64,000 nucleotides of DNA, from NCBI GenBank assembly GCA_022072165.1, contig JAJVIF010000001.1:709353-773352 (forward strand), given 5' to 3'. Shown piece by piece: positions 1 through 64,000 of the stretch. The translations under genes were made by a program, and so were the position numbers. Numbering within the stretch: the stretch's first letter is position 1; each line of letters begins with the position of its first letter. The notes under the pieces are model-generated. The model was given only the letters and a program-made list of their open reading frames with translations, was not told the origin of the DNA and did no database searches. Source of the DNA: a bacterium (lineage in GTDB: Bacteria; JAJVIF01).

Positions 1-1131
1 CGCTTTGTGCCTGATGCGAGGATTCAGACAGACACCGCTTTGTCGCTCATTAAGCCCGGCGGGCCTGCACCCTGGTTTTGCTGGGTGCACTACTTTGACG
101 CCCACTCCCCGTATGTGGCGACCACTGATCATCTGCTGGAACCTGTCAGTACTCCGCAGGATCTCTTACAGGAACTCTGCTCGCATCACGGACTCTATGA
201 CCTCTCTTACGGTCCGATGGCGGACCTCTTTGGTGAAGAGGTCATGGAGGAGCGGGGCATCACTCCACTCGTAGCCGCTCCCAGTGAACTGGAGGATGTC
301 CGACGAATGTATGACGCACAGCTGCGGTACATCGACCAGCAGCTGGAGCGTCTACTGACTACGCTCCGCACTCAGGGCATGCTGGATAACACCATCGTCA
401 TCGTGACTGCTGATCATGGCGAGATGCTCTTCGAACAGGGGTATTTCGGGCACTCGTACTTCCCATGGGAGGAGGAACTCCACATCCCGATGATCTGGTG
501 GTGGCCCGACAAAATCGCGCCTGGTGTGTCATCGGATCTGGTGATGCTCCAGGAGATAGGCCCTTCGGTACTGAGCTGTCTGGGGATCGATGCAGCATCG
601 GCCGCCTTTCCTGACGAACCAACGATGCTCGCACAGGTCCTCCTGCGTAAGGCAGGGGAGAGCTCTCAGCAGTCGTCGCCCCAGCTGGCGATCCGGGGAG
701 ATCATTCCCGGACCCTGCTGCTCCCTGATGGTGAAAAGCTCACCTGGTTTGCGCGTCGTGATTCAGCGACTCATGCCTGGCATCCCTGGACCGGTCCGGT
801 GTGGCGGCTGGAACGCTCCACATCAGAAACAGAGATGGAGTCCATCGAGGAAGCTGATGCGATGGCCTACCCATCGTTTCCGACATGGGCTGCACAACTG
901 GATGCCGCGGTCCGCGAACTGGAGGGAGTGAGTCTGCCCGACGTGAACTTCCGGGGGTACGCGAAGGGACCGCAGGACGCATCCGCCCGGGCGATGCTCC
1001 AAAGTCTGGGTTATCTGCAGGGGCAACAGGATGTTCCTGCGGGTCGCCAGACCCCTCCCCCACCCCGTTATACGCCGGCGGCGGCGGCACTGCGTGACAC
1101 GCCTGAGCCTGCGGATCGGACAGTAGAATGA
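1..1131 (+). CDS. Sulfatase/alkaline phosphatase-superfamily hydrolase, C-terminal part
   Basis: The frame is already open at the first base of the window, so the true start lies upstream. The visible 376 residues hold the second half of a sulfatase-type domain. There is a WVHYFDAHSPY segment, in which the HY/FDAH stretch is typical of the family. A later TADHGEMLFEQGYFGHS segment carries the conserved DHG metal-binding motif. It is followed by a region of substrate-facing loops and a long C-terminal extension. The family hydrolyses sulfate or phosphate esters; the catalytic Cys/Ser region lies off the window, so the substrate cannot be assigned. The stop is followed 4 bases later by the GTG of the next gene, which suggests co-transcription. 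Confidence 0.8.
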   Translation, partial: RFVPDARIQTDTALSLIKPGGPAPWFCWVHYFDAHSPYVATTDHLLEPVSTPQDLLQELCSHHGLYDLSYGPMADLFGEEVMEERGITPLVAAPSELEDVRRMYDAQLRYIDQQLERLLTTLRTQGMLDNTIVIVTADHGEMLFEQGYFGHSYFPWEEELHIPMIWWWPDKIAPGVSSDLVMLQEIGPSVLSCLGIDAASAAFPDEPTMLAQVLLRKAGESSQQSSPQLAIRGDHSRTLLLPDGEKLTWFARRDSATHAWHPWTGPVWRLERSTSETEMESIEEADAMAYPSFPTWAAQLDAAVRELEGVSLPDVNFRGYAKGPQDASARAMLQSLGYLQGQQDVPAGRQTPPPPRYTPAAAALRDTPEPADRTVE

Positions 1132-1135
1132 CCCC

Positions 1136-1804
1136 GTGCCTGATGAACTCCACCGTGCACTTCAGCTGCTGACCATCGTACCGGTGGTCTTTGCCAGCCT
1201 CGTGCTGCATGAGGTGGCCCACGGACGTGCTGCGCTGGCGCTGGGAGATGACACAGCCCAGCGTCAGGGTCGACTGAGCCTGAATCCGTTGCGGCATCTG
1301 GACCCGGTGGGTCTGGCGGTGTTCGTGATCTGTCTGCTGGTGCTGCATGTCGGATTCGGCTGGGCGAAGCCGGTGCCGATTGACCCCCGCAAACTGCAGG
1401 ATCCCAAGCGCGACATGGCGCGCATTGCGATCGCGGGTCCGGCGATGAATTTCGTATTGGCAGGACTGGCTGCCGGCACGCTGTTTTTGCTGTCGCTGCT
1501 GGCGATCGTGGATGTCCCACGACTCCTCGACATCATCGCCACCAGCCAGGAGCTGCCAGTTATGCAGTCATGGCAGATGCTGCTGGGATTTGTGTTACTG
1601 GTTGCGGTCACCGCGAATCTGGTACTGGGACTGCTCAATCTGCTGCCGATCCCGCCGCTGGATGGATCGCGGATTCTGTACGCCATGCTGCCGTACTACT
1701 GGGGCTATCGGCTCTACCGCCTCCAGTCGTATACGATTCCAGCGCTGCTGGCGATCCCGGCACTGCTTATTCTCTACAACCTCTACCGGCTGCTCGCCCT
1801 CTAA
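1136..1804 (+). CDS. Site-2-protease-type M50 membrane metalloprotease
   Basis: A 222-residue polytopic membrane protein. The zinc motif HEVAH sits at residues 25-29 in the first membrane segment. A second conserved motif, NLLPIPPLDGSRI, near residue 175 supplies the zinc-binding Asp of M50 proteases. The length matches the small S2P-M50 group that lacks PDZ domains. Such proteins cut substrates inside the membrane, usually anti-sigma factors or signal-peptide remnants; no partner is visible here. Start is GTG, 4 bases after the preceding stop. The next gene begins 6 bases downstream behind AAGGAG, so the three are probably one operon. Confidence 0.88.
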   Translation: MPDELHRALQLLTIVPVVFASLVLHEVAHGRAALALGDDTAQRQGRLSLNPLRHLDPVGLAVFVICLLVLHVGFGWAKPVPIDPRKLQDPKRDMARIAIAGPAMNFVLAGLAAGTLFLLSLLAIVDVPRLLDIIATSQELPVMQSWQMLLGFVLLVAVTANLVLGLLNLLPIPPLDGSRILYAMLPYYWGYRLYRLQSYTIPALLAIPALLILYNLYRLLAL

Positions 1805-1810
1805 GGAGCT

Positions 1811-2470
1811 ATGAGTCCTACCACGCCATCTTCCCCTCCTCCCGCAGTTCCGGCATCCGGTGATGTCGTCGCCCGGCCACCGCATCCCATGGCGCGGATG
1901 GTGATGGTGGCAGTCGTCCTGCTCCTGGGGGGAAGTCTTGCCTGGTTCTTCACGAAACCAGGACCTCCTGGTGGCACGTCGCAGGAAAAGTCGCCTGTGG
2001 AATTTGCCAAGGGGTCAGAAGCGGACGAGCTGCAAGCCCGACTGGAGAAGCAACTGAGCGAACTGGCAGGGTCGATGTTCTCCTCGCCCTTTGCGGTGCT
2101 GACGCCGGAAAACCGGGCGCAGGTGGAGCAACTCGCGAAACCGTATCCGAAGGCAACCTTCGAGGAGAAGAGTTCCTCGTATGAGGAAAGCCCACAGCAG
2201 GGACAACTCTACCGGCTGATTTACAACTCACCTGACAGCGTGAAAGAGGTCCTGACGTGGTACCAGAAGGAATGGGCGGCTGAGTATCTGACAGTCCGGG
2301 AGCACACCGACGGCCTCGACGGGTACACGCTGCAGATCCGGGTACCGGGGCTGCATGTCGAACGGGACATCATGATCATCGCCGTGCCGGATCCAGTCAC
2401 TGAGAAACCCACCACGCAGATTTGGGTCACGATTCGCAATACGCTGGTGCCGGGACAGGACCCGACATAG
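1811..2470 (+). CDS. Membrane-anchored protein of unknown function
   Basis: 219 residues, not recognised. The N-terminal 25 residues are rich in Pro, Ser and Thr and are followed by one hydrophobic segment (about residues 31-48), then a soluble domain presumably outside the cytoplasm. The soluble part has an amphipathic stretch around residues 70-95 and a mixed alpha/beta region ending in TQIWVTIRNT, which could be a small lipoprotein-like or PepSY-like fold, but no motif supports that. An AAGGAG site 4 bases before the ATG, overlapping the previous stop, supports the start. It ends TAGTG, sharing a base with the likely GTG start of the next gene. Confidence 0.7.
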   Translation: MSPTTPSSPPPAVPASGDVVARPPHPMARMVMVAVVLLLGGSLAWFFTKPGPPGGTSQEKSPVEFAKGSEADELQARLEKQLSELAGSMFSSPFAVLTPENRAQVEQLAKPYPKATFEEKSSSYEESPQQGQLYRLIYNSPDSVKEVLTWYQKEWAAEYLTVREHTDGLDGYTLQIRVPGLHVERDIMIIAVPDPVTEKPTTQIWVTIRNTLVPGQDPT

Positions 2471-3165
2471 TGCGGATGAGGAGTTACAACGCGGCGACTC
2501 AGCAGACCGGCCAAGCGAGCGGAGGGCATCCGCTGGTCCGTGAACCACTCACGCGCCCGCAACGATGGGGCAGTTCACAGGCATCCGGCAGCCGTCGTGC
2601 GGTGTTCATAGATCGGGACGGTGTCCTGAATCGCCTCATCATCCAGGGCTATGTGCGACACCCCAATGAACTGGAGGTGATCCCTGAGGCGCTGGAAGGA
2701 GTGCGTCGACTCGCCCAGGAATCAGACTATCAGCTGGTGCTCTTCACCAATCAAAGCGTTGTCGGTCGGGGTGACATCACCCGCTCACAACTCGACCAGA
2801 TTCACGAACACTTGCTGGAACTCATCGAAGCTGCGGGTGGACGAGTGGACCTGCTGCAGATTTGTCCACATGCGCCGTTCTTGCAGTGTGACTGCCGGAA
2901 ACCGCGACCTGGAATGCTCCATGAAGCCGCCGAGCTGCTGAACCTGGATCTGAGCCAGAGCTGGGTGGTCGGGGATTCTGTCAGGGACATGCAAGCCGGC
3001 CGGGCTGCCGGCACACGACTGGCGTTCATTCGGTACCAGGGCTGGCACGATGAGCGGGAATGGGATCGACTCATCGCGGAATCTCATGCCGTGGATGTGA
3101 TTTGCGAGCATCTGCTGGAAGCAGCGAGCTTTATTCTGGCTGACGACCAGGTCGCCGTCCGATAG
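2470..3165 (+). CDS. gmhB: D-glycero-beta-D-manno-heptose 1,7-bisphosphate 7-phosphatase-like HAD hydrolase
   Basis: HAD-IIIA phosphatase of the GmhB/histidinol-phosphatase type. Visible motifs are the DxD nucleophile in FIDRDGVLN, motif II in LFTNQS, a zinc loop with CPH and CDC cysteines in the order C-x-H...C-x-C, the KPRPGM motif III, and VVGDSVRDM motif IV. GmhB removes the 7-phosphate from heptose bisphosphate for lipopolysaccharide or nucleotide-heptose synthesis. The frame could begin at 2422 inside the previous gene, but GTG at 2470 sits behind GGACAGGA and overlaps the upstream stop, so I choose it; ATG at 2476 is the alternative. About 35 residues of non-conserved leader precede the HAD core. 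Confidence 0.85.
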   Translation: MRMRSYNAATQQTGQASGGHPLVREPLTRPQRWGSSQASGSRRAVFIDRDGVLNRLIIQGYVRHPNELEVIPEALEGVRRLAQESDYQLVLFTNQSVVGRGDITRSQLDQIHEHLLELIEAAGGRVDLLQICPHAPFLQCDCRKPRPGMLHEAAELLNLDLSQSWVVGDSVRDMQAGRAAGTRLAFIRYQGWHDEREWDRLIAESHAVDVICEHLLEAASFILADDQVAVR

Positions 3166-3168
3166 CAA

Positions 3169-4209
3169 TCAGCGGACTGAAAGTCGCTGCCTGACATCCT
3201 CGTAGTTCTCATTCTGTGCCGCGATAGACTGCAGGTCCTTCCTCGCCTTTGCCGGTTGCCCCTGTAACTCAAAGACCATGGCCCGTTCATAGAAGAGCGC
3301 GTGGAGTAAATCCTGCGGCCGTCCAGCTTTCCGCTTCAGTGCCGCTGTCAGCGTGACGCGGGCCTCTTCCAGGCGTCCCAGGCTGCGCAACGCCCGGGCG
3401 CGATAGAGCAGGCAAGCGGCATGGAGGGTGGTCTCATGTGTCAGCCCGTTGGTGCGCCCCAGAATCGCCTGCATCGCCCCGGCATCATGGGGATAGGTCG
3501 CACAGAGCAATTCTGCCCAGGAGAGAAGGAGGGCCAGGTCAGCGGGCATATGCGGGAGCAACTGCTCCAACAGCCGGAGCGCGTCTTCGGTCCGTCCCAC
3601 CCACTGGTAGAGCTCAGCGAGCGTGAGCCAACAGCCAAGAATCCCAACTTCGATGTGAATCTCCAGTTCCGGTGTGACGGGCAGGGCGAAACTGGTAGAC
3701 ATGCCATGTCGCTGCAGGACGCTCCCCAGGCGGTCGCTCCCGACAGCAGCCCGCTCCAGATGGGGGATCGCGACAGCGGTGTCGCCCCGTTGGAGCGCCA
3801 GGACCGCCAGCATCCAGGCGGCATCAGGATGGGTCGATTGCTCAAAAGACTCCTGTGCAGCAGCATCGTGCCCGTTCATGAGCAGCTTTAATCCCTCGAC
3901 CAGGAGTCGCTCCTCCGGAGAGAGCAGCAATTTGCCGAAGAATCCGAGGTCCAGGGAAGATGGTGCCTGCGTCGTTTGACTTTGGGAGTTGCGCGATTTG
4001 CCGGTGCTGGCTTTTGTCGATTTCGAGCTGCCTACTTTCGTGGTGTAAAAAAGCCCCGTCCCCGGCAGCCCGACCGTGGCATGTGTGCCTCGCGACCCGA
4101 CTGTCACTTTCGCACCACGGGGACCCAACGATACCGACGCGCCAGATTTGCTGAGATTTAGCGTGACTCCGGGAAGGAGCCGGTGGCGGCGGAAGAAGCG
4201 AAAACTCAT
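3169..4209 (-). CDS. DUF4236 protein with TPR-like helical C-terminal domain
   Basis: 346 residues. The N-terminal 55 residues, starting MSFRFFRRHRLLPG and containing LNLSKSG, SLGPRGAK and GLPGTGLFYT, match the short beta-rich DUF4236 domain. A Ser/Thr/Lys linker follows. The rest is helical, with degenerate tetratricopeptide-like pairs (for example ALLVEGLKLLMNGHDAAAQESF-type helices and AELYQWVGRTEDALRLLEQLL). The role of DUF4236 is unknown; TPR regions usually bind proteins. The frame stays open for 108 codons upstream, but the DUF4236 motif begins exactly at the ATG at 4209, behind GAGG, so the longer form is rejected. It is divergent from the next gene, with 136 bp between the starts. 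Confidence 0.8.
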   Translation of the reverse strand: MSFRFFRRHRLLPGVTLNLSKSGASVSLGPRGAKVTVGSRGTHATVGLPGTGLFYTTKVGSSKSTKASTGKSRNSQSQTTQAPSSLDLGFFGKLLLSPEERLLVEGLKLLMNGHDAAAQESFEQSTHPDAAWMLAVLALQRGDTAVAIPHLERAAVGSDRLGSVLQRHGMSTSFALPVTPELEIHIEVGILGCWLTLAELYQWVGRTEDALRLLEQLLPHMPADLALLLSWAELLCATYPHDAGAMQAILGRTNGLTHETTLHAACLLYRARALRSLGRLEEARVTLTAALKRKAGRPQDLLHALFYERAMVFELQGQPAKARKDLQSIAAQNENYEDVRQRLSVR

Positions 4210-4345
4210 CCTGACCTCGCGTCGCGACAGATGCCGGGCGTACACATTCGCCGGGACTCTGTGCAGGATACCAGTCAGTCGGAGTGCTATTGTCGGTGCA
4301 TCCGCGCCGGACGCCACACCGGACCGCGCATCAGAGGAACTGATC

Positions 4346-5344
4346 GTGAGCGCACAATCGACAGGACGTATCGCGGTGATCGGAACCGGCATTGCGGGTG
4401 CGGTGATCGCGCGTCGACTGGCAGATGCCGGACGAAATGTCGTGGTGTTCGAGAAGGCTCGGGGAGCTGGCGGACGGCTCAGCAGTCGTCGCAGCCCTAC
4501 CGGAGGCTTCGACATCGGAGCACAGTACTTCACGGCTCAGAGTCCAGCGTTTCAGGACCAGGTGGAGTCGTGGTTGGCGACCGGGGCCTGTGCCGTCTGG
4601 AATGGACGCTTCGCTGAACGCGATAGTGGCACCTGGCGCGACATCACACCAACGGCCACACGCTATGTCGGGACGCCGGGGATGCACCAGATCGCGAAGC
4701 AGTTGCTGGGGACTATCGATGTTCAGATCGCCACGCGCATCACGAAAGTCCTGGGGGGACGTCGCACCTGGCATCTGAGTGCTGAAGATGGTCGTGCCTT
4801 CGCGCCGTTCACGCATCTGGTCGTCACGACCCCAGCGCCCCAGGCCTGTGACATCCTGCGTATCGCCGCGCCCAGCTTGGTGGAGCGGCTGGCGGAGGTC
4901 ACCTATGCCCCCTGCTGGGCCGTGATGGCAGCGTTCGACTCGGACGTTGCGTTGCCCTGGGATGGCATCGCTCTCAGTGAGGGCAACATCAGCTGGATCG
5001 CCCGGGATAGCAGCAAACCGGGACGTCCGCCAGGGGAACGCTGGGTGCTGCACGGTGCCTCTGGCTGGAGCGCGGATCATCTGGATATCCCTGAGAGTGC
5101 GGTCGGCCAGCAAGCGCTTGTAGCTCTGGCGCAGCTTGCCAAGTCGCCTTTACCAGCGATCCGTGAGCTGCAGGCACATCGCTGGTTGTATGCGCAGGTG
5201 CAGAGCAGTCTGGAGACTCCCTGTCTTTGGTCAGCAGAACTGGGGATCGGGTATGCGGGGGATGGTTGTCTCGGGGCACGAGTGGAAGCAGCGTGGGAGT
5301 CAGGAGTCGCCCTCGCTGACGCGGTGTTAGAGTCGCTGGCGTAG
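4346..5344 (+). CDS. FAD-dependent oxidoreductase, COG3380/renalase-like
   Basis: 332 residues. The N-terminus has the Rossmann dinucleotide signature VIGTGIAGAVIARRLADAG, followed by VVFEKARGAGGRLSSRR, the FAD-binding loop of the amine-oxidase-like superfamily. The motif DIGAQYFTAQ is characteristic of the renalase-like COG3380 group. The C-terminus carries the second FAD-contact motif around IGYAGDGCLGARVEAAWESG. These proteins are soluble flavoproteins; the bacterial substrate is uncertain, although some relatives oxidise off-isomer dihydronicotinamides. A GTG start at 4346 lies 6 bases after AGAGGAAC; the longer open frame upstream overlaps the divergent DUF4236 gene and is not conserved-looking. 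Confidence 0.82.
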   Translation: MSAQSTGRIAVIGTGIAGAVIARRLADAGRNVVVFEKARGAGGRLSSRRSPTGGFDIGAQYFTAQSPAFQDQVESWLATGACAVWNGRFAERDSGTWRDITPTATRYVGTPGMHQIAKQLLGTIDVQIATRITKVLGGRRTWHLSAEDGRAFAPFTHLVVTTPAPQACDILRIAAPSLVERLAEVTYAPCWAVMAAFDSDVALPWDGIALSEGNISWIARDSSKPGRPPGERWVLHGASGWSADHLDIPESAVGQQALVALAQLAKSPLPAIRELQAHRWLYAQVQSSLETPCLWSAELGIGYAGDGCLGARVEAAWESGVALADAVLESLA

Positions 5345-5380
5345 CGGTCGGTTGGGGCTGATGCGTTACCATGAGATGAC

Positions 5381-6517
5381 ATGCAACCGGTCTATCCCAC
5401 TTCGATGACGCTGGCGCAGGCGATGCACTTTGCCCTGCGGGAATATATGGAGCGCCATCAGCCGCGACGTCTTGCTGAGCCTGCGCTGCAACCCTGGGGC
5501 TTGCTTGCTCCGCGCTATCAGGAGGCTGCGGTTGCTGTGGCTGAGCACATGAACGAGCTGCTGGATGCGATCGGGTGTGTCGCAGTCCCGCAGGAGAGCG
5601 CCAGGAAAGCGCGCCTGAAGCGTCTGGCAGCGCATGAATATGCGGGCCTCGTGGAGCCCCTCGCCCGGATGCTCCATTTGCGGTATGTGAACGATCAGTT
5701 GCATACGCGATGGCACTTTGCCCCTGGTCCACGGGATGAGACAGCCCTCACCGATCCCAACATCACTTCATGGGAAGAAGCCCAGGAGGCCCACCGACGG
5801 TTGTGCCTGCATCGAGTCCGGTCGTTTCCCGTGCTTTATGAGCGAGCCGGGCTCCGGATAGTCCGGCAGAGTGCAATTGCGCCAGAGTCGGAACTCGCGA
5901 GCGAGGAGGTCGCATTGGGTGCGCATCTGCGAGCGTTCGATCTGAAGCTGGTCGCCCGGGGGATCCATGAAGCCTATGTCGCACGGCGGCGGTCGGCGGA
6001 GCAGGGCTCCGAACCATTGCCACGACTGGGTTCGACCCAGCGGATGGAAATTTTTGTGAGCAGGCAACAGGCGATCCCGGAAACGCTGCCAGACAATCCC
6101 AGCTTGCGCCAGTGGGAGAACCTGCCGGAGTATCTGCGGTTCTCCAATATCGAAGCGGCGCGACTGGCCTGGGTCCGGTTCCGGGCGGTCGGGCTCGACA
6201 TCGTGCCGGTGTCTCATCCCGGGACAGCACTAAGCGCTGCAGATCTTCAGGAAAAGCAGGAGGTGCTGGCCGAAGCGAGCCATGTCCACTGGATGAACGA
6301 GCGGGTCCTGCGCGGATGGACTTATGCGCCGGGTCCCAAAGACATGCAGCGTCGGACCCATCCCGACTTGCGGCCCTGGCAGGAACTGGGGGAAGCCGAG
6401 CGCGACAAGGATCGGGAGCAGGTCCTGGACTTGCCTGGCATTTTGGGTCGTGCGGGTCTCAAAATCGTGCCTCTTCTACCACCGACCGGGACCATTCTCC
6501 GGGTAATCCTGCGCTAG
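5381..6517 (+). CDS. RyR-domain protein with two tandem units
   Basis: 378 residues with two similar halves. Each half has a helical companion segment (HxxY...Wx-x-L...N...A) followed by a ryanodine-receptor-type RyR repeat. The second RyR is best preserved: HWMNERVLRGW, YAPGPKD, RTHPDLRPW and ERDKDREQV. The first is degenerate: LHLRYVNDQLHTRW, FAPGPRDE. The RyR repeat is a small helical domain named after the ryanodine receptor; in bacteria its role is unknown, and ligand or peptide binding has been suggested. No catalytic motif is seen. A paralogue of the same layout lies at 29396-30499. It starts 36 bp after the oxidoreductase and has no clear Shine-Dalgarno site. Confidence 0.78.
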   Translation: MQPVYPTSMTLAQAMHFALREYMERHQPRRLAEPALQPWGLLAPRYQEAAVAVAEHMNELLDAIGCVAVPQESARKARLKRLAAHEYAGLVEPLARMLHLRYVNDQLHTRWHFAPGPRDETALTDPNITSWEEAQEAHRRLCLHRVRSFPVLYERAGLRIVRQSAIAPESELASEEVALGAHLRAFDLKLVARGIHEAYVARRRSAEQGSEPLPRLGSTQRMEIFVSRQQAIPETLPDNPSLRQWENLPEYLRFSNIEAARLAWVRFRAVGLDIVPVSHPGTALSAADLQEKQEVLAEASHVHWMNERVLRGWTYAPGPKDMQRRTHPDLRPWQELGEAERDKDREQVLDLPGILGRAGLKIVPLLPPTGTILRVILR

Positions 6518-6649
6518 GACGGGATAATGGGTGGGATTCCCGGTTCTACCTAATTGAGAATGAGATGCAGGTCACAACTGGTGCTTCGGACTCCTTATAA
6601 GCTGCCTGCAGGATGTTCAGAGAGATGGGCATCCAGAAGGAGGCTGTTC

Positions 6650-7372
6650 ATGACTCAAACGATCGACACCCACGTCACCATCGGCAGTCTGGTCGCCGGG
6701 GATCCCATGCGCGCCCGGGTCTTTGAGAAATTCCGCATCGATTACTGCTGTGGCGGGAATCGGACCCTCGCGGAGGTCTGCGCGCAGCAGCAGCTGGATC
6801 CTGCTGATGTGATGCAAGCGCTGGAGGAGCAGGCAGCGACGCTACAGGCGCGGGAAGCGCAGGTGGATTGGGAGACGGAGTCGCTGACCTCACTGATCCG
6901 ACATCTGCTGGATACCCATCACGTCTATCTCAAGGAAGCCCTGGCCCGCCTGCAACCGCTGGCTGACAAGGTCGCGCGAGTGCATGGTGAAAACCATCCG
7001 GAACTGCTGCAGATCCGCCAGACGTTCATGGAACTCTCAGGCGAACTGCTGCCACATATGGCCAAGGAAGAGATGATCCTCTTTCCGCTCATCGAGCGGA
7101 TGGAGGCGAGTGGTGGGGCCCAGGGATTCCACTGCGGCAGTATCGGGAATCCGATTGGGGTCATGGAGTTCGAGCATGACGCTGCTGGTGTACTGATGGC
7201 CCGTCTGCGGGAGCTCACCAGCGACTACACGCTGCCGCCCGATGCCTGCGGCTCATATCAGGCGCTCTATGCAGGTCTGGCGGACCTGGAGTTCGACACC
7301 CACATGCACATCCACAAGGAAAATGTGCTGCTGTTTCCCCGGGCGCTGGCTCTCGAAAGCGCCTGCCAATAA
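6650..7372 (+). CDS. ric: Iron-sulfur cluster repair di-iron protein (RIC/YtfE/ScdA)
   Basis: 240 residues. It has the N-terminal DUF542 domain with the signature RIDYCCGGNRTLAEVC (Cys33-Cys34), followed by a hemerythrin-like four-helix domain with His/Glu ligands (HHVYLKEAL, HPELL, HMAKEEMILFPLIE, EFEHDAAG, HMHIHKENVLLFPR). RIC proteins repair Fe-S clusters damaged by nitric oxide or oxidants, in the cytoplasm. ATG at 6650 follows AAGGAGG by 6 bases; a longer open frame from 6554 has no homology and is rejected. It heads an operon with a radical SAM protein and narJ, fitting nitrosative stress protection during nitrate respiration. A TATAAG -10-like box lies at 6596-6601. Confidence 0.93.
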   Translation: MTQTIDTHVTIGSLVAGDPMRARVFEKFRIDYCCGGNRTLAEVCAQQQLDPADVMQALEEQAATLQAREAQVDWETESLTSLIRHLLDTHHVYLKEALARLQPLADKVARVHGENHPELLQIRQTFMELSGELLPHMAKEEMILFPLIERMEASGGAQGFHCGSIGNPIGVMEFEHDAAGVLMARLRELTSDYTLPPDACGSYQALYAGLADLEFDTHMHIHKENVLLFPRALALESACQ

Positions 7373-7385
7373 GGGGGAAACGACC

Positions 7386-8666
7386 TTGACGAGGCATACA
7401 CGACTCAATCCAGCGGAACTGGAAATCGCTCTCTTCTGTGAGGGCCTCGAAATCGACGCGTCCTGCTCGCTTGAGCAGGACGCGCGTCTCTTTTCCCGCA
7501 CACGGGCCGGGCTCGGCAGTGGGCTGGAACTCGTCATCCCGGGGGATCTCAAAGAACTCTGGATGAATGTGCCAGTGCTCGAGCCCTTCGTGCAGGGGTC
7601 TTCGTGGCTGCTTTCCAAAGAGAGCGCCGGGTACCTGGTCACAGATCGCAGGACCGGGGAGCGGTATCCCGTGAGTGTGCCGCCGGAGCCGGATTGGTAC
7701 CAGCGGCAGACCAGTCGCGGCACTCCGATGACCCAGATCGGTGTCCTGCAGGGGACTTATCTCGGCATCTACATTAATAATGCCTGTGCCTTCTGGCATG
7801 AAGCAGAGCAGAGTCAGTGCAAGTTCTGCACGACAGGGCTCAATGTTGGCAAGAACGAGAAGGCGAAGAAAGAACTGGATGACGTCGCCGAGGTCGCGCT
7901 GGCCGCCAAGGAAGAATCGGGCGTCACATTCGTCCACTTCAACAGCGGTTACCAGGGAGGGCGGGACCTGGATCTCGCCGCGCCTTATGCCAAAGTCATC
8001 AAGGAGCGCGTCGGTGCCCTGGTAGGGATGCAACTGACCCCCACCAAGGATCTCTGGAAGTACGACTGGCTCATCGACCTGGGGGTCGACCACTTCTCCT
8101 TCTGCTACGAGTTCCACAACCCGGAGTTTTTCGCCCGCCTGCTCCCCGGCAAGGAGCGTACCTTTGGTCAGGAGACCTTCTTTAAGGCCATTGAGTACAC
8201 GGTCAACAAGCTGGGCAGGGGGACGGTTTCCGGCGAAATCATCGCCGGCATCGAGCCCATCGAGGACACGTTGCAGGCGATTGACTGGATCACAGAGCGG
8301 GGCGCGTTCCCGACGGTCTGCATTTTCCGGCCGACCATCGGGTCGCAAATGGAAGACTGGCCCTCCCCACGATATGAGGATATGGTCCCGGTCTTCCGGC
8401 ATGTGTACGAAGCCTGCCGGAAGCATGACATCCCCATCGGCCTCGCTCCGAACATCGAAGTCAGCCTGATCGTGCAGCCCAATGACTGCAAGTACCTTGT
8501 GTCCCGCGACTGGGCGTTTCACAGCTACGAAGGCAAGCTGAAGCTCATGCGCCTGGCGGCATCCGGGCTGTTTCGTCGCAAGCTGGCCCGACGTCGCATT
8601 TCCGTCAGCGCGACTGATCCTTCCGCCTACATGCCCAAGCCCGCTCCGGCATTGCAGACCCTGTAG
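7386..8666 (+). CDS. Radical SAM protein of the nitrate reductase cluster
   Basis: 426 residues from a TTG start placed 9 bases after a GGGGGAAA run and 13 bp after ric. The putative SAM [4Fe-4S] ligands are Cys134, Cys145 and Cys148, a CX10CX2C spacing rather than the canonical CX3CX2C. Ordered radical SAM-like elements follow: FNSGYQGGRDLD, GMQLTP, DHFSFCYEFH, GEIIAGIEPIEDT and RPTIGS, suggesting a TIM-barrel. The N-terminal 120 residues form a separate domain without a known motif. The substrate is unknown. The position between ric and narJ suggests a part in cofactor maturation or nitrosative repair, but this is inference from context only. Confidence 0.75.
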   Translation: MTRHTRLNPAELEIALFCEGLEIDASCSLEQDARLFSRTRAGLGSGLELVIPGDLKELWMNVPVLEPFVQGSSWLLSKESAGYLVTDRRTGERYPVSVPPEPDWYQRQTSRGTPMTQIGVLQGTYLGIYINNACAFWHEAEQSQCKFCTTGLNVGKNEKAKKELDDVAEVALAAKEESGVTFVHFNSGYQGGRDLDLAAPYAKVIKERVGALVGMQLTPTKDLWKYDWLIDLGVDHFSFCYEFHNPEFFARLLPGKERTFGQETFFKAIEYTVNKLGRGTVSGEIIAGIEPIEDTLQAIDWITERGAFPTVCIFRPTIGSQMEDWPSPRYEDMVPVFRHVYEACRKHDIPIGLAPNIEVSLIVQPNDCKYLVSRDWAFHSYEGKLKLMRLAASGLFRRKLARRRISVSATDPSAYMPKPAPALQTL

Positions 8667-8695
8667 GTTGTCACGTTACTTCAGGAGGCTCATAC

Positions 8696-9334
8696 ATGTC
8701 CGCAACTGCTCTGCAGGTCACCAGTCTGGAGTATCTGTTGCCGTTGATCACCTATCCGGTGAATGGTCCCGCCGATCTCGCGGCCGCAACGGCACATCTC
8801 GGAGGAGATCAGGCTTTGAGCAGCCATCTCGCTGCCTTCGGTCAGGCGATGGCCGGGCGTCAGTCCCACGAATGGGAGGAGGAGTACACCCGGGCGTTTG
8901 ATCTGTCGCCCATCGCAGTGCCGTATGTGTCGATTCATCTTTACGGTGAAGAAAGTTACAAGCGCGGTCTGCTGATGGCCTGGCTGAATGACCTCTACGC
9001 CGCGCATGGCTTTACGCCGGAGGCCGAAGAACTCCCGGACCATTTTCGTTCCATCCTCCGCTTCCTGCTCACGGTCCCTGAGGCGGATGCCCGCGAGCTG
9101 GCAGCCTTTTGCCTTTGCGGTCCGGTCCAGTGGATGAAGGAGAAGCTGGAAGCCGCCAACAGTCCATACCAGCATCTGCTCAGTGCATTGCAACAGGTTA
9201 TTGGCGAAGCTCCCCGCGCCGTTGATGGCTCCCCGCTTCCTCCTGCCTGGGATGTCTACAAGAGCGCGATGGCCGATGCCCTCCCTGGCTGGGACACCCG
9301 CACGCAATGGGAGCAGGAATTCGGAAAGGGCTAA
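8696..9334 (+). CDS. narJ: Nitrate reductase assembly chaperone NarJ (TorD/NarJ family)
   Basis: 212 residues, all-helical. The NarJ/TorD signature is clear: WEEEYTRAFDLSPIAVPYVSIHLYGEESYKRG, then ELPDHFRSILRFL. NarJ binds the N-terminus of apo-NarG in the cytoplasm and permits molybdenum cofactor insertion before the complex docks on NarI. ATG lies 7 bases after AGGAGG. Unlike most nar operons, narJ is not between narH and narI but on the opposite strand in the ric operon, so the two operons must be co-expressed. The gene is followed by a strong stem-loop shared with the converging transporter gene. Confidence 0.9.
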   Translation: MSATALQVTSLEYLLPLITYPVNGPADLAAATAHLGGDQALSSHLAAFGQAMAGRQSHEWEEEYTRAFDLSPIAVPYVSIHLYGEESYKRGLLMAWLNDLYAAHGFTPEAEELPDHFRSILRFLLTVPEADARELAAFCLCGPVQWMKEKLEAANSPYQHLLSALQQVIGEAPRAVDGSPLPPAWDVYKSAMADALPGWDTRTQWEQEFGKG

Positions 9335-9386
9335 AACGTCCTCCCTGCGTTTCCCAACACTGCAGCCGCCATGCGAGCGATACGCG

Positions 9387-9412
9387 CGGAGGAGCCCATA
9401 GGGGCTCCTCCG
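9387..9412. terminator. Bidirectional stem-loop terminator between narJ and narK
   Basis: Perfect 11-bp stem CGGAGGAGCCC / GGGCTCCTCCG with loop ATAG, followed on the plus strand by TTGTTGGTT. It lies between two converging genes (narJ ends 9334, the narK-type gene ends 9455), so it probably ends both transcripts. Confidence 0.75.
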
Positions 9413-9454
9413 TTGTTGGTTCGCACTTCGCCGCAGACAGGCGGGAGTAATGGC

Positions 9455-10954
9455 CTATGCGGGTAGGGCTTCGGCTGCCATCTCCTCTCCGAAGGCTCCT
9501 TCAGGTTCCTTAAGGAACAGTGCACAGTAGACCGTGCTGAAGGCTGCGCCTCCTGCCAGAATGTAAAAGAACGTCGTACTGTCCACGAGGGAGAGCACGA
9601 CCAGGTAGATCACAGCACCGACGTTGCCGTAAGCACCCGCCATCCCGGCGATCTGGCCGGTCATGCGCTTGGAAATCATGGGAATGATGGCAAATGTGGC
9701 TCCTTCGGCACCCTGCACAAACACGGAGCAGAAAATGGTCGCGGCCACAGCCATCCAGACTCCCCAGGCCACGTTGATCTGCGCCATGAGCAGAAATCCC
9801 AGGGCAATGCCGCCCATGTAGACCAGCATGACGGCTTTGCGGCTGTGCATGGAGTCGGAGATCAGTCCTCCCAGTGGGCGGGCGACCAGATTCACAAAGG
9901 CGAACGACGCTGCCACCAGTCCGGCAAACTCAGGGGTCAGGGTGAACGTCTGCTCGAAGAATGCAGGGAGCATGGAAACGACGGCCAGCTCAGCGCCAAA
10001 ATTGGTGAAGTAGGTGGTGTTCAGTGCGGCGACGCTGTTAAAGGAGTACCGCATGTCTTCCGGCACGCCGGCTTTGAGATGAGGCAGGTTGACCTGCAGG
10101 GATTTCACGACATGGGCGATGTACATGAGTCCAAGAAGACCCCAGATCGCCCAAAGGAACGGCTGCGAAATGATGGCTGCTGTATTGCCGTCCTGCCCAT
10201 TTCCGAGTGGGATGTTGGATGCGCGCCAGGCCAGGACCCCGAGCGCTCCCATCAGCGGGAACGACCAGATGAGGTACTGGACCAGATCGCCATAACTGGA
10301 GACCAGGAGGGGCTGCATTTTCTTGACACCGACGAATGTCATCCCCTCGGGAGCATCCCGCACCAGGAAGAGATACCAGACGCCATAGACCAGGGAGACG
10401 AGGCCATTGACGAAGAGCGCCCAGCGCCATCCCTGTTCAATGCCGCCAAAGAAGTCCAGGGCCAGCCAGGGGAGGGTCATCGCTGCCCAGGCCGAGCCAA
10501 AGTTGCCCCATCCCGCATAGAAGCCCTCTGCGCGACCCACAGTCTTGTGCGGGAACCACTGAGCGATCATGCGGATGCCAATCACGAATCCCGCGCCGAT
10601 GGTGCTGAGGACCAGGCGGGCGACCAGCAACTGCATGAAGTTGCTGGCAAACGCGAACACGAAAGTCGGGATCGACATGGTGATGAGCAGGATCGAGAAA
10701 CAGATCCTGGGACCGTAGCGGTCGATCAGTGCGCCAACCAGAATGCGTCCGGGAATGGTCAGGGCTACGTTGCAGATTGCCAGCAACTTGATGTGGTCTG
10801 GCGTCAACCAGTCCAGATCGCGGACCATGGTGGTCGCGAGGGGGGCCATGTTGAACCAGATGTAGAACGTGATGAAGAAGGCGATCCAGGTGAAGTGCAT
10901 CACCCGGATGTTTTCCCGACTGAAGTCAATCAGTTCCGGAACGTTTCTGGCCAT
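9455..10954 (-). CDS. narK: NarK-type nitrate/nitrite MFS transporter (distal copy)
   Basis: 499 residues with about 12 hydrophobic segments. MFS loop motifs are visible (GRILVGALIDRYGPR between helices 2 and 3; ARPLGGLISDS in the second half), and the glycine-rich nitrate-signature-type helix is seen as GAGFVIGIRMIAQWFP and GWGNFGSAWAA. NarK proteins exchange nitrate for nitrite or import nitrate with protons. The ATG at 10954 (MARNVPEL) follows AGGAC by about 9 bases and is preferred to one 11 codons upstream. It is the last gene of the reverse nar-act unit, 39 bp after the other transporter, as in tandem NarK1-NarK2 arrangements. Confidence 0.88.
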   Translation of the reverse strand: MARNVPELIDFSRENIRVMHFTWIAFFITFYIWFNMAPLATTMVRDLDWLTPDHIKLLAICNVALTIPGRILVGALIDRYGPRICFSILLITMSIPTFVFAFASNFMQLLVARLVLSTIGAGFVIGIRMIAQWFPHKTVGRAEGFYAGWGNFGSAWAAMTLPWLALDFFGGIEQGWRWALFVNGLVSLVYGVWYLFLVRDAPEGMTFVGVKKMQPLLVSSYGDLVQYLIWSFPLMGALGVLAWRASNIPLGNGQDGNTAAIISQPFLWAIWGLLGLMYIAHVVKSLQVNLPHLKAGVPEDMRYSFNSVAALNTTYFTNFGAELAVVSMLPAFFEQTFTLTPEFAGLVAASFAFVNLVARPLGGLISDSMHSRKAVMLVYMGGIALGFLLMAQINVAWGVWMAVAATIFCSVFVQGAEGATFAIIPMISKRMTGQIAGMAGAYGNVGAVIYLVVLSLVDSTTFFYILAGGAAFSTVYCALFLKEPEGAFGEEMAAEALPA

Positions 10955-10993
10955 GATCTGCCAGTCCTTTCTGCTCTGGGAGCGCAACGCGAG

Positions 10994-12373
10994 CTAACAG
11001 GGCTTCTCCGCCCCGCGCCGGGTGTAGAACCACCAGTTGATGACGATGTTGATGGCGTAGAAAACCGCGACACCGCTAAAGAAAGCCTTCGGGGATCCCG
11101 TAGCTCCGATGATGGCACCCAGGAGCGAAGAGAAGACGAAGGGACCATAGGCTGCCACTGCTGCGGTCCAGCCGATGACTCCCCCGGCCTGACGGGGCGA
11201 GTGCGCGAAGATGACCGGAATCTGGCGGAAGGTCGAGGCATTCCCGATGCCACTGAAGAAGAAGAGTCCCAGCATCAACCAGAGGAATACCTGGAACTGT
11301 GAGAGGTCGGTCGGAGCGGTGAAAGGCACCACCAGTAGCGCGCAAATCAGCAGACCGATCCCGCTCACCATGGTGATGACGCCACCGCCAATCTTGTCTG
11401 AAATCGGACCGCCAACCACACGGATGAGGGAACCGACCAATGGACCCAGCCAGGCAAACTTCAGCGGATCCGGAGCTCCTTCAAAGCCGCCATAGCAGGA
11501 CTTGATGAGCATCGGGAAGGCGGCGGAAAAGCCTGAAAAGCTGCCGAAGGTCATGATGTAGAGTGAAGTCATCAGCCAGGTGTGCTTGTCCTGGAAAATG
11601 TCGAGTTGCTCCTTAAAGGAGGCCTTGATGGGGATGCTGCGGAGTTCTGTCCAGGCGACCACCCCAATGACCAGCAGGAGCGGGATCATCCAGAGAGTGG
11701 CGTTCTGGAGCCAGATCGGCTGGCTCTGCTCACCGCGAGTGAAAGTCTGCGCGCCGCTGCTAATCGCGCCAAAGGCCGCAAAGCTGACGATCCAGGGAGT
11801 GACGACCTGCACGAGGCTGACACCGAAGTTGCCAATCCCTGCCTGGATTCCCAGTGCCGTTCCCTGCAGTCGCTTGGGAAAGAACTGACTGGTGCTCGGC
11901 ATGTAGCTGGAGAAGTCACCGCCGCCAAATCCGGAGAGGAATGCCAGGACCATGAAGACCGACCAGGGGGTCGAGGGATTCATGACGGCAATGGCCAGAC
12001 CGATACACGGAATCAGCTTCAGAAAGATGCTCCAGGTGATGACATGTCTGGTCCCATAGAGCGGGATCAGGAAAGTGTGAATGATGCGCAGTGTTCCGGC
12101 AGCGAGCCCGGGCATCGCCGTCAGCCAGAAAAGCTGCTGCGTGTCGAAGGTGTAGCCGATGGCTGGCAGGCGGACCACCACTGCACTCATCACAAACCAG
12201 CTGGCGAATGACAGCACCAGCGCAATGGTCGTGACAGTGAGAGTGCGCCAGGCAATCTTTTTGCCGGTCGCCTCCCAGAACTCTTCACGCTCTGGCTCCC
12301 ATTGCGTCAGCCAGGAGCCCTGAACCAGCGTCTTCTGTTCTTCGGAAAGCTGTGATCCTGCATCCGGGGCCAT
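10994..12373 (-). CDS. narK: NarK-type nitrate/nitrite MFS transporter (proximal copy)
   Basis: 459 residues, about 12 membrane segments after a 50-residue cytoplasmic N-terminus. The first nitrate signature appears as GFGGGDFSSYMPSTSQFFP, and the second-half glycine motif as SGIGNASTFRQIPVIF. Arg residues in LRIIHTFL and SFIRQ-like positions agree with substrate binding in the family. Together with the distal copy it gives the cell both nitrate uptake and nitrite export. ATG at 12373 follows GGAGG by 5 bases; two upstream in-frame ATGs lack such a site. It lies 123 bp after actF, with a small stem-loop between, so expression may be partly separate. Confidence 0.88.
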   Translation of the reverse strand: MAPDAGSQLSEEQKTLVQGSWLTQWEPEREEFWEATGKKIAWRTLTVTTIALVLSFASWFVMSAVVVRLPAIGYTFDTQQLFWLTAMPGLAAGTLRIIHTFLIPLYGTRHVITWSIFLKLIPCIGLAIAVMNPSTPWSVFMVLAFLSGFGGGDFSSYMPSTSQFFPKRLQGTALGIQAGIGNFGVSLVQVVTPWIVSFAAFGAISSGAQTFTRGEQSQPIWLQNATLWMIPLLLVIGVVAWTELRSIPIKASFKEQLDIFQDKHTWLMTSLYIMTFGSFSGFSAAFPMLIKSCYGGFEGAPDPLKFAWLGPLVGSLIRVVGGPISDKIGGGVITMVSGIGLLICALLVVPFTAPTDLSQFQVFLWLMLGLFFFSGIGNASTFRQIPVIFAHSPRQAGGVIGWTAAVAAYGPFVFSSLLGAIIGATGSPKAFFSGVAVFYAINIVINWWFYTRRGAEKPC

Positions 12374-12470
12374 ACGAGCCTCCATCCTCTCGCCGAGTAT
12401 CAGCAAGCGGACTAATCTGTGGACTGTCTGTCACCGACTCAACAGGACGTCACAGCAGCGAGACTCACAT

Positions 12471-12486
12471 CCCAGCCCCCGCTGGG
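12471..12486 (-). terminator. Short stem-loop between actF and narK
   Basis: Perfect 6-bp stem CCCAGC / GCTGGG with a CCCC loop (read on the plus strand), just downstream of the actF stop and upstream of the first transporter gene. There is no T-run, so it is more likely an attenuating or RNA-stabilising hairpin than a full terminator. Confidence 0.35.
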
Positions 12487-12496
12487 GTGCCCACGA

Positions 12497-13672
12497 TCAG
12501 ACGTGGTGGTGCAGGCTCTCCTGCAGGTACGGGTCGTGACGTGGTACCAGTGGTGCTTGCCCCAGCGCGCCGATGAGCACCCAACCCGCGATACCCACCG
12601 TGCCCAGGAGCCCACCCAACTCCAATAGCCCAAACACCTGCCCGGACTGTCCGGTCGCTGGTCCGATCATCAGCGAGAGATCAATCCAGCGCCCCAGCAG
12701 GACGGCAGTCGCGACCCATCCCAGGATGCGGGGGTCCCGCTTGGCCTGCCCAGGGAGCAGGACGAAAAAGGGCACGGCCCAATTCAACAGCAGATTGGCC
12801 AGGAAGAGACTCCCCCAGGCACCCTCGAATTGCGGCAGGTACCACAGGGTTTCTTCGGGCATGTTGGCGTACCAGATGATCAGGTACTGGCTGTACCAGA
12901 TGTAAAACCAGAAGCACCCGAAGGAGAAGAGGAGCTTGCCCAGGTCGTGATAGTGATTCGCTGTAATGAACCCCCGCAGCGGACCAATAGTGCCAAGCCA
13001 GATGACGACAAGCGTGACGGATGCAAGCGCGCTGAGGAAAATCCCCGCGAACTGATAGACACCGATCATGGTGCTGAACCAGGCTGGCTCCAGCGACATC
13101 ACCCAGTCGACACTCGCAAGCCAGATGGTGAGGGCATAGGCCACAAGCAGTCCGGCACTCCGTCCGAGCAACCAGTGGGTATGCCGCACATCTCCATCGA
13201 GATCCTGCTGACGGGAATGGGAGACCCAGGCGCGGGCCAGTCCGATCCAGACGGCAAAATAGAGGAGCGCCCGCAGTGTGAAGAATGGCCGACTGAGCCA
13301 GGCCGACTTGAGGGCTGTGACCGTCCCACCGGAGGGAGGCTCCGCGATCCAGGGATAGAGCACCGGTGCAGCCAGCAGCATGATGGTGATGCCAATGCAG
13401 GCTGGGAGCAGGAGCTGACTCATGGCTTCTGGCACTCGTCGGAAGAGCGCGGTCCAGCCTCCCTCTATCAGGGCATCGCAGGCCAGGAACATCATGGAGC
13501 CGAGTGCCAGCCCCAGAAGATAAAGACTGGCGATCAGGACGAGTGGAATCAGCCGGTCCGAAGCAAAGGGGAGCCCGATCAGGATCAGCACAGCCGCGAT
13601 CCCGAGAAGTATCTGAAACCCTCTGCGCCAGCCATCGGCGGAGTCATTGAGCGCAACTGGCAGGGTGCTCAT
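12497..13672 (-). CDS. actF: Alternative complex III subunit ActF (NrfD-like quinone-site subunit)
   Basis: 391 residues, about ten hydrophobic helices, resembling ActF, the smaller of two NrfD/PsrC-like membrane subunits of alternative complex III. Recognisable parts are GLALGSMMFLACDALIEGGWTALFRRVPEAM near the N-terminus and YQFAGIFLSALASVTLV with FITANHYHDLGKLLFSFGCFWFYIWYSQYLIIWYANMPEET further on, a highly conserved ActF stretch. It helps bind quinol and anchors the complex in the cytoplasmic membrane. ATG overlaps the actE stop as ATGA and follows GGAGG inside actE. It is the last act gene of the unit; cytochrome oxidase genes, the common neighbours of act loci, do not follow. Confidence 0.9.
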   Translation of the reverse strand: MSTLPVALNDSADGWRRGFQILLGIAAVLILIGLPFASDRLIPLVLIASLYLLGLALGSMMFLACDALIEGGWTALFRRVPEAMSQLLLPACIGITIMLLAAPVLYPWIAEPPSGGTVTALKSAWLSRPFFTLRALLYFAVWIGLARAWVSHSRQQDLDGDVRHTHWLLGRSAGLLVAYALTIWLASVDWVMSLEPAWFSTMIGVYQFAGIFLSALASVTLVVIWLGTIGPLRGFITANHYHDLGKLLFSFGCFWFYIWYSQYLIIWYANMPEETLWYLPQFEGAWGSLFLANLLLNWAVPFFVLLPGQAKRDPRILGWVATAVLLGRWIDLSLMIGPATGQSGQVFGLLELGGLLGTVGIAGWVLIGALGQAPLVPRHDPYLQESLHHHV

Positions 13673-14433
13673 GGGGTGCCCTCCGGCGCAGCGTCGCTGC
13701 TGCTCTCAGTGGAATGCTCTGTCACATCAGTGACAGGAGCTCCGGTGTCCGGTACATCTGCTGCAACAGATCCCGCATCCATCGGCAGCGATCTTTCATC
13801 GACCGGGAGTGACGGGTCAGGCTCTGTTGATGTGTCCGGCTCAGGTGTTGTTGACTGCGCTGCTGCTTCTTCCTGTAGCTGCCGAACATAGGCAATGATT
13901 TGCCAGCGTTCGTCGGCAGTCACCTGGTAGCTGTGCGGTGGCATGTTCTTGAAGCCATAGGTGATGACATGGAAGATCTCACCCTCTTTGAGCAGGAGAA
14001 TCTCCGGGTCGATCAGTGACTTCGGGGCGGGGTATCCGCGCTGGACGATGGTGCCGTCAGCCTGTCCCCCGAGTCCATGACAGGCGGCGCAGTATCGCCC
14101 AAAGAGGACCTGTCCGGACGCCCGCACCTGGGCGTCCTGCAGACTGATGGGACTGATCAGCTCCAGCCCAGCCCGGGTCCTTTCGTCCAGGGTCGTACCG
14201 TAGTCGAGTGGCAGGACCCCATATTCGACAGTCCCCTCAGGCGGCGACTGCATGCCAGGAGATCCAGGCTTCAGTGGATGCTCAGCAAAGGCATCCAACG
14301 GTACCGAGTGCGCCATGTTGGGCAGGATGGTGTCCACGTTGGGCTCGGCTGGGTTCCGCGGCATCGCCCAGGTCGCCCAGAGCGTACCGATGGTCGCGAC
14401 CGCCAGCAGGGCGTTGAGTGTTGGCACGTTCAT
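13669..14433 (-). CDS. actE: Alternative complex III monoheme cytochrome c ActE
   Basis: 254 residues. It has an N-terminal membrane anchor or uncleaved signal (residues 3-22), then a single c-type heme site CAACH in RYCAACHGLGGQADG. The distal ligand region is around YGFKNMPPHSYQVTADERWQIIAYVRQLQ, where the Met of MPPH is the likely sixth ligand. The C-terminal 60 residues are a Pro/Asp/Ser/Thr-rich low-complexity tail. ActE passes electrons from the complex to soluble or membrane cytochromes on the outer face of the membrane. ATG overlaps the actD stop (ATGA) and follows AAGGAGAGG. Confidence 0.9.
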   Translation of the reverse strand: MNVPTLNALLAVATIGTLWATWAMPRNPAEPNVDTILPNMAHSVPLDAFAEHPLKPGSPGMQSPPEGTVEYGVLPLDYGTTLDERTRAGLELISPISLQDAQVRASGQVLFGRYCAACHGLGGQADGTIVQRGYPAPKSLIDPEILLLKEGEIFHVITYGFKNMPPHSYQVTADERWQIIAYVRQLQEEAAAQSTTPEPDTSTEPDPSLPVDERSLPMDAGSVAADVPDTGAPVTDVTEHSTESSSDAAPEGTP

Positions 14434-14975
14434 GCGTCCTCTCCTTCCCGAAACTCCTGATCGATGGCGACCGGCTGGCAGCCATCGAGGAGTGGCCGCA
14501 GTTCCGCTTCATTGCGGACCGTCGCCGTAGCCTTTACGAGCACCACAAATCGATCGCTCGTGGCTCCTTCGTAGTGCCGTCGCGCCCGATTGCCGAATCC
14601 GAGTCCGCAGAGACAGAACAGGGTGATGACACTGCCGTAGCCAGCCCACAGGACCATCATCTCGAAGATGGCGGGGAAGAAGGCGGGCAGACTGTCAAAG
14701 GGCTTGCCGCCGATGTTGAGGGGCCAGTCGGTGGCCGAGGCCCAGGTCTGAAGCCACCAGATGGCGAAGGCACCACTGGCACCGAAGAGGAAAGTGGCCA
14801 GCGGGAGTCGTGACGGCGGCAGCGCGAGGGCATCGCTGAGTCCATGGACTGCATAGGGCGTGTGGACATCGAGGAGCTCCAGTCCGGCAGCCCGGAGTCG
14901 GTGGACTCCCGTGAGGAGTCGCTGTTCGTCATCGAAGCTGACGATCAGCACATGGTCGGCAACTCTAGCTCTCAT
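14430..14975 (-). CDS. actD: Alternative complex III subunit ActD (DUF3341)
   Basis: 181 residues of the DUF3341/ActD family. A cytoplasmic ferredoxin-like part (VLIVSFDDEQRLLTGVHRLRAAG...DVHTPYAVHGL) is followed by two membrane helices and the conserved NIGGKPFDSLPAFFPAIFEMMVLWAGYGSV stretch. ActD is a peripheral/membrane linker subunit without cofactors. ATG at 14975 follows AGGAGGAGG by 7 bases; the upstream in-frame ATG overlaps actC too far. It overlaps actC by 11 bp and actE by 4 bp, so translation is probably coupled. Confidence 0.9.
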   Translation of the reverse strand: MRARVADHVLIVSFDDEQRLLTGVHRLRAAGLELLDVHTPYAVHGLSDALALPPSRLPLATFLFGASGAFAIWWLQTWASATDWPLNIGGKPFDSLPAFFPAIFEMMVLWAGYGSVITLFCLCGLGFGNRARRHYEGATSDRFVVLVKATATVRNEAELRPLLDGCQPVAIDQEFREGEDA

Positions 14976-16353
14976 GGTGGACCTCCTCCTGACCGGCGTG
15001 GTGCCGTCCATAGGCCAGCACGCCCTTCACTTCTCCGATGCTGATCACCGGCAGGAAGCGGATAAAGAGCAGGAACATCGTGAAAAAGAGCCCGAAGCTT
15101 CCAGCGAAGGTCGCCCACTCCACCAGAGTTGGGGCGTACGAAGACCAGCTGGAGGGAAGGAAGTCATGCTGCAGCGAACTGACGATGATGACGAACCGCT
15201 CGAACCACATCCCGACATTGATCAGGACACAGATCGCAAAGATCATGCCCAGATTTTTCCTGACTGCCGGGAACCAGAAGAGTTGTGGCACCAGGACATT
15301 GCAGACCACCATGATCCAGTAGCCCCAGGCGAGGCTGCCGGTGGCGCGGTCCATGAAGATGAACTGTTCATACTGACTCGGGCTGTAGAGCGCTGTAAAG
15401 AACTCCGTGCCATATGCCAGACCCACCATCAGGCTGACGGCCAGGATGACTTTAGTCATCGGCTCGAAGTGACGCAGCGTCAGATAGTCCCTGAGATTGA
15501 GCACACTTCGCAGCACGATCATCAGCAACAGGACCATGGCCATGCCGGAGAGAATCGCACCAGCCACGAAGTATGGCGGAAAGATGGTGGTGTGCCAGCC
15601 AGGGACGATGCCCGCGGCAAAGTCGAGGCTCACGATGGTATGGACAGACAGCACCAGAGGTGTCGCCAGTCCGGCCAGGAGCATGTAGACCATTTCGTAG
15701 CGGTGCCATGTCCGGTGGGAACCATCCCAGCCGCAGCTGAAAAAGGTCAGAACATTTTTGCGGAGTCCAGGCTTCGCCCGGTCCCGCAGTGTGGCGAGGT
15801 CTGGAATCAGCCCGACATACCAGAAGAGGAGGCTGATCAGGAAATAGGTCGAGATGGCGAAGAAGTCCCACATCAGGGGTGAGCGGAAATTGACCCAGAG
15901 GGACCCCCGCTCATTGGGATACGGGAGCATCCAGAAGAAGCGCCAGGGACGTCCCATGTGGATGAGTGGAAAGATGCCGGCGCACATGACGGCGAAAATG
16001 GTCATGGCTTCTGCGGCCCGGGCAACCGAGGTGCGCCAGCGCTGACGGAACAGGAAGAGGATGGCGCTGATGAGGGTGCCGGCGTGGCCGATACCGACCC
16101 AGAAGACGAAGTTCGTGATGTCGAAGGCCCAGCCGATGGTCTTGTTCAGCCCCCACGTGCCAATGCCTGTCGCAATCTGATAGCTGACCGCTACGATTCC
16201 CAGGCAGAGCAGCGATACGGCGGGCAGGAACGCCAGCCACCAACCAAAAGTTGAGGGCCTTTCGATGATGCCTGCGATGTCGCTGGTGACTTCGGCCAGC
16301 GACCGGGGCTGCTCCAGGAGCGGTACACGCAGCGCAGATTCGTGGCTACCCAT
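14965..16353 (-). CDS. actC: Alternative complex III subunit ActC (NrfD/PsrC-like)
   Basis: 462 residues, about ten membrane helices, the larger NrfD-like subunit. Conserved ActC stretches are TNFVFWVGIGHAGTLISAILFLFRQ-type helix 2, FPLIHMGRPWRFFW, NFRSPLMWDFFAISTYFLISLLFWYVGLIPD, and LSVHTIVSLDFAAGIVPGWHTTIFPPYFVAGAI, which contains the quinone-site His and Asp positions. It binds and oxidises quinol and may translocate protons. ATG at 16353 lies 5 bases after GGAGGG and overlaps the actB stop by 8 bp; an earlier ATG at 16389 has no ribosome site. Confidence 0.92.
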   Translation of the reverse strand: MGSHESALRVPLLEQPRSLAEVTSDIAGIIERPSTFGWWLAFLPAVSLLCLGIVAVSYQIATGIGTWGLNKTIGWAFDITNFVFWVGIGHAGTLISAILFLFRQRWRTSVARAAEAMTIFAVMCAGIFPLIHMGRPWRFFWMLPYPNERGSLWVNFRSPLMWDFFAISTYFLISLLFWYVGLIPDLATLRDRAKPGLRKNVLTFFSCGWDGSHRTWHRYEMVYMLLAGLATPLVLSVHTIVSLDFAAGIVPGWHTTIFPPYFVAGAILSGMAMVLLLMIVLRSVLNLRDYLTLRHFEPMTKVILAVSLMVGLAYGTEFFTALYSPSQYEQFIFMDRATGSLAWGYWIMVVCNVLVPQLFWFPAVRKNLGMIFAICVLINVGMWFERFVIIVSSLQHDFLPSSWSSYAPTLVEWATFAGSFGLFFTMFLLFIRFLPVISIGEVKGVLAYGRHHAGQEEVHHES

Positions 16354-19300
16354 GCGTCCCTCCGTGATCGTTGAGGGGATTGCGAACAATGGCCTGATAG
16401 CCCACCGCTGGCTTCACATTCAGTTCACCCAGCACCAGATGGGTTCGCTGACTCGCCATGGCAAGCGAAACTGAGCTGTTGGGGTCCACCGTGTTGCCGA
16501 AGGAGATGGCCTTCGCCGGGCAGGACTGCATACAGGCCGGCTCGATCGCGCCATCGGGGATCGGAACCCCCTGAGCCTTGGCAGCGATGCGGGCCTCGAT
16601 GATCCGCTGCGCGCAGAACGTGCACTTTTCCATCACGCCACGGGTCCGGACAGCCACGTCCGGATTGAGCACGAGGTTTTCTATGGGGTCCTGATGCGGA
16701 TAGTCGAACCAGTTAAACCGGCGGACTTTGTAAGGGCAGTTGTTGGCGCAGTACCGGGTGCCGACGCAGCGGTTGTAGACCTGCTGATTCAGGCCATCCT
16801 CGCTATGGACAGTGGCCAGGACCGGACAGACGGTCTCGCAGGGGGCGTTATCACACTGCTGGCAGAGCATAGGCTGATGCGCCACCAGGGTGGCATCGCT
16901 GTCTTCCCGATAGTACCGGTCGATGCGTAGCCAGTGCATTTCCCGTCCGCGGATGACTTCATCCTTCCCGACCACCGGGATGTTGTTCTCTGCCTGGCAG
17001 GCGATGACGCACCCTGCGCATCCGGTGCAGGCGTTGAGATCGATGACCATCCCCCACTTTTCCTTCTCGTAAACATGGTCGGCGGGCCACATGTCACCCG
17101 AAGGGTGGTGATGTTCTTCCTGGTGATGAATCCAGGCTGTCAGCCCTGCGAGAGTGGTGTCATGCACATGGGGTCGCTTCACAGAGCCCGGAGGAAGCAG
17201 TGCCCGGGGAGTCTCCAGGGTGTGATGCTGCTGCGTGGTGGCCAGCGGACGATGGGTGCCGGTTGCCGCCAGCTGCACGCCCTTTTGATGCAAAGTTCGA
17301 AGGTCACTTACGGGGAGCAGCGGCTCGACTGTCACGCCGACTTTCCCCTGTTGCCAGCTGCGTCGCTCCAGCCAGACCGGCCCGACATCGGCGAAGCGCT
17401 CCGTCCCCGCCCGGCCATAACCCAACGCGACCGCGACCACATTGGGATGCTGTCCCGGCTGGATGTAGGCAGGGAGCTCGACTGCGCGATCGCCGACACT
17501 CAGGCGCACGAGGTCGCCCTGGCTGACGCCCAGACTCCTGGCCCGGGAGGGATCCAGCAGGACTGCGTTCTCCCAGGTCATCTTGGTAATCGGGTCTGGC
17601 AACTCATGCAACCAGGGATTCAGCGCGTGTTCGCCAGTACCCATCGCGATGCTGGGGTAGCACTCCAGCACAATGGCGTTGAGATCGCCAGACTCCAGGT
17701 TGCCGGTCATCCCCGACCGCGATGGCGCTGCGTTGGCTAACTCGATAGCTACGGGAGCTACTGTGGCAAATCCGCGGGAGAGCGCGGCATTCCAGAACTG
17801 TCGCGGCTGCTGATGTTCCTGTTGCCGCGCAAACAGGGTGGTCTGCCAATAGTGCTCTACCAGCGCTCGTTCAGCAGCGGGTGTTCCCTGCCACGCTGCG
17901 AACGAGACCAGCGCATTGCGTGTGTTGTGCAGGGGATTAATCGTCGGCTGCTGGATCGCCACGAGTCCCGCCTGGACTTCCGCATCGCTCCAGGCTTCCA
18001 GCGGATGATGGTCGGGCGCGATCAGGCGACAAACACTGGCCGATTCATCAGCATGCGCGGCCGTGCTGACACTCCAGGGCAAAGCCTTAATCAGCGCGGC
18101 CCACTCGTGACCATCAGGCAGGTGATAGACGGGATTGCTCCCGACCAGGAAGAGGGCTCCCACCCGCTTTGCAGTGAGGTCGGCTTTGAGCTGTGCCAGC
18201 GCATGGTCGTTCCCTTGCCATGCGAGCATCGGATGCGCGACATCCAGCGTGTGCCCGTAGTTGTCCAGCAGCTGATTAATACTGTTGATCGCCAGTTGGG
18301 CCGCTGGGTCGTTGAGCCCGCAGATGACAAGCGAGTGTCGCTTGGCATGGAGGAGGGCATCCGCCAGGCTCGCGAGATCCGCATCCATGCGATGGGGATC
18401 CCGGGGAAGTCCCGCGACAGCCTGTCCTGTCTTCTGCGCCAGATGCCAGGCGAGTCGACCGATGGCGTGTGGTATCTCGCCGGGGTGCATGACCCACCGT
18501 GTATCGGCCTTACTCCCGGTGAGCGACATCCGGCTTTCGCACATGACGACACGGGAGGACGTGGGATGCTCGCCATCCGGAGTGCGGCGCGTCTTCCAGC
18601 CAGCAGTGAACGCCACTGGTGCAATCCAGGTCCCCAGGAAATCTGCCCCAAAGCTGACCACCAGATCCGCATTCTCAAAGCGATACCAGGGAAGTTGTCG
18701 GGCACCATGCGTCTGCTGATGGGCGTCGCGAATAGCCGTGACTGAAACAGGATCGTATTCAACGAGTGCGGCGTCGGGGAAATTCGCAAGGAAGCTCTGA
18801 ATCTGTGCTCGCAGAGTCGGGCTGGTGAGTCCAGATGCCAGCACCCGGACCCCCTGTCCATTGCTGGCAGCCTGTTGCAGTCCGGGAAGCAAGGCAGCAT
18901 CGGCAGCCGTCCAGGTGGTCGGTTTGCCATCGAGCATCGGACCAGTCAATCGCCGGCTGTCATAGAGTTCCAGCAGGTAGGCCTGTCCCACAGCGCACAG
19001 TCCGCCCCGTGACAGGGGATGTCCGGGGAGTCCTTCGAGCTTGATGGGTCGGCCATCGCGGACCTTCGCGAGGACTCCACAGCCAGCGGGACATCCACCG
19101 CAGACTGTCGCGTACCACTGCGCCTTCCCGGGAATCTGACCTTCAATGCCCTGTGTAAGCGGTATGGCGCGTCGCACAGGAGCCGGAGCGCAGCCACTCA
19201 ATAGCGCAGTCCCGGCCATCCCGGCTCCAGCGACCGTGAAGCCTGTCGCCCGCAGGAAACTGCGTCGACTGACTACCCAGGCGCTGTCGGGCCCGGCTTC

Positions 19301-19396
19301 CTCTGATGACAGGGGATACTGGGGCTGCGGCTCCGGTTCGTTCCCGTCCAGGGATCCTGTGTATGGCTGCCAGAACTCTTTGCTTTGTGATTCCAC
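16346..19396 (-). CDS. actB: Alternative complex III iron-sulfur subunit ActB (molybdopterin-like plus ferredoxin domains)
   Basis: 1016 residues. A Tat signal is visible (SRRSFLR at residues 43-49 before a hydrophobic stretch ending in GCAP). A molybdopterin oxidoreductase-like domain follows, with a cysteine motif CGGCPAGCG...GGLCAVG but with no expected Mo, as in known ActB. The C-terminal third is a four-cluster ferredoxin domain: CTGCAGCVIACQAEN, CQQCDNAPCETVCP, CVGTRYCANNCPYK, CTFCAQRI...CMQSCP. ActB accepts electrons from ActC and passes them to ActA on the outer face. GTG at 19396 stands 6 bases after AAGGAGG and 14 bp after actA; an open frame to 19645 lacks this site and overlaps actA. 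Confidence 0.9.
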   Translation of the reverse strand: MESQSKEFWQPYTGSLDGNEPEPQPQYPLSSEEAGPDSAWVVSRRSFLRATGFTVAGAGMAGTALLSGCAPAPVRRAIPLTQGIEGQIPGKAQWYATVCGGCPAGCGVLAKVRDGRPIKLEGLPGHPLSRGGLCAVGQAYLLELYDSRRLTGPMLDGKPTTWTAADAALLPGLQQAASNGQGVRVLASGLTSPTLRAQIQSFLANFPDAALVEYDPVSVTAIRDAHQQTHGARQLPWYRFENADLVVSFGADFLGTWIAPVAFTAGWKTRRTPDGEHPTSSRVVMCESRMSLTGSKADTRWVMHPGEIPHAIGRLAWHLAQKTGQAVAGLPRDPHRMDADLASLADALLHAKRHSLVICGLNDPAAQLAINSINQLLDNYGHTLDVAHPMLAWQGNDHALAQLKADLTAKRVGALFLVGSNPVYHLPDGHEWAALIKALPWSVSTAAHADESASVCRLIAPDHHPLEAWSDAEVQAGLVAIQQPTINPLHNTRNALVSFAAWQGTPAAERALVEHYWQTTLFARQQEHQQPRQFWNAALSRGFATVAPVAIELANAAPSRSGMTGNLESGDLNAIVLECYPSIAMGTGEHALNPWLHELPDPITKMTWENAVLLDPSRARSLGVSQGDLVRLSVGDRAVELPAYIQPGQHPNVVAVALGYGRAGTERFADVGPVWLERRSWQQGKVGVTVEPLLPVSDLRTLHQKGVQLAATGTHRPLATTQQHHTLETPRALLPPGSVKRPHVHDTTLAGLTAWIHHQEEHHHPSGDMWPADHVYEKEKWGMVIDLNACTGCAGCVIACQAENNIPVVGKDEVIRGREMHWLRIDRYYREDSDATLVAHQPMLCQQCDNAPCETVCPVLATVHSEDGLNQQVYNRCVGTRYCANNCPYKVRRFNWFDYPHQDPIENLVLNPDVAVRTRGVMEKCTFCAQRIIEARIAAKAQGVPIPDGAIEPACMQSCPAKAISFGNTVDPNSSVSLAMASQRTHLVLGELNVKPAVGYQAIVRNPLNDHGGTHG

Positions 19397-19410
19397 CGCA
19401 GGCCTCCTTC

Positions 19411-20064
19411 CTAGAGATGACAGGTCGTGCATGAGGTCGAGGCGTGGATGGGCCGTGCAGGAGTGCTCTTCGCGTTTTCCATCCGGTGACAGTTCACGCA
19501 CCAGCCCATCGAAAGCGTTGATTCCTGTCGAACACGTTCCATGGTCTCCACCGGACCATGACAGGTCTGGCAGGCCACACCCTTGTTGACGTGCGCAGAG
19601 TGGTTGAAATAGACGAAGTCCGGCAGGTTGTGAACCTTGATCCATTCGATCGCTTTGGGATCGACCCCGGGAATGGGCTTCCGGTCCTGATCCAGTCCCA
19701 TGGCGTCGTAGAGCTTCTGGATTTCCGGCGACACGATCATCTTCGGCTCGCGCTTTTCCTCAGTCGCCAGGGCCTCCTCCGCCCGAATCGCGCCCAGGGG
19801 AGCAGTCACGAACTTGTGGCAGTTCATGCAGGTGGAAGTGGGTGGCACGGAGGCGTGACGGCTTTTATCGGCTGCGGTGTGGCAGTAGCGGCAGTCCATC
19901 CCCAGCTCGCCGGCGTGCAGCCGGTGCGAAAAGCGGATCGGCTGTTCCGGGGCATAGCCCTGCTGATTTCCCGGAGGACGGATTTGCCCAGCAGCAGCAG
20001 TGAGCAGCGCGATGCTGACACTGAGCGCCATGAGCAGCACGATGGTGAACATACGGGGGGTCAT
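19411..20064 (-). CDS. actA: Alternative complex III pentaheme cytochrome ActA
   Basis: 217 residues. There is an N-terminal signal/anchor (residues 7-26), then five CXXCH heme-binding sites in order: CRYCH, CMNCH, CQTCH, CVNCH and CTTCH. The segment GYAPEQPIRFSHRLHAGELGMDC and the FVYFNHSAHV segment provide His ligands in trans, as in known ActA. It sits on the outer face of the membrane and collects electrons from ActB for ActE or soluble carriers. ATG lies 6 bases after AAAGGAG. It begins only 22 bp after narI, which places alternative complex III directly inside the nar transcription unit. Confidence 0.93.
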   Translation of the reverse strand: MTPRMFTIVLLMALSVSIALLTAAAGQIRPPGNQQGYAPEQPIRFSHRLHAGELGMDCRYCHTAADKSRHASVPPTSTCMNCHKFVTAPLGAIRAEEALATEEKREPKMIVSPEIQKLYDAMGLDQDRKPIPGVDPKAIEWIKVHNLPDFVYFNHSAHVNKGVACQTCHGPVETMERVRQESTLSMGWCVNCHRMENAKSTPARPIHASTSCTTCHL

Positions 20065-20086
20065 GAGCCGCTCCTTTCAGCGCGTG

Positions 20087-20785
20087 TCAGGCGACGTTGC
20101 GAATACTCCGACGATTCCAGTACCAGCGAACTACCTGCGGCTTGCGCCAGAGATAGTGATTCGGCATCACCAGGACATGGACAAGTCGGGTGAAGGGAAA
20201 GACCAGCACGATGAGGAAAGCGTTAACAATGTGCAGCTTGACGAGCCAGGGCATACCGGCGACCAGTCCAAGGTCAGGCTGGAAAAATGCCAGACTCCAG
20301 AGGTACGGCACGGCGGTGCTGGCATACCAGCTCGAACCCCAGGGATGGAAGACCGCGACAGCGATACCGCTCGCAATCTGGACAAACAGGAGACCGCTCA
20401 CGAGCCAGTCAGTCGGCAGGGTGGTCGGTCGCAGGCGGGGCGAGGTCAACCGCCTGGACACAGTCCCAATGAGCCCGATCAGCGCCATGATGCCGAGGAT
20501 GAGTCCGGTGACTTCCATGACATAGAGCCGCAGGGGCACGGAGTTCCAGAGGAGCACCTGCCGCGGAATGAAGAGTCCCAGGAAATGGGCCAGCAGCACA
20601 CCGAGCAGACCGTAGTGGAACGGCACCAGCGCATAGAAGTGCTGCTTGTTCTCAAGGAACTGACTCGACAGACTCGAGTAGCTGAAGGGGGCGTCCCGGT
20701 AGCGCTCGATCGTCACAACGATGAAGACGAAGAGCGCAACGTATGGGAGAGCGCCGAAGAGGAAGAGATCCTGGCCGCTGGTCAT
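20087..20785 (-). CDS. narI: Respiratory nitrate reductase gamma subunit (diheme cytochrome b)
   Basis: 232 residues, five predicted membrane helices. Histidine ligands for two hemes b are in the expected places: YALVPFHYGLLGVLLAHFLGLFIP (helix 2) and MPWLVKLHIVNAFLIVLVFPFTRLVHVL (helix 5). The N-terminal LPYVALFVFIV and RYRDAPFSYSSLSSQ loop are typical of NarI. It oxidises quinol at the membrane and feeds electrons to NarH. ATG follows AAAGGAG by 7 bases. It lies between narH (45 bp gap) and actA (22 bp gap); narJ, usually located here, is missing and found at 8696. Confidence 0.95.
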   Translation of the reverse strand: MTSGQDLFLFGALPYVALFVFIVVTIERYRDAPFSYSSLSSQFLENKQHFYALVPFHYGLLGVLLAHFLGLFIPRQVLLWNSVPLRLYVMEVTGLILGIMALIGLIGTVSRRLTSPRLRPTTLPTDWLVSGLLFVQIASGIAVAVFHPWGSSWYASTAVPYLWSLAFFQPDLGLVAGMPWLVKLHIVNAFLIVLVFPFTRLVHVLVMPNHYLWRKPQVVRWYWNRRSIRNVA

Positions 20786-20830
20786 TTGGGGCTCCTTTCA
20801 GACTCACACACCGACAGGCTGGGGAGGGCG

Positions 20831-22324
20831 TTACGGTCCACGATGCGGAGGCGGCCCCTGGAAGCCGAATCCCACGCTCTGCTTGACCGCTAATGGGTCT
20901 TCGAGCATGGCCAACGCCTCCTCGCGGTGCGCCGGCGGGATCACAAAACGTTCTTCGAAGGTGCAAATGGCAGTGAGGCGGTAGATGGCCTGTGCCTCCT
21001 CAGGGGTGCAATCCGCCTGCCGCAGCATCTCTTCTGCTTCGGCCATGGGGACATCACCGACCGTGACAGCGCGTCGATACCAACGGACGGCTTTCTGCTT
21101 TTTGAGCGCATAGCGCACTTTGTTTTCATGTCCGGCCCCAAAGAGCTTCGCGAGGAACTGCATTGGGACCCGGCTGTTTTCGATGTCGTGGAAGAAGCCC
21201 TGGTCTTCATGGGCAACCCCGGTCTCTGACTGGGCTGCCATCACAGGCGACATGGGGGGCACATAGAAGAGCATCGGCAGCGTGCGGTACTCGATATGCG
21301 GGGGCAGGGCGATCTTCCAGACCTTCACGAACTTGTAGATCGGACTGTCCTGAGCCGCCTGGATCACGCTGTCATGGACACCGTTCTTGCGGGCCTCGGC
21401 GATCACTTCCGGATCAAAGGGATCCAGGATCAGCGAGCGCTGCCCTTCCACGAGCTGGTCATCAGGAAGTTTCGCGACCTCTTCGAGTCGGCTGGCGTCA
21501 TACAGCAGCACGCCGAGGTACCGGATCCGTCCCACACAGGAGTGGAAGCAGGCAGGTGCCTGTCCGGTCTCCAGCCGGGGATAGCAGAGGATGCACTTCT
21601 CGGCCTTGCCCGTGTTCCAGTTGAAAAAGGTCTTCTTGTAGGGGCAGGCAGCGACACAGGATCGCCAGGCGCGGCAGATCTGCTGGTCGACCAGGACGAT
21701 GCCATCCTCACCACGCTTGTAGAGCGCTCCTGACGGGCAGGAAGCAACACAGGCGGGATTCAGACAGTGATTGCAGATGCGTGGGAAGTAGAAGAAGACG
21801 AGTCGCTCGATGGCGAACATCTGTGCCTTCAGATCCTCGGACACATCGTCGAAGTTGGAGTCGTTCTCGGCGTAGACCGGCGACCCGCCCAGATCATCGT
21901 CCCAGTTCGGACCGGCTTCGATTTCCATCGGCTCTCCGGTGACCATCGACAGCGGACGCGCGGTGGGCTGATCGGAGCCTTCTGGGGCATTGAAGAGGTG
22001 CTGGTAGTCGTAGGTCCAGGGCTCGTAGTAGTCGTCCATGCTCGGCATATGGGGATGGTGGAAGATGTTCGCCACCACATGCCTGCGGCTGGTCGACCGG
22101 AGTTCGAGCTTCTGCCCATCGGTTTTCCAGCCGCCCTGGTATTTGTTCTGGTCTTCCCAGGCCGTGGGGTACCCGGTCCCCGGTTTGGTTTCCACGTTGT
22201 TCCACCACATGTACTCCGTCCCTTTACGGTCGGTCCACACGTTTTTGCAGGCGATGGAACAGGTGTGACACCCGATGCACTTATCGAGGTGGAACACCAT
22301 GGAGGTTTGGGCGCGGACATCCAT
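20831..22324 (-). CDS. narH: Respiratory nitrate reductase beta subunit
   Basis: 497 residues. Four cysteine groups hold the Fe-S clusters: CIGCHTCSIACKN, CNHCLNPACVASCPSG, CRAWRSCVAACPYK and CILCYPRLETGQAPACFHSC. In the third group a Trp replaces the second Cys, as in other NarH proteins, which gives a [3Fe-4S] cluster. NarH carries electrons from the NarI hemes to NarG on the cytoplasmic side. ATG at 22324 (MDVRAQ) follows AAGGAGA by about 9 bases; an earlier in-frame ATG is less likely. The C-terminus has the usual NarH extension with EERFVIPPAHREEA. Confidence 0.95.
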   Translation of the reverse strand: MDVRAQTSMVFHLDKCIGCHTCSIACKNVWTDRKGTEYMWWNNVETKPGTGYPTAWEDQNKYQGGWKTDGQKLELRSTSRRHVVANIFHHPHMPSMDDYYEPWTYDYQHLFNAPEGSDQPTARPLSMVTGEPMEIEAGPNWDDDLGGSPVYAENDSNFDDVSEDLKAQMFAIERLVFFYFPRICNHCLNPACVASCPSGALYKRGEDGIVLVDQQICRAWRSCVAACPYKKTFFNWNTGKAEKCILCYPRLETGQAPACFHSCVGRIRYLGVLLYDASRLEEVAKLPDDQLVEGQRSLILDPFDPEVIAEARKNGVHDSVIQAAQDSPIYKFVKVWKIALPPHIEYRTLPMLFYVPPMSPVMAAQSETGVAHEDQGFFHDIENSRVPMQFLAKLFGAGHENKVRYALKKQKAVRWYRRAVTVGDVPMAEAEEMLRQADCTPEEAQAIYRLTAICTFEERFVIPPAHREEALAMLEDPLAVKQSVGFGFQGPPPHRGP

Positions 22325-22359
22325 AACTGGCTCTCCTTCAGGTGAGGTCAAACCTGCGG

Positions 22360-25300
22360 CTAGTACTGCAGTTCCGGGAGCTTGCGGACCAGGATTTGCG
22401 TATCCCGGTTGCAGCCGATGGGACCCCAGTAGTTGAAGTGATAGGTGAACTGTCCGTACCCACCGGCCATCAGATTGGGCTTCAGCCGGACGCGGGTCAG
22501 AGAGTTGTGACCGCCGGCGCGACGCTTCCCGCGGATCGGTGACTTCGGCACGCCGTAGGTGCGTTCCGGGGAGTGGTACTGGATGCAGATGCCTCTGGGG
22601 ATGCGGGCGCTGACAGCAGCCCGCGTGCAGACCACGCCGTGATCGTTGAAGACCTCGACCCAGTCGTTGTCGACGATGCCTAGCTCAACGGCATCCTTGT
22701 CGTTCATCCAGAGGGGCTCGCAACCACGGGAAAGGGTGGTCATCCGCTGGTTGTCACCGTAGGTGGAGTGGATGTGCCATTTCCCGTGCGGTGTCAGGAA
22801 GTTGAGCATCATCGAGTTCGCAACTTCGCCGGTCTCGACCAGGTCCGCATACTGCGTCGGGAGTGGTCGAGGCTTGTATGTGGGGATGTGCTCGCCGTGC
22901 TCCAGATACATCGGGTGATCAAGGTAGAAGTGCTGCCGACCCGTGAGCGTCCGCCAGGGGACCATCGCATCGACGTTGTACGTAAAGGGGGAGTACGCCC
23001 GGCCATCGGCCAGCAGGCCAGACCACATCGGGCTGTTCACGAACCGTCGGGGCTGCGACTGGAGGTCGCGGTACGACGTCCGGACCCCCCGATCCTTCGA
23101 AGCCAGCTCGCGCAAGGGGAGTCCGGTCTTCTTCTCCATGTTGAGGTAGGAGCGATAGGCCATCTCACCGTTGGTCACCGTGGCGAACCGGAGGATGACA
23201 TCGCAGACCTGCTCATCCCTCGCCAGGGAGAGGTAGGTGTTTCCGCCCCAGGAGATCGTGGGCAATTCGGAGAGGGCGTCTTCGTACTCGCCCTCGATGG
23301 TGTAGCTGGTGCCGTGCGCTCCCAGGCCACTCTGCCGCGGCAGAGGACCAAAGGAGCAGAACTGCTGGTGAATGAGCCGGTAGTCGCGGGTCAGGACCCG
23401 GAAGGCCGGCATGGTCTTCCCCGGGATGGCTTCGCATTCACCGGCACGCCAGTCGAGCATCTGAGGCTGCGCAATCTCCGCAGCGCTGTCGTGAGCCAGG
23501 GGAGCCATGACGAGATCCTGTACAGGCTCCGGGAAGTGCTTTTGGGCGAGCTGCGAGAACTTCTCGGCGATCGCCCGGAAAGTCTGCCAGTCACTCTTCG
23601 CTTCCCAGCAGGGCGGAACCGCAGCTGAGAGAGGATGAATGAAGCTGTGCATATCCGTGGAGTTCAGGTCAGCCTTTTCGTACCAGGTGGCTGCCGGCAG
23701 AACGATGTCGGAGTAAAGCGCCGAGGTGTCCATCCGGAAGTTGACATCCACCACCAGGTCGAGCTTGCCGACCGGAGCGTGTGCGTGCCAGTTAACTTCC
23801 CGGACTGAATCCTCTGCCCGGTCCTTCGCGATGGTGTTGGTGTGAGTTCCCAGGTAGTGCTTCAGGAAGTACTCATGCCCCTTCGCACTGGCCATCAGGG
23901 CGTTGCCGCGCCAGATGAAGAAGATGCGAGGCCAGGCGTTCTCGGCATCGGGATCATCGATGGCAAACTTCAGTTCCCCGCTCTTCAGACGCTGCACGGT
24001 ATGAGCTACGACTTCTTCATCCGTCGAAGCACCGTTCGCCCTGGCTTCGGCCACCACAGTCATGGGGCTTCGGTCGAACTGCGGATAGAACGGCAGCCAT
24101 CCGGAGCGGACCGCCCGCGCCTGCAGATCGATCGTGTGGAGATGCACCGTGGTGCGATCGTCCTGCCGCTGCGGCACCGTGTGATAGTCGGTCGATTTGG
24201 ACTCGTAGCGCCACTGATCGGTGTTGACGTAATGCCAGCTCGGCGCGTTCTGCAGTCTGGCGGCGGGGAACCAGTCGCGGGCAAAGGCGATGGCGGACCA
24301 GGGCTCCTGCGGAGCAAGCTTTTCCTGCCCGACGTAGTGCGCCAGTCCGCCGCCATTGACACCCACGCAGCCACAGAACATCAGCGCATGAATGCCGGCG
24401 CGATACATCAGGTTGGCGTGGTACCAGTGGTTGATCCCCGCACCGATGATGATCGTGCACTTGCCGTTGGTCGCCTCAGCCGTCTGTGCCCACTCCCGGG
24501 CGAACTTGATCAGCAGGGACCGGTGCATCCCGGTGTACTTCTCGGCCCAGGCGGGGGTGTAGGGCCGGTCGGCATCGTCATAGTCCGCCGGATAGTCACC
24601 AGGCAGGCCCCGGTTGACGCCGTAGGTAGCATTCAGGACATCGAAGATCGTCGCCACAAGTACAGTGGAACCATCCGCCAGGTTCAGGCGACGGGCGGGG
24701 ACTCCCCGCATGATTTCCGTTGCTTCGGTGTAGTCGTCGATGGCGATCTGGACGACTTCCTCGCTGTCGCCCAGGAAGGTCAATGCCGGATCGATGGGGC
24801 TGTTATCGAGGCCATCCTCCAGCAGCAGATTCCACTTGCCGGTTTCCTTTTGCGCCCAGCGGTACCCCACGCTCCCCTTGGGCAGCTTCGGGGCTCCGGT
24901 GGTGGTGTCCCACATCAGGAACTGCCAGTCGGGATGCTCGACTTCGGCGTACTGCGCCAGCCGTCCGGCGCGAACCATCTGCCGGGGGCGATAACCACCC
25001 TCGGGCACTGGCTCCAGTTCGACCAGGTAAGGAGCATCAGTGAAGGTTTTAAGGTAATCGGTGAAGTACGACACCTGCCGCTGGTGGTGGACCTCGGTGA
25101 GGAGGACGTGGTTGACGGCCATCCACCAGGCACCATCTTGTCCGGCGTGGATCGCGACCCACTCATCGGCATACTTCGCGACCTGGCTGAAGTCCGGCGA
25201 GAAGACCCACATCTTGGTTCCGTTATGCCGGGCTTCGGCGGCGAAGTGGCAGTCCGGGGTGCGGGTCATGTTGAGATTCGCGCCCATGACCGCCAGCAGC

Positions 25301-26019
25301 TTAGCGTTGTACCAGTCGGCGGACTCCGCGACGTCGGTCTGCTCACCCCAGGTCTCGGGGCTGGCGCTCGGGAGGTCGCAGTACCAGTCATAGAAACTGA
25401 GGCTGAGTCCGCCCATCAGTTGCATCAGCCGGGCTCCGGCGGCGTAGCTGATCATGGACATCGCAGGAATCGGGGAGAAACCAGCGATCCGATCGGAGCC
25501 ATGCTGCTTGATGGTGCTGATGCTGGCGGCGGCAATAAGCTCGGTCAGCTCGTCCCAGGATGCCCGTCGGAAGCCTCCCTTGCCGCGAGCGGTCTGCCAG
25601 CGCGCACGCTTGGCCGGATCATTGACCAGCTGCTGCCAGGCCTCCACCGGATCATCGTGCTGCTGTCGCGCCTCGCGCCAGAGATCAATCAGCGTCCCAC
25701 GCACATAGGGGTACTTCACCCGCAGAGGGCTATAGAGGTACCAGGAGAAGGATATGCCGCGCTGGCAGCCCCGGGGCTCGTAGGGCGGGATGTCGCCTTT
25801 CAGATGCGGGTAGTCGAGCCCCTGCATCTCCCACACCACGATGCCGCTCTTCACATGGATGTTCCAGGTGCAGCCGCCGGTGCAGTTCACCCCATGGGTG
25901 CTGCGGACCACTTTGTCGTGGGCCCAACGATTGCGATAGAACTCTTCCCAGTTGCGGAGTCGGGGGTCCTGTTCATCTTTCAGCCAGTGGATGGCGTCGG
26001 CGATGTTCTTAGCGATCAT
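22360..26019 (-). CDS. narG: Respiratory nitrate reductase alpha subunit, molybdopterin-containing
   Basis: 1219 residues. His42, Cys46, Cys50 and Cys85 form the HX3CX3CX34C site for the FS0 cluster, as in membrane-bound NarG. Asp215 in [10 protein letters not shown] is the expected Mo ligand. The C-terminal molybdopterin-dinucleotide-binding part contains [31 protein letters not shown]. No Tat signal is present at the N-terminus ([13 protein letters not shown]), so the active site faces the cytoplasm. It reduces nitrate to nitrite with electrons from NarH. ATG at 26019 lies after GGGGAAG and overlaps the cytochrome gene by 11 bp; an open frame to 26109 is rejected. Confidence 0.96.
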
Positions 26020-26878
26020 TGCTCTTCCCCTTCTGCTGCTCAGCGTGGCGCACCAGTGGCTGCCGGACACCCCGGAAGCGGAATCCCCAAATGAAGTCGA
26101 AGGTGACAAGGCCCAGCACCGCGCCGGCCAGGCCCAGCAGGAAGAAGTTCAGGCGGGGTGTGACTTCCGCCACTCCCCCACTTTGCGCGGTGGATTCGAG
26201 ATACGCGACCAATGGCATGATTTCGTCGGACTGGAGGGTTTTGTCTTTGTACTGACTTTGCATCGTGACGGTCGCAGGTGACAGGAGCCAGGAGCCGAGG
26301 CTCTTGCGCCCTCCCAGCCGCTCGTAGACCGTCGTGAGGTCCGGGCCGAGGGCACCGCCGCCGAGCCCCCCCATCCCCCGTACCGTATGGCAGGACATGC
26401 AGGCCGCACCGCCGTTCTTCAGCTGAATTTCGCCTGTGAAGATCTTCTGACCCCGGGCGACCTCTGCCTGGGTAAACGGTTCTTCGGAGAAGGAGAGCCC
26501 CTGGAAGTTCGACTCTTCCAGCGCGGACTCCGCCTCGATGAGTTGGAGCAACAGATTTGCCCGCTCTTTGGTCATCCCCATGATGTTGGGCATGACCGCG
26601 CCTTTGGCCTCTTCCTGGAGTTTGAGCGCATAGGGGTCCCCGCTGGCCAGCACCCCGGCTGGGTCGACAATGAAATTCAGCAGCCACTCCCGGTCCTTGC
26701 GCTCAACGACGTTTTTCAGATCAGGACCAGTCAGGCGTCCACCACCAATGGTGTGGCAGCTGTAGCACCGCTGCCGATAGTCTTCCGCAATGGGATCGGC
26801 CTGGGCGGGTGCAGGGGCGAGCACTCCCAGCAGGCAGCAGGTCATCCCGGCGACAAGCAGAGTCTGCAGACGTGTCAT
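26009..26878 (-). CDS. narC: Membrane-anchored diheme cytochrome c of the nar operon (NarC-like)
   Basis: 289 residues. A cleavable-looking signal ends at APAQA near residue 27. Two cytochrome-c domains follow, with CYSCH and CMSCH heme sites; likely Met ligands are in VMPNIMGM and [11 protein letters not shown]-terminal membrane helix ([22 protein letters not shown]) anchors it with a short basic cytoplasmic tail. Its place ahead of narG recalls NarC of Thermus nar operons, where a diheme cytochrome c takes part in electron flow to Nar. The start shares its last base with the regulator's stop (TGATG), and its end overlaps narG. Confidence 0.85.
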
Positions 26879-27345
26879 CAGCGCGATCCTCCCGGAGGAA
26901 CCGTGCCCGGAGGCAGGATGTGAGGGCGATCCCGGAACAACGTCCCCGGCTTAGCGATAGCTGCCAGCGAAGTTTTTTCCAGGAAGGAGATGTAGCTGGT
27001 GCGGACCCGTTTCCACTCTTCGTGAGCCCCACAGGGAGTCACATCGGAACATTCAAAGTTGCTGCCGAGGACGCAATGCGGGATCGCCCGGACCCCATCG
27101 AACAACTCGGCAATCTCGATCAGGTGGATCTGCTCCATCGGGCGGGCCAGGGCATAGCCCCCACCGACTCCCCGGGCCGACCGCAGGATGCCGGCGGTCG
27201 CCAGGGAGCGCAGGATTTTGGAGAGGTAGTTCGCCGGAATGGCGGTCTCCTCTGCAATTTCCTGCGACCGCCGCGACGCTCCTGGCCCCTGTGCCGCCAG
27301 GTGCGACAAGGCTCGCAGGGCGTACTCTGTGGTGGTGCTGAGCAT
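26878..27345 (-). CDS. Rrf2-family transcriptional regulator, probable Fe-S sensor of nitric oxide or redox state
   Basis: 155 residues. It has a winged helix typical of Rrf2 (MLSTTTEYALRALSHLA, SQEIAEETAIPANYLSKILRSLATAGIL, SARGVGGGYALARP). Three cysteines in HCVLGSNFECSDVTPCGAH (C-X7-C-X5-C) match the position of the cluster ligands of NsrR/IscR-type sensors. A likely role is control of the nar-act unit, and perhaps of ric, by cluster state. ATG at 27345 follows GGGAGG by 6 bases; a longer frame from 27396 would run back over the promoter. It is the first gene of the unit, so autoregulation is expected; a 14-bp inverted repeat over the -35 box is a candidate operator. Confidence 0.88.
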   Translation of the reverse strand: MLSTTTEYALRALSHLAAQGPGASRRSQEIAEETAIPANYLSKILRSLATAGILRSARGVGGGYALARPMEQIHLIEIAELFDGVRAIPHCVLGSNFECSDVTPCGAHEEWKRVRTSYISFLEKTSLAAIAKPGTLFRDRPHILPPGTVPPGGSR

Positions 27346-27367
27346 TCCGGACCTCCCGATGCGGATA

Positions 27368-27396
27368 TCTATAAATGAGTCAGGAGAGGGAGTCAA
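27368..27396 (-). promoter_or_regulatory. Sigma70-type promoter of the nar-act unit
   Basis: On the minus strand TTGACT (27396-27391) and TATAGA (27373-27368) are separated by exactly 17 bp. The predicted start of transcription is near 27361, giving a 15-base leader before the Rrf2 gene. Confidence 0.75.
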
Positions 27397-27406
27397 TCAC
27401 GATTGA
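27393..27406. promoter_or_regulatory. Inverted repeat over the nar -35 box, candidate operator
   Basis: TCAATC-AC-GATTGA, perfect 6-bp arms with a 2-bp spacer, overlapping the -35 hexamer. A protein bound here would block RNA polymerase; the adjacent Rrf2 regulator is the natural candidate, by inference only. Confidence 0.4.
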
Positions 27407-27410
27407 TGGC

Positions 27411-27432
27411 GCTTGTGACGTAAATCACAAGC
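27411..27432. promoter_or_regulatory. CRP/FNR-superfamily binding site upstream of the nar-act unit
   Basis: A perfect palindrome of two 8-bp arms, GCTTGTGA-CGTAAA-TCACAAGC. The core TTGTGA-N6-TCACAA is the CRP-type consensus of the CRP/FNR superfamily. Its centre lies about 60 bp upstream of the predicted transcription start, the usual place for class I activation. No matching regulator gene is in this window. Confidence 0.72.
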
Positions 27433-27473
27433 ATTTCGGCTCCCTACTGATTTGGTGTGCGAAACATCAATTT

Positions 27474-28055
27474 TCAGCGGTTCGAAGCTACGTCGAGAGC
27501 CAGAAAACTCGCCAGCAGCGCAGGCCCCTGGGGGGTCAGAATCGACTCGGGATGAAACTGCACGCCCACGATCGGCAGCTTGCGGTGGGCCATCGCCATA
27601 ATCTCCTGTTCTGTGGTCCAGGCGATCAACTCGAACTCCCGGGGTAGTTGCTTTACCAGCAGGGAGTGGTAGCGCATGACCTCCAGTGGCTGCTTGAGCC
27701 CCTCAAAGAGTCCGGTGCCGCGGTGCCAGACAGAGGACGTCTTGCCATGTCGCGGCTCCGCTGCCGGACCGACTTGCCCGCCGAAGACTGCCGCCAGACA
27801 CTGATGGCCGAGACAGACTCCCAAAATCGGGATCTTGCCGGCGAATGCCTGGATCGCTTCGCAGGAAATCCCGGCGTCTTCAGGGCGCCCCGGCCCGGGC
27901 GAAATCACCAGCAGGTCCGGCTCGCGCTCGATGAGCGTACTGACTGGCAACTCATCGTGCCTTACGACTTCCACAGCAGCCCCCAGCCCCCAGAACGCCT
28001 GCACCAGATTCCAGGTGAAGCTGTCGTAGTTGTCGATGAGGAGCACCCGCGACAC
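27474..28055 (-). CDS. pabA: Aminodeoxychorismate/anthranilate synthase glutamine amidotransferase subunit
   Basis: 193 residues, a class I glutamine amidotransferase. The nucleophile lies in GVCLGHQCLAA, the His/Glu pair in VGVQFHPESILTPQG, and the N-terminus is the typical LLIDNYDSFTWNLVQ with SPGPGRPEDAG. It makes ammonia from glutamine for PabB or TrpE. The divergent neighbour is a PabB-type synthase, so the folate (p-aminobenzoate) role is preferred, though such subunits often serve both pathways. The start is GTG, 37 bp from the divergent pabB start; no strong ribosome site is seen, so leader-poor translation is likely. Confidence 0.9.
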   Translation of the reverse strand: MSRVLLIDNYDSFTWNLVQAFWGLGAAVEVVRHDELPVSTLIEREPDLLVISPGPGRPEDAGISCEAIQAFAGKIPILGVCLGHQCLAAVFGGQVGPAAEPRHGKTSSVWHRGTGLFEGLKQPLEVMRYHSLLVKQLPREFELIAWTTEQEIMAMAHRKLPIVGVQFHPESILTPQGPALLASFLALDVASNR

Positions 28056-28092
28056 AAGTCAGGAGTGTACGTCCGCGCTAGACTCTCCTTAC

Positions 28093-29310
28093 ATGAATCC
28101 CACTGTCCCGAGTGCTGTAGGTCTGGCGGCTGAACTGCCCCCCGGCTCGGTGGTGCTGCATGAGCCAGACCCTGGCGGGACTGGGAAAGGACAATGGTGG
28201 TGGGGAAAAAGCCCACTGAGAGAAGTCAGGGCAGATCAGCCGCATGAAGTTCTGCCAGCGCTCAAGAGCGCTGAGGAAGCGGTCGCACGGGGGAAGACTG
28301 TTGCTGGGTATGTCTGCTACGAAGCCGCAGCAGGACTCGACCGGTCGCTCGTGACCTTCCCGGCAACCGCTCACCAGCAGCCGCTGGTCCACTTCGGTGT
28401 GTATGACGCCCTGACTCCCCTCCCCGAATTGCCTGCGCTTTCTGCGCTTGCTCCATTGCCGTCACTGCACTGGACTCAGGACACCGATGAACAGCGCTAT
28501 CACGCAGCGCTGGAGCGGATCCATGACGCCATCCAGTGGGGGGAGACCTATCAGGTCAACTACACCTGGCGGCTCCGGACCGCCGGAGTGCCCGACATCG
28601 GCTGGCCTCTGTTTCAGCATCTCTATCAGCGCCAGCCTGTACCATTTGCCGCCTTTCTACGACTCGGGGAGTTCGATCTCTGCTCACTCTCACCGGAGCT
28701 CTTTTTCCGCCTTGATGGGGCATCGATCACCACACGTCCCATGAAAGGGACCGCACCCCGGAGCTCGGAAGCCGGGGTCGATGCCGCCCTGGCAGCGGGG
28801 CTGCTGGCATCCGAGAAGGACCGGGCGGAGAACGTGATGATTGTTGATATGCTCCGCAACGATCTCGGTCGGATCGCGATCCCCGGAAGCGTACAGGTGC
28901 CTTCGCTGTTCACACTTGAGCGCTATGTCACTGTCCATCAGATGACCTCCACCATCGTTGCAGACACCACAGCGTCGTTGTCGGAGATCTTCCGGGCGCT
29001 GTTTCCCTGTGCCTCGGTGACCGGCGCTCCCAAGGTCGCCACTATGCGATTGATCCGGGACCTGGAACAGAGCCCCCGGGGAGTCTATTGCGGGGCGATC
29101 GGATTCTGGCAGCCTCAGCGACGAGCGCAGTTCAGTGTCGGCATCCGGACCCTCGCACTGCATCGTCCGACAGGCGACGCCTCTTTTGGTGTCGGGAGTG
29201 GGATTGTCTGGGATTCGAATCCGGCTGATGAGTACCAGGAGTGCCTCACCAAGGGCCTGGCGATTACGGGGCTGACCGCGAGCCGTCAGGACAAACCAGC
29301 ATCAGGGTAG
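28093..29310 (+). CDS. pabB: Aminodeoxychorismate synthase component I
   Basis: 405 residues, chorismate-binding enzyme family. Motifs seen are GETYQVNYTWRL (Q/N contact region), TRPMKGTAPR, where the PMKGT motif carries the Lys used by PabB-type enzymes, AENVMIVDMLRNDLGRI, and FPCASVTGAPKVATM. It turns chorismate plus ammonia into 4-amino-4-deoxychorismate. It has no C-terminal lyase domain. ATG at 28093 is preferred; an in-frame ATG at 28030 lies inside the divergent pabA. A TAGACT box just upstream suggests a very short or absent leader. Confidence 0.9.
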   Translation: MNPTVPSAVGLAAELPPGSVVLHEPDPGGTGKGQWWWGKSPLREVRADQPHEVLPALKSAEEAVARGKTVAGYVCYEAAAGLDRSLVTFPATAHQQPLVHFGVYDALTPLPELPALSALAPLPSLHWTQDTDEQRYHAALERIHDAIQWGETYQVNYTWRLRTAGVPDIGWPLFQHLYQRQPVPFAAFLRLGEFDLCSLSPELFFRLDGASITTRPMKGTAPRSSEAGVDAALAAGLLASEKDRAENVMIVDMLRNDLGRIAIPGSVQVPSLFTLERYVTVHQMTSTIVADTTASLSEIFRALFPCASVTGAPKVATMRLIRDLEQSPRGVYCGAIGFWQPQRRAQFSVGIRTLALHRPTGDASFGVGSGIVWDSNPADEYQECLTKGLAITGLTASRQDKPASG

Positions 29311-29395
29311 TCTTATACTCGGACCTGCGCTACTGAGCAGTCTCCTTCGCGCACTGCTCGTTTCGGCTATCTCAGTCTACCGGGAGCTTGTCGGC

Positions 29396-30499
29396 ATGGA
29401 ACAGACCCAGACGCTCATCAACCAACTCGGGGAGCGACTGCATCAGCAATATGTGGAGCACCAGTCCCGACTCGGGGAGTCATCCGACAGCAATCCCTGC
29501 CTTGTCGGTTTCCACGAGCTGCCCAAGCACCTGCAGAAGTCGAATCGCGAAACCGCAGCCCAGCTCTGGCAGTTGCTGAAAGTGGCGGGCCTGGAGATCG
29601 TGCCAGCGGATGCCCCCCGCATTCCGCTGTCCGACACCGAGTACCTCAATCAGCTGGAACTCCTGTCTGAAATCTGCCATTGCCGCTGGATCAACAATCG
29701 GCTGCAGCAGGGCTGGACCTTTGATCCGGGACCCAAGAACACCGATCAGCGGACCTCTCCCTGCCTCATCGCCTGGCATCAGCTCCCCCGGGAGGAGCAG
29801 GAGAAAGTGGAAGCCCAGTTGCGGGCCGTGCCGGATTTCTTGCGCGAACTGGGACACAAGATCACCAGGAGTCGACGGCTCATGCCAGGCTGGCGTTTTT
29901 ACGAAGACCCGCTGGAACTCCTGCGGGAGGAGTCCACGGCGGTGGAAGAGACGGTCATGGACGACGGAATCCTGACGCAGCCCTCGCATCAGCTGCTCAA
30001 TGCCATTGCCCGGGCGATGCACCGTCGCTATCTGGAGCATCGGACAGCGACAGGGGAGACCGCTGGTCCACAATCTTCGCTGCAGTCCTGGGACGAGCTG
30101 GATCCGGTACTGCAACAGTCGAATCAGATCGCTGCGAGTCAGGTCTGGCAGCGGATGGCTGCGGTGGGCTATGTCATTACGCCCGCAGACTCAGAGCTGC
30201 CGGTGGTGTCGCCCGACGAGTTTGAGCAGCATGTGGAAGTCCTGGCGCGACTGGAACATACCGCCTGGATGAATGAGCGCCTGGAGTCGGGATGGTCGTA
30301 TGCGCCGGGTGAGAAAAGCCTCGAGCAACGGACACATCCCTACCTGGTGAGCTGGGAGCAGTTGCCGGAGGCGGAGAAGGAGAAAGATCGTCAGCAAATG
30401 CGCGCGGTTCCGGCGATATTGGCGGAAGCGGGTCTCAAGCTGGCGCTGCAACCGAGCACGACACCACTGATGGCGGAGTACGTCCCGAGTCTGGGATAG
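29396..30499 (+). CDS. RyR-domain protein with two tandem units (paralogue)
   Basis: 367 residues with the same two-unit plan as the protein at 5381-6517. Each unit has a companion helix segment (LHQQYVEH...ELPKHLQKSN; MHRRYLEHR...ELDPVLQQSN) and a RyR repeat. The second repeat is well preserved: HTAWMNERLESGW, YAPGEKSLEQRTHPYLVSWEQL, AEKEKDRQQM. The first is CRWINNRLQQGWTFDPGPK. The function in bacteria is unknown; no enzymatic motif is visible. Start ATG 29396 lies 9 bases after GGGAG. It is the last chromosomal gene before the integrated element. A TATACT box at 29314-29319 may be its promoter. Confidence 0.78.
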   Translation: MEQTQTLINQLGERLHQQYVEHQSRLGESSDSNPCLVGFHELPKHLQKSNRETAAQLWQLLKVAGLEIVPADAPRIPLSDTEYLNQLELLSEICHCRWINNRLQQGWTFDPGPKNTDQRTSPCLIAWHQLPREEQEKVEAQLRAVPDFLRELGHKITRSRRLMPGWRFYEDPLELLREESTAVEETVMDDGILTQPSHQLLNAIARAMHRRYLEHRTATGETAGPQSSLQSWDELDPVLQQSNQIAASQVWQRMAAVGYVITPADSELPVVSPDEFEQHVEVLARLEHTAWMNERLESGWSYAPGEKSLEQRTHPYLVSWEQLPEAEKEKDRQQMRAVPAILAEAGLKLALQPSTTPLMAEYVPSLG

Positions 30500-30904
30500 G
30501 GGGTCCTTGTAAGCGGCGCCGCAAGCCACGCCGCTACCGGCAATGGACCACACCGGAAGACGGTAACGCTTCGCGCCGCCACCACCGCAAGTGGGTGGAG
30601 AGCGGGTCGCGTGAAAGCTCGGAGGGGCGCTCCCCGGGCGTCCAGAGGCCAATAGAAAAGCTACTGGTGGGTCGACCTCCTGGTAGACTGGGGTGTCGAT
30701 CTCCAGGTCGATGGGTTTGGGGACTTCAGTCCCCTACACGGCATTGCACAGATCTGTACGGGCCGCAAATCACGTCCCAGATCTAAAGGCCAGGGCCCCG
30801 GTGTGACGCCATTGCGTTCAGGGCGTCGCGACACGAATGCCGCAGTTCATCCGTTTCCCAGGAAAACCAAAACCCCGGCGGAACACCGGGGTTTAACGTG
30901 ATTC
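30500..30904. other. Non-coding stretch between the RyR gene and the element's left end
   Basis: No convincing gene is seen. The stretch contains a perfect hairpin GGGGAC-TTCA-GTCCCC at 30719-30734, two similar GTCGA(C/T)CTCC(T/A)GG segments near 30681 and 30706, and at its right end the terminator described separately. It may hold a small RNA, but nothing identifies one. The element's own non-coding leader continues from 30914 to the helicase gene at 31038. Confidence 0.5.
30861..30894 (-). terminator. Displaced terminator of the tRNA-Asn gene
   Basis: A 9-bp stem AAACCCCGG / CCGGGGTTT with a 7-base loop. Read on the minus strand it is followed by TTTTGGTTTTCC, a good intrinsic terminator. 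On that strand it directly follows CGGAGCCAA, the same sequence as the tRNA-Asn 3' end 18 kb away. It is therefore the best candidate for the tRNA's native terminator, separated from it by the element. Confidence 0.65.
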
Positions 30905-30913
30905 TTGGCTCCG
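30905..30913. other. attL core (left end of the element)
   Basis: TTGGCTCCG, identical to the core at 48954-48962. To its left is chromosomal DNA with the displaced tRNA terminator; to its right the element's sequence begins. Confidence 0.65.
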
Positions 30914-31037
30914 GTTTGCGGAGACGTATCGAACGCTCCTGGAGGCTCCGGGGGCTGCCATGCGGATTTTGCTGCAATCAGAGACGCTGGCGGCGCCTTA
31001 AGTTGCGGACAAACTGCTGGCCAGTCCCGGTCGGAGT

Positions 31038-34000
31038 ATGATGCCCAAGCTCGGATCGCGGGGCACATCACCATCAGCCATAGGACTAGACCGCTCCATG
31101 CAACTGGAAGAGATCAAGCAAGGATCCATCATTCTCGGGTTGCTTCCCCAACGCCCAGTCGAGGTGCACAGCGTTACCTGGCGGGGATCAAAGTCGGTCG
31201 AGGTGATCTATCGGGATCCCGCCGGGCTCGTGGCAAGCCGAATCCTGTTTCGCACCGATGAACATCGACTCCAGCTCGCGCAAGCGGGGCAACCCTGGAG
31301 TCTGGAGGCCGACGGTGCGGCGCTGCGGCTCGTGTCGGAAGCGGAGCGGATCCATCTCGCGCACCTCTTCGATCCGTACCTCGCAATCCATTTATCAACC
31401 GTCGATCCGCTCCCCCACCAGATCACCGCCGTCTACGACATCCTGCTGCAGCGCGACCGTATCCGCTTTTTGCTCGCCGACGATCCCGGGGCGGGCAAGA
31501 CAATTATGGCCGGGCTCCTGATCCGCGAGCTGCAGGTACGCGGCGATCTTCAGCGCTGCCTGATTGTTTGCCCGGGAGTGCTGGTGGAGCAATGGCAGGA
31601 TGAGCTGTTCTCCAAGTTCGGCGTGCAATTCGACATCATGACCAGGGAAGCCATTGAGGCGAGCCGAACCGGGAATTGGTTTGGGGAAACGGATCTGGCG
31701 ATTTGCCGATTGGACATGCTAAGCCGGAATGAGTCATTGCAGGAGCAACTGGGCGCCTCTCACTGGGATTTGATCGTGGTCGATGAGGCGCACAAAATGT
31801 CGGCGAGCTACTTTGGGAGCGATCTGAAGCTCACAAAACGCTACCGCCTTGGCCAGCTTCTGAGTCGGCTGACGCGGCACTATCTGCTAATGACCGCCAC
31901 GCCGCACAATGGCCATGATGAAGACTTCCAGCTCTTTTTGGCTCTGCTTGATGGCGATCGCTTCGAAGGAAAATTCCGCGATGGCGCCCACCAGATAGAC
32001 ACATCCGACCTCATGCGACGCATGGTGAAGGAAGAGCTCCTGACGATGGATGGAAAGAAGCTCTTCCCGCCACGGTTCGCGCATGTCGCTCCCTATGCGC
32101 TCTCTCCTCTCGAAGCTGCGCTCTACGCGGCGGTCACCGAGTATGTCCGCGAGGAGTTTCAGCGAGTGGAGCGCATGGCCGATGAAGGCCGCAAACGGAC
32201 CGTGGGCTTTGCGCTGACCGTGCTCCAACGCCGACTGGCATCATCCCCCGAAGCGATTTTGCGTTCGCTGGAGCGGCGTCGTGACCGGCTTCAGCGTGAA
32301 CAACGCGAAATGGAAACCTACCAGCGCGGCTCGCAGGAGCTGCTTCGCCTGACGGCTTCCGCACCGCCGGAGGATATCCAGGAATGGGAAGACGAAGCCC
32401 CGGCCGAGGAGGTGGAAAACTTCGAAGACCAGGTCACCGACCTCGCGACAGCCGCACAGACCATCACCGAGCTTCGGCTGGAGATTCAATCCCTCGAACG
32501 ACTGGTGGTGCTCGCACAGCAGGTGCACCAGAGCGAGGAAGACAGTAAGTGGGTGAGTCTCGCCAGTCTCCTCCAGCAGGATGCCGGACTGACCCTCCCG
32601 AGTGGGGATCGTCGAAAACTGGTCATTTTCACCGAGCACCGCGACACCCTCCACTACCTGCGCCTCAAGCTGGAAACCCTGCTGGGCACCCCCGAGGCCA
32701 TCGTCTGCATCCACGGCAGCATGGGACGGGAAGAGCGAAAGAAATCGGAGACCCGCTTCAAAACCGATGACACCGCCCTCATCCTGCTGGCCACCGATGC
32801 CGCCGGCGAGGGCATCAACCTGCAGGTCGCCCACCTCATGGTGAACTACGACCTGCCCTGGAATCCCAACCGCATCGAGCAGCGCTTCGGACGCATTCAC
32901 CGGATCGGCCAGCGCGAACCCTGCCACCTCTGGAATCTGGTGTCCACCGAGACGGTCGAGGGCTATGTCTATGGTGTCCTGCTCAGGAAACTTGAGGTCC
33001 AGCGCGCGAACCTGGGCGACAAAGTGTTCGATGTCCTCGGCCAGGTGACCTTCGGCGAGAACCGGTCCCTCCGCGAACTCATGCTCACGGCCATCCGTAC
33101 GGGAGAGAGCCCCGAGCTCCGGGCCCAACAGGAGGAAATCCTCGATGTCGCCCTCGATCAGTTGCGCGACCTCATCGATGAGCACGCCCTGATCCACGAT
33201 GTCATGGAGACCCGCCGGGTCCAGGACATCCGCCGGGAACTCGCACGCGCCCACGCGATGCGCCTGCAACCTCGTTACATCGGCGCATTTTTCGCGGATG
33301 CGTTCGCCCGTCTTGGTGGCCAGTTGATTCCCCGGGAGCCGGATCGCTTTGAAATCCCCCATGTGCCGGTGGAATTGCGACGACGCGATCGGGAGATCGG
33401 GACCCGGGAGCATGTCGCCGAAAAGTATCAGCGCGTAACCTTCGACAAAACACTCCGCAGCCTCTCCGGAAAAGTTCCCGCCGAATTCCTCTGCCCGGGG
33501 CATCCGCTCCTCGATGCCACCATCGATCTCATCCGCGAACAGTATGGCCATCTCCTCCGTCAGGGCGCGATCCTGGTCGACCCCGCCGATCCGACCACCG
33601 TCCCCCGCTGGCTGGTGTTCCTGCGCCACGAAGTCCGGGGTGGCCCCTTGAACGTCGAGGGCCGGGGGCGGCTGCTCTCCGCCCGGATGCAATTTGTGTT
33701 CGGTTCCCTTGAGCAGGGCGCGGAGGGCGACAGCGCGCGCATCCGTAGCTGGGAAGCCGGGGGCAATGCGCCGTACCTGGACTGCCGTCCTTTGGAGCCC
33801 GAAGAAATCGAGCCCTGTCGCGAATTTTTCCAACAGCCGGGTTGGCAACTGGCCCCCTGCGAAACTGAAGCGCTCGCCTTTGCCATCGAGGAGCTGGTCG
33901 AGCCACACCTGGCTCAGGTCACCGAGCGTCAGTGGACTCAGCTCGACAAAATCCATGCGGCGGTCCGGGCACGTCTAACCGTGGAGTACAACTACCTCGA

Positions 34001-34634
34001 CCTGCGCGCCTCGGAATTGCGGGAGAAGGAGGCGATGGGAAAGCAACAGAAGCGTTCCGCCGCCGATCTGGAACGTCGCGCCGATGACCTCCGCGAGCGC
34101 CTTCAGCAACGGGAAGCCGAGCTCCAGGCCGCCCGCGAAATCTGGGCGGAAGCGCCAGTAGTCATCGGGGGGGCGCTGATCCTCCCACAGGGACTCCTCG
34201 ATCAGATTCAGGGCCGCATGGGCGTGGACTCCGATGCCACCGCCGCCGAGCGCAAACGGATCGAGTTCCTGGCCATGCAGGCGGTGCTCCGGGCGGAGCG
34301 GAGTGCCGGGCGGCTGCCGGAAGATGTTGGCGCTCTGAAGCGTGGCTGGGATGTCGAGTCCCTCGATCCCGAAACCGGCGACACGCTCTTCATCGAAGTG
34401 AAGGGCCGCACCGTCGGTGCGGACACCGTGACGGTGACCTCCGGAGAACAACGCGCTGCGCTGAACGATCTGGAGCATTTCCGGCTGGCTCTGGTTTCGG
34501 TGGACGGCGAAGCCACGACCCTGCGTTATGTCCGCGAGCCGTTCGCTCAGGCGCCTGAGTTTCACGTCGCCTCCACGAATTACCATTGGCGCGAGCTTTG
34601 GGAGCGAGGTCGGCATGCCGCAAACGATCCTTGA
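31038..34634 (+). CDS. SNF2/RapA-like helicase with C-terminal DUF3883, DrmD-like
   Basis: 1198 residues. Helicase motifs are in order: Walker A DDPGAGKT (148-155), DEAH (249-252), MTATPH (285-290), HGSMGREER, LLATDAAGEGINLQ and QRFGRIHRIGQ near residue 620. A coiled-coil-rich insert follows MTATPH and another follows residue 1000. The C-terminal 110 residues are DUF3883, with ERKRIEFLAMQ and DTLFIEVKGR, a PD-(D/E)XK-like layout. This matches the SNF2-like DrmD helicase of class 1 DISARM, which translocates on DNA to help block phage. The N-terminal conserved region begins at Met21 (31098), so that ATG is an alternative start; GGAG stands just before 31038/31041. It heads the defence operon. 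Confidence 0.88.
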   Translation: MMPKLGSRGTSPSAIGLDRSMQLEEIKQGSIILGLLPQRPVEVHSVTWRGSKSVEVIYRDPAGLVASRILFRTDEHRLQLAQAGQPWSLEADGAALRLVSEAERIHLAHLFDPYLAIHLSTVDPLPHQITAVYDILLQRDRIRFLLADDPGAGKTIMAGLLIRELQVRGDLQRCLIVCPGVLVEQWQDELFSKFGVQFDIMTREAIEASRTGNWFGETDLAICRLDMLSRNESLQEQLGASHWDLIVVDEAHKMSASYFGSDLKLTKRYRLGQLLSRLTRHYLLMTATPHNGHDEDFQLFLALLDGDRFEGKFRDGAHQIDTSDLMRRMVKEELLTMDGKKLFPPRFAHVAPYALSPLEAALYAAVTEYVREEFQRVERMADEGRKRTVGFALTVLQRRLASSPEAILRSLERRRDRLQREQREMETYQRGSQELLRLTASAPPEDIQEWEDEAPAEEVENFEDQVTDLATAAQTITELRLEIQSLERLVVLAQQVHQSEEDSKWVSLASLLQQDAGLTLPSGDRRKLVIFTEHRDTLHYLRLKLETLLGTPEAIVCIHGSMGREERKKSETRFKTDDTALILLATDAAGEGINLQVAHLMVNYDLPWNPNRIEQRFGRIHRIGQREPCHLWNLVSTETVEGYVYGVLLRKLEVQRANLGDKVFDVLGQVTFGENRSLRELMLTAIRTGESPELRAQQEEILDVALDQLRDLIDEHALIHDVMETRRVQDIRRELARAHAMRLQPRYIGAFFADAFARLGGQLIPREPDRFEIPHVPVELRRRDREIGTREHVAEKYQRVTFDKTLRSLSGKVPAEFLCPGHPLLDATIDLIREQYGHLLRQGAILVDPADPTTVPRWLVFLRHEVRGGPLNVEGRGRLLSARMQFVFGSLEQGAEGDSARIRSWEAGGNAPYLDCRPLEPEEIEPCREFFQQPGWQLAPCETEALAFAIEELVEPHLAQVTERQWTQLDKIHAAVRARLTVEYNYLDLRASELREKEAMGKQQKRSAADLERRADDLRERLQQREAELQAAREIWAEAPVVIGGALILPQGLLDQIQGRMGVDSDATAAERKRIEFLAMQAVLRAERSAGRLPEDVGALKRGWDVESLDPETGDTLFIEVKGRTVGADTVTVTSGEQRAALNDLEHFRLALVSVDGEATTLRYVREPFAQAPEFHVASTNYHWRELWERGRHAANDP

Positions 34635-34714
34635 TCCACTCTAACATTTGTTCCACTTGCTTGCTAAGATTCACAAACTACACCCAGCCCAAAGGGCTAT
34701 CGAGGAGGGCTCCA

Positions 34715-35770
34715 TTGCCAAGATCTACTTTGGCGGTCCACGATTGGTCTGATCTTCAGGCTGACTACCAGGGGGGCTCGCTACTGATCGGTAACGGCTT
34801 CAGCACCAACATCTGGGAGCCCTTCTCATACGCATCTCTGCTGCAACGTGCTCTGGACTCGCGCACTTCATGGGGTGCTGACGCACTCACGGCCGTGGCG
34901 GAGAAACTGTTTAGTGATCTCTCTACTAATAATTTCGAGGAGGTTATGGGACTGCTCGAAGGGGCAATTCTTGTACTGGCCGCACAATCGAAACCTCTGG
35001 ATCAAGAACAAGAAATCCTGGCCAATGTCAGAACCTGCCTGGTTAAAGCAGTACAGGAAATCCACGTAAGCCATTCGGCGGTAGCGGGGCAGCTCCATGG
35101 AGTCTCCGAGGAGTTTCGAAACTATTCATGGGTCTTTACCACAAATTACGACTTGCTCCCCTACTGGGCGCTCATGAGCCGAGCCGGAAAAAACAACTCC
35201 GTGGCTGGCTTTGACGATTTCTTCCGCAATGGCGAGTTCAGCCGTTATGACTATTACCGAGGGACTGACTGGACAAAGATCTGCTACTTGCATGGAGCTT
35301 TGCATTTATCGCAGTCGGGCAGTAGGACGTCTAAGCTATCCCGAGAACAATTTTCAGATACTTTTTCAGCCGATTCTATTCTGGAGGTATGGGCCGCGAA
35401 GGTTGGAGACGGCACACATAGACCTTTATATGTTGCTGAGGGAACTGCCGCAAAGAAAGAGTCTGCGGTCGCAAACTCGGAGTATCTTCTGCTCATGCGA
35501 GAGGCATTTAGGGCTCTGGGGAGACCGAAGGAGACTTATCTCACCGTAATTGGCCATTCGCTCGGCGGCAGCGATCGGCACCTGCTCGACGCCATGCGTG
35601 GGTGGGACAAGCCCAAGATTGCAGTCTCTGTTAGGCTCCCTCCAGGTGACGACGCTAGTTCGAGGGCTTCGCTCTTGCAGGAGCTTCAACAAGCCGACAT
35701 CACATTCTTCTCCGCGGAAACGCACCCATTGCTCGCACCCAGCCTCCGAGTCACAGGGACCCCACCATGA
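34715..35770 (+). CDS. DUF4917-family, SIR2-like protein of the defence operon
   Basis: 351 residues from a TTG start 6 bases after GAGGAGG. DUF4917 features are visible: LLIGNGFSTNIWEPFSYASLL, FTTNYDLLPYW, LHGALHL, PLYVAEGTAAKKE and IGHSLGGSDRHLLDA. The FTTNYD and GNG elements resemble SIR2-type NAD-binding proteins, so an NAD-related effector role is possible, but no activity is established for DUF4917. Base composition and codon use are plainly less GC-rich than the genes on both sides, which suggests a separately acquired cassette. It ends in an ATGA overlap with the methylase gene, so it is co-translated with the operon. An open frame beginning at 34586 inside the helicase gene is rejected. 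Confidence 0.78.
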   Translation: MPRSTLAVHDWSDLQADYQGGSLLIGNGFSTNIWEPFSYASLLQRALDSRTSWGADALTAVAEKLFSDLSTNNFEEVMGLLEGAILVLAAQSKPLDQEQEILANVRTCLVKAVQEIHVSHSAVAGQLHGVSEEFRNYSWVFTTNYDLLPYWALMSRAGKNNSVAGFDDFFRNGEFSRYDYYRGTDWTKICYLHGALHLSQSGSRTSKLSREQFSDTFSADSILEVWAAKVGDGTHRPLYVAEGTAAKKESAVANSEYLLLMREAFRALGRPKETYLTVIGHSLGGSDRHLLDAMRGWDKPKIAVSVRLPPGDDASSRASLLQELQQADITFFSAETHPLLAPSLRVTGTPP

Positions 35771-38748
35771 ACCCCGCTCCCCCCTACAAGACCAAGCTGA
35801 TCGAGGTCGCCCTGCCGCTGGAGGACATCAACCGCGAATCCGCGCGGGAGAAGTCCATCCGGCACGGACATCCCTCGACCCTGCATCTATGGTGGTCCCG
35901 CAAACCGCTGGCGACCTGTCGCGCGGTCATCTGGGCCTCCCTGGTGGATGACCCCTCCACGGTCGGCTATCGCGATCTTGCGGGGCAGTTGTGCGACACC
36001 GTGGAGAAGCAGACGGTCGAGCGCGAGCGTCTCTTTGACATCCTGCGGCGGCTGGTGATCTGGACCAACTCCAACGACCCCCGGGTGCTGGCTGAGGCTC
36101 GGGCGGAGATCATGCGGGGCACCGACAACAATCCGCCGCCGGTCTACGATCCCTTTTGTGGGGGCGGCTCGATCCCCCTGGAAGCCCAGCGCCTGGGCTT
36201 ACAGGCGCATGGCTCGGACCTCAATCCGGTCGCGGTGCTGATTACCAAGGCGCTCATCGAAATCCCCCCCAAATGGGCAGGCCAACCCCCGGTGAACCCC
36301 GAGGACCGCGAGAGCCGACTTGGGGGGACAGTCCGAGAAAAGGCCCCCCTACCCCCCGGCGGGGGAACACCCCAGTCTTCGTCCGCATCTGTGACAGCGG
36401 CAACAACATCGCTAGTTCCCCCTCCGGGGGGTAGGGGGGCCTCCGCCTCTGCTAAAGGGGGGGGAATGACTGCCTGGCCCGGAGCCAAGGGGCTCGCGGC
36501 GGATGTGCGTTACTACGGCCAGTGGATGCGGACCGAGGCCGAGAAACGCATCGGCCATCTCTACCCGACGGTCACGCTCCCTAAGAAACAGGGGGGCGGC
36601 GAGGCCACAGTCATCGCGTGGCTCTACTGCCGGACTGTCATGTGCCCCAATCCGGCGTGTCAGGCGCAGATGCCACTGGCCAGCAAGTTCTGGCTCTCGA
36701 CGAAGAAGGGCAGGGAAACATGGGTCGAGCCGGTGGTCGAGCCGGGGGCCCCGCCGACGATCCGGTTTGAGGTGAAGACGGGCAAGGGGAAAGCCCCGGA
36801 GGGAAATGTTAATCGTCGCGGAGCAACATGTATAGCTTGCGGCACGACGATGCCACTTGAGGCAATTCGACAGGCTGGAAGAGAAGGCAATCTGGGCTCT
36901 CAGATGATGGCGATCGTGGCAGCGGGCCACCGCCAGAGAATCTATGTAAATCCTAGCAACGAGCAGGCTCAAGTTGCGGCATCAGCCAAACCGAGATGGA
37001 AGCCGGAGGAATTACTGGCAGAAAATCCGCGTTACATGGCTCCTCCTCTGTATGGGATGTCCAGATTCTCTGATCTCTTCACTTCCCGGCAGCTCGTCGC
37101 CCTCACGACCTTCTCCGACCTCATCAGCGAGGCGCGCGCGCAGATCGAGCAGGACGCCCTCGCGGCGGGGCTGGCCGACGACGGGATCGGGCTCGAGGCG
37201 GGGGGCATCGGTGCCAGGGCGTACGCGGAGGCGGTAAGTGTGTACTTGGGGTTTGCGGCAAACAAGTGCGCCGACTACTGGACTTGTCTTTCAACTTGGA
37301 TGCCTCGCGGAACTGTTCGCAACTGCTTTAGCCTTCAAGCAATAAAAATGGCTTGGGACTTTGCAGAGGCTAACCCTATTTCCGATTTCCATTGTGCGTG
37401 GCATGAAACCTTTGAGTGGGTAGCTAAGTGCATCGATCAAGTGCCGGGGGGTCCTGCGGGCGCTGTGAAGCAGAACACAGCTCAACTCGGAATGACTCAG
37501 GGCAACATCTGCATTTCGACCGACCCTCCCTACTATGACAACATCGGGTATGCCGATTTGGCTGACTTTTTCTACGTCTGGCATCGTCGCAATCTCGGAG
37601 AAATAATGCCTGAGATGTTCTCGACGTTGCTCGTGCCGAAGACACCGGAACTGGTCGCAACTCCTTACCGATTTCGTGGCAGCAAGGCGAAAGCACAAGC
37701 CTTCTTCGAGAAAGGGCTGGGGGAAGCATTTTCTGCAATGCGGAAAAGCCAACACCCTGATCTTCCGCTGACGGTGTATTACGCATTCAAGCAAGCAGAA
37801 ACTGAGGAAGAAGGGGCCTCGGAGAAGCGAGTCACCAAGAAAGCTATGAGCACTGCCTCCACGGGATGGGAAACGATGCTTTCGGGATTGATCGCAGCTG
37901 GGTTCCAAACAACTGGCACATGGCCTATGAAAAGTGAGCGAACGGCGCGCACTGTTGCGATCGGCACCAACGCCCTTGCATCTTCCATTGTCCTCGTCTG
38001 CCGACCGCGTCCCGACGATGCGCCCTTAGCAACCAAACGCGAGTTTGTCGCCGCACTCCACGCGGAACTCCCTGAAGCGATCCGGCTCATGCAATCAGGC
38101 AACATCGCCCCGGTCGACCTCGCCCAGGCCTCCATCGGCCCCGGGATGGCGGTCTTCTCCCGCTACAGCAAGGTGCTCGAGGCCGATGGCACCGCCATGC
38201 CGGTCCGCACCGCTCTCCAGCTCATCAACCAGACCCTCGATGAGGTCCTTCACGCCGAGGACAACGACTACGACAACGACACCCGCTGGGCCATCACCTG
38301 GTTCGAGGAGCACGGGTTCGGCGAGGGCAAGTCGGGCACCGCCGAGACCCTGGCCTCGGCCAAAAACATCTCGGTCAAGGGACTGGAAACCGCCGGGATC
38401 CTGATCGCGAGCAAGGGGATCGTGCACCTGAAACGCCCCGAGGAACTGGAGGCGTCCTGGGATCCCCAGACCGATGCGCGCCTGACAGTCTGGGAGACCA
38501 CCCACCAGCTCATACGCGCCCTGGAGTCGAGTGAGCAGGCGGCAGCGGCGTTGCTCAGGCGGATCGGCACCGGCTACGCTGCCTCGGCCAAGCAGCTCGC
38601 CTACCGGCTCTATGCTATCTGTGAGCGGAAAAAGTGGGCTAAAGATGGCGGGGGGTACAACCTCCTGATTGTCGCGTGGCCGGAGCTGGAGAAACTCAGC
38701 CGCCAGCAGGCCACCGATGAGCAGGCGGTCCAGCAGGAGATGTTCTAA
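35767..38748 (+). CDS. DUF1156 DNA methylase (COG1743-type, N6-adenine/N4-cytosine class)
   Basis: 993 residues. The N-terminal DUF1156 stretch (KTKLIEVALPLEDINRESAREKS, HPSTLHLWWSRKPLATCRAVI) is followed by the SAM motif DPFCGGG (128-134) and the catalytic motif DPPY (586-589, in STDPPYYDNIGYADLADFFYVW). Between them are CPNPAC and CIAC pairs of a zinc ribbon. The layout is that of large amino-methyltransferases that mark self DNA in defence loci. A palindromic insertion (36341-36442) adds about 35 Pro/Gly/Ser/Ala residues after the SAM motif without breaking the frame. Two central segments (about 36810-37080 and 37300-38030) are clearly less GC-rich than the rest, pointing to recombination. 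Confidence 0.88.
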   Translation: MNPAPPYKTKLIEVALPLEDINRESAREKSIRHGHPSTLHLWWSRKPLATCRAVIWASLVDDPSTVGYRDLAGQLCDTVEKQTVERERLFDILRRLVIWTNSNDPRVLAEARAEIMRGTDNNPPPVYDPFCGGGSIPLEAQRLGLQAHGSDLNPVAVLITKALIEIPPKWAGQPPVNPEDRESRLGGTVREKAPLPPGGGTPQSSSASVTAATTSLVPPPGGRGASASAKGGGMTAWPGAKGLAADVRYYGQWMRTEAEKRIGHLYPTVTLPKKQGGGEATVIAWLYCRTVMCPNPACQAQMPLASKFWLSTKKGRETWVEPVVEPGAPPTIRFEVKTGKGKAPEGNVNRRGATCIACGTTMPLEAIRQAGREGNLGSQMMAIVAAGHRQRIYVNPSNEQAQVAASAKPRWKPEELLAENPRYMAPPLYGMSRFSDLFTSRQLVALTTFSDLISEARAQIEQDALAAGLADDGIGLEAGGIGARAYAEAVSVYLGFAANKCADYWTCLSTWMPRGTVRNCFSLQAIKMAWDFAEANPISDFHCAWHETFEWVAKCIDQVPGGPAGAVKQNTAQLGMTQGNICISTDPPYYDNIGYADLADFFYVWHRRNLGEIMPEMFSTLLVPKTPELVATPYRFRGSKAKAQAFFEKGLGEAFSAMRKSQHPDLPLTVYYAFKQAETEEEGASEKRVTKKAMSTASTGWETMLSGLIAAGFQTTGTWPMKSERTARTVAIGTNALASSIVLVCRPRPDDAPLATKREFVAALHAELPEAIRLMQSGNIAPVDLAQASIGPGMAVFSRYSKVLEADGTAMPVRTALQLINQTLDEVLHAEDNDYDNDTRWAITWFEEHGFGEGKSGTAETLASAKNISVKGLETAGILIASKGIVHLKRPEELEASWDPQTDARLTVWETTHQLIRALESSEQAAAALLRRIGTGYAASAKQLAYRLYAICERKKWAKDGGGYNLLIVAWPELEKLSRQQATDEQAVQQEMF
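36341..36442. repeat. In-frame palindromic MITE-like insertion in the methylase gene
   Basis: Two 28-bp arms (36341-36368 and 36415-36442) are inverted copies with 27 of 28 positions matching, separated by 46 bp. Each arm begins or ends with AGGCC/GGCCT and contains runs of C or G. The host frame passes through and gives a PPGGG...PPPGGRG peptide. This fits small palindromic elements that insert inside genes without stopping translation. Confidence 0.8.
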
Positions 38749-38798
38749 CTCAGAATTCCCCCCGGAGAACTCCCCTAACCCCGGAGAACTCCCCCCAG

Positions 38799-38988
38799 CC
38801 CCCTCTTTTCCCAAGCGAAAAGAGGGGGAGCCAGAGAGCCAGAGCGATCCCTCTGGCCCCCCCTTTTTTTCCTTCTGAGGAAAAAGAGGGGGCCGGGGGG
38901 AGTTCACGGATCCAGCGCGGTAAGCCAGAACTACCAGGTCACTCCTCTGGCCCCCCCTCTCCAATCCTTCTGAGGATTGGAGAGGGGG
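38799..38988. repeat. Three tandem C/G-rich palindromes between the methylase and ATPase genes
   Basis: Palindrome 1 is at 38799-38828 (12-bp arms, loop CCAAGC). Palindrome 2 is at 38855-38894 (imperfect, loop TTCTGA). Palindrome 3 is at 38953-38988 (perfect 15-bp arms, loop TTCTGA). All share the CCCCCTCT / AGAGGGGG ends, and CTCTGGCC precedes copies 2 and 3, so they are copies of one element family. GGAGAACTCCCC is also repeated at 38764 and 38783. They fill most of the 281-bp gap and could fold into strong RNA hairpins that set apart expression of the downstream ATPase. Confidence 0.8.
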
Positions 38989-39029
38989 CTGGGGGGTGAG
39001 GAACGGTTCACAGCAAGGAGATCGAACGC

Positions 39030-42000
39030 ATGTCGCTCAGCAATCGGGATCGGGTGGGGCAGGTCATGGATCTGCTCAAGGCAGGCGTAGAGCCCTATGT
39101 GCGCCGTCGGCTGGATGCGGAGCTGGGCGCGAACTGGGCCGCGGGGTACGCGGGTGCCACCGCCGCCCCGCGTCCGCTAGTGGCGGCAGGACGTCGGCCC
39201 ACCGGCGCCGAGGCGGTCGCGGCCGGACGAGCCCGGGAGGCCCTGGACATCCTCGCCCTCCTGAAAGCCATGCGCGACAACTGGAACGCGAGCTTCGCCC
39301 CGGAGCTCGGGCAGATCCTCCGCTCGGTCTGCCATGAACTCATCGAATGGCGTCATCAATGGGCACACCAAAGCGATTTTTCCACAGAGGACACGCTCCG
39401 TGTGATGGATAACGCCAAACGTCTGCTGGAGGCGATCTCGGCAGGGGACCAGTCGATGGCGATCGAGCAGCAGCGCCGCGAGCTGCTGTCGCTCCAGGTG
39501 AAAGAACAGGGGCGGGCGGAATTTCGCAAGGTCCAGATGGATCTGATCGCGACCGAGTCGGTGCCGGACAAACTGGAGGGATGGCGTCAGGTCATCACCC
39601 CGCGGCAGGATGTGCGGGAGGGGTCGTTTGAGCTCGCGGGGTATGCCGCCGATTTGTGGGAGGTCTATAAGGGCGCGGCGACGAAGGAATATGGGGATCC
39701 GATCGAATTTTTCGCGCGTACGTATCTCACCAACGGCCTGCGGGAACTGCTGGTCCAGGCGGTGAAACGCCTGACCAAACAGGGCGGGGCGCCAGTCATC
39801 CAGTTGCAGACCAATTTCGGCGGGGGGAAGACGCACTCGATGCTGGCCCTGTGGCACCTCACGAGCGGGGTCGATGCCGCCAGACTGCCGGGGGTCGAGA
39901 CGGCCCTCCTGGAGCCGCTGGGGCAGAAGGCATTCCCGACCGTGCGTCGTGCTGTCTTCGTGGGCACCAAGCGGGGTCCGGCGGAGATCGTGACGCCGGA
40001 AAAGGGGGTCGAGATTCACACCTTGTGGGGGGAACTCGCGTATCAGCTGCTGGGCAAGAAGGGCTATGGGCTGGTGGCGGAATCGGACAAAGCGGGGGTG
40101 AATCCGGGGGGAGGCCTGAAGGCGCTCCTGGAGCAGGCGGCGCCCTGTCTGATCATGATCGATGAGTGGGTGGCCTATGCACGGCAACTCGCGGATGAGC
40201 CCGGGCTGCCGGCGGGAACCCTCGGGGCACAGCTCACCTTCGCGCAATCGCTCACCGAGGCGGCGAGCAATACGCCCGGCGTGCTGTTGGTGGTGTCGGT
40301 GCCGGAGTCGGATATGGAGGTGGGCGGTCCGGCGGGAGCGAATGTGCTGGAGAAATTGCGGCATCACATTGGACGAGTGGAGACCAGCTGGCGACCGGCG
40401 GATCGGGCGGAGAGCTTCGAGATCGTGCGGCGGCGCCTGTTCGAGGATCTGCCCTCGGAACAGGTCCGCAAGCGCGATGCGGTCTGCATGGCGTTCTCCG
40501 AGTCGTACCGCAAGCAGGTGGGGGATTTCCCCGCCAACTGCCGGGACAAGGCATACGAGGATGAACTGAAACTGGCATATCCAATCCATCCGGAGGTCTT
40601 CACGCGGCTGTATGAGGACTGGTCGACGGGGATCGAGAAGTTCCAGCGGACTCGCGGTGTGTTGCGGCTCATGGCGATTGTCGTGCATCACCTGTGGGAG
40701 GGTGGCGACAGTCACCTGATGATCATGCCCGGGACCATCCCGATGGACATCGATGCGGTGCAGAACGAGCTCACTCGCTACCTGGAAGAAAACTGGCGCC
40801 CGGTCATCGACCAGGAAATCGCGGGACCCGGATCGCGGGCGCAGCAACTGGATCTTTCCCATCCGCAATTCGCGAAGGTCGGTGCGGCGCGGAAAATCGC
40901 GCGGACGGTGTTCCTCGGTTCGGCACCGTTGCAGAAAACCGCGAATCGGGGCATCGAGGACCTGCGCATCAAACTGGGATCCGTCCAGCCGGGAGAGAAT
41001 CCGGCAACTTATGGCGACGCGTTGCGTCGGCTCAGCGACGCGGGGGTGTATCTCTATTCCAGCGCGAACAAGTACTGGTATGGGCTCCAGGCGACGATCA
41101 ACCGCCTGGCGGTCGAGCGGGCGGAGCGGTATGGGCGCGATGAGGAGGCGATCAGCCAGGAGTTGTCCAATCGGGTGAAGCTCCTGTTCAAAAATCGGGG
41201 GAAGTGGCCAAAGATTTCGGTCTGTCCGCGGGATCCGAGCGAGGTTGGAGACGATGCGGAGGCGCGGCTGGTCGTGCTGAGTCCGGAGGAGTGGTACGAC
41301 CCGAAACAGGCGGAGCAGTCGCCGGCGCTGGCCTCGGCGAAGAAGATTCTGGAGGAGCGGGCCGGCGGTCCGCGTCGGCATAAAAACGTGCTGTTTTTCC
41401 AGGTGCCCCTCAAAGCGCACCTGGAGAAGCTGAACGAAAAGGCCGCGACGTATCTCGCGTGGCACTCCATCGATGGCGACATCGCCTCAGGGAATCTGGA
41501 GGTCGATGGCCAGCAGAAAAAGCAGGCGAAGGACAAACTGCACGAAGCCGACGCCACCCTGCTGGCCTCGCTGCCGGAACTCTACGCCCACGTGCTGTAT
41601 CCCTCGATGAAGAAGGAGCCGGGCTCACCGGTCGTTTGGGAGGGGCAGAAACTGTCGTTGTCCCGCGATGGCGATCCGGCAGTCGAGTCGTTCCGCAAAC
41701 TCGAGCAAGTGAGCGTGTTGATCGACAATCTCGGGGCGACCGTGCTGCGGATGGAAATGGATCGTATCCCCTTGTGGGAGCGCAACCTGGACCATGTCGA
41801 GATCAGGAAACTGGGCGATCTCTTCCCGGTGTATCTCTACCTGCCCAAGCTGAGCACACCTGGCGTCCTCGAGCGGTGCATCGCGACCGGTCTGGAGGGA
41901 CTGCAGATTAATCCGGAGACCTTCGCCTATGCCGAAAGCTATGACGATGAGCGTGGGCGATACGTAGGACTGGTGGAGGGTCGCCTGCCCTACCTCACGC

Positions 42001-42434
42001 TCGATGGTGCGGGCCTGCTGGTGAAGGCTTCGGTGGCGCGTGCGCAGCTCGATGCGGAGCGCGCGGCGGCGGACGCCGCTGCGCGGGCGGCACTGCCGGC
42101 CGGCGAGATGGATATCGGCGTTGGAAAGACGGATGGACCCGTCCCGGCCGGAGATACTCCCCCTCGGCCCACCATGAACGAACCGGTTGCTCCAGCGTTG
42201 CCCACTCGATTTCACGGCTCCGTGCTCCTCGATCCGACACGGGTCGGTCGCGAGGCGGGGAAAATCGCCGATGAGGTGATCACGCACCTGGAGAAGCTCA
42301 TCGGGGCGAAGGTCGAAGTACGGCTGGAAATCCAGGCGACACTGCCCGAGGGATACCCAGAGGATGTCCAGCGGACAGTCTCGGAGAACTCGCGGACGCT
42401 GAAATTCACCGGGTTTGGCTTCGAGAAGTTCTGA
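39030..42434 (+). CDS. Swt1-HEPN/DUF499 AAA ATPase of the defence operon
   Basis: 1134 residues. The N-terminal 140 residues resemble a Swt1-type HEPN domain: RDRVGQVMDLLKAGVEPYVRRRL, then ELIEWRHQWAHQSDFSTEDTLRVMDNAKRLLEAI, with an RX4H motif at Arg108-His113, the signature of HEPN ribonucleases. The DUF499 (COG1483) ATPase follows, with the Walker A variant NFGGGKTHS near residue 265 and Walker B CLIMIDEWVAYARQL near 375. The C-terminal region is a helical domain with a Pro/Thr linker. DUF499 ATPases accompany DUF1156 methylases in defence islands. ATG lies 9 bases after AAGGAG. The HEPN part may make the protein an RNA-cutting effector; this is inference. Confidence 0.86.
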   Translation: MSLSNRDRVGQVMDLLKAGVEPYVRRRLDAELGANWAAGYAGATAAPRPLVAAGRRPTGAEAVAAGRAREALDILALLKAMRDNWNASFAPELGQILRSVCHELIEWRHQWAHQSDFSTEDTLRVMDNAKRLLEAISAGDQSMAIEQQRRELLSLQVKEQGRAEFRKVQMDLIATESVPDKLEGWRQVITPRQDVREGSFELAGYAADLWEVYKGAATKEYGDPIEFFARTYLTNGLRELLVQAVKRLTKQGGAPVIQLQTNFGGGKTHSMLALWHLTSGVDAARLPGVETALLEPLGQKAFPTVRRAVFVGTKRGPAEIVTPEKGVEIHTLWGELAYQLLGKKGYGLVAESDKAGVNPGGGLKALLEQAAPCLIMIDEWVAYARQLADEPGLPAGTLGAQLTFAQSLTEAASNTPGVLLVVSVPESDMEVGGPAGANVLEKLRHHIGRVETSWRPADRAESFEIVRRRLFEDLPSEQVRKRDAVCMAFSESYRKQVGDFPANCRDKAYEDELKLAYPIHPEVFTRLYEDWSTGIEKFQRTRGVLRLMAIVVHHLWEGGDSHLMIMPGTIPMDIDAVQNELTRYLEENWRPVIDQEIAGPGSRAQQLDLSHPQFAKVGAARKIARTVFLGSAPLQKTANRGIEDLRIKLGSVQPGENPATYGDALRRLSDAGVYLYSSANKYWYGLQATINRLAVERAERYGRDEEAISQELSNRVKLLFKNRGKWPKISVCPRDPSEVGDDAEARLVVLSPEEWYDPKQAEQSPALASAKKILEERAGGPRRHKNVLFFQVPLKAHLEKLNEKAATYLAWHSIDGDIASGNLEVDGQQKKQAKDKLHEADATLLASLPELYAHVLYPSMKKEPGSPVVWEGQKLSLSRDGDPAVESFRKLEQVSVLIDNLGATVLRMEMDRIPLWERNLDHVEIRKLGDLFPVYLYLPKLSTPGVLERCIATGLEGLQINPETFAYAESYDDERGRYVGLVEGRLPYLTLDGAGLLVKASVARAQLDAERAAADAAARAALPAGEMDIGVGKTDGPVPAGDTPPRPTMNEPVAPALPTRFHGSVLLDPTRVGREAGKIADEVITHLEKLIGAKVEVRLEIQATLPEGYPEDVQRTVSENSRTLKFTGFGFEKF

Positions 42435-42494
42435 CCATCTAGGACAGCCCGGTCCACCTACGATCGCCCAGAACGCGGAAACTAATCAAACCCC

Positions 42495-42523
42495 TTGACG
42501 ATGTCCAGTGTTCCCTGTACAAT
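42495..42523 (+). promoter_or_regulatory. Promoter of the XRE/ImmA pair
   Basis: TTGACG (42495-42500) and TACAAT (42518-42523) separated by exactly 17 bp, 24 bases before the XRE start codon. It separates the control genes from the defence operon. Confidence 0.75.
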
Positions 42524-42546
42524 GAACGCAGAAGAAAGGGGCGCCT

Positions 42547-42915
42547 ATGACAACTGCACCGAAACTGACCTTGGGAGGCCTGATTCGCAGTCGCCGCATG
42601 GAGAGACGTGTCACGCTCCGCAACTGCGCTGCGCAGGCAGAGATTTCCGCGACCTACCTCTCCATGATCGAGCGCAATGAGCACTCGACCCCGCCAGCCG
42701 AGGATGCGCTCGCCCGGATCGCAACCGTCCTCGAACTGGACCCAGGGGAGCTGCTGGCGCTCGCTGGTCGGATTCCGGAGGATGTCGAGGAAATCCTTAA
42801 GGCAGGTCCTGTAGAGCTCGCGACCTTTCTCCGCACTGCACAGAATCTGTCCCCTGCGCAACTGAAACAACTCACTGAACAAGCAGAAGCCCTGCGCAAA
42901 AAGAAGAAGCCATAG
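42547..42915 (+). CDS. XRE-family helix-turn-helix regulator
   Basis: 122 residues. An N-terminal HTH_3/XRE domain is seen (LGGLIRSRRMERRVTLRNCAAQAEISATYLSMIERNEHSTPPAEDALARIATVLELDPGELL in segments), followed by helices ending in a basic RKKKKP tail. It is paired with an ImmA-type protease 39 bp downstream, the arrangement used by integrative elements in which the protease destroys the repressor to start excision. Its operators probably lie around the promoter at 42495. ATG follows AAAGGGG by 6 bases. Confidence 0.87.
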   Translation: MTTAPKLTLGGLIRSRRMERRVTLRNCAAQAEISATYLSMIERNEHSTPPAEDALARIATVLELDPGELLALAGRIPEDVEEILKAGPVELATFLRTAQNLSPAQLKQLTEQAEALRKKKKP

Positions 42916-42954
42916 CTGATCACCGAGATCCACCCATCCAAGGGGGACAGATAG

Positions 42955-43671
42955 ATGAAGGACTCCGCGCCCTGGCTTCAGCCTCAAGAGATTGAGCGGC
43001 AAGCGCAGCTTCTGCTGGAACAGGCCCAGGCCAGTGGAATCGAGATCACCGTTCCGATCCCCGTTGAGGAAATCGCGGAAGTGCACTGCAGGCTCGGGAT
43101 GGGGTTTTACGACCTGAATCCGGAAGGGGGAACCGATACTCTCGCTGCCCTCTACCTGGAGCGTGGGGAAATCCTCGTTGATACCCGACTGAATCCCGAT
43201 GACTACCCATGGATGCAGGCGCGCTACCTCTTCACGATAGGTCACGAGCTGGGCCACTTCACGCTGCACCAACGCCTCCTCCTGGCTGCCTCGCAGACCC
43301 TGGTGCTGTTTACTGCCTATCCCGAGCCGCCTACGATCATCAATCGGGCCTTCAGCTCTGATGACAGGATCGAACGGCAGGCGAACCAGTTCGCAGCCTG
43401 CCTCCTAATGCCGGCGGATTTGGTCCGGCAGGAATGGGCGAGAGTCTACGGCTCGACTCAGCCCCTCTTCCCTTCGGCATGGCAGCTTACGGCGCTGGGC
43501 CTGCCGTACCCAACGGATTCCCAGGATCCGGTCGCAGAAGCCACCAAACAACTCGCGCTGCCGCTGGCGGAACGTTTCCACATGTCCCGCCAGGCTATGT
43601 CGATCCGAATTGAAGAGCTCGGACTCATCCAGCGCGCGGATCAAACTTTTCTCGGTTTCGACTTACCCTGA
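42955..43671 (+). CDS. ImmA/IrrE-family metalloprotease
   Basis: 238 residues. The zinc motif HELGH (97-101) lies in YLFTIGHELGHFTLHQRL, with a downstream ERQANQFAACLLMP segment supplying the third ligand, both typical of COG2856 ImmA/IrrE proteins. The C-terminus carries a winged-helix-like part (LAERFHMSRQAMSIRIEELGLI) that could recognise a partner or DNA. The likely substrate is the XRE repressor encoded just upstream. ATG follows AAGGGGG by about 8 bases. Confidence 0.88.
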   Translation: MKDSAPWLQPQEIERQAQLLLEQAQASGIEITVPIPVEEIAEVHCRLGMGFYDLNPEGGTDTLAALYLERGEILVDTRLNPDDYPWMQARYLFTIGHELGHFTLHQRLLLAASQTLVLFTAYPEPPTIINRAFSSDDRIERQANQFAACLLMPADLVRQEWARVYGSTQPLFPSAWQLTALGLPYPTDSQDPVAEATKQLALPLAERFHMSRQAMSIRIEELGLIQRADQTFLGFDLP

Positions 43672-43687
43672 CTTCTGGAGGTTTTTT

Positions 43688-43894
43688 ATGCCCAGCCTGA
43701 CTAGTCCACCCACCGACCCTGAACTCACAGCTGCACTGGAGTGCCTGTTGCGGGTCACCCGTGATGGGTTGAAGCATGGATACTTCGAGATCACCGTGCA
43801 GGGGGAACTCACCACGCAAAAACGACGCGTCCTGACCATCAAGGCCGGGAAGAGTCATCGCTACCTGATCTCTCCTGACGAGTTCGACCGGTAA
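43688..43894 (+). CDS. Small protein of unknown function
   Basis: 68 residues (MPSLTSPPTDPELTAALE...), not recognised. An N-terminal acidic helix is followed by a beta-hairpin-like region (HGYFEITVQGEL, RVLTIKAGKSHRYLI). ATG lies 6 bases after GGAGG and 16 bp after the protease gene, so it belongs to the control operon. Small proteins of this shape are common in the control regions of phages and integrative elements. An open frame starting at 43610 inside the protease gene is rejected. Confidence 0.65.
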   Translation: MPSLTSPPTDPELTAALECLLRVTRDGLKHGYFEITVQGELTTQKRRVLTIKAGKSHRYLISPDEFDR

Positions 43895-44030
43895 CTCCTT
43901 CAGTCGCGACTCCTGCGATGGGAGCGCGTGTCGGCACATCCTTACCAGTCGCTCGCTATCGGTGTGATTCCGGAGCCGAGGGACCAGAGACCGGCGCATC
44001 GACGCCCGGTCCGTCCTTCGGAGTCACTCC

Positions 44031-44246
44031 ATGCCCGAACCATCCCCCGACCTCATCGACCAGACACTTGCGGTTTGGCAGCCCCGATCCCCCAAGCAGC
44101 TCACCAGAGAAGACGCCCGGCAGATCCTCGAAAACGTGACGGGATTCTTCGACGTGCTGTTGGAGTGGGAAGCAGCTGCTCGCACGCCTGAGCTGGATCC
44201 CACAAACTCCAAGCCAGCACCCTCCGCGATCAAAGGAGGCCGCTAG
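44031..44246 (+). CDS. Small acidic protein ahead of the primase gene
   Basis: 71 residues, function unknown. A central motif LTREDARQILENVTGFFDVLLEWE resembles small proteins found beside recombinases and primases in many integrative elements. Its last codons contain AAAGGAGG, which is also the ribosome site of the primase gene 4 bases downstream, so the two are translationally linked. The 136 bp before it hold no gene. Confidence 0.6.
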   Translation: MPEPSPDLIDQTLAVWQPRSPKQLTREDARQILENVTGFFDVLLEWEAAARTPELDPTNSKPAPSAIKGGR

Positions 44247-44250
44247 TCCA

Positions 44251-46662
44251 ATGAACCCATCGAGCTTCGTAACAACTTGGGCGCCCAGTGAAAACGATCC
44301 CATCGCGGTCTGGGCGGATCGGTACATCAGCGATTTTGACCTCGGACTCGTGGTGCTTGCACCGGGCACTAAGGCTGCCATCGACCCAGATTGGCCCAAA
44401 CAGCCGCTAACCTCGACTGGAGAAGCGCAGCTTCGCTGGGACAAAAGTCCGACACCTAACTTGGGAGTGCACCTGGAATCCTCACGGATACTGTCGCTGG
44501 ACGTCGATGACGTGGCGCATTGCCGGCGTGCCCTGGCAGCAGCAGGCGTTGACTTGGACCAGCTTTTAGGTCATGGGGTCGCGATCCAGGGGCATCCGGC
44601 CAAAGCCAAGCGACTCTACGCAGCGCCTGCGGGGGAGACATTTCGCACGCACAAGCTCAGCTTCATAGGCTCTGGCGCAGACGGAGACCCAGAGAAGAGT
44701 AAGAAGGCGACCATGGTCCTGGAACTGCGCTGCCAAGGAGCTCAGGACGTCTTCCCTCCCTCGATCCACCCGGACACAGGAGGGCAGTATCGGTTTCTCC
44801 CGGATCGCGACCCGTGGACCCTGGGCGGATTTCCGAAAGCCCCTGAGTCGCTCTTGCAACTTTGGCGATATTGGGACACGATCCGCCCTCGACTCTCCAC
44901 CGCCCTGCCTCGGGCTCCTGAATCTGTTCCGCAAATTGGGACCCGGGAGATCCGTTCCCGGAACTCTTCCGCCTGGGATCGCGTTCGCCGGGAGATCCTC
45001 CAGCGACTCTCAATCCGTGAGGCACTCAGTCGTTTGGGAGCGAGTCCAGGCAGCAGCGACAAGCTCTCATGTCCCCTCCATCCTCCCGATCGGCATCCCA
45101 GCGCCTGGATCTGGCAATGCCCTGATGGGATCGAGCGACTAATTTGTGCTCACGGAGTCCAGCCCGCTGCTGGTATCGGAGTTCTGACGGATGGAGGCTA
45201 TCTGATGCTCGACTCGATTGACCTGGAGGCGCATCGCCTGAGCGTCGGCGCTGGACGGGCAACCACGGTTCTTGCCCATGAACTCGGAATCCCTGTTCCC
45301 CAGAAAAAGTCGCCGCCGCTCACTGATTCGGGCAATGCAGAGCGAATGGTGCAAGCCTACAGGGACCGGATCTGTCATTGTCACTCCTGGAAGAAATGGC
45401 TCGTGTGGACTGGATCTCATTGGGCGGAGGATCGGCTGGGGAAACTGCAGCAGTTTGCAAAGCTCACCGCGCGTAGCCTATACGAAGAGGCGAGCAAGCA
45501 CCCTGACAAAGAGCGCCGTGCAGCGCTTGCCAAGTGGGCGCTCAAATCAGAGTCGGCGGCCGCCCGCAGGGCAGCCATAGCACTGGCCGAATCTGAGCCG
45601 GGAATTCCAATCCTACCGGAGCAGTTGAATTCAGATCCCTGGCTGCTCAATGTCGCGAACGGCACCATCGATCTTCGAACCGGAACGATCCGCTCCCACG
45701 ATCCGGCAAACCGGATCACCGCTTTCATTCACGTTCCTTTCGATCCAACCGCAGCCTGTCCAGTCTGGGAGGCGACGCTCCTGCAGATCATGGGAGGGGA
45801 ACAGGCCATGGTCGACTATCTCGCACGGGCTCTGGGATACGCGCTGACCGGTGTCATTCAGGATCATGTGCTTTTCTTCCTGCATGGGAAGGGGCGCAAC
45901 GGCAAGACAACTGTGCTCAACACAGTGCGCCGGATCCTAGGAAGCGACTATGCGCTCGAAGCCCCTCCGGACCTCCTGATTGCCAAGCGAAATGACACGC
46001 ACCCCACGGAGCGGGCAGCGCTCTACGGCAAGCGCTTTGTCACTACAGTTGAGACGGAGCGGGGCCGTAGGTTTGCCGAGGCGCGCCTGAAGCAGCTTAC
46101 TGGTGGAGACCCGATCACTGCCCGGCGAATGCATGAGGACTTCTGGACCTTTGAGCCGTCGCACAAGCTGTTCCTGGCAGGAAATCACAAGCCACAAATT
46201 GGAGGCACTGATGATGGGATCTGGTCTCGCATTCATCTGATCCCGTTCACAGTGTCATTTCGGGGGCGCGAAGATACTGCGCTCGCCGAAAAGCTGGAAG
46301 CGGAACAGGCAGGAATTCTCGCTTGGCTAGTTCGCGGGTGCCTGAACTGGCGGAAGCTGGGGCTAAATCCGCCTCCCGGCGTGGTCGCGGCGGGTGAGGC
46401 CTACCGGCAGGAAATGGATACGCTGGCTGGATTCATCAGTGAGCGCTGCCAATTCGATCCAGTGTGCTTTACTGCCGGAGCCAGCCTCTACGATGCCTAC
46501 TGCGAGTGGGTTAAGGAAGAGACCGGTGAGCAACCCCTCAACCGGCGCGCGTTCAACGCTGGGTTGGAAGAAAGAGGATGCCACAGCCATCGGAGCGCGT
46601 TCGAACGTGGGTGGCGCGGAATCTCACTCCGGAGCGCGTCGAGCCAGGATGAGGTTCAATGA
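44251..46662 (+). CDS. P4-type primase-polymerase/helicase of the element
   Basis: 803 residues. The N-terminal about 250 residues resemble a bifunctional primase-polymerase domain (WPKQPLTSTGEAQLRWDKSPTPNLGV, LSLDVDD, with the acidic DVDD pair). A D5/P4-type region follows (LLNVANGTIDLRTG), then an SF3 helicase with Walker A GKGRNGKTT (546-554), VTTVETERG, LTGGDPITARRMHEDFWTFEPSHKLFLAGNHKP and IWSRIHLIPFTV. A C-terminal winged-helix-like part contains LNRRAFNAGLEERG. Such proteins start replication of P4-like satellites and plasmids, so the element probably replicates after excision. ATG lies 10 bases after AAAGGAGG. Confidence 0.87.
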   Translation: MNPSSFVTTWAPSENDPIAVWADRYISDFDLGLVVLAPGTKAAIDPDWPKQPLTSTGEAQLRWDKSPTPNLGVHLESSRILSLDVDDVAHCRRALAAAGVDLDQLLGHGVAIQGHPAKAKRLYAAPAGETFRTHKLSFIGSGADGDPEKSKKATMVLELRCQGAQDVFPPSIHPDTGGQYRFLPDRDPWTLGGFPKAPESLLQLWRYWDTIRPRLSTALPRAPESVPQIGTREIRSRNSSAWDRVRREILQRLSIREALSRLGASPGSSDKLSCPLHPPDRHPSAWIWQCPDGIERLICAHGVQPAAGIGVLTDGGYLMLDSIDLEAHRLSVGAGRATTVLAHELGIPVPQKKSPPLTDSGNAERMVQAYRDRICHCHSWKKWLVWTGSHWAEDRLGKLQQFAKLTARSLYEEASKHPDKERRAALAKWALKSESAAARRAAIALAESEPGIPILPEQLNSDPWLLNVANGTIDLRTGTIRSHDPANRITAFIHVPFDPTAACPVWEATLLQIMGGEQAMVDYLARALGYALTGVIQDHVLFFLHGKGRNGKTTVLNTVRRILGSDYALEAPPDLLIAKRNDTHPTERAALYGKRFVTTVETERGRRFAEARLKQLTGGDPITARRMHEDFWTFEPSHKLFLAGNHKPQIGGTDDGIWSRIHLIPFTVSFRGREDTALAEKLEAEQAGILAWLVRGCLNWRKLGLNPPPGVVAAGEAYRQEMDTLAGFISERCQFDPVCFTAGASLYDAYCEWVKEETGEQPLNRRAFNAGLEERGCHSHRSAFERGWRGISLRSASSQDEVQ

Positions 46663-46760
46663 CAACATGACCTCTATGACAACGATTGCCGGGTTCCCCC
46701 AAGGATTCAGCAATTCTCGTGGGGATACCGAACTTGCGGTCACTATTGTCATGCTGTCAT
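46659..46760. promoter_or_regulatory. Cluster of ATGACA/TGTCAT motifs before the HTH-recombinase operon
   Basis: ATGACAAC occurs at 46659-46666 and 46676-46683 (17 bp apart). The inverse TTGTCAT occurs at 46746-46752 and TGTCAT at 46755-46760. The second cluster overlaps a possible -35 box TTGTCA. The set could be operators or recombinase/HTH binding sites; the 172 bp from 46663 to 46834 hold nothing else. Confidence 0.35.
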
Positions 46761-46834
46761 GGCTGTCCGATAGAGTGTGGGAAAATGTTCGCGACCCGCG
46801 AACGGTCCTGGTTGATCCAAAGGAGGTTGATGTC

Positions 46835-47350
46835 GTGCAACAGAAGACTGGCGCTCTGGCACTTGTGAGCGGGGAACGAACCCTCCGGGCTCTGGAGCTG
46901 CGCAAGCAGGGCTGCACCTATGTCGCGATCGCCGCCGAGCTCGGCGTTAGCCCTCAGGCCGTACACAAGCGGGTCGCGAAAGTCCTCCAGCTGATGCACG
47001 AGGAGGTCGAAGAGGAAGGCAAGTCGTTGCGACGCCTGGAAGCCGAACGCCTCGATGCCCTCCAGCTGGCCTGCTGGAATCAGGCAATGCGGGGCAACCT
47101 CAAGGCCGTCGAGCAGGTCCTCCGAATCATGGATCGCCGGGCCCGGCTGCTGGGCCTTGATCAGGCGCCAAAGCAGGAACTCATCAGCATCACAGAGTTG
47201 CAGGAACGGATCGCCCGGGTATTCACGGGATACACCGACCCGATGCCTCTCGCCGATGATGACGGAACCTCGCTCCCCGATTGGTGGGAAGAAGATCATC
47301 CGCAGCTCAGCGAACCACCCAGAATCGAAACCCTGGAGCACGCCGCATGA
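46835..47350 (+). CDS. HTH protein coupled to the serine recombinase
   Basis: 171 residues from a GTG start 8 bases after AAAGGAGG. An N-terminal helix-turn-helix is seen (RTLRALELRKQGCTYVAIAAELGVSPQAVHKRVAKVLQ), followed by a long helical part (LRRLEAERLDALQLACWNQAMRGNLKAVEQVLRIMDRRARLLGLD). This resembles small-terminase-like HTH proteins, a layout often found with recombinases. Its stop overlaps the recombinase start as ATGA, so it may act as a recombination directionality or control factor. A longer open frame from 46394 runs through the primase gene and is rejected. Confidence 0.72.
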   Translation: MQQKTGALALVSGERTLRALELRKQGCTYVAIAAELGVSPQAVHKRVAKVLQLMHEEVEEEGKSLRRLEAERLDALQLACWNQAMRGNLKAVEQVLRIMDRRARLLGLDQAPKQELISITELQERIARVFTGYTDPMPLADDDGTSLPDWWEEDHPQLSEPPRIETLEHAA

Positions 47351-48996
47351 CACGAAAGACCGGCAAGACCACGAAGCCCAACTCGATCCCGCTGGGAGTG
47401 CCACAGGCAGTCCTTTATGCCCGCGTGTCATCGAAGGAGCAGGAGAAAGAGGGCTTTTCCATCCCAGCGCAACAGAAGCTCCTGGTGGAGTACGCGGAGG
47501 CTCAAGGAATCGCGATCGCCGCCGAGTTTGTGGATATCGAGACCGCAAAGGCCTCCGGGCGGACGGGCTTCTCGGAGATGTTGGCGTTCCTCCGGACCAA
47601 CGCCCGGACCTGCCGTACGCTGCTGGTTGAAAAAACCGATCGCCTCTACCGCAACCTGAAGGACTGGGTCACCCTCGATGAGCTGGATCTCGAAATCCAT
47701 TTTGTAAAAGAGGGAGTGGTTCTCTCCGCCGATTCCCGCTCCTCCGAGAAGTTCATGCACGGGATCAAGGTCCTGATGGCAAAAAACTACATCGACAACC
47801 TCTCCGAGGAAACACGCAAAGGGATGAACGAGAAGGCGGAGCAGGGCTACTACCCCTCCTATGCGCCTCTCGGGTACAAGAACACGCTGGGACCGGATGG
47901 GAAGCGGGTCATCGAGCCGGATCCCGAGTATGCCCCTCTGATTCGGCAACTGTTCGAGTGGCACGCGACCGGCCAGTACACCCTGGCGCAAACCGGGAAG
48001 ATGGCTCGCGACTCCGGCCTCTGCTTCCGTAAGAGTGGCGCTCCCCTCCCTAGCACCTCCGTTCACAAGATCCTCAGGAATCGCACCTATACCGGCGATT
48101 TCATGTGGAAGGGTCGCGTCTTTAAGGGCAAGCACGAGGCCCTGGTCGATCAGGATCTCTGGGATCGAGTCCAGGAGGTCATGGACCGGCGCACGCACAA
48201 GCGCCCAGGCTTTCGCCGTCACGACTTCGCCTTCGCCGGGCTTGTCTCCTGCGGGCACTGCGGATGTTTGCTCACTGGGCAGATCCAAAAGGAAAGGTTG
48301 ATCTACTACCACTGCTCAGGGTTCAAGGGGCGCTGCGGGGAGCCGTATCTTCGGGAGGAGAAGCTCTCGGAGCACCTAGGCGGGGTCCTGGAAGCCCTGC
48401 AGTTCGATGACCAGGTCGCGGCCTGGGTGCTCCAGGCGCTCAGAGAGAGCCACGGCGACAAGAAGCAATTCCAGAATGAGGCGATTGCCAAACTTGAAGC
48501 CCAGCGCGCGCAGCTCCAGGACCGCCTGGACGCAATGTATGTGGACAAACTCGATGGCCGGATCTCGCTGGAGTACTACGAGCGGATCTCCGGCCAATGG
48601 CGGGGCGAGCAGGATGCGCTCCTCCGGGCGATCCAGAGCCATCAGGGCGCCGATCACGACTACATGGAAGAGGGCATCCAGCTCCTGGAGCTCGCCCAGC
48701 GTGCCCACGGCCTTTTCCTGCAGCAGGAGCCCCGGGAGCAGCGCCGGCTCCTGAATTTTGTCCTGGAGGACTGTTCCTGGAAAGAAGGGACGCTCACCCC
48801 GGTCTACAGGCCGCCATTCGACCTCCTGGCCGCGACTGTCGCGGAGGATCGTGCGCTCCAGTCTCGAACCGCCCAGGCGAATTCCACTTTCGAACGGCCG
48901 CAAACCCGCATAAACAGAACCCCCGGAGGGCCTTCCGGGGGTCGAAAAGAAATTTGGCTCCGCGAGAGGGATTTGAACCCCCAACCTAGTGGTTAA
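47347..48996 (+). CDS. Large serine recombinase (integrase) of the element
   Basis: 549 residues. The resolvase domain has catalytic Ser28 in YARVSSKEQ, then LLVEKTDRLYRNLKD and GIKVLMAKNYIDNLSEETRKGM. A Recombinase domain follows (YPSYAPLGYKN...VHKILRNRTYTGDFMWKG), then a zinc ribbon with CGHCGC and the second Cys pair near HCSGFKGRC, and a coiled coil. The frame runs on through a stem-loop, across the attR core, and stops inside the tRNA-Asn gene in antisense, giving the tail WLRERDLNPQPSG. This tail is created by the integration junction. The enzyme cuts and joins att sites for insertion into tRNA-Asn. Confidence 0.92.
   Translation: MTRKTGKTTKPNSIPLGVPQAVLYARVSSKEQEKEGFSIPAQQKLLVEYAEAQGIAIAAEFVDIETAKASGRTGFSEMLAFLRTNARTCRTLLVEKTDRLYRNLKDWVTLDELDLEIHFVKEGVVLSADSRSSEKFMHGIKVLMAKNYIDNLSEETRKGMNEKAEQGYYPSYAPLGYKNTLGPDGKRVIEPDPEYAPLIRQLFEWHATGQYTLAQTGKMARDSGLCFRKSGAPLPSTSVHKILRNRTYTGDFMWKGRVFKGKHEALVDQDLWDRVQEVMDRRTHKRPGFRRHDFAFAGLVSCGHCGCLLTGQIQKERLIYYHCSGFKGRCGEPYLREEKLSEHLGGVLEALQFDDQVAAWVLQALRESHGDKKQFQNEAIAKLEAQRAQLQDRLDAMYVDKLDGRISLEYYERISGQWRGEQDALLRAIQSHQGADHDYMEEGIQLLELAQRAHGLFLQQEPREQRRLLNFVLEDCSWKEGTLTPVYRPPFDLLAATVAEDRALQSRTAQANSTFERPQTRINRTPGGPSGGRKEIWLRERDLNPQPSG
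48919..48942 (-). terminator. Element-borne terminator now downstream of tRNA-Asn
   Basis: A 9-bp stem ACCCCCGGA / TCCGGGGGT with a 6-base loop, 12 bases before the tRNA 3' end. On the minus strand it is followed by TCTGTTTATG. It apparently replaces the native terminator displaced to 30861-30894. It also lies inside the recombinase reading frame on the other strand. Confidence 0.55.
48954..48962. other. attR core (right end of the element)
   Basis: TTGGCTCCG, identical to 30905-30913. It covers the encoded CCA, the discriminator base and the first four bases of the 3' acceptor strand of tRNA-Asn, so integration regenerates the tRNA gene. Confidence 0.65.
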
Positions 48997-49029
48997 CAGC
49001 CACCCGCTCTACCGTTGAGCTATCGCGGA
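48955..49029 (-). tRNA. tRNA-Asn (GTT)
   Basis: Read on the minus strand, the acceptor stem TCCGCGA pairs with TCGCGGA, and the D arm is GCTC-AACGGTA-GAGC. The anticodon arm is GGTGG-CTGTTAA-CCACT with anticodon GTT (Asn). The T arm is GGGGG-TTCAAAT-CCCTC, the discriminator base is G, and CCA is encoded. The gene is the integration target of the 18-kb element and remains complete. Confidence 0.95.
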
Positions 49030-49075
49030 GCGCTCAGGTCGTGCCGGCAGGGACTCCCCTGCGGGGCACAGGATT

Positions 49076-49837
49076 CTACCCGTCGCGGACAGCCGGTGCA
49101 ACCCCCGCCGGAGTGTCCCGGTCAAGCAGCCACGCGACCCGGTCGCTGGCCGGTGCCCGGAGCACTTCCTCTGTCCGCCCCCACTGCAGCACCCGCCCCT
49201 GGTCCATCACCACCAGCCAGCGAGTCAGGGCTTCGACCTCCATAACATCGTGCGTGACCAGGAACATTGGGACCTGCAGCTCAGCGATCAGCCCCCGTAG
49301 TTCCTGGCGAAGGGCGCGTCGCAATGGCGTATCCAGCGCTGTAAAAGGCTCATCCAGCAGCAGCAATTGCGGATGGCTCACCAACGCCCGGGCGAGGGCG
49401 ACTCGCTGCTGCTCGCCCCCCGACAGCTGACGCGGCCGCTTGTCCGCCAGGTGCCCGATCTGGAGCCGCTGGAGCCAGTCGTCGGCGCGACGTTCCCGGA
49501 CATCAGCGGGGAGGCGACGAAGGCCATACGCTACGTTTTGGCGGACAGTCAGATGCGGAAAGAGCCCCAGATCCTGAAAGACCATCCCGACTTGCCGCTC
49601 CTGCGGCGATTTCCAGATGCCACGCGGGATGTCGCACCAGCACGCCTCACGGAAGTGGAGCGTACCCGCCTGGGGCCGCTGGAGTCCTGCAATGACCCGC
49701 AGGAGGGAGGTCTTGCCGCAACCGGAGGGTCCGAAGAGCCCCAGCGTCGCTGCTGGACCGTCGGGGAGGTCCCAGTCCGCGTGAATCGGTGGCTGTCCGG
49801 GATGCTGGATCTGGAAGTGGGCGGCGAGGAGGCTCAT
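49076..49837 (-). CDS. modC: Molybdate ABC transporter ATP-binding protein
   Basis: 253 residues. Walker A is GPSGCGKTSLL, the signature is LSGGEQQRVALARAL, Walker B is LLLLDEPFTALD, and the switch His is in VTHDVMEVEAL. The C-terminal molybdate-binding TOBE domain of long ModC proteins is absent, leaving only a short tail (LLDRDTPAGVAPAVRDG). It drives import with ModB, making molybdate available for the NarG cofactor. ATG at 49837 overlaps the modB stop as ATGA; an earlier in-frame start overlaps modB too far. Confidence 0.88.
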   Translation of the reverse strand: MSLLAAHFQIQHPGQPPIHADWDLPDGPAATLGLFGPSGCGKTSLLRVIAGLQRPQAGTLHFREACWCDIPRGIWKSPQERQVGMVFQDLGLFPHLTVRQNVAYGLRRLPADVRERRADDWLQRLQIGHLADKRPRQLSGGEQQRVALARALVSHPQLLLLDEPFTALDTPLRRALRQELRGLIAELQVPMFLVTHDVMEVEALTRWLVVMDQGRVLQWGRTEEVLRAPASDRVAWLLDRDTPAGVAPAVRDG

Positions 49838-50499
49838 ACGCGGACGCGGTCTCGTCCTTCCAGCAGATGGACCGCACTCAGGACCAGGAACGCGAAGGCG
49901 ACCAGCCAAAGGGATGTCGTGGCGGCAGCGGCGTAGTTCAGCGCCTGGACATCGTCGTAGATCGCAATCGAGAGGGTACGAGTGACGCCCGGAATATTGC
50001 CTCCGACCATCAGCACGACCCCAAACTCCCCGATTGTGTGTGCGAAGGTCAGGACCATCCCGGTGAGGATTCCGGGCCAGGCGAGGGGCAGCACCACGCG
50101 CCGCAGTGTCATCCCGGGGCTTTCACCCAGCGTCCAGGAGGCCTCCAGCAACCGCTGGTCGATGCGGGCGAGTGCGGCGATAAAGGGACGCATCGCGAAG
50201 GGGATGTTGAAGATAACCGAAGCGAGCAGAATCCCAGCGAAGGAAAAGGGAAGTCGCTGTCCTGTGATCTGTGTGTACCAGGATCCCGCCAGCGTGTCAG
50301 GACTAAAGGCGGTCAGGAGATAAAAGCCCAGGACCGTTGGTGGCAACAGCAATGGCAGTGCGAGCAGCGACTCGACAAGAAATCGTCCTGGCCAACGGGT
50401 GGTCGCCAGCCACCAGGCGAGTGGCAGTCCGCACACCGTGAGGATCACGGTCGTCCCAAGGGCCAGACGGAGTGTCAGTTGGAGGGCGACCGGGTCCAT
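49834..50499 (-). CDS. modB: Molybdate ABC transporter permease
   Basis: 221 residues, about five membrane helices. The EAA-type coupling loop is visible as EASWTLGESPGMTLRRVVLPLAWPGILTGMVL, and the ModB signature LPLLLPPTVLGFYLL sits near the N-terminus with AHTIGEFGVVLMVGGNIPG later on. It forms the membrane channel with ModC. ATG at 50499 (MDPVALQL) is 4 bases after the modA stop; a longer frame from 50601 is not hydrophobic and overlaps modA. Confidence 0.92.
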   Translation of the reverse strand: MDPVALQLTLRLALGTTVILTVCGLPLAWWLATTRWPGRFLVESLLALPLLLPPTVLGFYLLTAFSPDTLAGSWYTQITGQRLPFSFAGILLASVIFNIPFAMRPFIAALARIDQRLLEASWTLGESPGMTLRRVVLPLAWPGILTGMVLTFAHTIGEFGVVLMVGGNIPGVTRTLSIAIYDDVQALNYAAAATTSLWLVAFAFLVLSAVHLLEGRDRVRV

Positions 50500-50503
50500 A
50501 GGC

Positions 50504-51316
50504 TCAGCCAGTGACCTGCTGGTAGCCGCACGCCAGCAGGGCCTGCTGTCCGGCGGGGCTGTCCACAAAGGCATTGAACTGTGATGCGGCCTCCGGATCA
50601 CGTACCCAGCGGAGCGTCACCCGGGCGTGGAGAATCGGAGGGACCACCTCTTCGGGAATGGCCCAGTAGCGGCCGCGTTCTGCGAGAGGTGGATGCTGGA
50701 CGAGGGAGCGCGCAAGGAAGCCGATGTCGGCTGCACCGCTGTCCACAAATTGCGCGGTCTGCGCAAGGTTGTCGCCATAGACCAGCCGATCCTCCAGGAT
50801 CGCGTCAAGTCCCCAGAAAGAGATTGCCTGCAACGCTGCGGCTCCATACGGTGCGGTGTCCGGATCGGCGATGGCGACTTTGCGAATGGAAGGATCGCGG
50901 AGTACGGTTTCCCGTCCCTCTTCCAGTGACAGAGCGCTGGACTGACGCACCCAAAGCACCAGGCTCCCGGCGGCGTATTCAGCGTAGCTGCCGGGCAGCG
51001 CCCTCTGCTGATCGCGGAGCTGCGCGGGATACACCAGGTCAGCGGAATAGAAGAGATCAAAGGGTGCTTCCTGCAGTAACAGGGTACAGAGTTTGCCCGA
51101 GGCCCCATAGGTGACTGTGACCGTGATCTCCTGATGCTCAAGCTGGAACGCATCGATCCAACGAGTCATCAGGGGTTGCAGGCTGGAGGCGGCGGCGATA
51201 CGCAATTCTCGTGAACGTCGCGATTGTGAAGTCCTGCGATCCTCGTCGGCGCTCGTCGCGGCGCAACCGATCAACGCCAACCAGCCTGCCAACAGCAGCA
51301 GCACCCGGAGGGTCAC
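50504..51316 (-). CDS. modA: Molybdate-binding lipoprotein
   Basis: 270 residues. A lipoprotein signal is present with lipobox LIGC (Cys18). Periplasmic molybdate-binding motifs are LRIAAASSLQPLM, YGASGKLCTLLLQEAPFDLFYSAD, ADPDTAPYGAAALQAI and NLAQTAQFVDSGAADIGFLA, typical of ModA. It captures molybdate outside the membrane for ModBC. GTG at 51316 follows GGGAGG by about 8 bases and overlaps the regulator's stop (GTGA). The C-terminal region is slightly longer than usual. Confidence 0.9.
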   Translation of the reverse strand: MTLRVLLLLAGWLALIGCAATSADEDRRTSQSRRSRELRIAAASSLQPLMTRWIDAFQLEHQEITVTVTYGASGKLCTLLLQEAPFDLFYSADLVYPAQLRDQQRALPGSYAEYAAGSLVLWVRQSSALSLEEGRETVLRDPSIRKVAIADPDTAPYGAAALQAISFWGLDAILEDRLVYGDNLAQTAQFVDSGAADIGFLARSLVQHPPLAERGRYWAIPEEVVPPILHARVTLRWVRDPEAASQFNAFVDSPAGQQALLACGYQQVTG

Positions 51317-52380
51317 GCCAGCACCTCCCGGACCGCACCGGCACTGCGGGTGTCGATCCCGGGGAAACCGGCGAGACTCCGCCACTCCGGGGAACGCAGG
51401 ACCCGCAGGAGTCCCTGCCAGCGGGGATCCTGTGCAGTCGTGTCACTGCAGGCGAGGTCATAGTGCTCGGTCCGCACCGAGCAGAACGCGAGTCCTGATT
51501 GCGTCGCAGTCAAACGCAGGCAGGGGCCGGCATCAGCCCAGCCGGACCGAATCGCCAGGGCGACCCCCTCGTGATGCGGTGCGATGAGGCGGAAGCGTCG
51601 ACGTTCCGCGACAACTTCCTGCAGGCAGGAGAACGCGCCGGATCCGGGCTCTCTGGCGACCCAGCGCAAGTTTGAGCTCTTGAGGTCGCTTAGGCTGCTG
51701 TCCTGCGCTCGCCCTCCCAGCGCAATCCCGGCCTCCCAGCGGGCCACCGGCACCAGTGACCAGCGGGTAGTGTCCTTGCTGCCGGTCAGGCGTGCGGCGT
51801 TGCTCTCTGGCGACGCATCGGTCGCCAGATGGAGTCCGGCACCATGCACCAGCCCCTCCTGCAGTAGATGCGCGGCGACATTGCTGGAACGTCGCAGGAT
51901 GAGCAGGCGTCCATTCGTCTGGCGACGATATTCCTCTGCAAGGAGAACCGCCAGCGGATCGCAGGTCGCGATCACGAGCGTCTGTGTAGCCACCGGCAGC
52001 AGAGTCGTGGGGATGTGGCCATCTGGGGCGATGCCATCACCGGCCAGCCAGGGAGAGCTGACATCAGCATCGGCGGGAAAACACCAGTATTGCCCAGCCA
52101 CTTCCGCCTGCCAGTATCGGCTGGGGACGTAAGTCGGTGCCCAGGCCCAGCGCAGTGCTCCTGCAGGTTGCGGTGACACCCCGAAGAGCTGCTCGACCGT
52201 GGTCGCCAAGGCTTCGGCCAGCGCGAGGGCGGCGGTGACCGATGGCACCAGTGTCTGCTGTTCAATGGCGCTGATAGCGGTCCGTGAAACGCCCGCTCGG
52301 GTCGCGAGCTCCGCCTGAGTCAGATCTTGCGCCAGACGAAGGATCCGCAGCGGGTGGGTGGTGCCAGGCCTGGATGCCAT
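51313..52380 (-). CDS. XRE-HTH regulator fused to a PBP-like domain, probable molybdate regulator
   Basis: 355 residues. An XRE HTH comes first (ILRLAQDLTQAELATRAGVSRTAISAIEQQTLVPSVTAALALAEAL), followed by a periplasmic-binding-protein-like ligand domain of the COG1910 type (LVIATCDPLAVLLAEEYRR, RSSNVAAHLLQEGLVHGAGLHL, VAREPGSGAFSCLQEV, GVALAIRSGWADAGPCLRL). It probably senses molybdate or a related oxyanion in the cytoplasm and controls modABC, taking the place of ModE. It is the first gene of the mod operon, coupled to modA by GTGA. A TATAGT box lies about 13 bases before the start, so the transcript would have almost no leader. Confidence 0.83.
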   Translation of the reverse strand: MASRPGTTHPLRILRLAQDLTQAELATRAGVSRTAISAIEQQTLVPSVTAALALAEALATTVEQLFGVSPQPAGALRWAWAPTYVPSRYWQAEVAGQYWCFPADADVSSPWLAGDGIAPDGHIPTTLLPVATQTLVIATCDPLAVLLAEEYRRQTNGRLLILRRSSNVAAHLLQEGLVHGAGLHLATDASPESNAARLTGSKDTTRWSLVPVARWEAGIALGGRAQDSSLSDLKSSNLRWVAREPGSGAFSCLQEVVAERRRFRLIAPHHEGVALAIRSGWADAGPCLRLTATQSGLAFCSVRTEHYDLACSDTTAQDPRWQGLLRVLRSPEWRSLAGFPGIDTRSAGAVREVLA

Positions 52381-52470
52381 AATGCTGGCACTATACTACA
52401 GCTTCCTGGCAATCCTGGCGTGGCCGAGGTCACAGAGTCGAGGCCTGAACGGGGGCACAATGCCGGGGCT

Positions 52471-53322
52471 ATGAGCACTGCACTCTACGGGCTGGAGGTC
52501 TATACACCTGCCGAGATAGCTCAGCGGGTCCGCGATGTCGGGGTGAAGAAGGCGCGTCTGCCAGTCCTTACCACTCTCGGACTGGGGGTCCTGGCGGGAG
52601 GATTTATCGGCCTGGGAGCGTTGGGATTTCTGGTCATCACCAGCGACCCCGCACTTGGATTCAGCGTTGGCCGACTCCTCGGTGGGCTGCTCTTCTGCTG
52701 TGGCCTGATCCTGGTAATTCTGGCGGGGGCAGAGCTTTTCACCGGGAACAATCTCCTGATTCTGGCCTGGACCAGTCAACTCATCACAACCCCGGAGTTG
52801 CTGCGCAACTGGCTACTGGTACTGCTGGGGAATCTGCTTGGCGCTGTAGGACTCGCGCTGCTGGTGACTTTCGCCCAGACCGGGATGCTGGCGGATGGAG
52901 CGGTCGGTGAGCAGATGGTCCGGGTCGCCAGCAGCAAGGCGGCACTCCCGTGGGACGTGGCGTTTTATCGGGGGGTCGGGTGCAACATCCTCGTCTGTCT
53001 CGCGGTCTGGATGGCCCTCGGAGGGCATACAGTCACCGACAAGGTGGTGGCGATTCTCTGGCCCATCACGCTGTTTGTCGTGGTTGGCTTCGAGCACAGC
53101 GTTGCAAACTTCTTCTTTTTGCCGCTGGGATACTGGCATGACACGGCTGTCGGGAACTTCCAGATGCCGGCCATCGGGCAAACTCTGCTCTCGCAGAGTG
53201 GGGTCATTGCGGGGAATGTGGTGGGTGGCGGACTGCTGGTCGGCCTGGTCTACTGGTGGATCTATCTGCGTCAGGACTCCTCTTCAGTAACTCATCCTGT
53301 CGAACCCGGAGACGAGTCATGA
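52471..53322 (+). CDS. nirC: Formate/nitrite transporter family channel (NirC/FocA-like)
   Basis: 283 residues, six membrane helices of the FNT family. Recognisable parts are the N-terminal TPAEIAQRVRDVGVKKARL, AGAELFTGNN (helix 2 with the broken-helix element), YRGVGCNILVCLAVWMA and FEHSVANFFFLPLG, which contains the central-gate His/Asn. With nitrate respiration near by, nitrite export is the likely job, though formate transport is possible. The C-terminal tail is hydrophilic. Its stop overlaps the hemerythrin gene start (ATGA), which couples the two. ATG at 52471 follows a GGGG run. Confidence 0.85.
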   Translation: MSTALYGLEVYTPAEIAQRVRDVGVKKARLPVLTTLGLGVLAGGFIGLGALGFLVITSDPALGFSVGRLLGGLLFCCGLILVILAGAELFTGNNLLILAWTSQLITTPELLRNWLLVLLGNLLGAVGLALLVTFAQTGMLADGAVGEQMVRVASSKAALPWDVAFYRGVGCNILVCLAVWMALGGHTVTDKVVAILWPITLFVVVGFEHSVANFFFLPLGYWHDTAVGNFQMPAIGQTLLSQSGVIAGNVVGGGLLVGLVYWWIYLRQDSSSVTHPVEPGDES

Positions 53323-53798
53323 ACGACCACGTTGTCCCGACCGCACCATTACGCATGCAGCATCAGGAGCTGATGGCCCGACTGGAGCAGCAACGGGCAC
53401 AGCTTTTCGTCAGAGACGCCGACTCAGGGCAGGTCATCAATGACATCTGCGAGTTCGTGCGGACCTCCATCGCCCCACGGGCCGCCTGGGAAGAGGAAAC
53501 GCTCTACCCCGCCATCGATGCCCTGATGGGTCCCAGCGATCCTTTCTTTACGGCCGTGATGCGTCGCGAGCACGGCCTGGTCGCTGTCTGGATGCAGCAG
53601 CTAACGGGATTGCTCCAGGGTTCCTGGAGCGATGCCGACCAACTCAAGGCGGTGGTGGAAGCGGGGAGTATGCTTGCCTTTATTCGCTCGCATTTTCTGG
53701 TGCAGGAAGAAGTGCTGCTACCCATCTTGGATCAGCATCTCTCTGCTGAGGAGTTCGCCTCGCAGGTGCTGGCATCCCAGCCAGCGTCGCTCCACTAG
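53319..53798 (+). CDS. Hemerythrin-like (HHE) protein
   Basis: 159 residues, four-helix bundle pattern with iron-ligand candidates: RMQHQELMARLEQQ, AAWEEETLYPAID, RREHGLVAVWMQQL and IRSHFLVQEEVLLPIL. HHE proteins bind a di-iron or heme centre and can handle oxygen, nitric oxide or iron repair. Translational coupling to nirC suggests protection against nitrogen oxides. Its start is inside the nirC stop; an earlier in-frame ATG at 53256 lies within nirC and is rejected. Confidence 0.82.
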   Translation: MNDHVVPTAPLRMQHQELMARLEQQRAQLFVRDADSGQVINDICEFVRTSIAPRAAWEEETLYPAIDALMGPSDPFFTAVMRREHGLVAVWMQQLTGLLQGSWSDADQLKAVVEAGSMLAFIRSHFLVQEEVLLPILDQHLSAEEFASQVLASQPASLH

Positions 53799-53822
53799 CC
53801 GCCGCGTCATGAGACTGCAGGG

Positions 53823-54866
53823 CTACCAGGGGATGTCGAGAATCAGGATGTAGTCCTCGTGGGTTTCGAGGGGGAACTTCTTCTTGCTGTCTGGGCCACC
53901 TTTGCGGTCGTCGTCCTGATCAAACAAGAGGAGCAACCGGTCGTCGGCAATGAACGTCAGACCCTCGCATTTCCCCTCGTAGACTGCCACCGGGACGCCC
54001 AGAAACTGTGCCAGATCTTCATCGGGGCGGCGCATCCCGAGTTCGTGATACCCGATTTCATAGAGGCGTCCATGGACACTGCTTCGCTTTTCGCCCCCGA
54101 ATTCCTCGTAGTTCATGGTCAGCCAGAGGGTCTTGCCATTGGGGTCCAGTTCCAGCGACCCGAGGCCAAAGCACTCCCCAGTGTGCGAGGCACAGGTTTC
54201 CTCGATCCAGAGAAGCGGCTCCATCGCTCCCCAGTTGTTGAGGTCCATTTCGAGAATGCCGCAGACAAAGCGACTGGTGGGAGGAAAGTCCTCGATGTCT
54301 GGGTCAAAGGGCTGCGGAGGGAGGCCGAACTCCCGGACGCCCAGGAGCAGTTTGCCTGGCGAGGGGGACAGGGCAAGCCCCTCGAACTTGAGCCACGGAA
54401 TTCCACGCTCTTTTAGGAAATTGTGGAGTCCGGTATGGAGGAGGACCGAGTAGTCCACGACCTCCGGATGGACTCCCTCCTGAGGCTCGGTCATTGCCAG
54501 CAGTTGCCAGTTGCGCGCCACTGCCACCGGGGGCTTGCTGCAGGAGGTCAGGACCCACCAGGTGTCCCCGTCCCGGGTCGCCGCTTCCACTTTGTCGATC
54601 GGCCAATGTGCGGAAGGCATCGGGACCGATCGCAACTGACCTGCGGCGTCCCACTCCCAGGCGGTAGGCATCAGGTCGAGGGCCTTGTCATTGAAGAAGT
54701 AGAGTCGGCCACTTTCTTCGCTAAAGATGGCCGCCGAGGGCTCAAAACGCTCCTTCTCAAACAGCGTGATCTTCAAGAAGTCCTCGATGGTGTACTCCGC
54801 CGGGTCCGCCAGTGCGGGAGCTACGAACAGAGCCAGCAGGAGCAGGGGAGCGGTGATGTGGCGCAT
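53823..54866 (-). CDS. Secreted protein of unknown function with propeller-like repeats
   Basis: 347 residues with a cleavable signal peptide (residues 1-20, ending ALA-D). The mature part has repeated beta-strand patterns of the kind LYFFNDKALDL, TWWVLTSCS, LLLGVREFGL, LWLTMNYEEFG and LLLLFDQDDD. This suggests a beta-propeller resembling phytase-like or SdiA-regulated secreted domains; the exact family is not recognised. KFEGLALSPSPGKLLLG and CEGLTFIADDRLLLL are repeat-like. It is divergent from the phosphodiesterase gene, with 125 bp between starts. Confidence 0.7.
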   Translation of the reverse strand: MRHITAPLLLLALFVAPALADPAEYTIEDFLKITLFEKERFEPSAAIFSEESGRLYFFNDKALDLMPTAWEWDAAGQLRSVPMPSAHWPIDKVEAATRDGDTWWVLTSCSKPPVAVARNWQLLAMTEPQEGVHPEVVDYSVLLHTGLHNFLKERGIPWLKFEGLALSPSPGKLLLGVREFGLPPQPFDPDIEDFPPTSRFVCGILEMDLNNWGAMEPLLWIEETCASHTGECFGLGSLELDPNGKTLWLTMNYEEFGGEKRSSVHGRLYEIGYHELGMRRPDEDLAQFLGVPVAVYEGKCEGLTFIADDRLLLLFDQDDDRKGGPDSKKKFPLETHEDYILILDIPW

Positions 54867-54991
54867 TGGGACGGTCCTCCAGGCTGGGCATTGTGCGATG
54901 GCCCGTGAAGAGCGTCTATCCTAACGCCGGACTTGTTACACGGTCGCAACCAGTCCGTGTCAGACTGCGACCGACCCGGAGGTCTTCTGTC

Positions 54992-56461
54992 ATGCGTCTG
55001 CCCCTGCGCTCACTTTTGCCCCTGATGCTGCTCTGGACCTGTTCCTTGAGCAGTCTCCAGGCGGCACCCCGGACCACCGGAGGCCAAGCCCCCCGGAAGC
55101 CGACCACGGTGCCCCGGGCGGATCAGGTCGCGAACCGGTCGCCGATCAGTACAGAGCCCCGGGTGATTCTGATTTCGATCGATGGGCTGCGCCCGGAGAC
55201 CTACCTCAATCCGAAGCAATTCGGACTGGAACTCCCGACCCTGCGCCGGATGATGAGTGAGGGGGCCTACGCCCGGGGCGTCAGGGGCATTTTCCCGTCG
55301 GTCACCTACCCCAGTCACACCACTCTCCTGACGGGGGTTCGATCAGGACGTCATGGTGTCGTGGCGAACTCCTACTTCACCCCCGACCGCCCCGGCCCCG
55401 CTGAATGGTATTGGCACACGAACGCGATTCGGGTGCCGACCCTCTGGCATCTGGTGAAAGATGCCGGGATGTCCGTGGCGAATCTCTCCTGGCCGGTCAG
55501 TGTCGGATGTCCTTGTGACTGGAACGTCCCGGAAATCTGGGACAACTCCAGCCCTGAGCAGCCCGACACCATGGCGATTTTGCGTCAGCACACTACTCCC
55601 GCAAATCTCATTGATCGTATCGGCGAGGCGACCACTCCCTGGACCGATGCCAACTACAACATCAATGTGCTGGAGCGGGACCTGCTGGTGGGCGATGCCG
55701 CCGCCTGGATGTTCACCACCTATAAGCCGCATCTGTTCACCATCCACCTGATCGAGGTAGATCACTTTTCTCATGAAGAGGGTGCGAACGGTCCGACCGC
55801 CCTCAAAGCCCTGGAGTATGCCGATCAGGCGGTGGGCAAAATCCTGGCCGCAGTTGAAAGCAGCCGGATGGCGGGCAACACCACTATCATCGTCACGGGG
55901 GATCATGGGTTCGCCGACATTGACCGTCGGGTGCACATCAACGAGTGGCTCAAAGAGGGTGGATTTCTGACCACCGATGGGAACGGCAAAATCACGGGTT
56001 GGCAGGCGCAGGCGTACACCACAGGCGCAGCCGGAGTCATCATGCTCCGGAATCCTGGCGACACCGCGCTGGCCCAGCAGGTCCAGGGCTACATCACTCG
56101 CCGCCTGAGCCAGCTGTCCGAGCAGGAACGCCCTTTCCGGGTGATGCAACGGGCGGAGCTCAACGGGCTGGGGGCTTTCCCCGACGCAGCCTTTGGGCTG
56201 GCACTGAATCCGGGATGGGACCTGTCGAAAAAGGTCGATGCCGGACTGGTGAGTGCAGCCACGGGGGGGACGCACGGATATCACCCAAACTGGGAGGCGA
56301 TGCGGACCGGGTTCATCGCCTGGGGTGCGGGGGTCAACCCGAGCGGTCAGGTGGATGTCATGGAGATGACCGCGATTGGTCCGACCGTGGCTCACTTCTT
56401 CGGCCTGCGCCTGCCGGCCGCTGAGAGCCCGCCAGCCCTCTGGGTTTTCAGTCGGCCATAG
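54992..56461 (+). CDS. Secreted ectonucleotide pyrophosphatase/phosphodiesterase-like enzyme
   Basis: 489 residues with an N-terminal signal peptide (residues 1-25, ending LQA). It belongs to the alkaline phosphatase superfamily, NPP type. The metal-binding Asp is in LISIDGLRPE, the nucleophile Thr in PSVTYPSHTTLLTG, further ligands are in LIEVDHFSHEEG and VTGDHGFADID, and the last His in TGGTHGYHP. NPP enzymes cleave phosphodiester or pyrophosphate bonds outside the cell; the substrate is not evident. ATG at 54992 follows GGAGG by 9 bases; the open frame to 54866 overlaps the divergent gene and is rejected. A TTTTTT run directly follows the stop. Confidence 0.87.
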   Translation: MRLPLRSLLPLMLLWTCSLSSLQAAPRTTGGQAPRKPTTVPRADQVANRSPISTEPRVILISIDGLRPETYLNPKQFGLELPTLRRMMSEGAYARGVRGIFPSVTYPSHTTLLTGVRSGRHGVVANSYFTPDRPGPAEWYWHTNAIRVPTLWHLVKDAGMSVANLSWPVSVGCPCDWNVPEIWDNSSPEQPDTMAILRQHTTPANLIDRIGEATTPWTDANYNINVLERDLLVGDAAAWMFTTYKPHLFTIHLIEVDHFSHEEGANGPTALKALEYADQAVGKILAAVESSRMAGNTTIIVTGDHGFADIDRRVHINEWLKEGGFLTTDGNGKITGWQAQAYTTGAAGVIMLRNPGDTALAQQVQGYITRRLSQLSEQERPFRVMQRAELNGLGAFPDAAFGLALNPGWDLSKKVDAGLVSAATGGTHGYHPNWEAMRTGFIAWGAGVNPSGQVDVMEMTAIGPTVAHFFGLRLPAAESPPALWVFSRP

Positions 56462-56483
56462 TTTTTTCTCCGTGACTGCAACT

Positions 56484-56558
56484 GCTGGCATCGCCAGCGG
56501 TCTGGGTCGCTGTCACGTCTCGACATTATTGAAACGCCCTTCTTGCCGGCATCGCCGG
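56484..56558. repeat. Pair of hairpins with identical ATC loops
   Basis: GCTGGC-ATC-GCCAGC (56484-56498) and CCGGC-ATC-GCCGG (56546-56558) have the same loop and a similar stem. They lie in the 113-bp gap between the phosphodiesterase and exchanger genes, and may shape the 3' end of the first transcript or the leader of the second. Confidence 0.4.
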
Positions 56559-56574
56559 AGAAAGTGGTCCCGGA

Positions 56575-57537
56575 ATGCTGCTGCACGCCGGACTCCTCGC
56601 AGTCGGGTTAGTGGTAGTAGTGTTGGGAGCAGAGTTGTTGGTGCGGGGTGCGAGCCGCCTCGCGCTGGCACTGGGACTCACGCCCCTGGTCATCGGACTG
56701 ACCGTTGTCGCGTTTGGTACATCCGCCCCCGAACTGGTCACCAGTACTGTTGCGATTCGCGCCGACTCGCCGGGTATCGCCCTGGGGAACATCATCGGGT
56801 CCAACATCGCGAACCTGGCGCTGATACTCGCCATCGCAGCCATGATTCGGCCTCTTCCCGTGGATTCGGCGGTCATCCGCCGCGATCTGCCACTGCTGGC
56901 GGGAGTGACTCTGCTGACGGTGCTTTTGCTCGGCTTCAGGCTCTTCGGCCTGGCGGCTGGAGTTGGATTTGTCGGCCTCCTGCTCTGGTTTACCGCCTGG
57001 CAGGTCCGCACCTCCCGCCAGGAATTGCCCGCAGTCGCAGCAGAGTTTGAGGAGGAGATCACGAGCCTGAATCAGCCACTCAACAGAGCCCCCCTCATAG
57101 CCGCGGCAGGACTCTCCCTCGTGGGGCTGGGGCTGCTGATAGGGGGCGGACGCCTGCTGGTGGATGCTGCCATTGCGCTTGCCGCCACGCTCGGAGTCCC
57201 GGACCGGATTGTCGGGCTCACGATTGTGGCGGTGGGCACCAGTCTGCCGGAACTGGCCACGACCCTGGTGGCGGTCCTGCGAAATGAGCCGGATGTAGCC
57301 GTCGGAAATGTGGTGGGCTCCAACATCTTCAACCTGCTCTTCATCGGCGGAATCGTGGCCATGTTGCACGGAGCCCCATTGGTCCTTCCGACGGCTTCTC
57401 TCGTGGATGGCTGGGTGATGGTGGCCGTGACTACCGTCGCCGCCGGATTGCTCTTCACCGGGCGCGCGCTCTCTCGAGCAGAAGGGGGCGTGCTGCTGGC
57501 GGGCTATGTCACCTACCTGGTCTGGCTGATTCGCTAA
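56575..57537 (+). CDS. Na+/Ca2+ exchanger family membrane protein (copy 1)
   Basis: 320 residues, about ten membrane helices in two inverted halves. The alpha-repeat motifs are GLTVVAFGTSAPELVTS and GNIIGSNIANL in the first half, and GLTIVAVGTSLPELATT and GNVVGSNIFNLL in the second. Glu residues of the GTSxPE motifs bind the cation. It is of the YrbG/CaxA prokaryotic type, exchanging sodium or proton for calcium across the cytoplasmic membrane. The central cytoplasmic loop (about residues 140-165) is acidic. A close paralogue follows 91 bp downstream. The start codon lacks a strong ribosome site. Confidence 0.9.
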   Translation: MLLHAGLLAVGLVVVVLGAELLVRGASRLALALGLTPLVIGLTVVAFGTSAPELVTSTVAIRADSPGIALGNIIGSNIANLALILAIAAMIRPLPVDSAVIRRDLPLLAGVTLLTVLLLGFRLFGLAAGVGFVGLLLWFTAWQVRTSRQELPAVAAEFEEEITSLNQPLNRAPLIAAAGLSLVGLGLLIGGGRLLVDAAIALAATLGVPDRIVGLTIVAVGTSLPELATTLVAVLRNEPDVAVGNVVGSNIFNLLFIGGIVAMLHGAPLVLPTASLVDGWVMVAVTTVAAGLLFTGRALSRAEGGVLLAGYVTYLVWLIR

Positions 57538-57628
57538 TCTGTCCGTCGTCTGCCATGATGCGGACCAGTGCCCGGAGCTCCGCTCCTGACTCCATGGGCC
57601 GGGTTCTCCGGCGAGGCGCTCACAACCT

Positions 57629-58597
57629 ATGCTGCTGGCTGGCCAGCTCATCCTCGGTCTGGTAATGCTCGCCTACGGCGCGGAATGGCTGGTCCGGGGG
57701 GCGAGCCGTCTGGCCCTCGCTGCGGGCCTGACTCCACTGGTGGTCGGCCTGACCGTAGTGGCCTTCGGGACCTCAGCCCCTGAACTCATCACCAGCGTGG
57801 TTGCAGGATTGCGCGGATCGTCCGGCATCGCCCTGGGCAACATCATCGGCAGCAATATCGCGAACATTGCACTGATTCTCGGAGCGGCGGCGACCATTCG
57901 GCGGATCCCGGTGCAGTCTGAGGTGATCCGTCGCGACATGCCAATCATGGTCATCATGACCATCCTGTTCTTCATCCTCCTCAAGCAACAGTGGTTCGGC
58001 ACCATTTCCGGCATTGTCTTCATCGCACTTCTCATTCTCTTCACGACTTGGCAGATCTACACCAGTCGCCTGGAGCTACCCGGCGTGTCCTCCGAGTTCG
58101 CCAGAGAAGTGGGAGACATCAGCGAGCCGATCGATAAGTCTCCAATCGCTGTCGCAGTCGGACTCACCATCGTTGGCCTGGTGGTCCTGGCCACCGGGGG
58201 CCGGTTCCTCGTGGAGTCCGCCGTCCAGATCGCCCAGTTGCTCGGCATCAGCGACCGCATCATCGGCCTGACTATCGTGGCGGTCGGGACCAGCCTGCCG
58301 GAGCTCGCGGCGACTGTTGTGGCGGTCCTCCGGAACGAACCGGATGTCGCGGTGGGCAACGTGGTGGGATCCAACATTTTCAATATCCTGCTGATCGGCG
58401 GGGTGGTGGGGTTACTGGGCGGCAGTGCGGTCGCGACCCCCGTCGGGATTTCCACCGACCTTTGGGTCATGCTGGCAGTGACGACTTTTGCCTCGGTGCT
58501 GCTGCTCACCGAGCGGGCCTTGTTTCGACGGGAAGGCGCGATTCTGCTGGTGATCTACTTCGGCTACATCGCGTGGCTCGTCTTCTTCTCACGCTAA
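57629..58597 (+). CDS. Na+/Ca2+ exchanger family membrane protein (copy 2)
   Basis: 322 residues, co-linear with copy 1 over the whole length. It has the same alpha-repeat motifs (GLTVVAFGTSAPELITS, GNIIGSNIANIALIL; GLTIVAVGTSLPELAAT, GNVVGSNIFNILLIGG). The central loop (EFAREVGDISEPIDKSPI) and the helix around residue 100-115 (IMVIMTILFFILLKQQWFG) differ most, so the pair arose by duplication followed by divergence and may have different ion preference or regulation. ATG has only a weak GGCG site upstream. Confidence 0.9.
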   Translation: MLLAGQLILGLVMLAYGAEWLVRGASRLALAAGLTPLVVGLTVVAFGTSAPELITSVVAGLRGSSGIALGNIIGSNIANIALILGAAATIRRIPVQSEVIRRDMPIMVIMTILFFILLKQQWFGTISGIVFIALLILFTTWQIYTSRLELPGVSSEFAREVGDISEPIDKSPIAVAVGLTIVGLVVLATGGRFLVESAVQIAQLLGISDRIIGLTIVAVGTSLPELAATVVAVLRNEPDVAVGNVVGSNIFNILLIGGVVGLLGGSAVATPVGISTDLWVMLAVTTFASVLLLTERALFRREGAILLVIYFGYIAWLVFFSR

Positions 58598-58680
58598 GAC
58601 TCCATCACAGCGCCGCAGAGTAACAAAGCGGGCTCCCCCGAGATCGGAGGAGTCATGCTCGGTTCTGTCGCGCAGGAGGA

Positions 58681-58896
58681 TCAGTGAGTCGTGAACGAGG
58701 TTGCCCGGGCGGCGGTGACTTCCAGGAGATCCATCAGCAGCAGTGAGAGGTCCACCCCCTGGCTGGTGCAAGCGGTTTCCAGCGGGCGATCCAGGTCACG
58801 TTCCCAGTCCAGCCCATTGGTGCGGAAGACATCTTTCGCGGTCGGATGAGCGGTGACATAGTCCCGGACCGGGGACATGATGGTGAGATCGGCCAC
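58681..58896 (-). CDS. Orphan DUF542-like small protein lacking the cysteine pair
   Basis: 71 residues from a GTG start 9 bases after AAAGGAG. The sequence VRDYVTAHPTAKDVF, then NGLDWERDLDRPLETAC, then SQGVDLSLLLMDLLE aligns without gaps to the DUF542 domain of the RIC protein at 6650, but the CCGG motif is replaced by ERDL. The hemerythrin-like domain is absent. It may be a degenerate regulator or a protein-binding module; a Cys-dependent role is unlikely. An FNR-like site lies about 80 bp upstream. An open frame to 58989 is possible but lacks a ribosome site. Confidence 0.65.
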   Translation of the reverse strand: MADLTIMSPVRDYVTAHPTAKDVFRTNGLDWERDLDRPLETACTSQGVDLSLLLMDLLEVTAARATSFTTH

Positions 58897-58975
58897 AGAC
58901 AGCGCTCCTTTCGGGTCTCTGAAACAGACCCTCTGTAAGTGGCGGACAGTCTGCTGCCACCCAACGATGAATGCC

Positions 58976-58989
58976 TTGATACACATCAC
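58976..58989. promoter_or_regulatory. FNR-like box upstream of the DUF542-like gene
   Basis: TTGAT-ACAC-ATCAC differs in one base from the FNR consensus TTGAT-N4-ATCAA. It lies between the SDR gene and the small DUF542-like gene. No clear -10 box at a standard distance is seen, so function is uncertain. Confidence 0.4.
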
Positions 58990-59029
58990 AACTGTGCTGG
59001 CTTATCGGAGTGAGAAGGCTGTTCAGGCC

Positions 59030-59839
59030 TCAAAGTGTGGACTGGATCACGCCGCCATCCACCCAAAGGACCGTACCCGTGGTGAAAGCCGCCTGCTGAG
59101 ATGCCAGGAACGCCACCGCAGCTCCCAATTCACCAGGGTCCCCGCTCCGGTGCATCGGGTGGCTGGCGGCCCGTTCCTGTCGCAGCTGGTCGATACTTTT
59201 GCCCGTCTGCTCACTCTGAATGCGAAGCGTCTCAAAGGTACGGTCCGTGTCGTAGGGACCGGGCAGCACGACATTGCTCGTGATCCCGCTCACCGCGTAT
59301 TCCAGCGCGATGGTCTTGGCGAGTCCCGCGACGGCTGGCCGGACCACCGATGAGAGATTCAGGTGGAGGATCGGCTGCTTGATCGAAGTCGACGTGATGT
59401 AAATGCACCGCCCCCAGCCACGGGTCGCCATCTCGGGAATTACCCCGCGGGTGAGTCGCACCGGGGCCATGACCAGGAGGTTGTATGCCGCCATCCAGAC
59501 GGCATCGTCGGTGTGGTCCATGAAGCGGCCTGCTGGTGGGCCGCCCGTGTTGGAGACCAGTATCTCGATGGGGCCCAGTTGCTGACGGGTCCCTTCCAGC
59601 AGGGCTGCGATTTCATCAGGATCGGCAAGGTCGGCTACAAGGTATTCCGCTGAGCCTCCCGCAGCCTGCACCTGCGGGTCGCTGTGAAGGATGGTGGCGG
59701 CCCGCTCGAGGTCCGCTGCCGACCGGGCGTTGAGCATCACCCGGCAACCTTCCCGGGCCAGCGCGAGGGCTGAGGCGAGCCCCAGGCCCTTTGAGGATGC
59801 TGTGACGAGAGCGACTTTGCCGGCGAGTCCGAGGTCCAT
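59030..59839 (-). CDS. SDR-family oxidoreductase without the catalytic tyrosine
   Basis: 269 residues, classical SDR fold. The nucleotide-binding TASSKGLGLASALAL and NARSAADL are followed by VADLADPDE, LVSNTGGPPAG (NNAG-like), YITSTSIKQP (catalytic-Ser region), then LNLSSVVRPAVAGLAKTIALEYA. In the last stretch the usual YXXXK motif keeps the Lys but has Ala in the Tyr position. NVVLPGPYDTDRT and a C-terminal TGTVLWVDGG complete the fold. A subgroup of FabG-like proteins shows this replacement, so it may bind NAD(P) with altered or no dehydrogenase activity. The substrate is unknown. It stands alone, divergent from the exonuclease gene. Confidence 0.8.
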   Translation of the reverse strand: MDLGLAGKVALVTASSKGLGLASALALAREGCRVMLNARSAADLERAATILHSDPQVQAAGGSAEYLVADLADPDEIAALLEGTRQQLGPIEILVSNTGGPPAGRFMDHTDDAVWMAAYNLLVMAPVRLTRGVIPEMATRGWGRCIYITSTSIKQPILHLNLSSVVRPAVAGLAKTIALEYAVSGITSNVVLPGPYDTDRTFETLRIQSEQTGKSIDQLRQERAASHPMHRSGDPGELGAAVAFLASQQAAFTTGTVLWVDGGVIQSTL

Positions 59840-59906
59840 ACCAGCGATTACAGCACATCCCTATCGGGCAAGGGCAACAACCTGTGTCGGCTATAACTGT
59901 GTTGAC

Positions 59907-60953
59907 ATGCTTGTACCCCGCCCCCCGGTTCCCTCCCCTCCCCCGCCAGGCCAGGTCCCGGCCCCCCTGTGGGACCCGGACTTCCGGTCAACGCTGCCTG
60001 TGTCGTACCGGGGGGGGAGCATCGCGGTCGGCGATCCCCCCCTGTGGCTCGATCCGCAGATGCCCAAGGATTTCGCCATCGTGTCGCATGGCCACAGCGA
60101 CCACATCGCTCCGCATCGCCTGGCGCTAATGACACCCGAAACGGCAGCGATTTATCGACATCGACACCTGGAGGCGGGTCCAGTCATCGAGCTGGCCTAC
60201 GGCGAGCCGTATGAGGTCGCGGGCCGGGAGATTCGTCTCTATCCCGCCGGACACATCCTCGGATCGGCTATGGTCTGGATCAGCGATGGCTCCACCAGCG
60301 TGCTGTACACCGGCGATTACAAACTCCGGGAGAGTCTGACGGCGGTCTCAGCTGCGCCTCCTCCCGCAGACATCCTCATCACCGAAACCACTTTTGCTTT
60401 GCCGAACTACCGCTTTCCGGACCCCGCCTGGTTGCAGTCCGCCATCGCAACCTTCGCACAAGCCTGTCTTGCGGAGGGCGAGACGCCGGTGTTTCTGGGC
60501 TATCCCCTGGGGAAAAGCCAGGAACTGGCGGCGATTCTCTGCCAGCACGACATCCCCGTAGCGGTCCAGCAATCCATCGCCAGCATCTGTCGGATTTATG
60601 AGCGAGCCGGGATTACCTTCCCCGGACTGTCGGTCTATCAGCAGGGAGCCGCGCCGGGCTGCGCGCTGGTGCTAACCGAGAGTCCGAAACTACCGGGACT
60701 CCTGGCGGGATTACAAGCGCCCCGGGTGGCGTACTGCTCCGGCTGGGCCCTGGCGGAGAAACCGTTTACCGGCCTACAGGCTGATCTTTGCCTGCCATTT
60801 TCGGATCATGCCGACTTCCCGGAGTTACTGCATTTGGTCGAGGCGGTGCAGCCACGGCAGGTCTGTACAGTTCATGGCTTTACGAAAGAAGCCGCTGCGA
60901 TTCTGCGTCGCTATGGCATCCCCGCGCAGCCCCTGGCAGCAGCTCCCGGATGA
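59907..60953 (+). CDS. Ligase-associated MBL-fold DNA exonuclease
   Basis: 348 residues. A Pro-rich start precedes the metallo-beta-lactamase motifs: SHGHSDH with HGHSDH at 61-66, YPAGHILGSAMV, YTGDYKLRES and a C-terminal LPFSDHADFPELLHLV and CTVHGF. The segments ITETTFALPNYRFPDP and LGYPLGKSQELAAIL are diagnostic of the ligase-associated DNA exonuclease group, which trims DNA ends. A TATAAC box only 11 bases before the ATG suggests a nearly leaderless transcript. The gene overlaps the next by ATGA, and that gene encodes a ligase homologue, confirming the family. Confidence 0.88.
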   Translation: MLVPRPPVPSPPPPGQVPAPLWDPDFRSTLPVSYRGGSIAVGDPPLWLDPQMPKDFAIVSHGHSDHIAPHRLALMTPETAAIYRHRHLEAGPVIELAYGEPYEVAGREIRLYPAGHILGSAMVWISDGSTSVLYTGDYKLRESLTAVSAAPPPADILITETTFALPNYRFPDPAWLQSAIATFAQACLAEGETPVFLGYPLGKSQELAAILCQHDIPVAVQQSIASICRIYERAGITFPGLSVYQQGAAPGCALVLTESPKLPGLLAGLQAPRVAYCSGWALAEKPFTGLQADLCLPFSDHADFPELLHLVEAVQPRQVCTVHGFTKEAAAILRRYGIPAQPLAAAPG

Positions 60954-61825
60954 GCGCACCCTTCGCCGATTTCGCCATCCTCTTTGAGCAGCTCCGTCAC
61001 ACCCGCGGACTGGCACGTCAGCGTGCGCTGTTCCTGCACTTCTTTCAGTCGCTGTCGCAGTCAGATCAGGCCGTGGTCCAGGGCTGGGCTGACGAGGAGA
61101 ACAAGCTGCGGCTGCAGTCGAAGCCCCTCATAGCGATCGCGATGCAACTGACCGGCTGGGATGCTGAGGTCATCGGTTGGGTGCAGAAATCCGAGGGGAG
61201 TCTGCCGGCTGCCATTGGGTCGCTGCTGCCCGCGCAGGAAGATGATCCAGAGCTGACACTCGGGTATGTGGAGACTGCGCGAGTCACGTTGCGTGCTGCG
61301 AGCAGTCAGAAGCGCTATGCCTACCTGGCAGAGTTACTTGGAATGGCCAGCCCAGTGAGCGCAACAGTCCTGCTGAAACTGATTGCAGGGCAGTTGCCTC
61401 TGGGAATGCTACTGACCCCGGAAACTCCACCTGAGCGTCCCTTTACGTTTCGGCTGGTGATCGTCGCGGCCAGTGCTGACCATGCCGATCGGATGAGCCT
61501 GCTCTCCGACTACACGATCGCGGTCTGGCATGAGGGGCATTTGCTCAGCATTGGGACCGTCTGGGAAGGACTGGAAGCGGCTACTCAGACTCAACTGACC
61601 TCGGTGCTCAACACGCTGATTATTTCCCGCAAAGGACCAGTAGTCCTCGTGGAGCCCCGGATCGTGCTGGAAGTGGCCTGTTCCGGAGTGGCGATCAATC
61701 GTCGACGTCAGGCGGGGTATGCCCTGCAAGCTCCGGCCATCGTGCGCTGGCTGCCAGAAGTCGCGCCAGAGGCTGCCGATTCTCTGGAGCAGGTCCTGCG
61801 GACCTGCCTGCAGCAACCGGCTTAG
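60950..61825 (+). CDS. ATP-dependent DNA ligase homologue lacking the adenylation domain
   Basis: 291 residues; members of this exonuclease-partner ligase family are normally about 500-600. Residues 1-155 match the helical N-terminal DNA-binding domain (FAILFEQLRHTRG, LRLQSKPLIAIAMQLTGWDAEVIGW, MASPVSATVLLKLIAGQLPLGM). Residues from about 165 match the C-terminal OB-fold (DYTIAVWHEGHLLSIGTVWEGL, PVVLVEPRIVLEVACSGVAINRRRQAGYALQAP, IVRWLP). The whole central nucleotidyltransferase domain with the KXDG lysine is missing, and the junction is clean, with no frameshift. It cannot adenylate itself as it stands, but could bind DNA and recruit the coupled exonuclease. Confidence 0.82.
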   Translation: MSAPFADFAILFEQLRHTRGLARQRALFLHFFQSLSQSDQAVVQGWADEENKLRLQSKPLIAIAMQLTGWDAEVIGWVQKSEGSLPAAIGSLLPAQEDDPELTLGYVETARVTLRAASSQKRYAYLAELLGMASPVSATVLLKLIAGQLPLGMLLTPETPPERPFTFRLVIVAASADHADRMSLLSDYTIAVWHEGHLLSIGTVWEGLEAATQTQLTSVLNTLIISRKGPVVLVEPRIVLEVACSGVAINRRRQAGYALQAPAIVRWLPEVAPEAADSLEQVLRTCLQQPA

Positions 61826-61885
61826 CAGGATGCTCACGGAAACGAGTCCATTCTCAGAGGAGGTCCTTACAATACGACTTAGCGC

Positions 61886-64000
61886 ATGGCTGCGACGACC
61901 TCTCCCATCCTCCTGCCTGAGCAGGTCAGCACCGAGACATTCAGCATCCGGGGGATGCACTGTGCAGGCTGCGTCGCCAGAGTCGAAGGCGCGCTGGCGC
62001 AGGTGCCGGGAGTCGTGGAAGCCTCGGTCAATCTCGCCGCTGAAACAGGTCGGATCGCCTGGGATCCCTCACTGGTCGGTCCCGATACCATTGCCGCACG
62101 CCTGACTGATCTGGGATACCCATCCACGCTGGTGGTTGATCGGGCGGCTCAGGAGCAGGAAAGGGCACTCCTGAAGGAATTCGAGCGTCGATGGCTCACG
62201 CTGAAAGTCGCCATATCAGCGACCCTGGCGCTGGCGATAGTGGTGTTATCGCATCTGGAGCTGATCGGCATCGCCATTCTTCCGCCGCTCCTAAGCGGCT
62301 GGGTGCAGTTGGTGCTGGTCCTCCCCATCCAGTTCTGGGCGGGCGCGGAGTTTTACACCGGCTCCTGGCAAGCGCTGAAGAATCGCTCCGCTGACATGAA
62401 TGTCCTGATCATGATCGGGACCACCGCTGCAGTCGTTTTTTCGACGCTGGCATTACTTTTCCCCTGGCTCATCCAGTTTCCCGGGCATCACGGGAACCAT
62501 GTGTTCTATTTCGAATCTGCGGCAGTCATCATCACGCTGATTCTCACGGGAAGACTGCTGGAGCTAAAGGCCAAGACCGCAACGACTTCTGCGATCCGGG
62601 CACTGGTCCAGCTCCAGGCTCCGACTGCAGAACGCCTCGCGCCGGATGGGACATTCGCCACGGTCCCGGTCGAACTGGTAGCGGTCGGCGATACGTTGCG
62701 AGTCGCCCCTGGAGCGCAGGTACCGGTCGATGGCCGAATTCTGGAAGGCCGATCCGCCCTCGATGAGTCGTTACTGACGGGGGAATCGATTCCGGTCGAG
62801 CGGGGACCTGGAGAACCGGTGATTGGGGGTAGCCTGAATACCACTGGCAGCCTGCTCATCACTGCCACCCAGGTTGGGGAAGGAACGCTGCTGGGACGCA
62901 TCATTCGGCTGGTCGAAGAGGCGCAAGGGAGCAAGGCGCCGATTCAGCGCATGGCGGATCAGATCGCGGCGGTGTTCGTGCCGGCGGTCCTGGTCGTGGC
63001 GGGGCTGACTGCGATCCTCTGGCTCCTTTTTGGTGCTCAGGTGGTCCATGAAAGTCGGGTGATGTCGACCGCCCTGACCACCACCATGGCGGTCCTCATC
63101 ATTGCCTGCCCCTGTGCACTGGGACTGGCCACGCCCACGGCCATCATGGCGGGCACCGGCCGTGGGGCGCGTCTGGGCGTGCTGATCCGGAATGGCACAG
63201 CACTGGAACAACTGGCACACGCCTCTATCGTCGTGTTCGACAAAACCGGCACCCTCACCCAGGGAACGCCGCGTCTGCTGACACTGCATGAGCTGGAAAA
63301 TGACGCGCTGTCGCAGTGGGGTCCACTGGTGCTGGCTGCGGAGGCCCCCAGCGAGCATCCCCTCTCCCGGGCCCTGATCGCCGGACTCACGGCGCGGGAC
63401 ATCACTTCGACTGCAATGGCGGTTGAAGACTGGGACAGCATCCCTGGGGCGGGGGTCACCGCCCGCATCGATGGGCACAGCGTGCTGATCGGCAACGCCC
63501 GGCTCATGCAGCGCGATGAGATTGACATCACCGCGTATCAGCAACATCTCGCGGCGATTAGCGCGGCGGGGCAGACGCCCGTCTGGATTGCCATAGATGG
63601 ACGTCCGCAACTCTTATGCGGACTGGCTGATCCCCTGAAACCAGAAGCGCGCATGATCATCCAGCAGCTGGAGCAGGAGGGGGTGCGCCCGATTCTGGCG
63701 ACTGGCGACCATGCGGGTGTCGCACAGTCCATTGCGGAGGAAGCGGGCATCGCTGAAGTCCACGCGGGACTCTCACCCGGCGAGAAACTTCAACTGATCA
63801 CGACACTCCAGCAGTCTGGGCAGCGGGTCGCGATGCTCGGCGATGGCGTGAACGACGCCCCTGCACTGGCGCAGGCCGATGTGGGGGTTGCCATGGGGAC
63901 CGGGGCAGCCGTAGCGCTGGAGACCGCGTCGGTCACGCTGCTGCGGGGTGAACTGGCAGGATTCGTCAGAGCACGGCAGCTGTCGGCGGCGACTCTCCGG
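61886..64000 (+). CDS. copA: Cu+-type P1B ATPase, truncated by the window end
   Basis: 705 residues are visible and the frame stays open at the window end; a few dozen C-terminal residues are missing. One N-terminal HMA domain has GMHCAGC (Cys26, Cys29). The actuator domain has TGES (298-301), the membrane metal site is CPC (408-410, in IIACPCALGLATPTA), the phosphorylated Asp is in DKTGT (452-456), SEHP follows, and the hinge is GDGVNDAPAL. CPC-type P1B ATPases with this CPCALGLATP stretch export Cu+ or Ag+. ATG at 61886 follows a TACAAT box by 12 bases, so the leader is very short. Confidence 0.92.
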   Translation, partial: MAATTSPILLPEQVSTETFSIRGMHCAGCVARVEGALAQVPGVVEASVNLAAETGRIAWDPSLVGPDTIAARLTDLGYPSTLVVDRAAQEQERALLKEFERRWLTLKVAISATLALAIVVLSHLELIGIAILPPLLSGWVQLVLVLPIQFWAGAEFYTGSWQALKNRSADMNVLIMIGTTAAVVFSTLALLFPWLIQFPGHHGNHVFYFESAAVIITLILTGRLLELKAKTATTSAIRALVQLQAPTAERLAPDGTFATVPVELVAVGDTLRVAPGAQVPVDGRILEGRSALDESLLTGESIPVERGPGEPVIGGSLNTTGSLLITATQVGEGTLLGRIIRLVEEAQGSKAPIQRMADQIAAVFVPAVLVVAGLTAILWLLFGAQVVHESRVMSTALTTTMAVLIIACPCALGLATPTAIMAGTGRGARLGVLIRNGTALEQLAHASIVVFDKTGTLTQGTPRLLTLHELENDALSQWGPLVLAAEAPSEHPLSRALIAGLTARDITSTAMAVEDWDSIPGAGVTARIDGHSVLIGNARLMQRDEIDITAYQQHLAAISAAGQTPVWIAIDGRPQLLCGLADPLKPEARMIIQQLEQEGVRPILATGDHAGVAQSIAEEAGIAEVHAGLSPGEKLQLITTLQQSGQRVAMLGDGVNDAPALAQADVGVAMGTGAAVALETASVTLLRGELAGFVRARQLSAATLR

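Follow-up and report, generated by a model that had tools for sequence, protein, structure and literature searches.

A serine recombinase gene that appears to span its own attachment site at a tRNA-Asn gene and to lose a conserved C-terminal extension on integration

A large serine recombinase (LSR) gene whose frame crosses the attachment site of its element and stops on the antisense strand of a tRNA-Asn gene raises the question of whether the integrated element and the circle encode different enzymes, and whether such a difference is under selection. The locus lies in a window of 64,000 nucleotides, the whole stretch of DNA that was analysed, in which the gene and the ends of the element are located as follows:

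47347..48996, + strand: LSR gene in the integrated form, 549 aa, last 13 codons from antisense tRNA-Asn
47347..48954, + strand: part of the LSR gene common to both forms, 536 codons, ATG at 47347
30906..31001, + strand: displaced 3′ end of the LSR gene, a 31-codon C-terminal extension plus stop, read only with the circle closed
48954..48962: attR core, TTGGCTCCG
30905..30913: attL core, TTGGCTCCG
48955..49029, − strand: tRNA-Asn (GTT), the target gene, left intact (ARAGORN)

Past codon 536 the frame enters TGG (48955-48957), which is antisense to the CCA of the tRNA, and runs on to the stop codon TAG at 48994-48996 within the antisense tRNA-Asn, giving the tail WLRERDLNPQPSG. Joined at the other core copy (30905-30913), the frame ends in WLRFAETYRTLLEAPGAAMRILLQSETLAAP with the stop codon TAA at 30999-31001; the common part is then followed by 31 instead of 13 codons and the protein has 567 instead of 549 residues, i.e., 18 more. 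Both frames had been proposed in an earlier note made from the sequence alone. When the coordinates were read again, the integrated frame, with its crossing of the attR core and its stop in the antisense tRNA-Asn, was correct to the base, the stop of the joined frame was confirmed and the claimed gain of about 20 residues was a fair figure. Since the gene runs across the attachment site and its tail is cut off on insertion, the enzyme of the integrated element differs from that of the circle, and since the extension is displaced on integration, the LSR gene is complete only in the circle.

By Pfam, the enzyme has serine recombinase domains only and is not a tyrosine recombinase. The Pfam domains Resolvase (21-168), Recombinase (193-282) and Zn_ribbon_recom (296-342) follow each other in this order, all above the cut-offs. 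Residues Y24, R26, V27 and S28 are invariant in 52 sequences and belong to YxRVS, the motif that holds the catalytic serine of LSRs. In an AlphaFold model of the integrated form, built with 52 sequences (mean pLDDT 85.7), order extends to residue 487 and a further helix spans 491-514; the tail beyond the fold is of low confidence, and the placement of the domains is uncertain (pTM 0.47). In a Foldseek comparison of this form solved LSRs came first (9dxh, E = 5e-20; 9iu2 (Bxb1), 1.1e-16; 4kis, 1.4e-13), with a low global TM. By its fold, then, the integrated protein is a complete LSR whose end is loose.

To cover the family, 86 loci were used, namely 80 from genome contigs (the best 80 of 216 confirmed), five from IMG/VR and the window; they were picked by similarity of the first 504 LSR residues, the tail not being used. 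Carriers of such elements include, for example, isolates of Kordiimonadales IMCC3096, Enterovirga and Nitrobacter. An intact antisense tRNA lies directly downstream in 68 of the 86 loci (ARAGORN), the targets being Gln (36), Asn (27), Pro (2), Glu (1), Leu (1) and Ser (1). Among these tRNA-adjacent loci, the TGG antisense to CCA stands in the LSR frame in 67, which rules out a chance crossing. Measured from query residue 492, TGG lies at exactly 75 nt in 64 of the 68 loci, the exceptions being the window (132 nt), L072 (87 nt), L075 (84 nt) and L079 (76 nt). L079 is also the sole exception to the frame, being off by one base; at 11422-11700 of this locus there is a one-base slip at an A run before the tRNA, and a second tRNA-Asn follows about 130 bp further on, possibly a decayed or double target.

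The 18 loci without an ARAGORN tRNA were not counted as tRNA-adjacent. By eye, nine of them contain a partial tRNA 3′ part (L003, L012, L013, L034, L050, L053, L055, L058, L070) and seven no clear tRNA downstream of the LSR (L005, L016, L033, L051, L057, L086, L087), and in L017 and L064 the contig ends downstream of the LSR. In L003 and L053 a partial tRNA 3′ half abuts the LSR and is followed by what appears to be another element, possibly of the tyrosine-integrase type, which looks like stacked insertions at one tRNA. In L051 (10028-11944) the tRNA-less LSR frame continues past WLPG into a ParB-like helix-turn-helix stretch as a 638-codon ORF, possibly a fusion, a tandem junction or an assembly effect.

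A second sample comprised 385 genomes of the class of the L035 genome, in a draw not made for the frame rule. It contained seven LSRs at E ≤ 1e-100. Six of them, L035 included, cross a tRNA in that frame, either tRNA-Asn or tRNA-Gln; the remaining one is a 43% paralogue in genome G284 with another C-terminus. On contig 4 of G284 two LSR genes (L241, L243) stand in tandem, and the first, 43% identical to that of the window, differs in its C-terminus and is unsplit; it is possibly an ancestor-like form or a helper.

The tail that is written by the tRNA varies in sequence and in length, from 4 to 60 residues in 15 elements, by which a conserved functional tail of this kind is ruled out; it is best seen as filler marking the loss of the extension. 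The left ends of the elements first came to light as short core repeats, after which the pattern TGG-N20-TCGAAC was used to find them. Translation in the LSR frame gives WLPF-like peptides, each about 30 residues long and closed by a stop codon. An amino-acid profile built from ten of these peptides was run on 50 of the 80 locus genomes and matched in 38 of them at E ≤ 0.05 (best 1.4e-19), the other 12 having no match at this threshold; 30 loci were read. Together with the window, L053 and L054 they form a set of 33 distinct sequences, in all of which the frame of the extension fits that of the LSR. The residues W (32), R9 (33), T10 (32) and P15 (33) are conserved in this set, and the extension of the window is among the more divergent ones.

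Since this set was found mostly by an amino-acid profile, its frame and pS/pN figures are biased toward coding. For this reason a set chosen by DNA only is considered as well, for which the pattern TGG-N20-T[CA]GAAC and at least 6 nt identical to the right core of the same element were required, the motif T[CA]GAAC having been learnt from extensions already seen. Of 45 pattern matches outside the right core, 16 were kept, and all 16 encode a WLPF..xYRTxCxAP.. peptide. In codons 11-27, none of the 16 has a stop in frame vs. 3 and 10 of 16 in the other two frames. Eight independent pairs of this set differ at 40/27/62 sites by codon position (p = 0.0004), with a pS of 0.57 and a pN of 0.237. For comparison, 16 pairs of the 33-sequence set differ at 54/28/86 sites, and for codons 11-27 of that set the differences are 77/52/116 (p = 6.6e-6). 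Furthermore, the distances between LSRs and between extensions correlate over 15 elements (Mantel r = 0.94, p = 1e-4), the measured ends of which are 3.7-39 kb apart. At the level of substitution patterns, the extension is thus shown to be selected as a protein, under purifying selection, and the split LSR gene is supported as a family-wide arrangement rather than an accident of this locus. The different C-termini of the integrated and circular forms claimed in the earlier note were hence upheld from both element ends, as part of a selected arrangement of the whole family; its emphasis on the tRNA-written tail was not, as the important tail is the extension that integration removes.

The assigned ends of the element were examined with the aid of four further features:

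30929..30934, + strand: TCGAAC motif in the element arm, 23 nt from the TGG start, candidate zinc-ribbon contact
48973..48978, + strand: TTGAAC, antisense of the tRNA T-loop, 18 nt from the TGG start, candidate zinc-ribbon contact in attB
30870..30894, − strand: terminator hairpin adjoining attL
48918..48943, − strand: hairpin inside the LSR coding frame, just before the tRNA

The copies of the core are identical over exactly 9 bp and enclose a span of 18,049 bp. By itself, this repeat is weak evidence for the ends, and there are three further supports. At the left end, the core is followed by a terminator hairpin in the sense of the tRNA, as expected of the original tRNA terminator, which the hairpin at 30870-30894 probably is. 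The layout TGG-N20-T[CA]GAAC is found at the 16 left ends chosen by DNA, that of the window included, and the peptide at the left end is conserved in these 16. The hairpin at 48918-48943 sits in an LSR linker that exceeds the usual family length by 57 nt, and this hairpin is probably a replacement terminator for the tRNA, carried by the element inside its own gene.

Independent support for the ends comes from the spacing of the motifs. On the recombinase (attR) side, T[CT]GAAC lies 18 nt from TGG in 76 of the 86 loci and 23 nt from it in 2, and is absent in 8; on the extension side, a TCGAAC-like motif lies 23 nt from TGG in all 33 extensions. The attP half-site is thus 5 bp longer than the attB half-site (23 vs. 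18 nt), as judged from one arm only. This equals the published difference between attP and attB: according to Rutherford et al. (PMC3783163), the zinc-ribbon motif of LSR sites is 5 bp closer to the centre in attB than in attP. In many Gln elements the core match is limited to the first bases (TGGCTG). The data suggest that the LSR reads the T-loop of many different tRNAs; tRNA 3′ ends are probably targeted via the T-loop and CCA, which are near-invariant and could explain the use of many tRNAs. In L005, at 11501, an LSR is followed by the 23-nt spacing of the attP type and the short tail WLPSLNRPRTFSS, possibly an unrecombined or decayed attP.

We consider it likely that the enzyme is an LSR inserting at tRNA 3′ ends whose gene spans attP, so that the circle would encode the complete enzyme and the integrated element one without the extension and with changed activity. 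This reading builds on what was shown, namely the frame and both ends, the conservation of the frame in the family, the coding constraint under which the extension stands, its divergence in step with that of the LSR, and the element half-site that is longer by 5 bp. Translated from the circle, the protein would consist of the LSR domains, then a linker that measures about 25 aa in most relatives, and last the extension with its roughly 30 aa. With the core situated within the gene, crossover there would shift the codons of the extension to the opposite end of the element, and antisense tRNA would take their place, leaving an LSR of complete fold without the extension. The full-length form would be the integrating form, and the shortened form would most likely be unable to integrate and either be competent for excision with a directionality factor or stay dormant until full-length enzyme is supplied. 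Excision by such a form is reported for phage Mx8, whereas silence has been proposed for SSV integrases. The swap of tails may in this way alter the direction or the activity of movement. Because LSR and extension have stayed intact over deep divergence, circles must keep forming, often enough for selection to act on the joined gene.

Two rival explanations deny the extension its place at the end of the recombinase. It might be conserved as DNA only, as the recombinase-binding arm of attP, with the peptide as a by-product. A binding arm is required at this place, with the TCGAAC-like motif fixed at 23 nt in all 33 extensions, yet codons 11-27 lie beyond a half-site of about 25 bp and still vary most at third positions, with pS > pN. 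Moreover, 22 of the 33 sequences use CGA as codon 9 and the other 11 use AGA, so the arginine is kept while the DNA motif changes, and we regard this explanation as very improbable. It is likewise very improbable that the left-end peptide belongs to a separate small gene, e.g., for a directionality factor, although it is located at an element end, co-diverges with the LSR and has a possible start (GTG or TTG) at codon 5 in 16 of the 33 extensions. No start codon is common to the first 20 codons of this set and 3 of the 33 have none at all there, the frame agrees with that of the LSR throughout, and conservation extends to the TGG of the core, upstream of which the DNA is host chromosome and differs between elements.

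The other two rivals accept the split gene and concern its consequences. Integration could be suicidal, the loss of the extension inactivating the recombinase and locking the element in, with excision requiring full-length enzyme from elsewhere. The layout, which is that of the SSV-type integrases of archaea as described in a 2021 review (PMC8371274), and the constraint on the extension speak for it; the whole LSR fold is kept in the integrated form, however, and 80 of 85 related LSR genes are free of internal stops in the aligned part, and we see this outcome as possible but somewhat doubtful. Alternatively, the gene may simply adjoin attP to save space, with a tail of no regulatory role. Integrase genes commonly abut attP and the tRNA-written tail is unconserved, but purifying selection on the extension as a peptide and the linker held at 75 nt in 64 of 68 loci make a mere overlap unlikely.

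For the preferred reading, a tRNA-inserting LSR cut short by its own integration, the nearest analogues are both tyrosine integrases, SSV1 and Mx8. SSV-type integrases (SSV1, pTN3, pT26-2) likewise have attP in the integrase gene, which is split on integration, and their resulting inactivation has been proposed; the review places self-disrupting recombinases exclusively in archaea (PMC8371274). Judged from its two element ends, the window LSR gene also contains attP and is split on integration. SSV-type enzymes are, however, tyrosine recombinases in which the split separates the catalytic part, whereas here a bacterial serine recombinase of complete fold loses only a C-terminal extension. In the Myxococcus phage Mx8, attP lies within the int coding sequence and integration creates a new 3′ end; the prophage form was reported to be active with changed specificity (PMC6070905). 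Mx8 Int matches the tyrosine-integrase domain Phage_int_M in Pfam and has no serine-recombinase domain, so the window enzyme is not of the Mx8 type; Beside the archaea-only statement of the review, Mx8 nevertheless stands as a tyrosine integrase from bacteria whose C-terminus is altered. The LSRs of A118/LI, Bxb1 and PhiC31 share the domain order, the fold and the 5-bp zinc-ribbon shift between attP and attB, but the window LSR differs from them in using a tRNA 3′ end as its site and in having attP within its own gene. A serine integrase gene split by integration was not found in the literature searched, which covered few subscription papers and is thus weak evidence of absence.

In the collections searched, no circle or episome was found in which a complete extension follows an intact LSR. 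The joined peptide was found neither in IMG/VR nor in plasmids, and a protein search of plasmids and phages gave no relative above 33% identity among the matches listed. Chromosomal junctions were observed in L179 and L193, where a remnant of the LSR C-terminus and the extension share one frame, as expected for tandem insertions; the junction in L165 is similar but has a frame change within the remnant. In the 385-genome draw, 9 genomes have the extension (E ≤ 1e-7), 6 an LSR (E ≤ 1e-100) and 3 both (Fisher p = 0.00017). At these thresholds 6 of the 9 extension genomes are without an LSR and 3 of the 6 LSR genomes without an extension, and mismatches in both directions mean that ends were lost or missed; possible causes are the decay of elements, breaks between contigs and membership of other subfamilies. 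For the window element, the 4 genomes found for the phylum contain no close relative with which to look for an empty site. For Devosia, a related genome has both flanks about 1.5 kb apart without the element, which supports insertion while not being a base-exact empty site, and for Nitrobacter the site yielded the right flank alone.

The value of serine integrases lies in their one-way action, with a separate factor needed for reversal. If integration makes the members of a family change their own C-terminus, this would represent a natural state-dependent switch; the family is also one of serine recombinases aimed at tRNA 3′ ends. It is quite possible, if tentative, that the extension is a built-in directionality determinant that is removed by integration without a separate factor, and that this device arose independently in serine and tyrosine integrases; integration would then be limited to enzyme translated across attP, and the state of the element would be locked to the form of the enzyme. 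Annotation pipelines will mostly show such LSR genes in their shortened, tRNA-tailed form.

The remaining genes of the element considered here are:

44251..46662, + strand: primase-polymerase/D5-type helicase gene
31038..42434, + strand: cargo, with HmaA (31038-34634), DUF4917/PDC-S21 (34586-35770), HmaB (35767-38748) and HmaC (39030-42434)

In the region 31038-43671, a SIR2-like DUF4917 gene is inserted in the anti-phage system HmaABC, which is accompanied by an HTH/M78 pair resembling the regulator and protease CapH/CapP. The element is thus a defence island and perhaps satellite-like.

Follow-up and report, generated by a model that had tools for sequence, protein, structure and literature searches.

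An MBL nuclease and an overlapping DNA ligase homologue lacking the adenylation domain: a putative non-catalytic ligase partner with parallels in Verrucomicrobiota

Gene organization and the nuclease

The window, a stretch of 64,000 nucleotides from a 1.88 Mb contig of a bacterial genome (3.26 Mb, 99.1% complete), contains a pair of overlapping genes on the plus strand. The first (59907..60953, with its ATG at 59907 and a TGA ending at 60953) encodes a 348-residue MBL/β-CASP/RMMBL nuclease of the ligase-associated exonuclease superfamily, and its stop codon is interleaved with the start codon of the second gene in an ATGA tetranucleotide at 60950..60953 (plus strand), visible in the sequence itself. 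The overlap reported in the preliminary description is therefore borne out by the extents of the two open reading frames (59907-60953 and 60950-61825).

Against the NCBIfam model TIGR04122 the nuclease scores 191.4 bits, well under the curated cut-off of 325, although the metal-binding motifs of that family are present, the metal-site residues His61, His63, Asp65 and His66 (HxHxDH), His116, Asp137, His301 and His323 being invariant in the alignment; the RMMBL domain is also matched. The AlphaFold2 model of the nuclease (pLDDT 89.2, pTM 0.88) finds its nearest structures, as assessed by Foldseek, in CPSF73, TTHA0252 and RNase J, and the enzyme, which would cut DNA or RNA, is probably catalytically active. 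In the nuclease tree the window nuclease falls within a wider sister group, outside the clade scoring above the TIGR04122 cut-off, and branches outside the group of fused and solitary nucleases from Verrucomicrobiota, beside a Planctomycetota sequence; since this neighbour is a long branch, the exact placement is unsure.

Upstream of the pair, two adjacent and similar membrane proteins (56575-57537 and 57629-58597) have, on reading their translations, the appearance of a tandem of CaCA-type cation antiporters, and the translation of a small minus-strand gene (58681-58989) resembles the DUF542/ScdA N-terminal domain.

The pseudo-ligase

The second gene (60950..61825, plus strand; ATG at 60950, stop codon ending at 61825) encodes a LigB-derived pseudo-ligase of 291 residues, composed of the ligase DNA-binding domain (DBD) and the OB domain without the intervening adenylation domain (AMD). 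The DBD (60959..61408, plus strand) is recognized by the Pfam model DNA_ligase_A_N (PF04675) above the cut-off (E = 1.8e-6), the OB domain (61442..61795, plus strand; supported by Pfam, NCBIfam and the AlphaFold2 model) matches DNA_ligase_A_C (PF04679) slightly below it (E = 9e-5), and the Pfam search of the protein found no DNA_ligase_A_M (PF01068). The LigB model TIGR04120 is matched in two pieces, the DBD covering model positions 2-148 and the OB domain positions 400-522, with a total of 89.9 bits, short of the curated cut-off of 400; of the family hallmarks, the DBD is present and the KxDG adenylation domain and the RxDK of motif VI are absent. In an alignment with ten full-length ligases the adenylation domain, comprising motifs I-V and about 200-250 residues, appears as one clean gap, and the junction or linker left in its place (61409..61441, plus strand) was delimited from the alignments and from low pLDDT values. 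The description of the neighbour as a protein that retains both flanking ligase domains and lacks the entire catalytic one in frame is thus upheld by Pfam, NCBIfam and the alignment.

The reading frame is kept across both domains (291 codons), with a native codon composition. Structure prediction, which had been proposed as a check, models both domains confidently: the AlphaFold model, computed with 48 ligase homologues, has a mean pLDDT of 93.6 and displays a complete helical DBD and a complete OB fold, with the blocks of lowest pLDDT falling between them. In Foldseek the two domains align together to single archaeal and human ligases, in which the adenylation domain appears as an insertion, and the model also matches human ligase 1 bound to DNA.

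The former motif VI (61727..61762, plus strand) lies within the OB domain and has been thoroughly altered, the R-F-(P)-R...R-x-D-K pattern of ligases being replaced by Q-A-(P)-A...L-x-E-V. Among 53 ligases, each of the six residues (R, F, R, R, D and K, here Q, A, A, L, E and V) is conserved at a level of roughly 90% or higher. On the other hand, structural residues of the OB domain have been kept, among them Arg180, Tyr187, Gly206, Pro235, Glu240, Gly255, Ala257 and Leu258 (numbering of the 290-residue translation). This combination bears on the age of the loss, which looks old on the sequence evidence, because a fresh deletion or an assembly error would have spared motif VI, which lies outside the gap. 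A recent deletion or assembly error would fit the occurrence of the form in one genome only, yet with all six conserved motif VI positions eroded beyond the gap, a clean in-frame junction and a contig of 1.88 Mb it is very unlikely, and the erosion of motif VI likewise argues against a simple artefact. A pseudogene or artefact was judged unlikely for this same erosion. The predicted fold, the native codon usage and the motif pattern all indicate that the loss is real and old, in a protein whose function is still putative.

Distribution and genomic context

A DBD-OB profile run against 385 surrounding genomes and 388 genomes from one other phylum (that of G136) gave one continuous match, to the window protein alone; in the other ligases of these genomes the DBD and the OB domain were matched separately, on either side of the adenylation domain. 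The search for homologues with the same gap, another of the proposed checks, came back empty: no second DBD-OB protein was found in relatives by single-protein search or in 192 genomes with the LigB model, a tblastn search of plasmids returned OB-domain matches to ordinary LigB only, and neither phages nor a library of defence systems contained a match. A scan of genome and viral contigs with the short protein also found no relative, which, being based on six query words of eight residues, is weak evidence of absence. As far as these sequences go, the exact DBD-OB form is a singleton so far. Orthologues with the full domain at this place in close relatives would, according to the preliminary description, have pointed to a deletion or assembly error; instead, three other genomes of the same class contain no such nuclease and no such ligase.

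The genome encodes one NAD+-dependent ligase, LigA (PF01653), so that replication has its ligase, and no PF01068 domain was found anywhere in this 99.1%-complete genome, which leaves no ATP-dependent ligase catalytic domain of the usual family to act in trans. The presence of LigA together with the absence of PF01068 counts in favour of a pseudo-ligase, as do the change of all six motif VI residues and the retention of the structural residues of the OB domain. The usual partners of such ligases were also sought in the genome: the ligase-associated Lhr helicase (TIGR04121) gave no match, and the PdeM phosphoesterase (TIGR04123) gave a partial match of 20 bits, the cut-off being 150. In this respect the genome differs from those with the four-gene LigB-exonuclease-Lhr-PdeM repair cluster, as it lacks Lhr, and PdeM above the cut-off.

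Motif VI is needed for adenylation. The possibility, raised in the preliminary description, of a subunit that works with a separate adenylating protein is therefore poorly compatible with the loss of motif VI from the window protein and with the genome-wide absence of PF01068, although the linker between the DBD and the OB domain could accommodate a partner. A stand-alone adenylation domain of the PF01068 family was rejected by the genome search, a separate adenylating partner is unlikely on the sequence data, and a split ligase reconstituted in trans is close to refuted.

Nuclease-coupled pseudo-ligases in Verrucomicrobiota

A scan of genome contigs with the nuclease alignment yielded 80 loci, with identities of up to 43%. 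In 35 of them, almost all from Verrucomicrobiota, the nuclease is joined to a DBD, an adenylation domain and an OB domain, nearly always in a single open frame of about 900 residues, and most of the remaining loci are solitary nucleases. Nuclease-LigB fusions were already known from Opitutus terrae and from Antarctic metagenomes (PMC10140301). The genes beside the solitary nucleases were considered as candidate divergent short ligases, and HMM searches at low thresholds detected none.

Many of the Verrucomicrobiota fusions have lost their catalytic residues or domains. In seven genomes of the genus g448 (loci of this genus: L249-L255, L164 and L165) the protein has the arrangement nuclease-DBD-AMD, without the OB domain, and the active-site lysine is replaced (motif I variants EDLYDG, EDLHDG, EDRYDG, EELHDG and ETLFDG). 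Four genomes of g548, a second genus of the same family, share this arrangement (loci L231-L234), with the lysine changed to glutamate (EQEHDG, EFEHDG, EREHDG and EQEHAG) and the OB domain again absent, while a fifth g548 genome (L235) has an intact ligase with EDKYDG and an OB domain. The glutamate of motif III (DGE) is lost in both genera. The losses in g448 and g548 differ from each other in the residue that is found, and the intact sister L235 separates them. In g442, which belongs to another family, several genomes encode only the nuclease and the DBD in proteins of 566-631 residues (loci L166, L238, L239, L240, L244, L245 and L246) and others lack the OB domain, with intact relatives of 900 residues alongside; two solitary nucleases of g442 (L218 and L220) branch within the nuclease+DBD group.

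Mapped onto the nuclease tree, dead or lost ligases and the other states are connected by 10 changes, nine of which are forced by well-supported branches; ten is an upper-end count, since losses of several kinds were scored together as dead/lost, and so was L102, an apparently OB-less fusion whose OB domain sits in the next frame and which therefore probably reflects a frameshift. Read from these sequences, the conversion of the LigB partner of the same nuclease into a pseudo-ligase is a recurrent event that took place several times in Verrucomicrobiota and gave conserved products, and the pseudo-ligases of this phylum and that of the window are of separate origins.

Two irregular loci were also encountered. 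At L241:1124-3436 a single open frame in one genome joins nuclease, DBD and RuvX (YqgF; Pfam RuvX, E = 3e-36), RuvX was not found near the other copies, and this fusion may be a chance read-through. In one g448 genome (G943; L256/L273) the nuclease-pseudo-ligase gene is split into several frames and is possibly a pseudogene.

The dead adenylation domains evolve under constraint. Codon models gave ω values of 0.067 in g448 and 0.058 in g548, equal to that of the intact adenylation domain of g442 (0.063), all of them rough because synonymous sites are near saturation, with a clear direction nonetheless, and the fit was better than that with ω = 1 by 268 (g448) and 205 (g548) log-likelihood units. 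In the pairwise comparison of G604 with G670, pN/pS was 0.28 for the dead domain and 0.26 for the nuclease. The dead domains of g448 and g548 are thus clearly under strong purifying selection, and these pseudo-ligases do something.

The same constraint weighs against the main rival explanation, according to which the ligase remnant no longer has a function and marks a stage in the decay towards a solitary nuclease. Such decay would account for the solitary nucleases placed among the nuclease+DBD proteins of one Verrucomicrobiota genus, for the erosion of charge and conserved residues in the window DBD and for the finding of the DBD-OB form in a single genome. It is harder to reconcile with the intact frame of 291 codons and native codon use in both domains, with the confident predicted fold and the retention of structural residues where catalytic ones have been lost, and with the strong purifying selection that acts on the dead domains of g448 and g548; overall, decay is considered unlikely.

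The retained domains and DNA binding

The DBD and the OB domain are the parts of large ligases that encircle DNA. If both still wrapped nicked or gapped DNA, the pseudo-ligase might act as a clamp that loads the nuclease there, as had been suggested, and the model, in which the two domains are folded and match DNA-bound human ligase 1, is consistent with this role. The composition of the protein, on the other hand, speaks against it. The window DBD carries a net charge of -2; for 82 intact nuclease-LigB fusions the median is +3, and the corresponding values are +2 in the forms with a dead AMD and -0.5 in the nuclease+DBD forms. The arginine of the GDLRIG motif, which 99% of intact fusions have and most pseudo-ligases have lost, is replaced by Pro150 (numbering from Met1), a conserved lysine has become glutamine, and the conserved Lys202 of the OB domain (290-residue translation numbering) has become threonine. 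With the charge and the arginine gone, tight wrapping of DNA would no longer be the task, and a structural or docking role is favoured, charge counts being an indirect measure.

The clamp proposal is weakened by these substitutions and appears rather improbable. It stays alive because the structural role of DNA ligase IV in end joining operates through DNA binding (PMC10858965). The DBD of human ligase IV also provides a precedent for docking, as it binds the MBL nuclease Artemis (PMC3664939).

Discussion

The window protein shares with LigB (TIGR04120), the cisplatin damage response ligase, the DBD, the OB domain (with an identity of about 31-40% to the LigB OB domains that match it best) and an adjoining ligase-associated MBL nuclease. 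It differs in the absence of the adenylation domain and of motif VI, and cannot be a ligase. Opitutus terrae and its relatives have nuclease-LigB fusion proteins (Ejaz and Shuman, 2018, as described in PMC10140301), and the order nuclease-DBD-(AMD)-OB is the same in the window, whose nuclease is 38-43% identical to the scanned fusion loci; here, however, it is distributed over two overlapping genes rather than one polypeptide, and the ligase part is dead and devoid of the AMD. The gene overlap and the matching domain order count for descent from a nuclease-LigB unit, which would have been the ancestor of the pair. Adenylation, nick sealing and the chemistry of motif VI have disappeared from the partner, with the DBD and the OB domain remaining as a folded, non-catalytic protein. 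Most likely this partner would dock on the nuclease, holding or orienting it on its substrate.

The retention of the pseudo-ligase as a non-catalytic scaffold or subunit of an active nuclease is the best-supported reading, in which we place a modest degree of confidence. We infer that the two window proteins bind each other, that a scaffold role prevails over strong DNA binding and that the pair acts in a repair pathway. The restriction of the short form to one genome and the lack of the pair in three relatives of the same class argue against a scaffold, and the solitary g442 nucleases that branch inside the nuclease+DBD group also fit a stepwise decay. With the window case confined to one genome, the scaffold reading draws its strength from the parallel cases in Verrucomicrobiota (L231-L234, L249-L255, L166 and L238-L246), in which the same nuclease is accompanied by a DBD that has been kept and catalysis has been lost. 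The Verrucomicrobiota proteins dropped the OB domain, retaining a dead AMD, or dropped both domains, in contrast to the window protein, which dropped the AMD and kept the OB domain.

Taken across these lineages, it is an evenly balanced proposition that ATP-dependent ligases coupled to this nuclease turned, time and again, into conserved pseudo-ligases with scaffold or regulatory roles. The routes would have differed: loss of the adenylation domain in the window, loss of the lysine and of the OB domain in two Verrucomicrobiota genera, and, in a third genus, the disappearance of both catalytic domains.

According to PMC10140301, no function is known for the LigB-associated nuclease. If the ligase has indeed been repeatedly killed and nevertheless kept, it must serve a further purpose that is not catalytic, and the system could be approached through the contribution of the dead ligase to the nuclease, which, rather than ligation, would be the core function of the system. 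ATP-dependent DNA ligases would also join the enzymes that have given rise to conserved pseudoenzymes, of which no report was found for these ligases in the open-access literature, with few subscription journals covered. The pair would furthermore offer a bacterial parallel to the contact between Artemis and DNA ligase IV in vertebrate NHEJ (PMC3664939), which likewise brings together an MBL/β-CASP nuclease and the DBD of an ATP-dependent ligase; this is an analogy only, as ligase IV is eukaryotic and catalytically active whereas the ligase of the window is dead.
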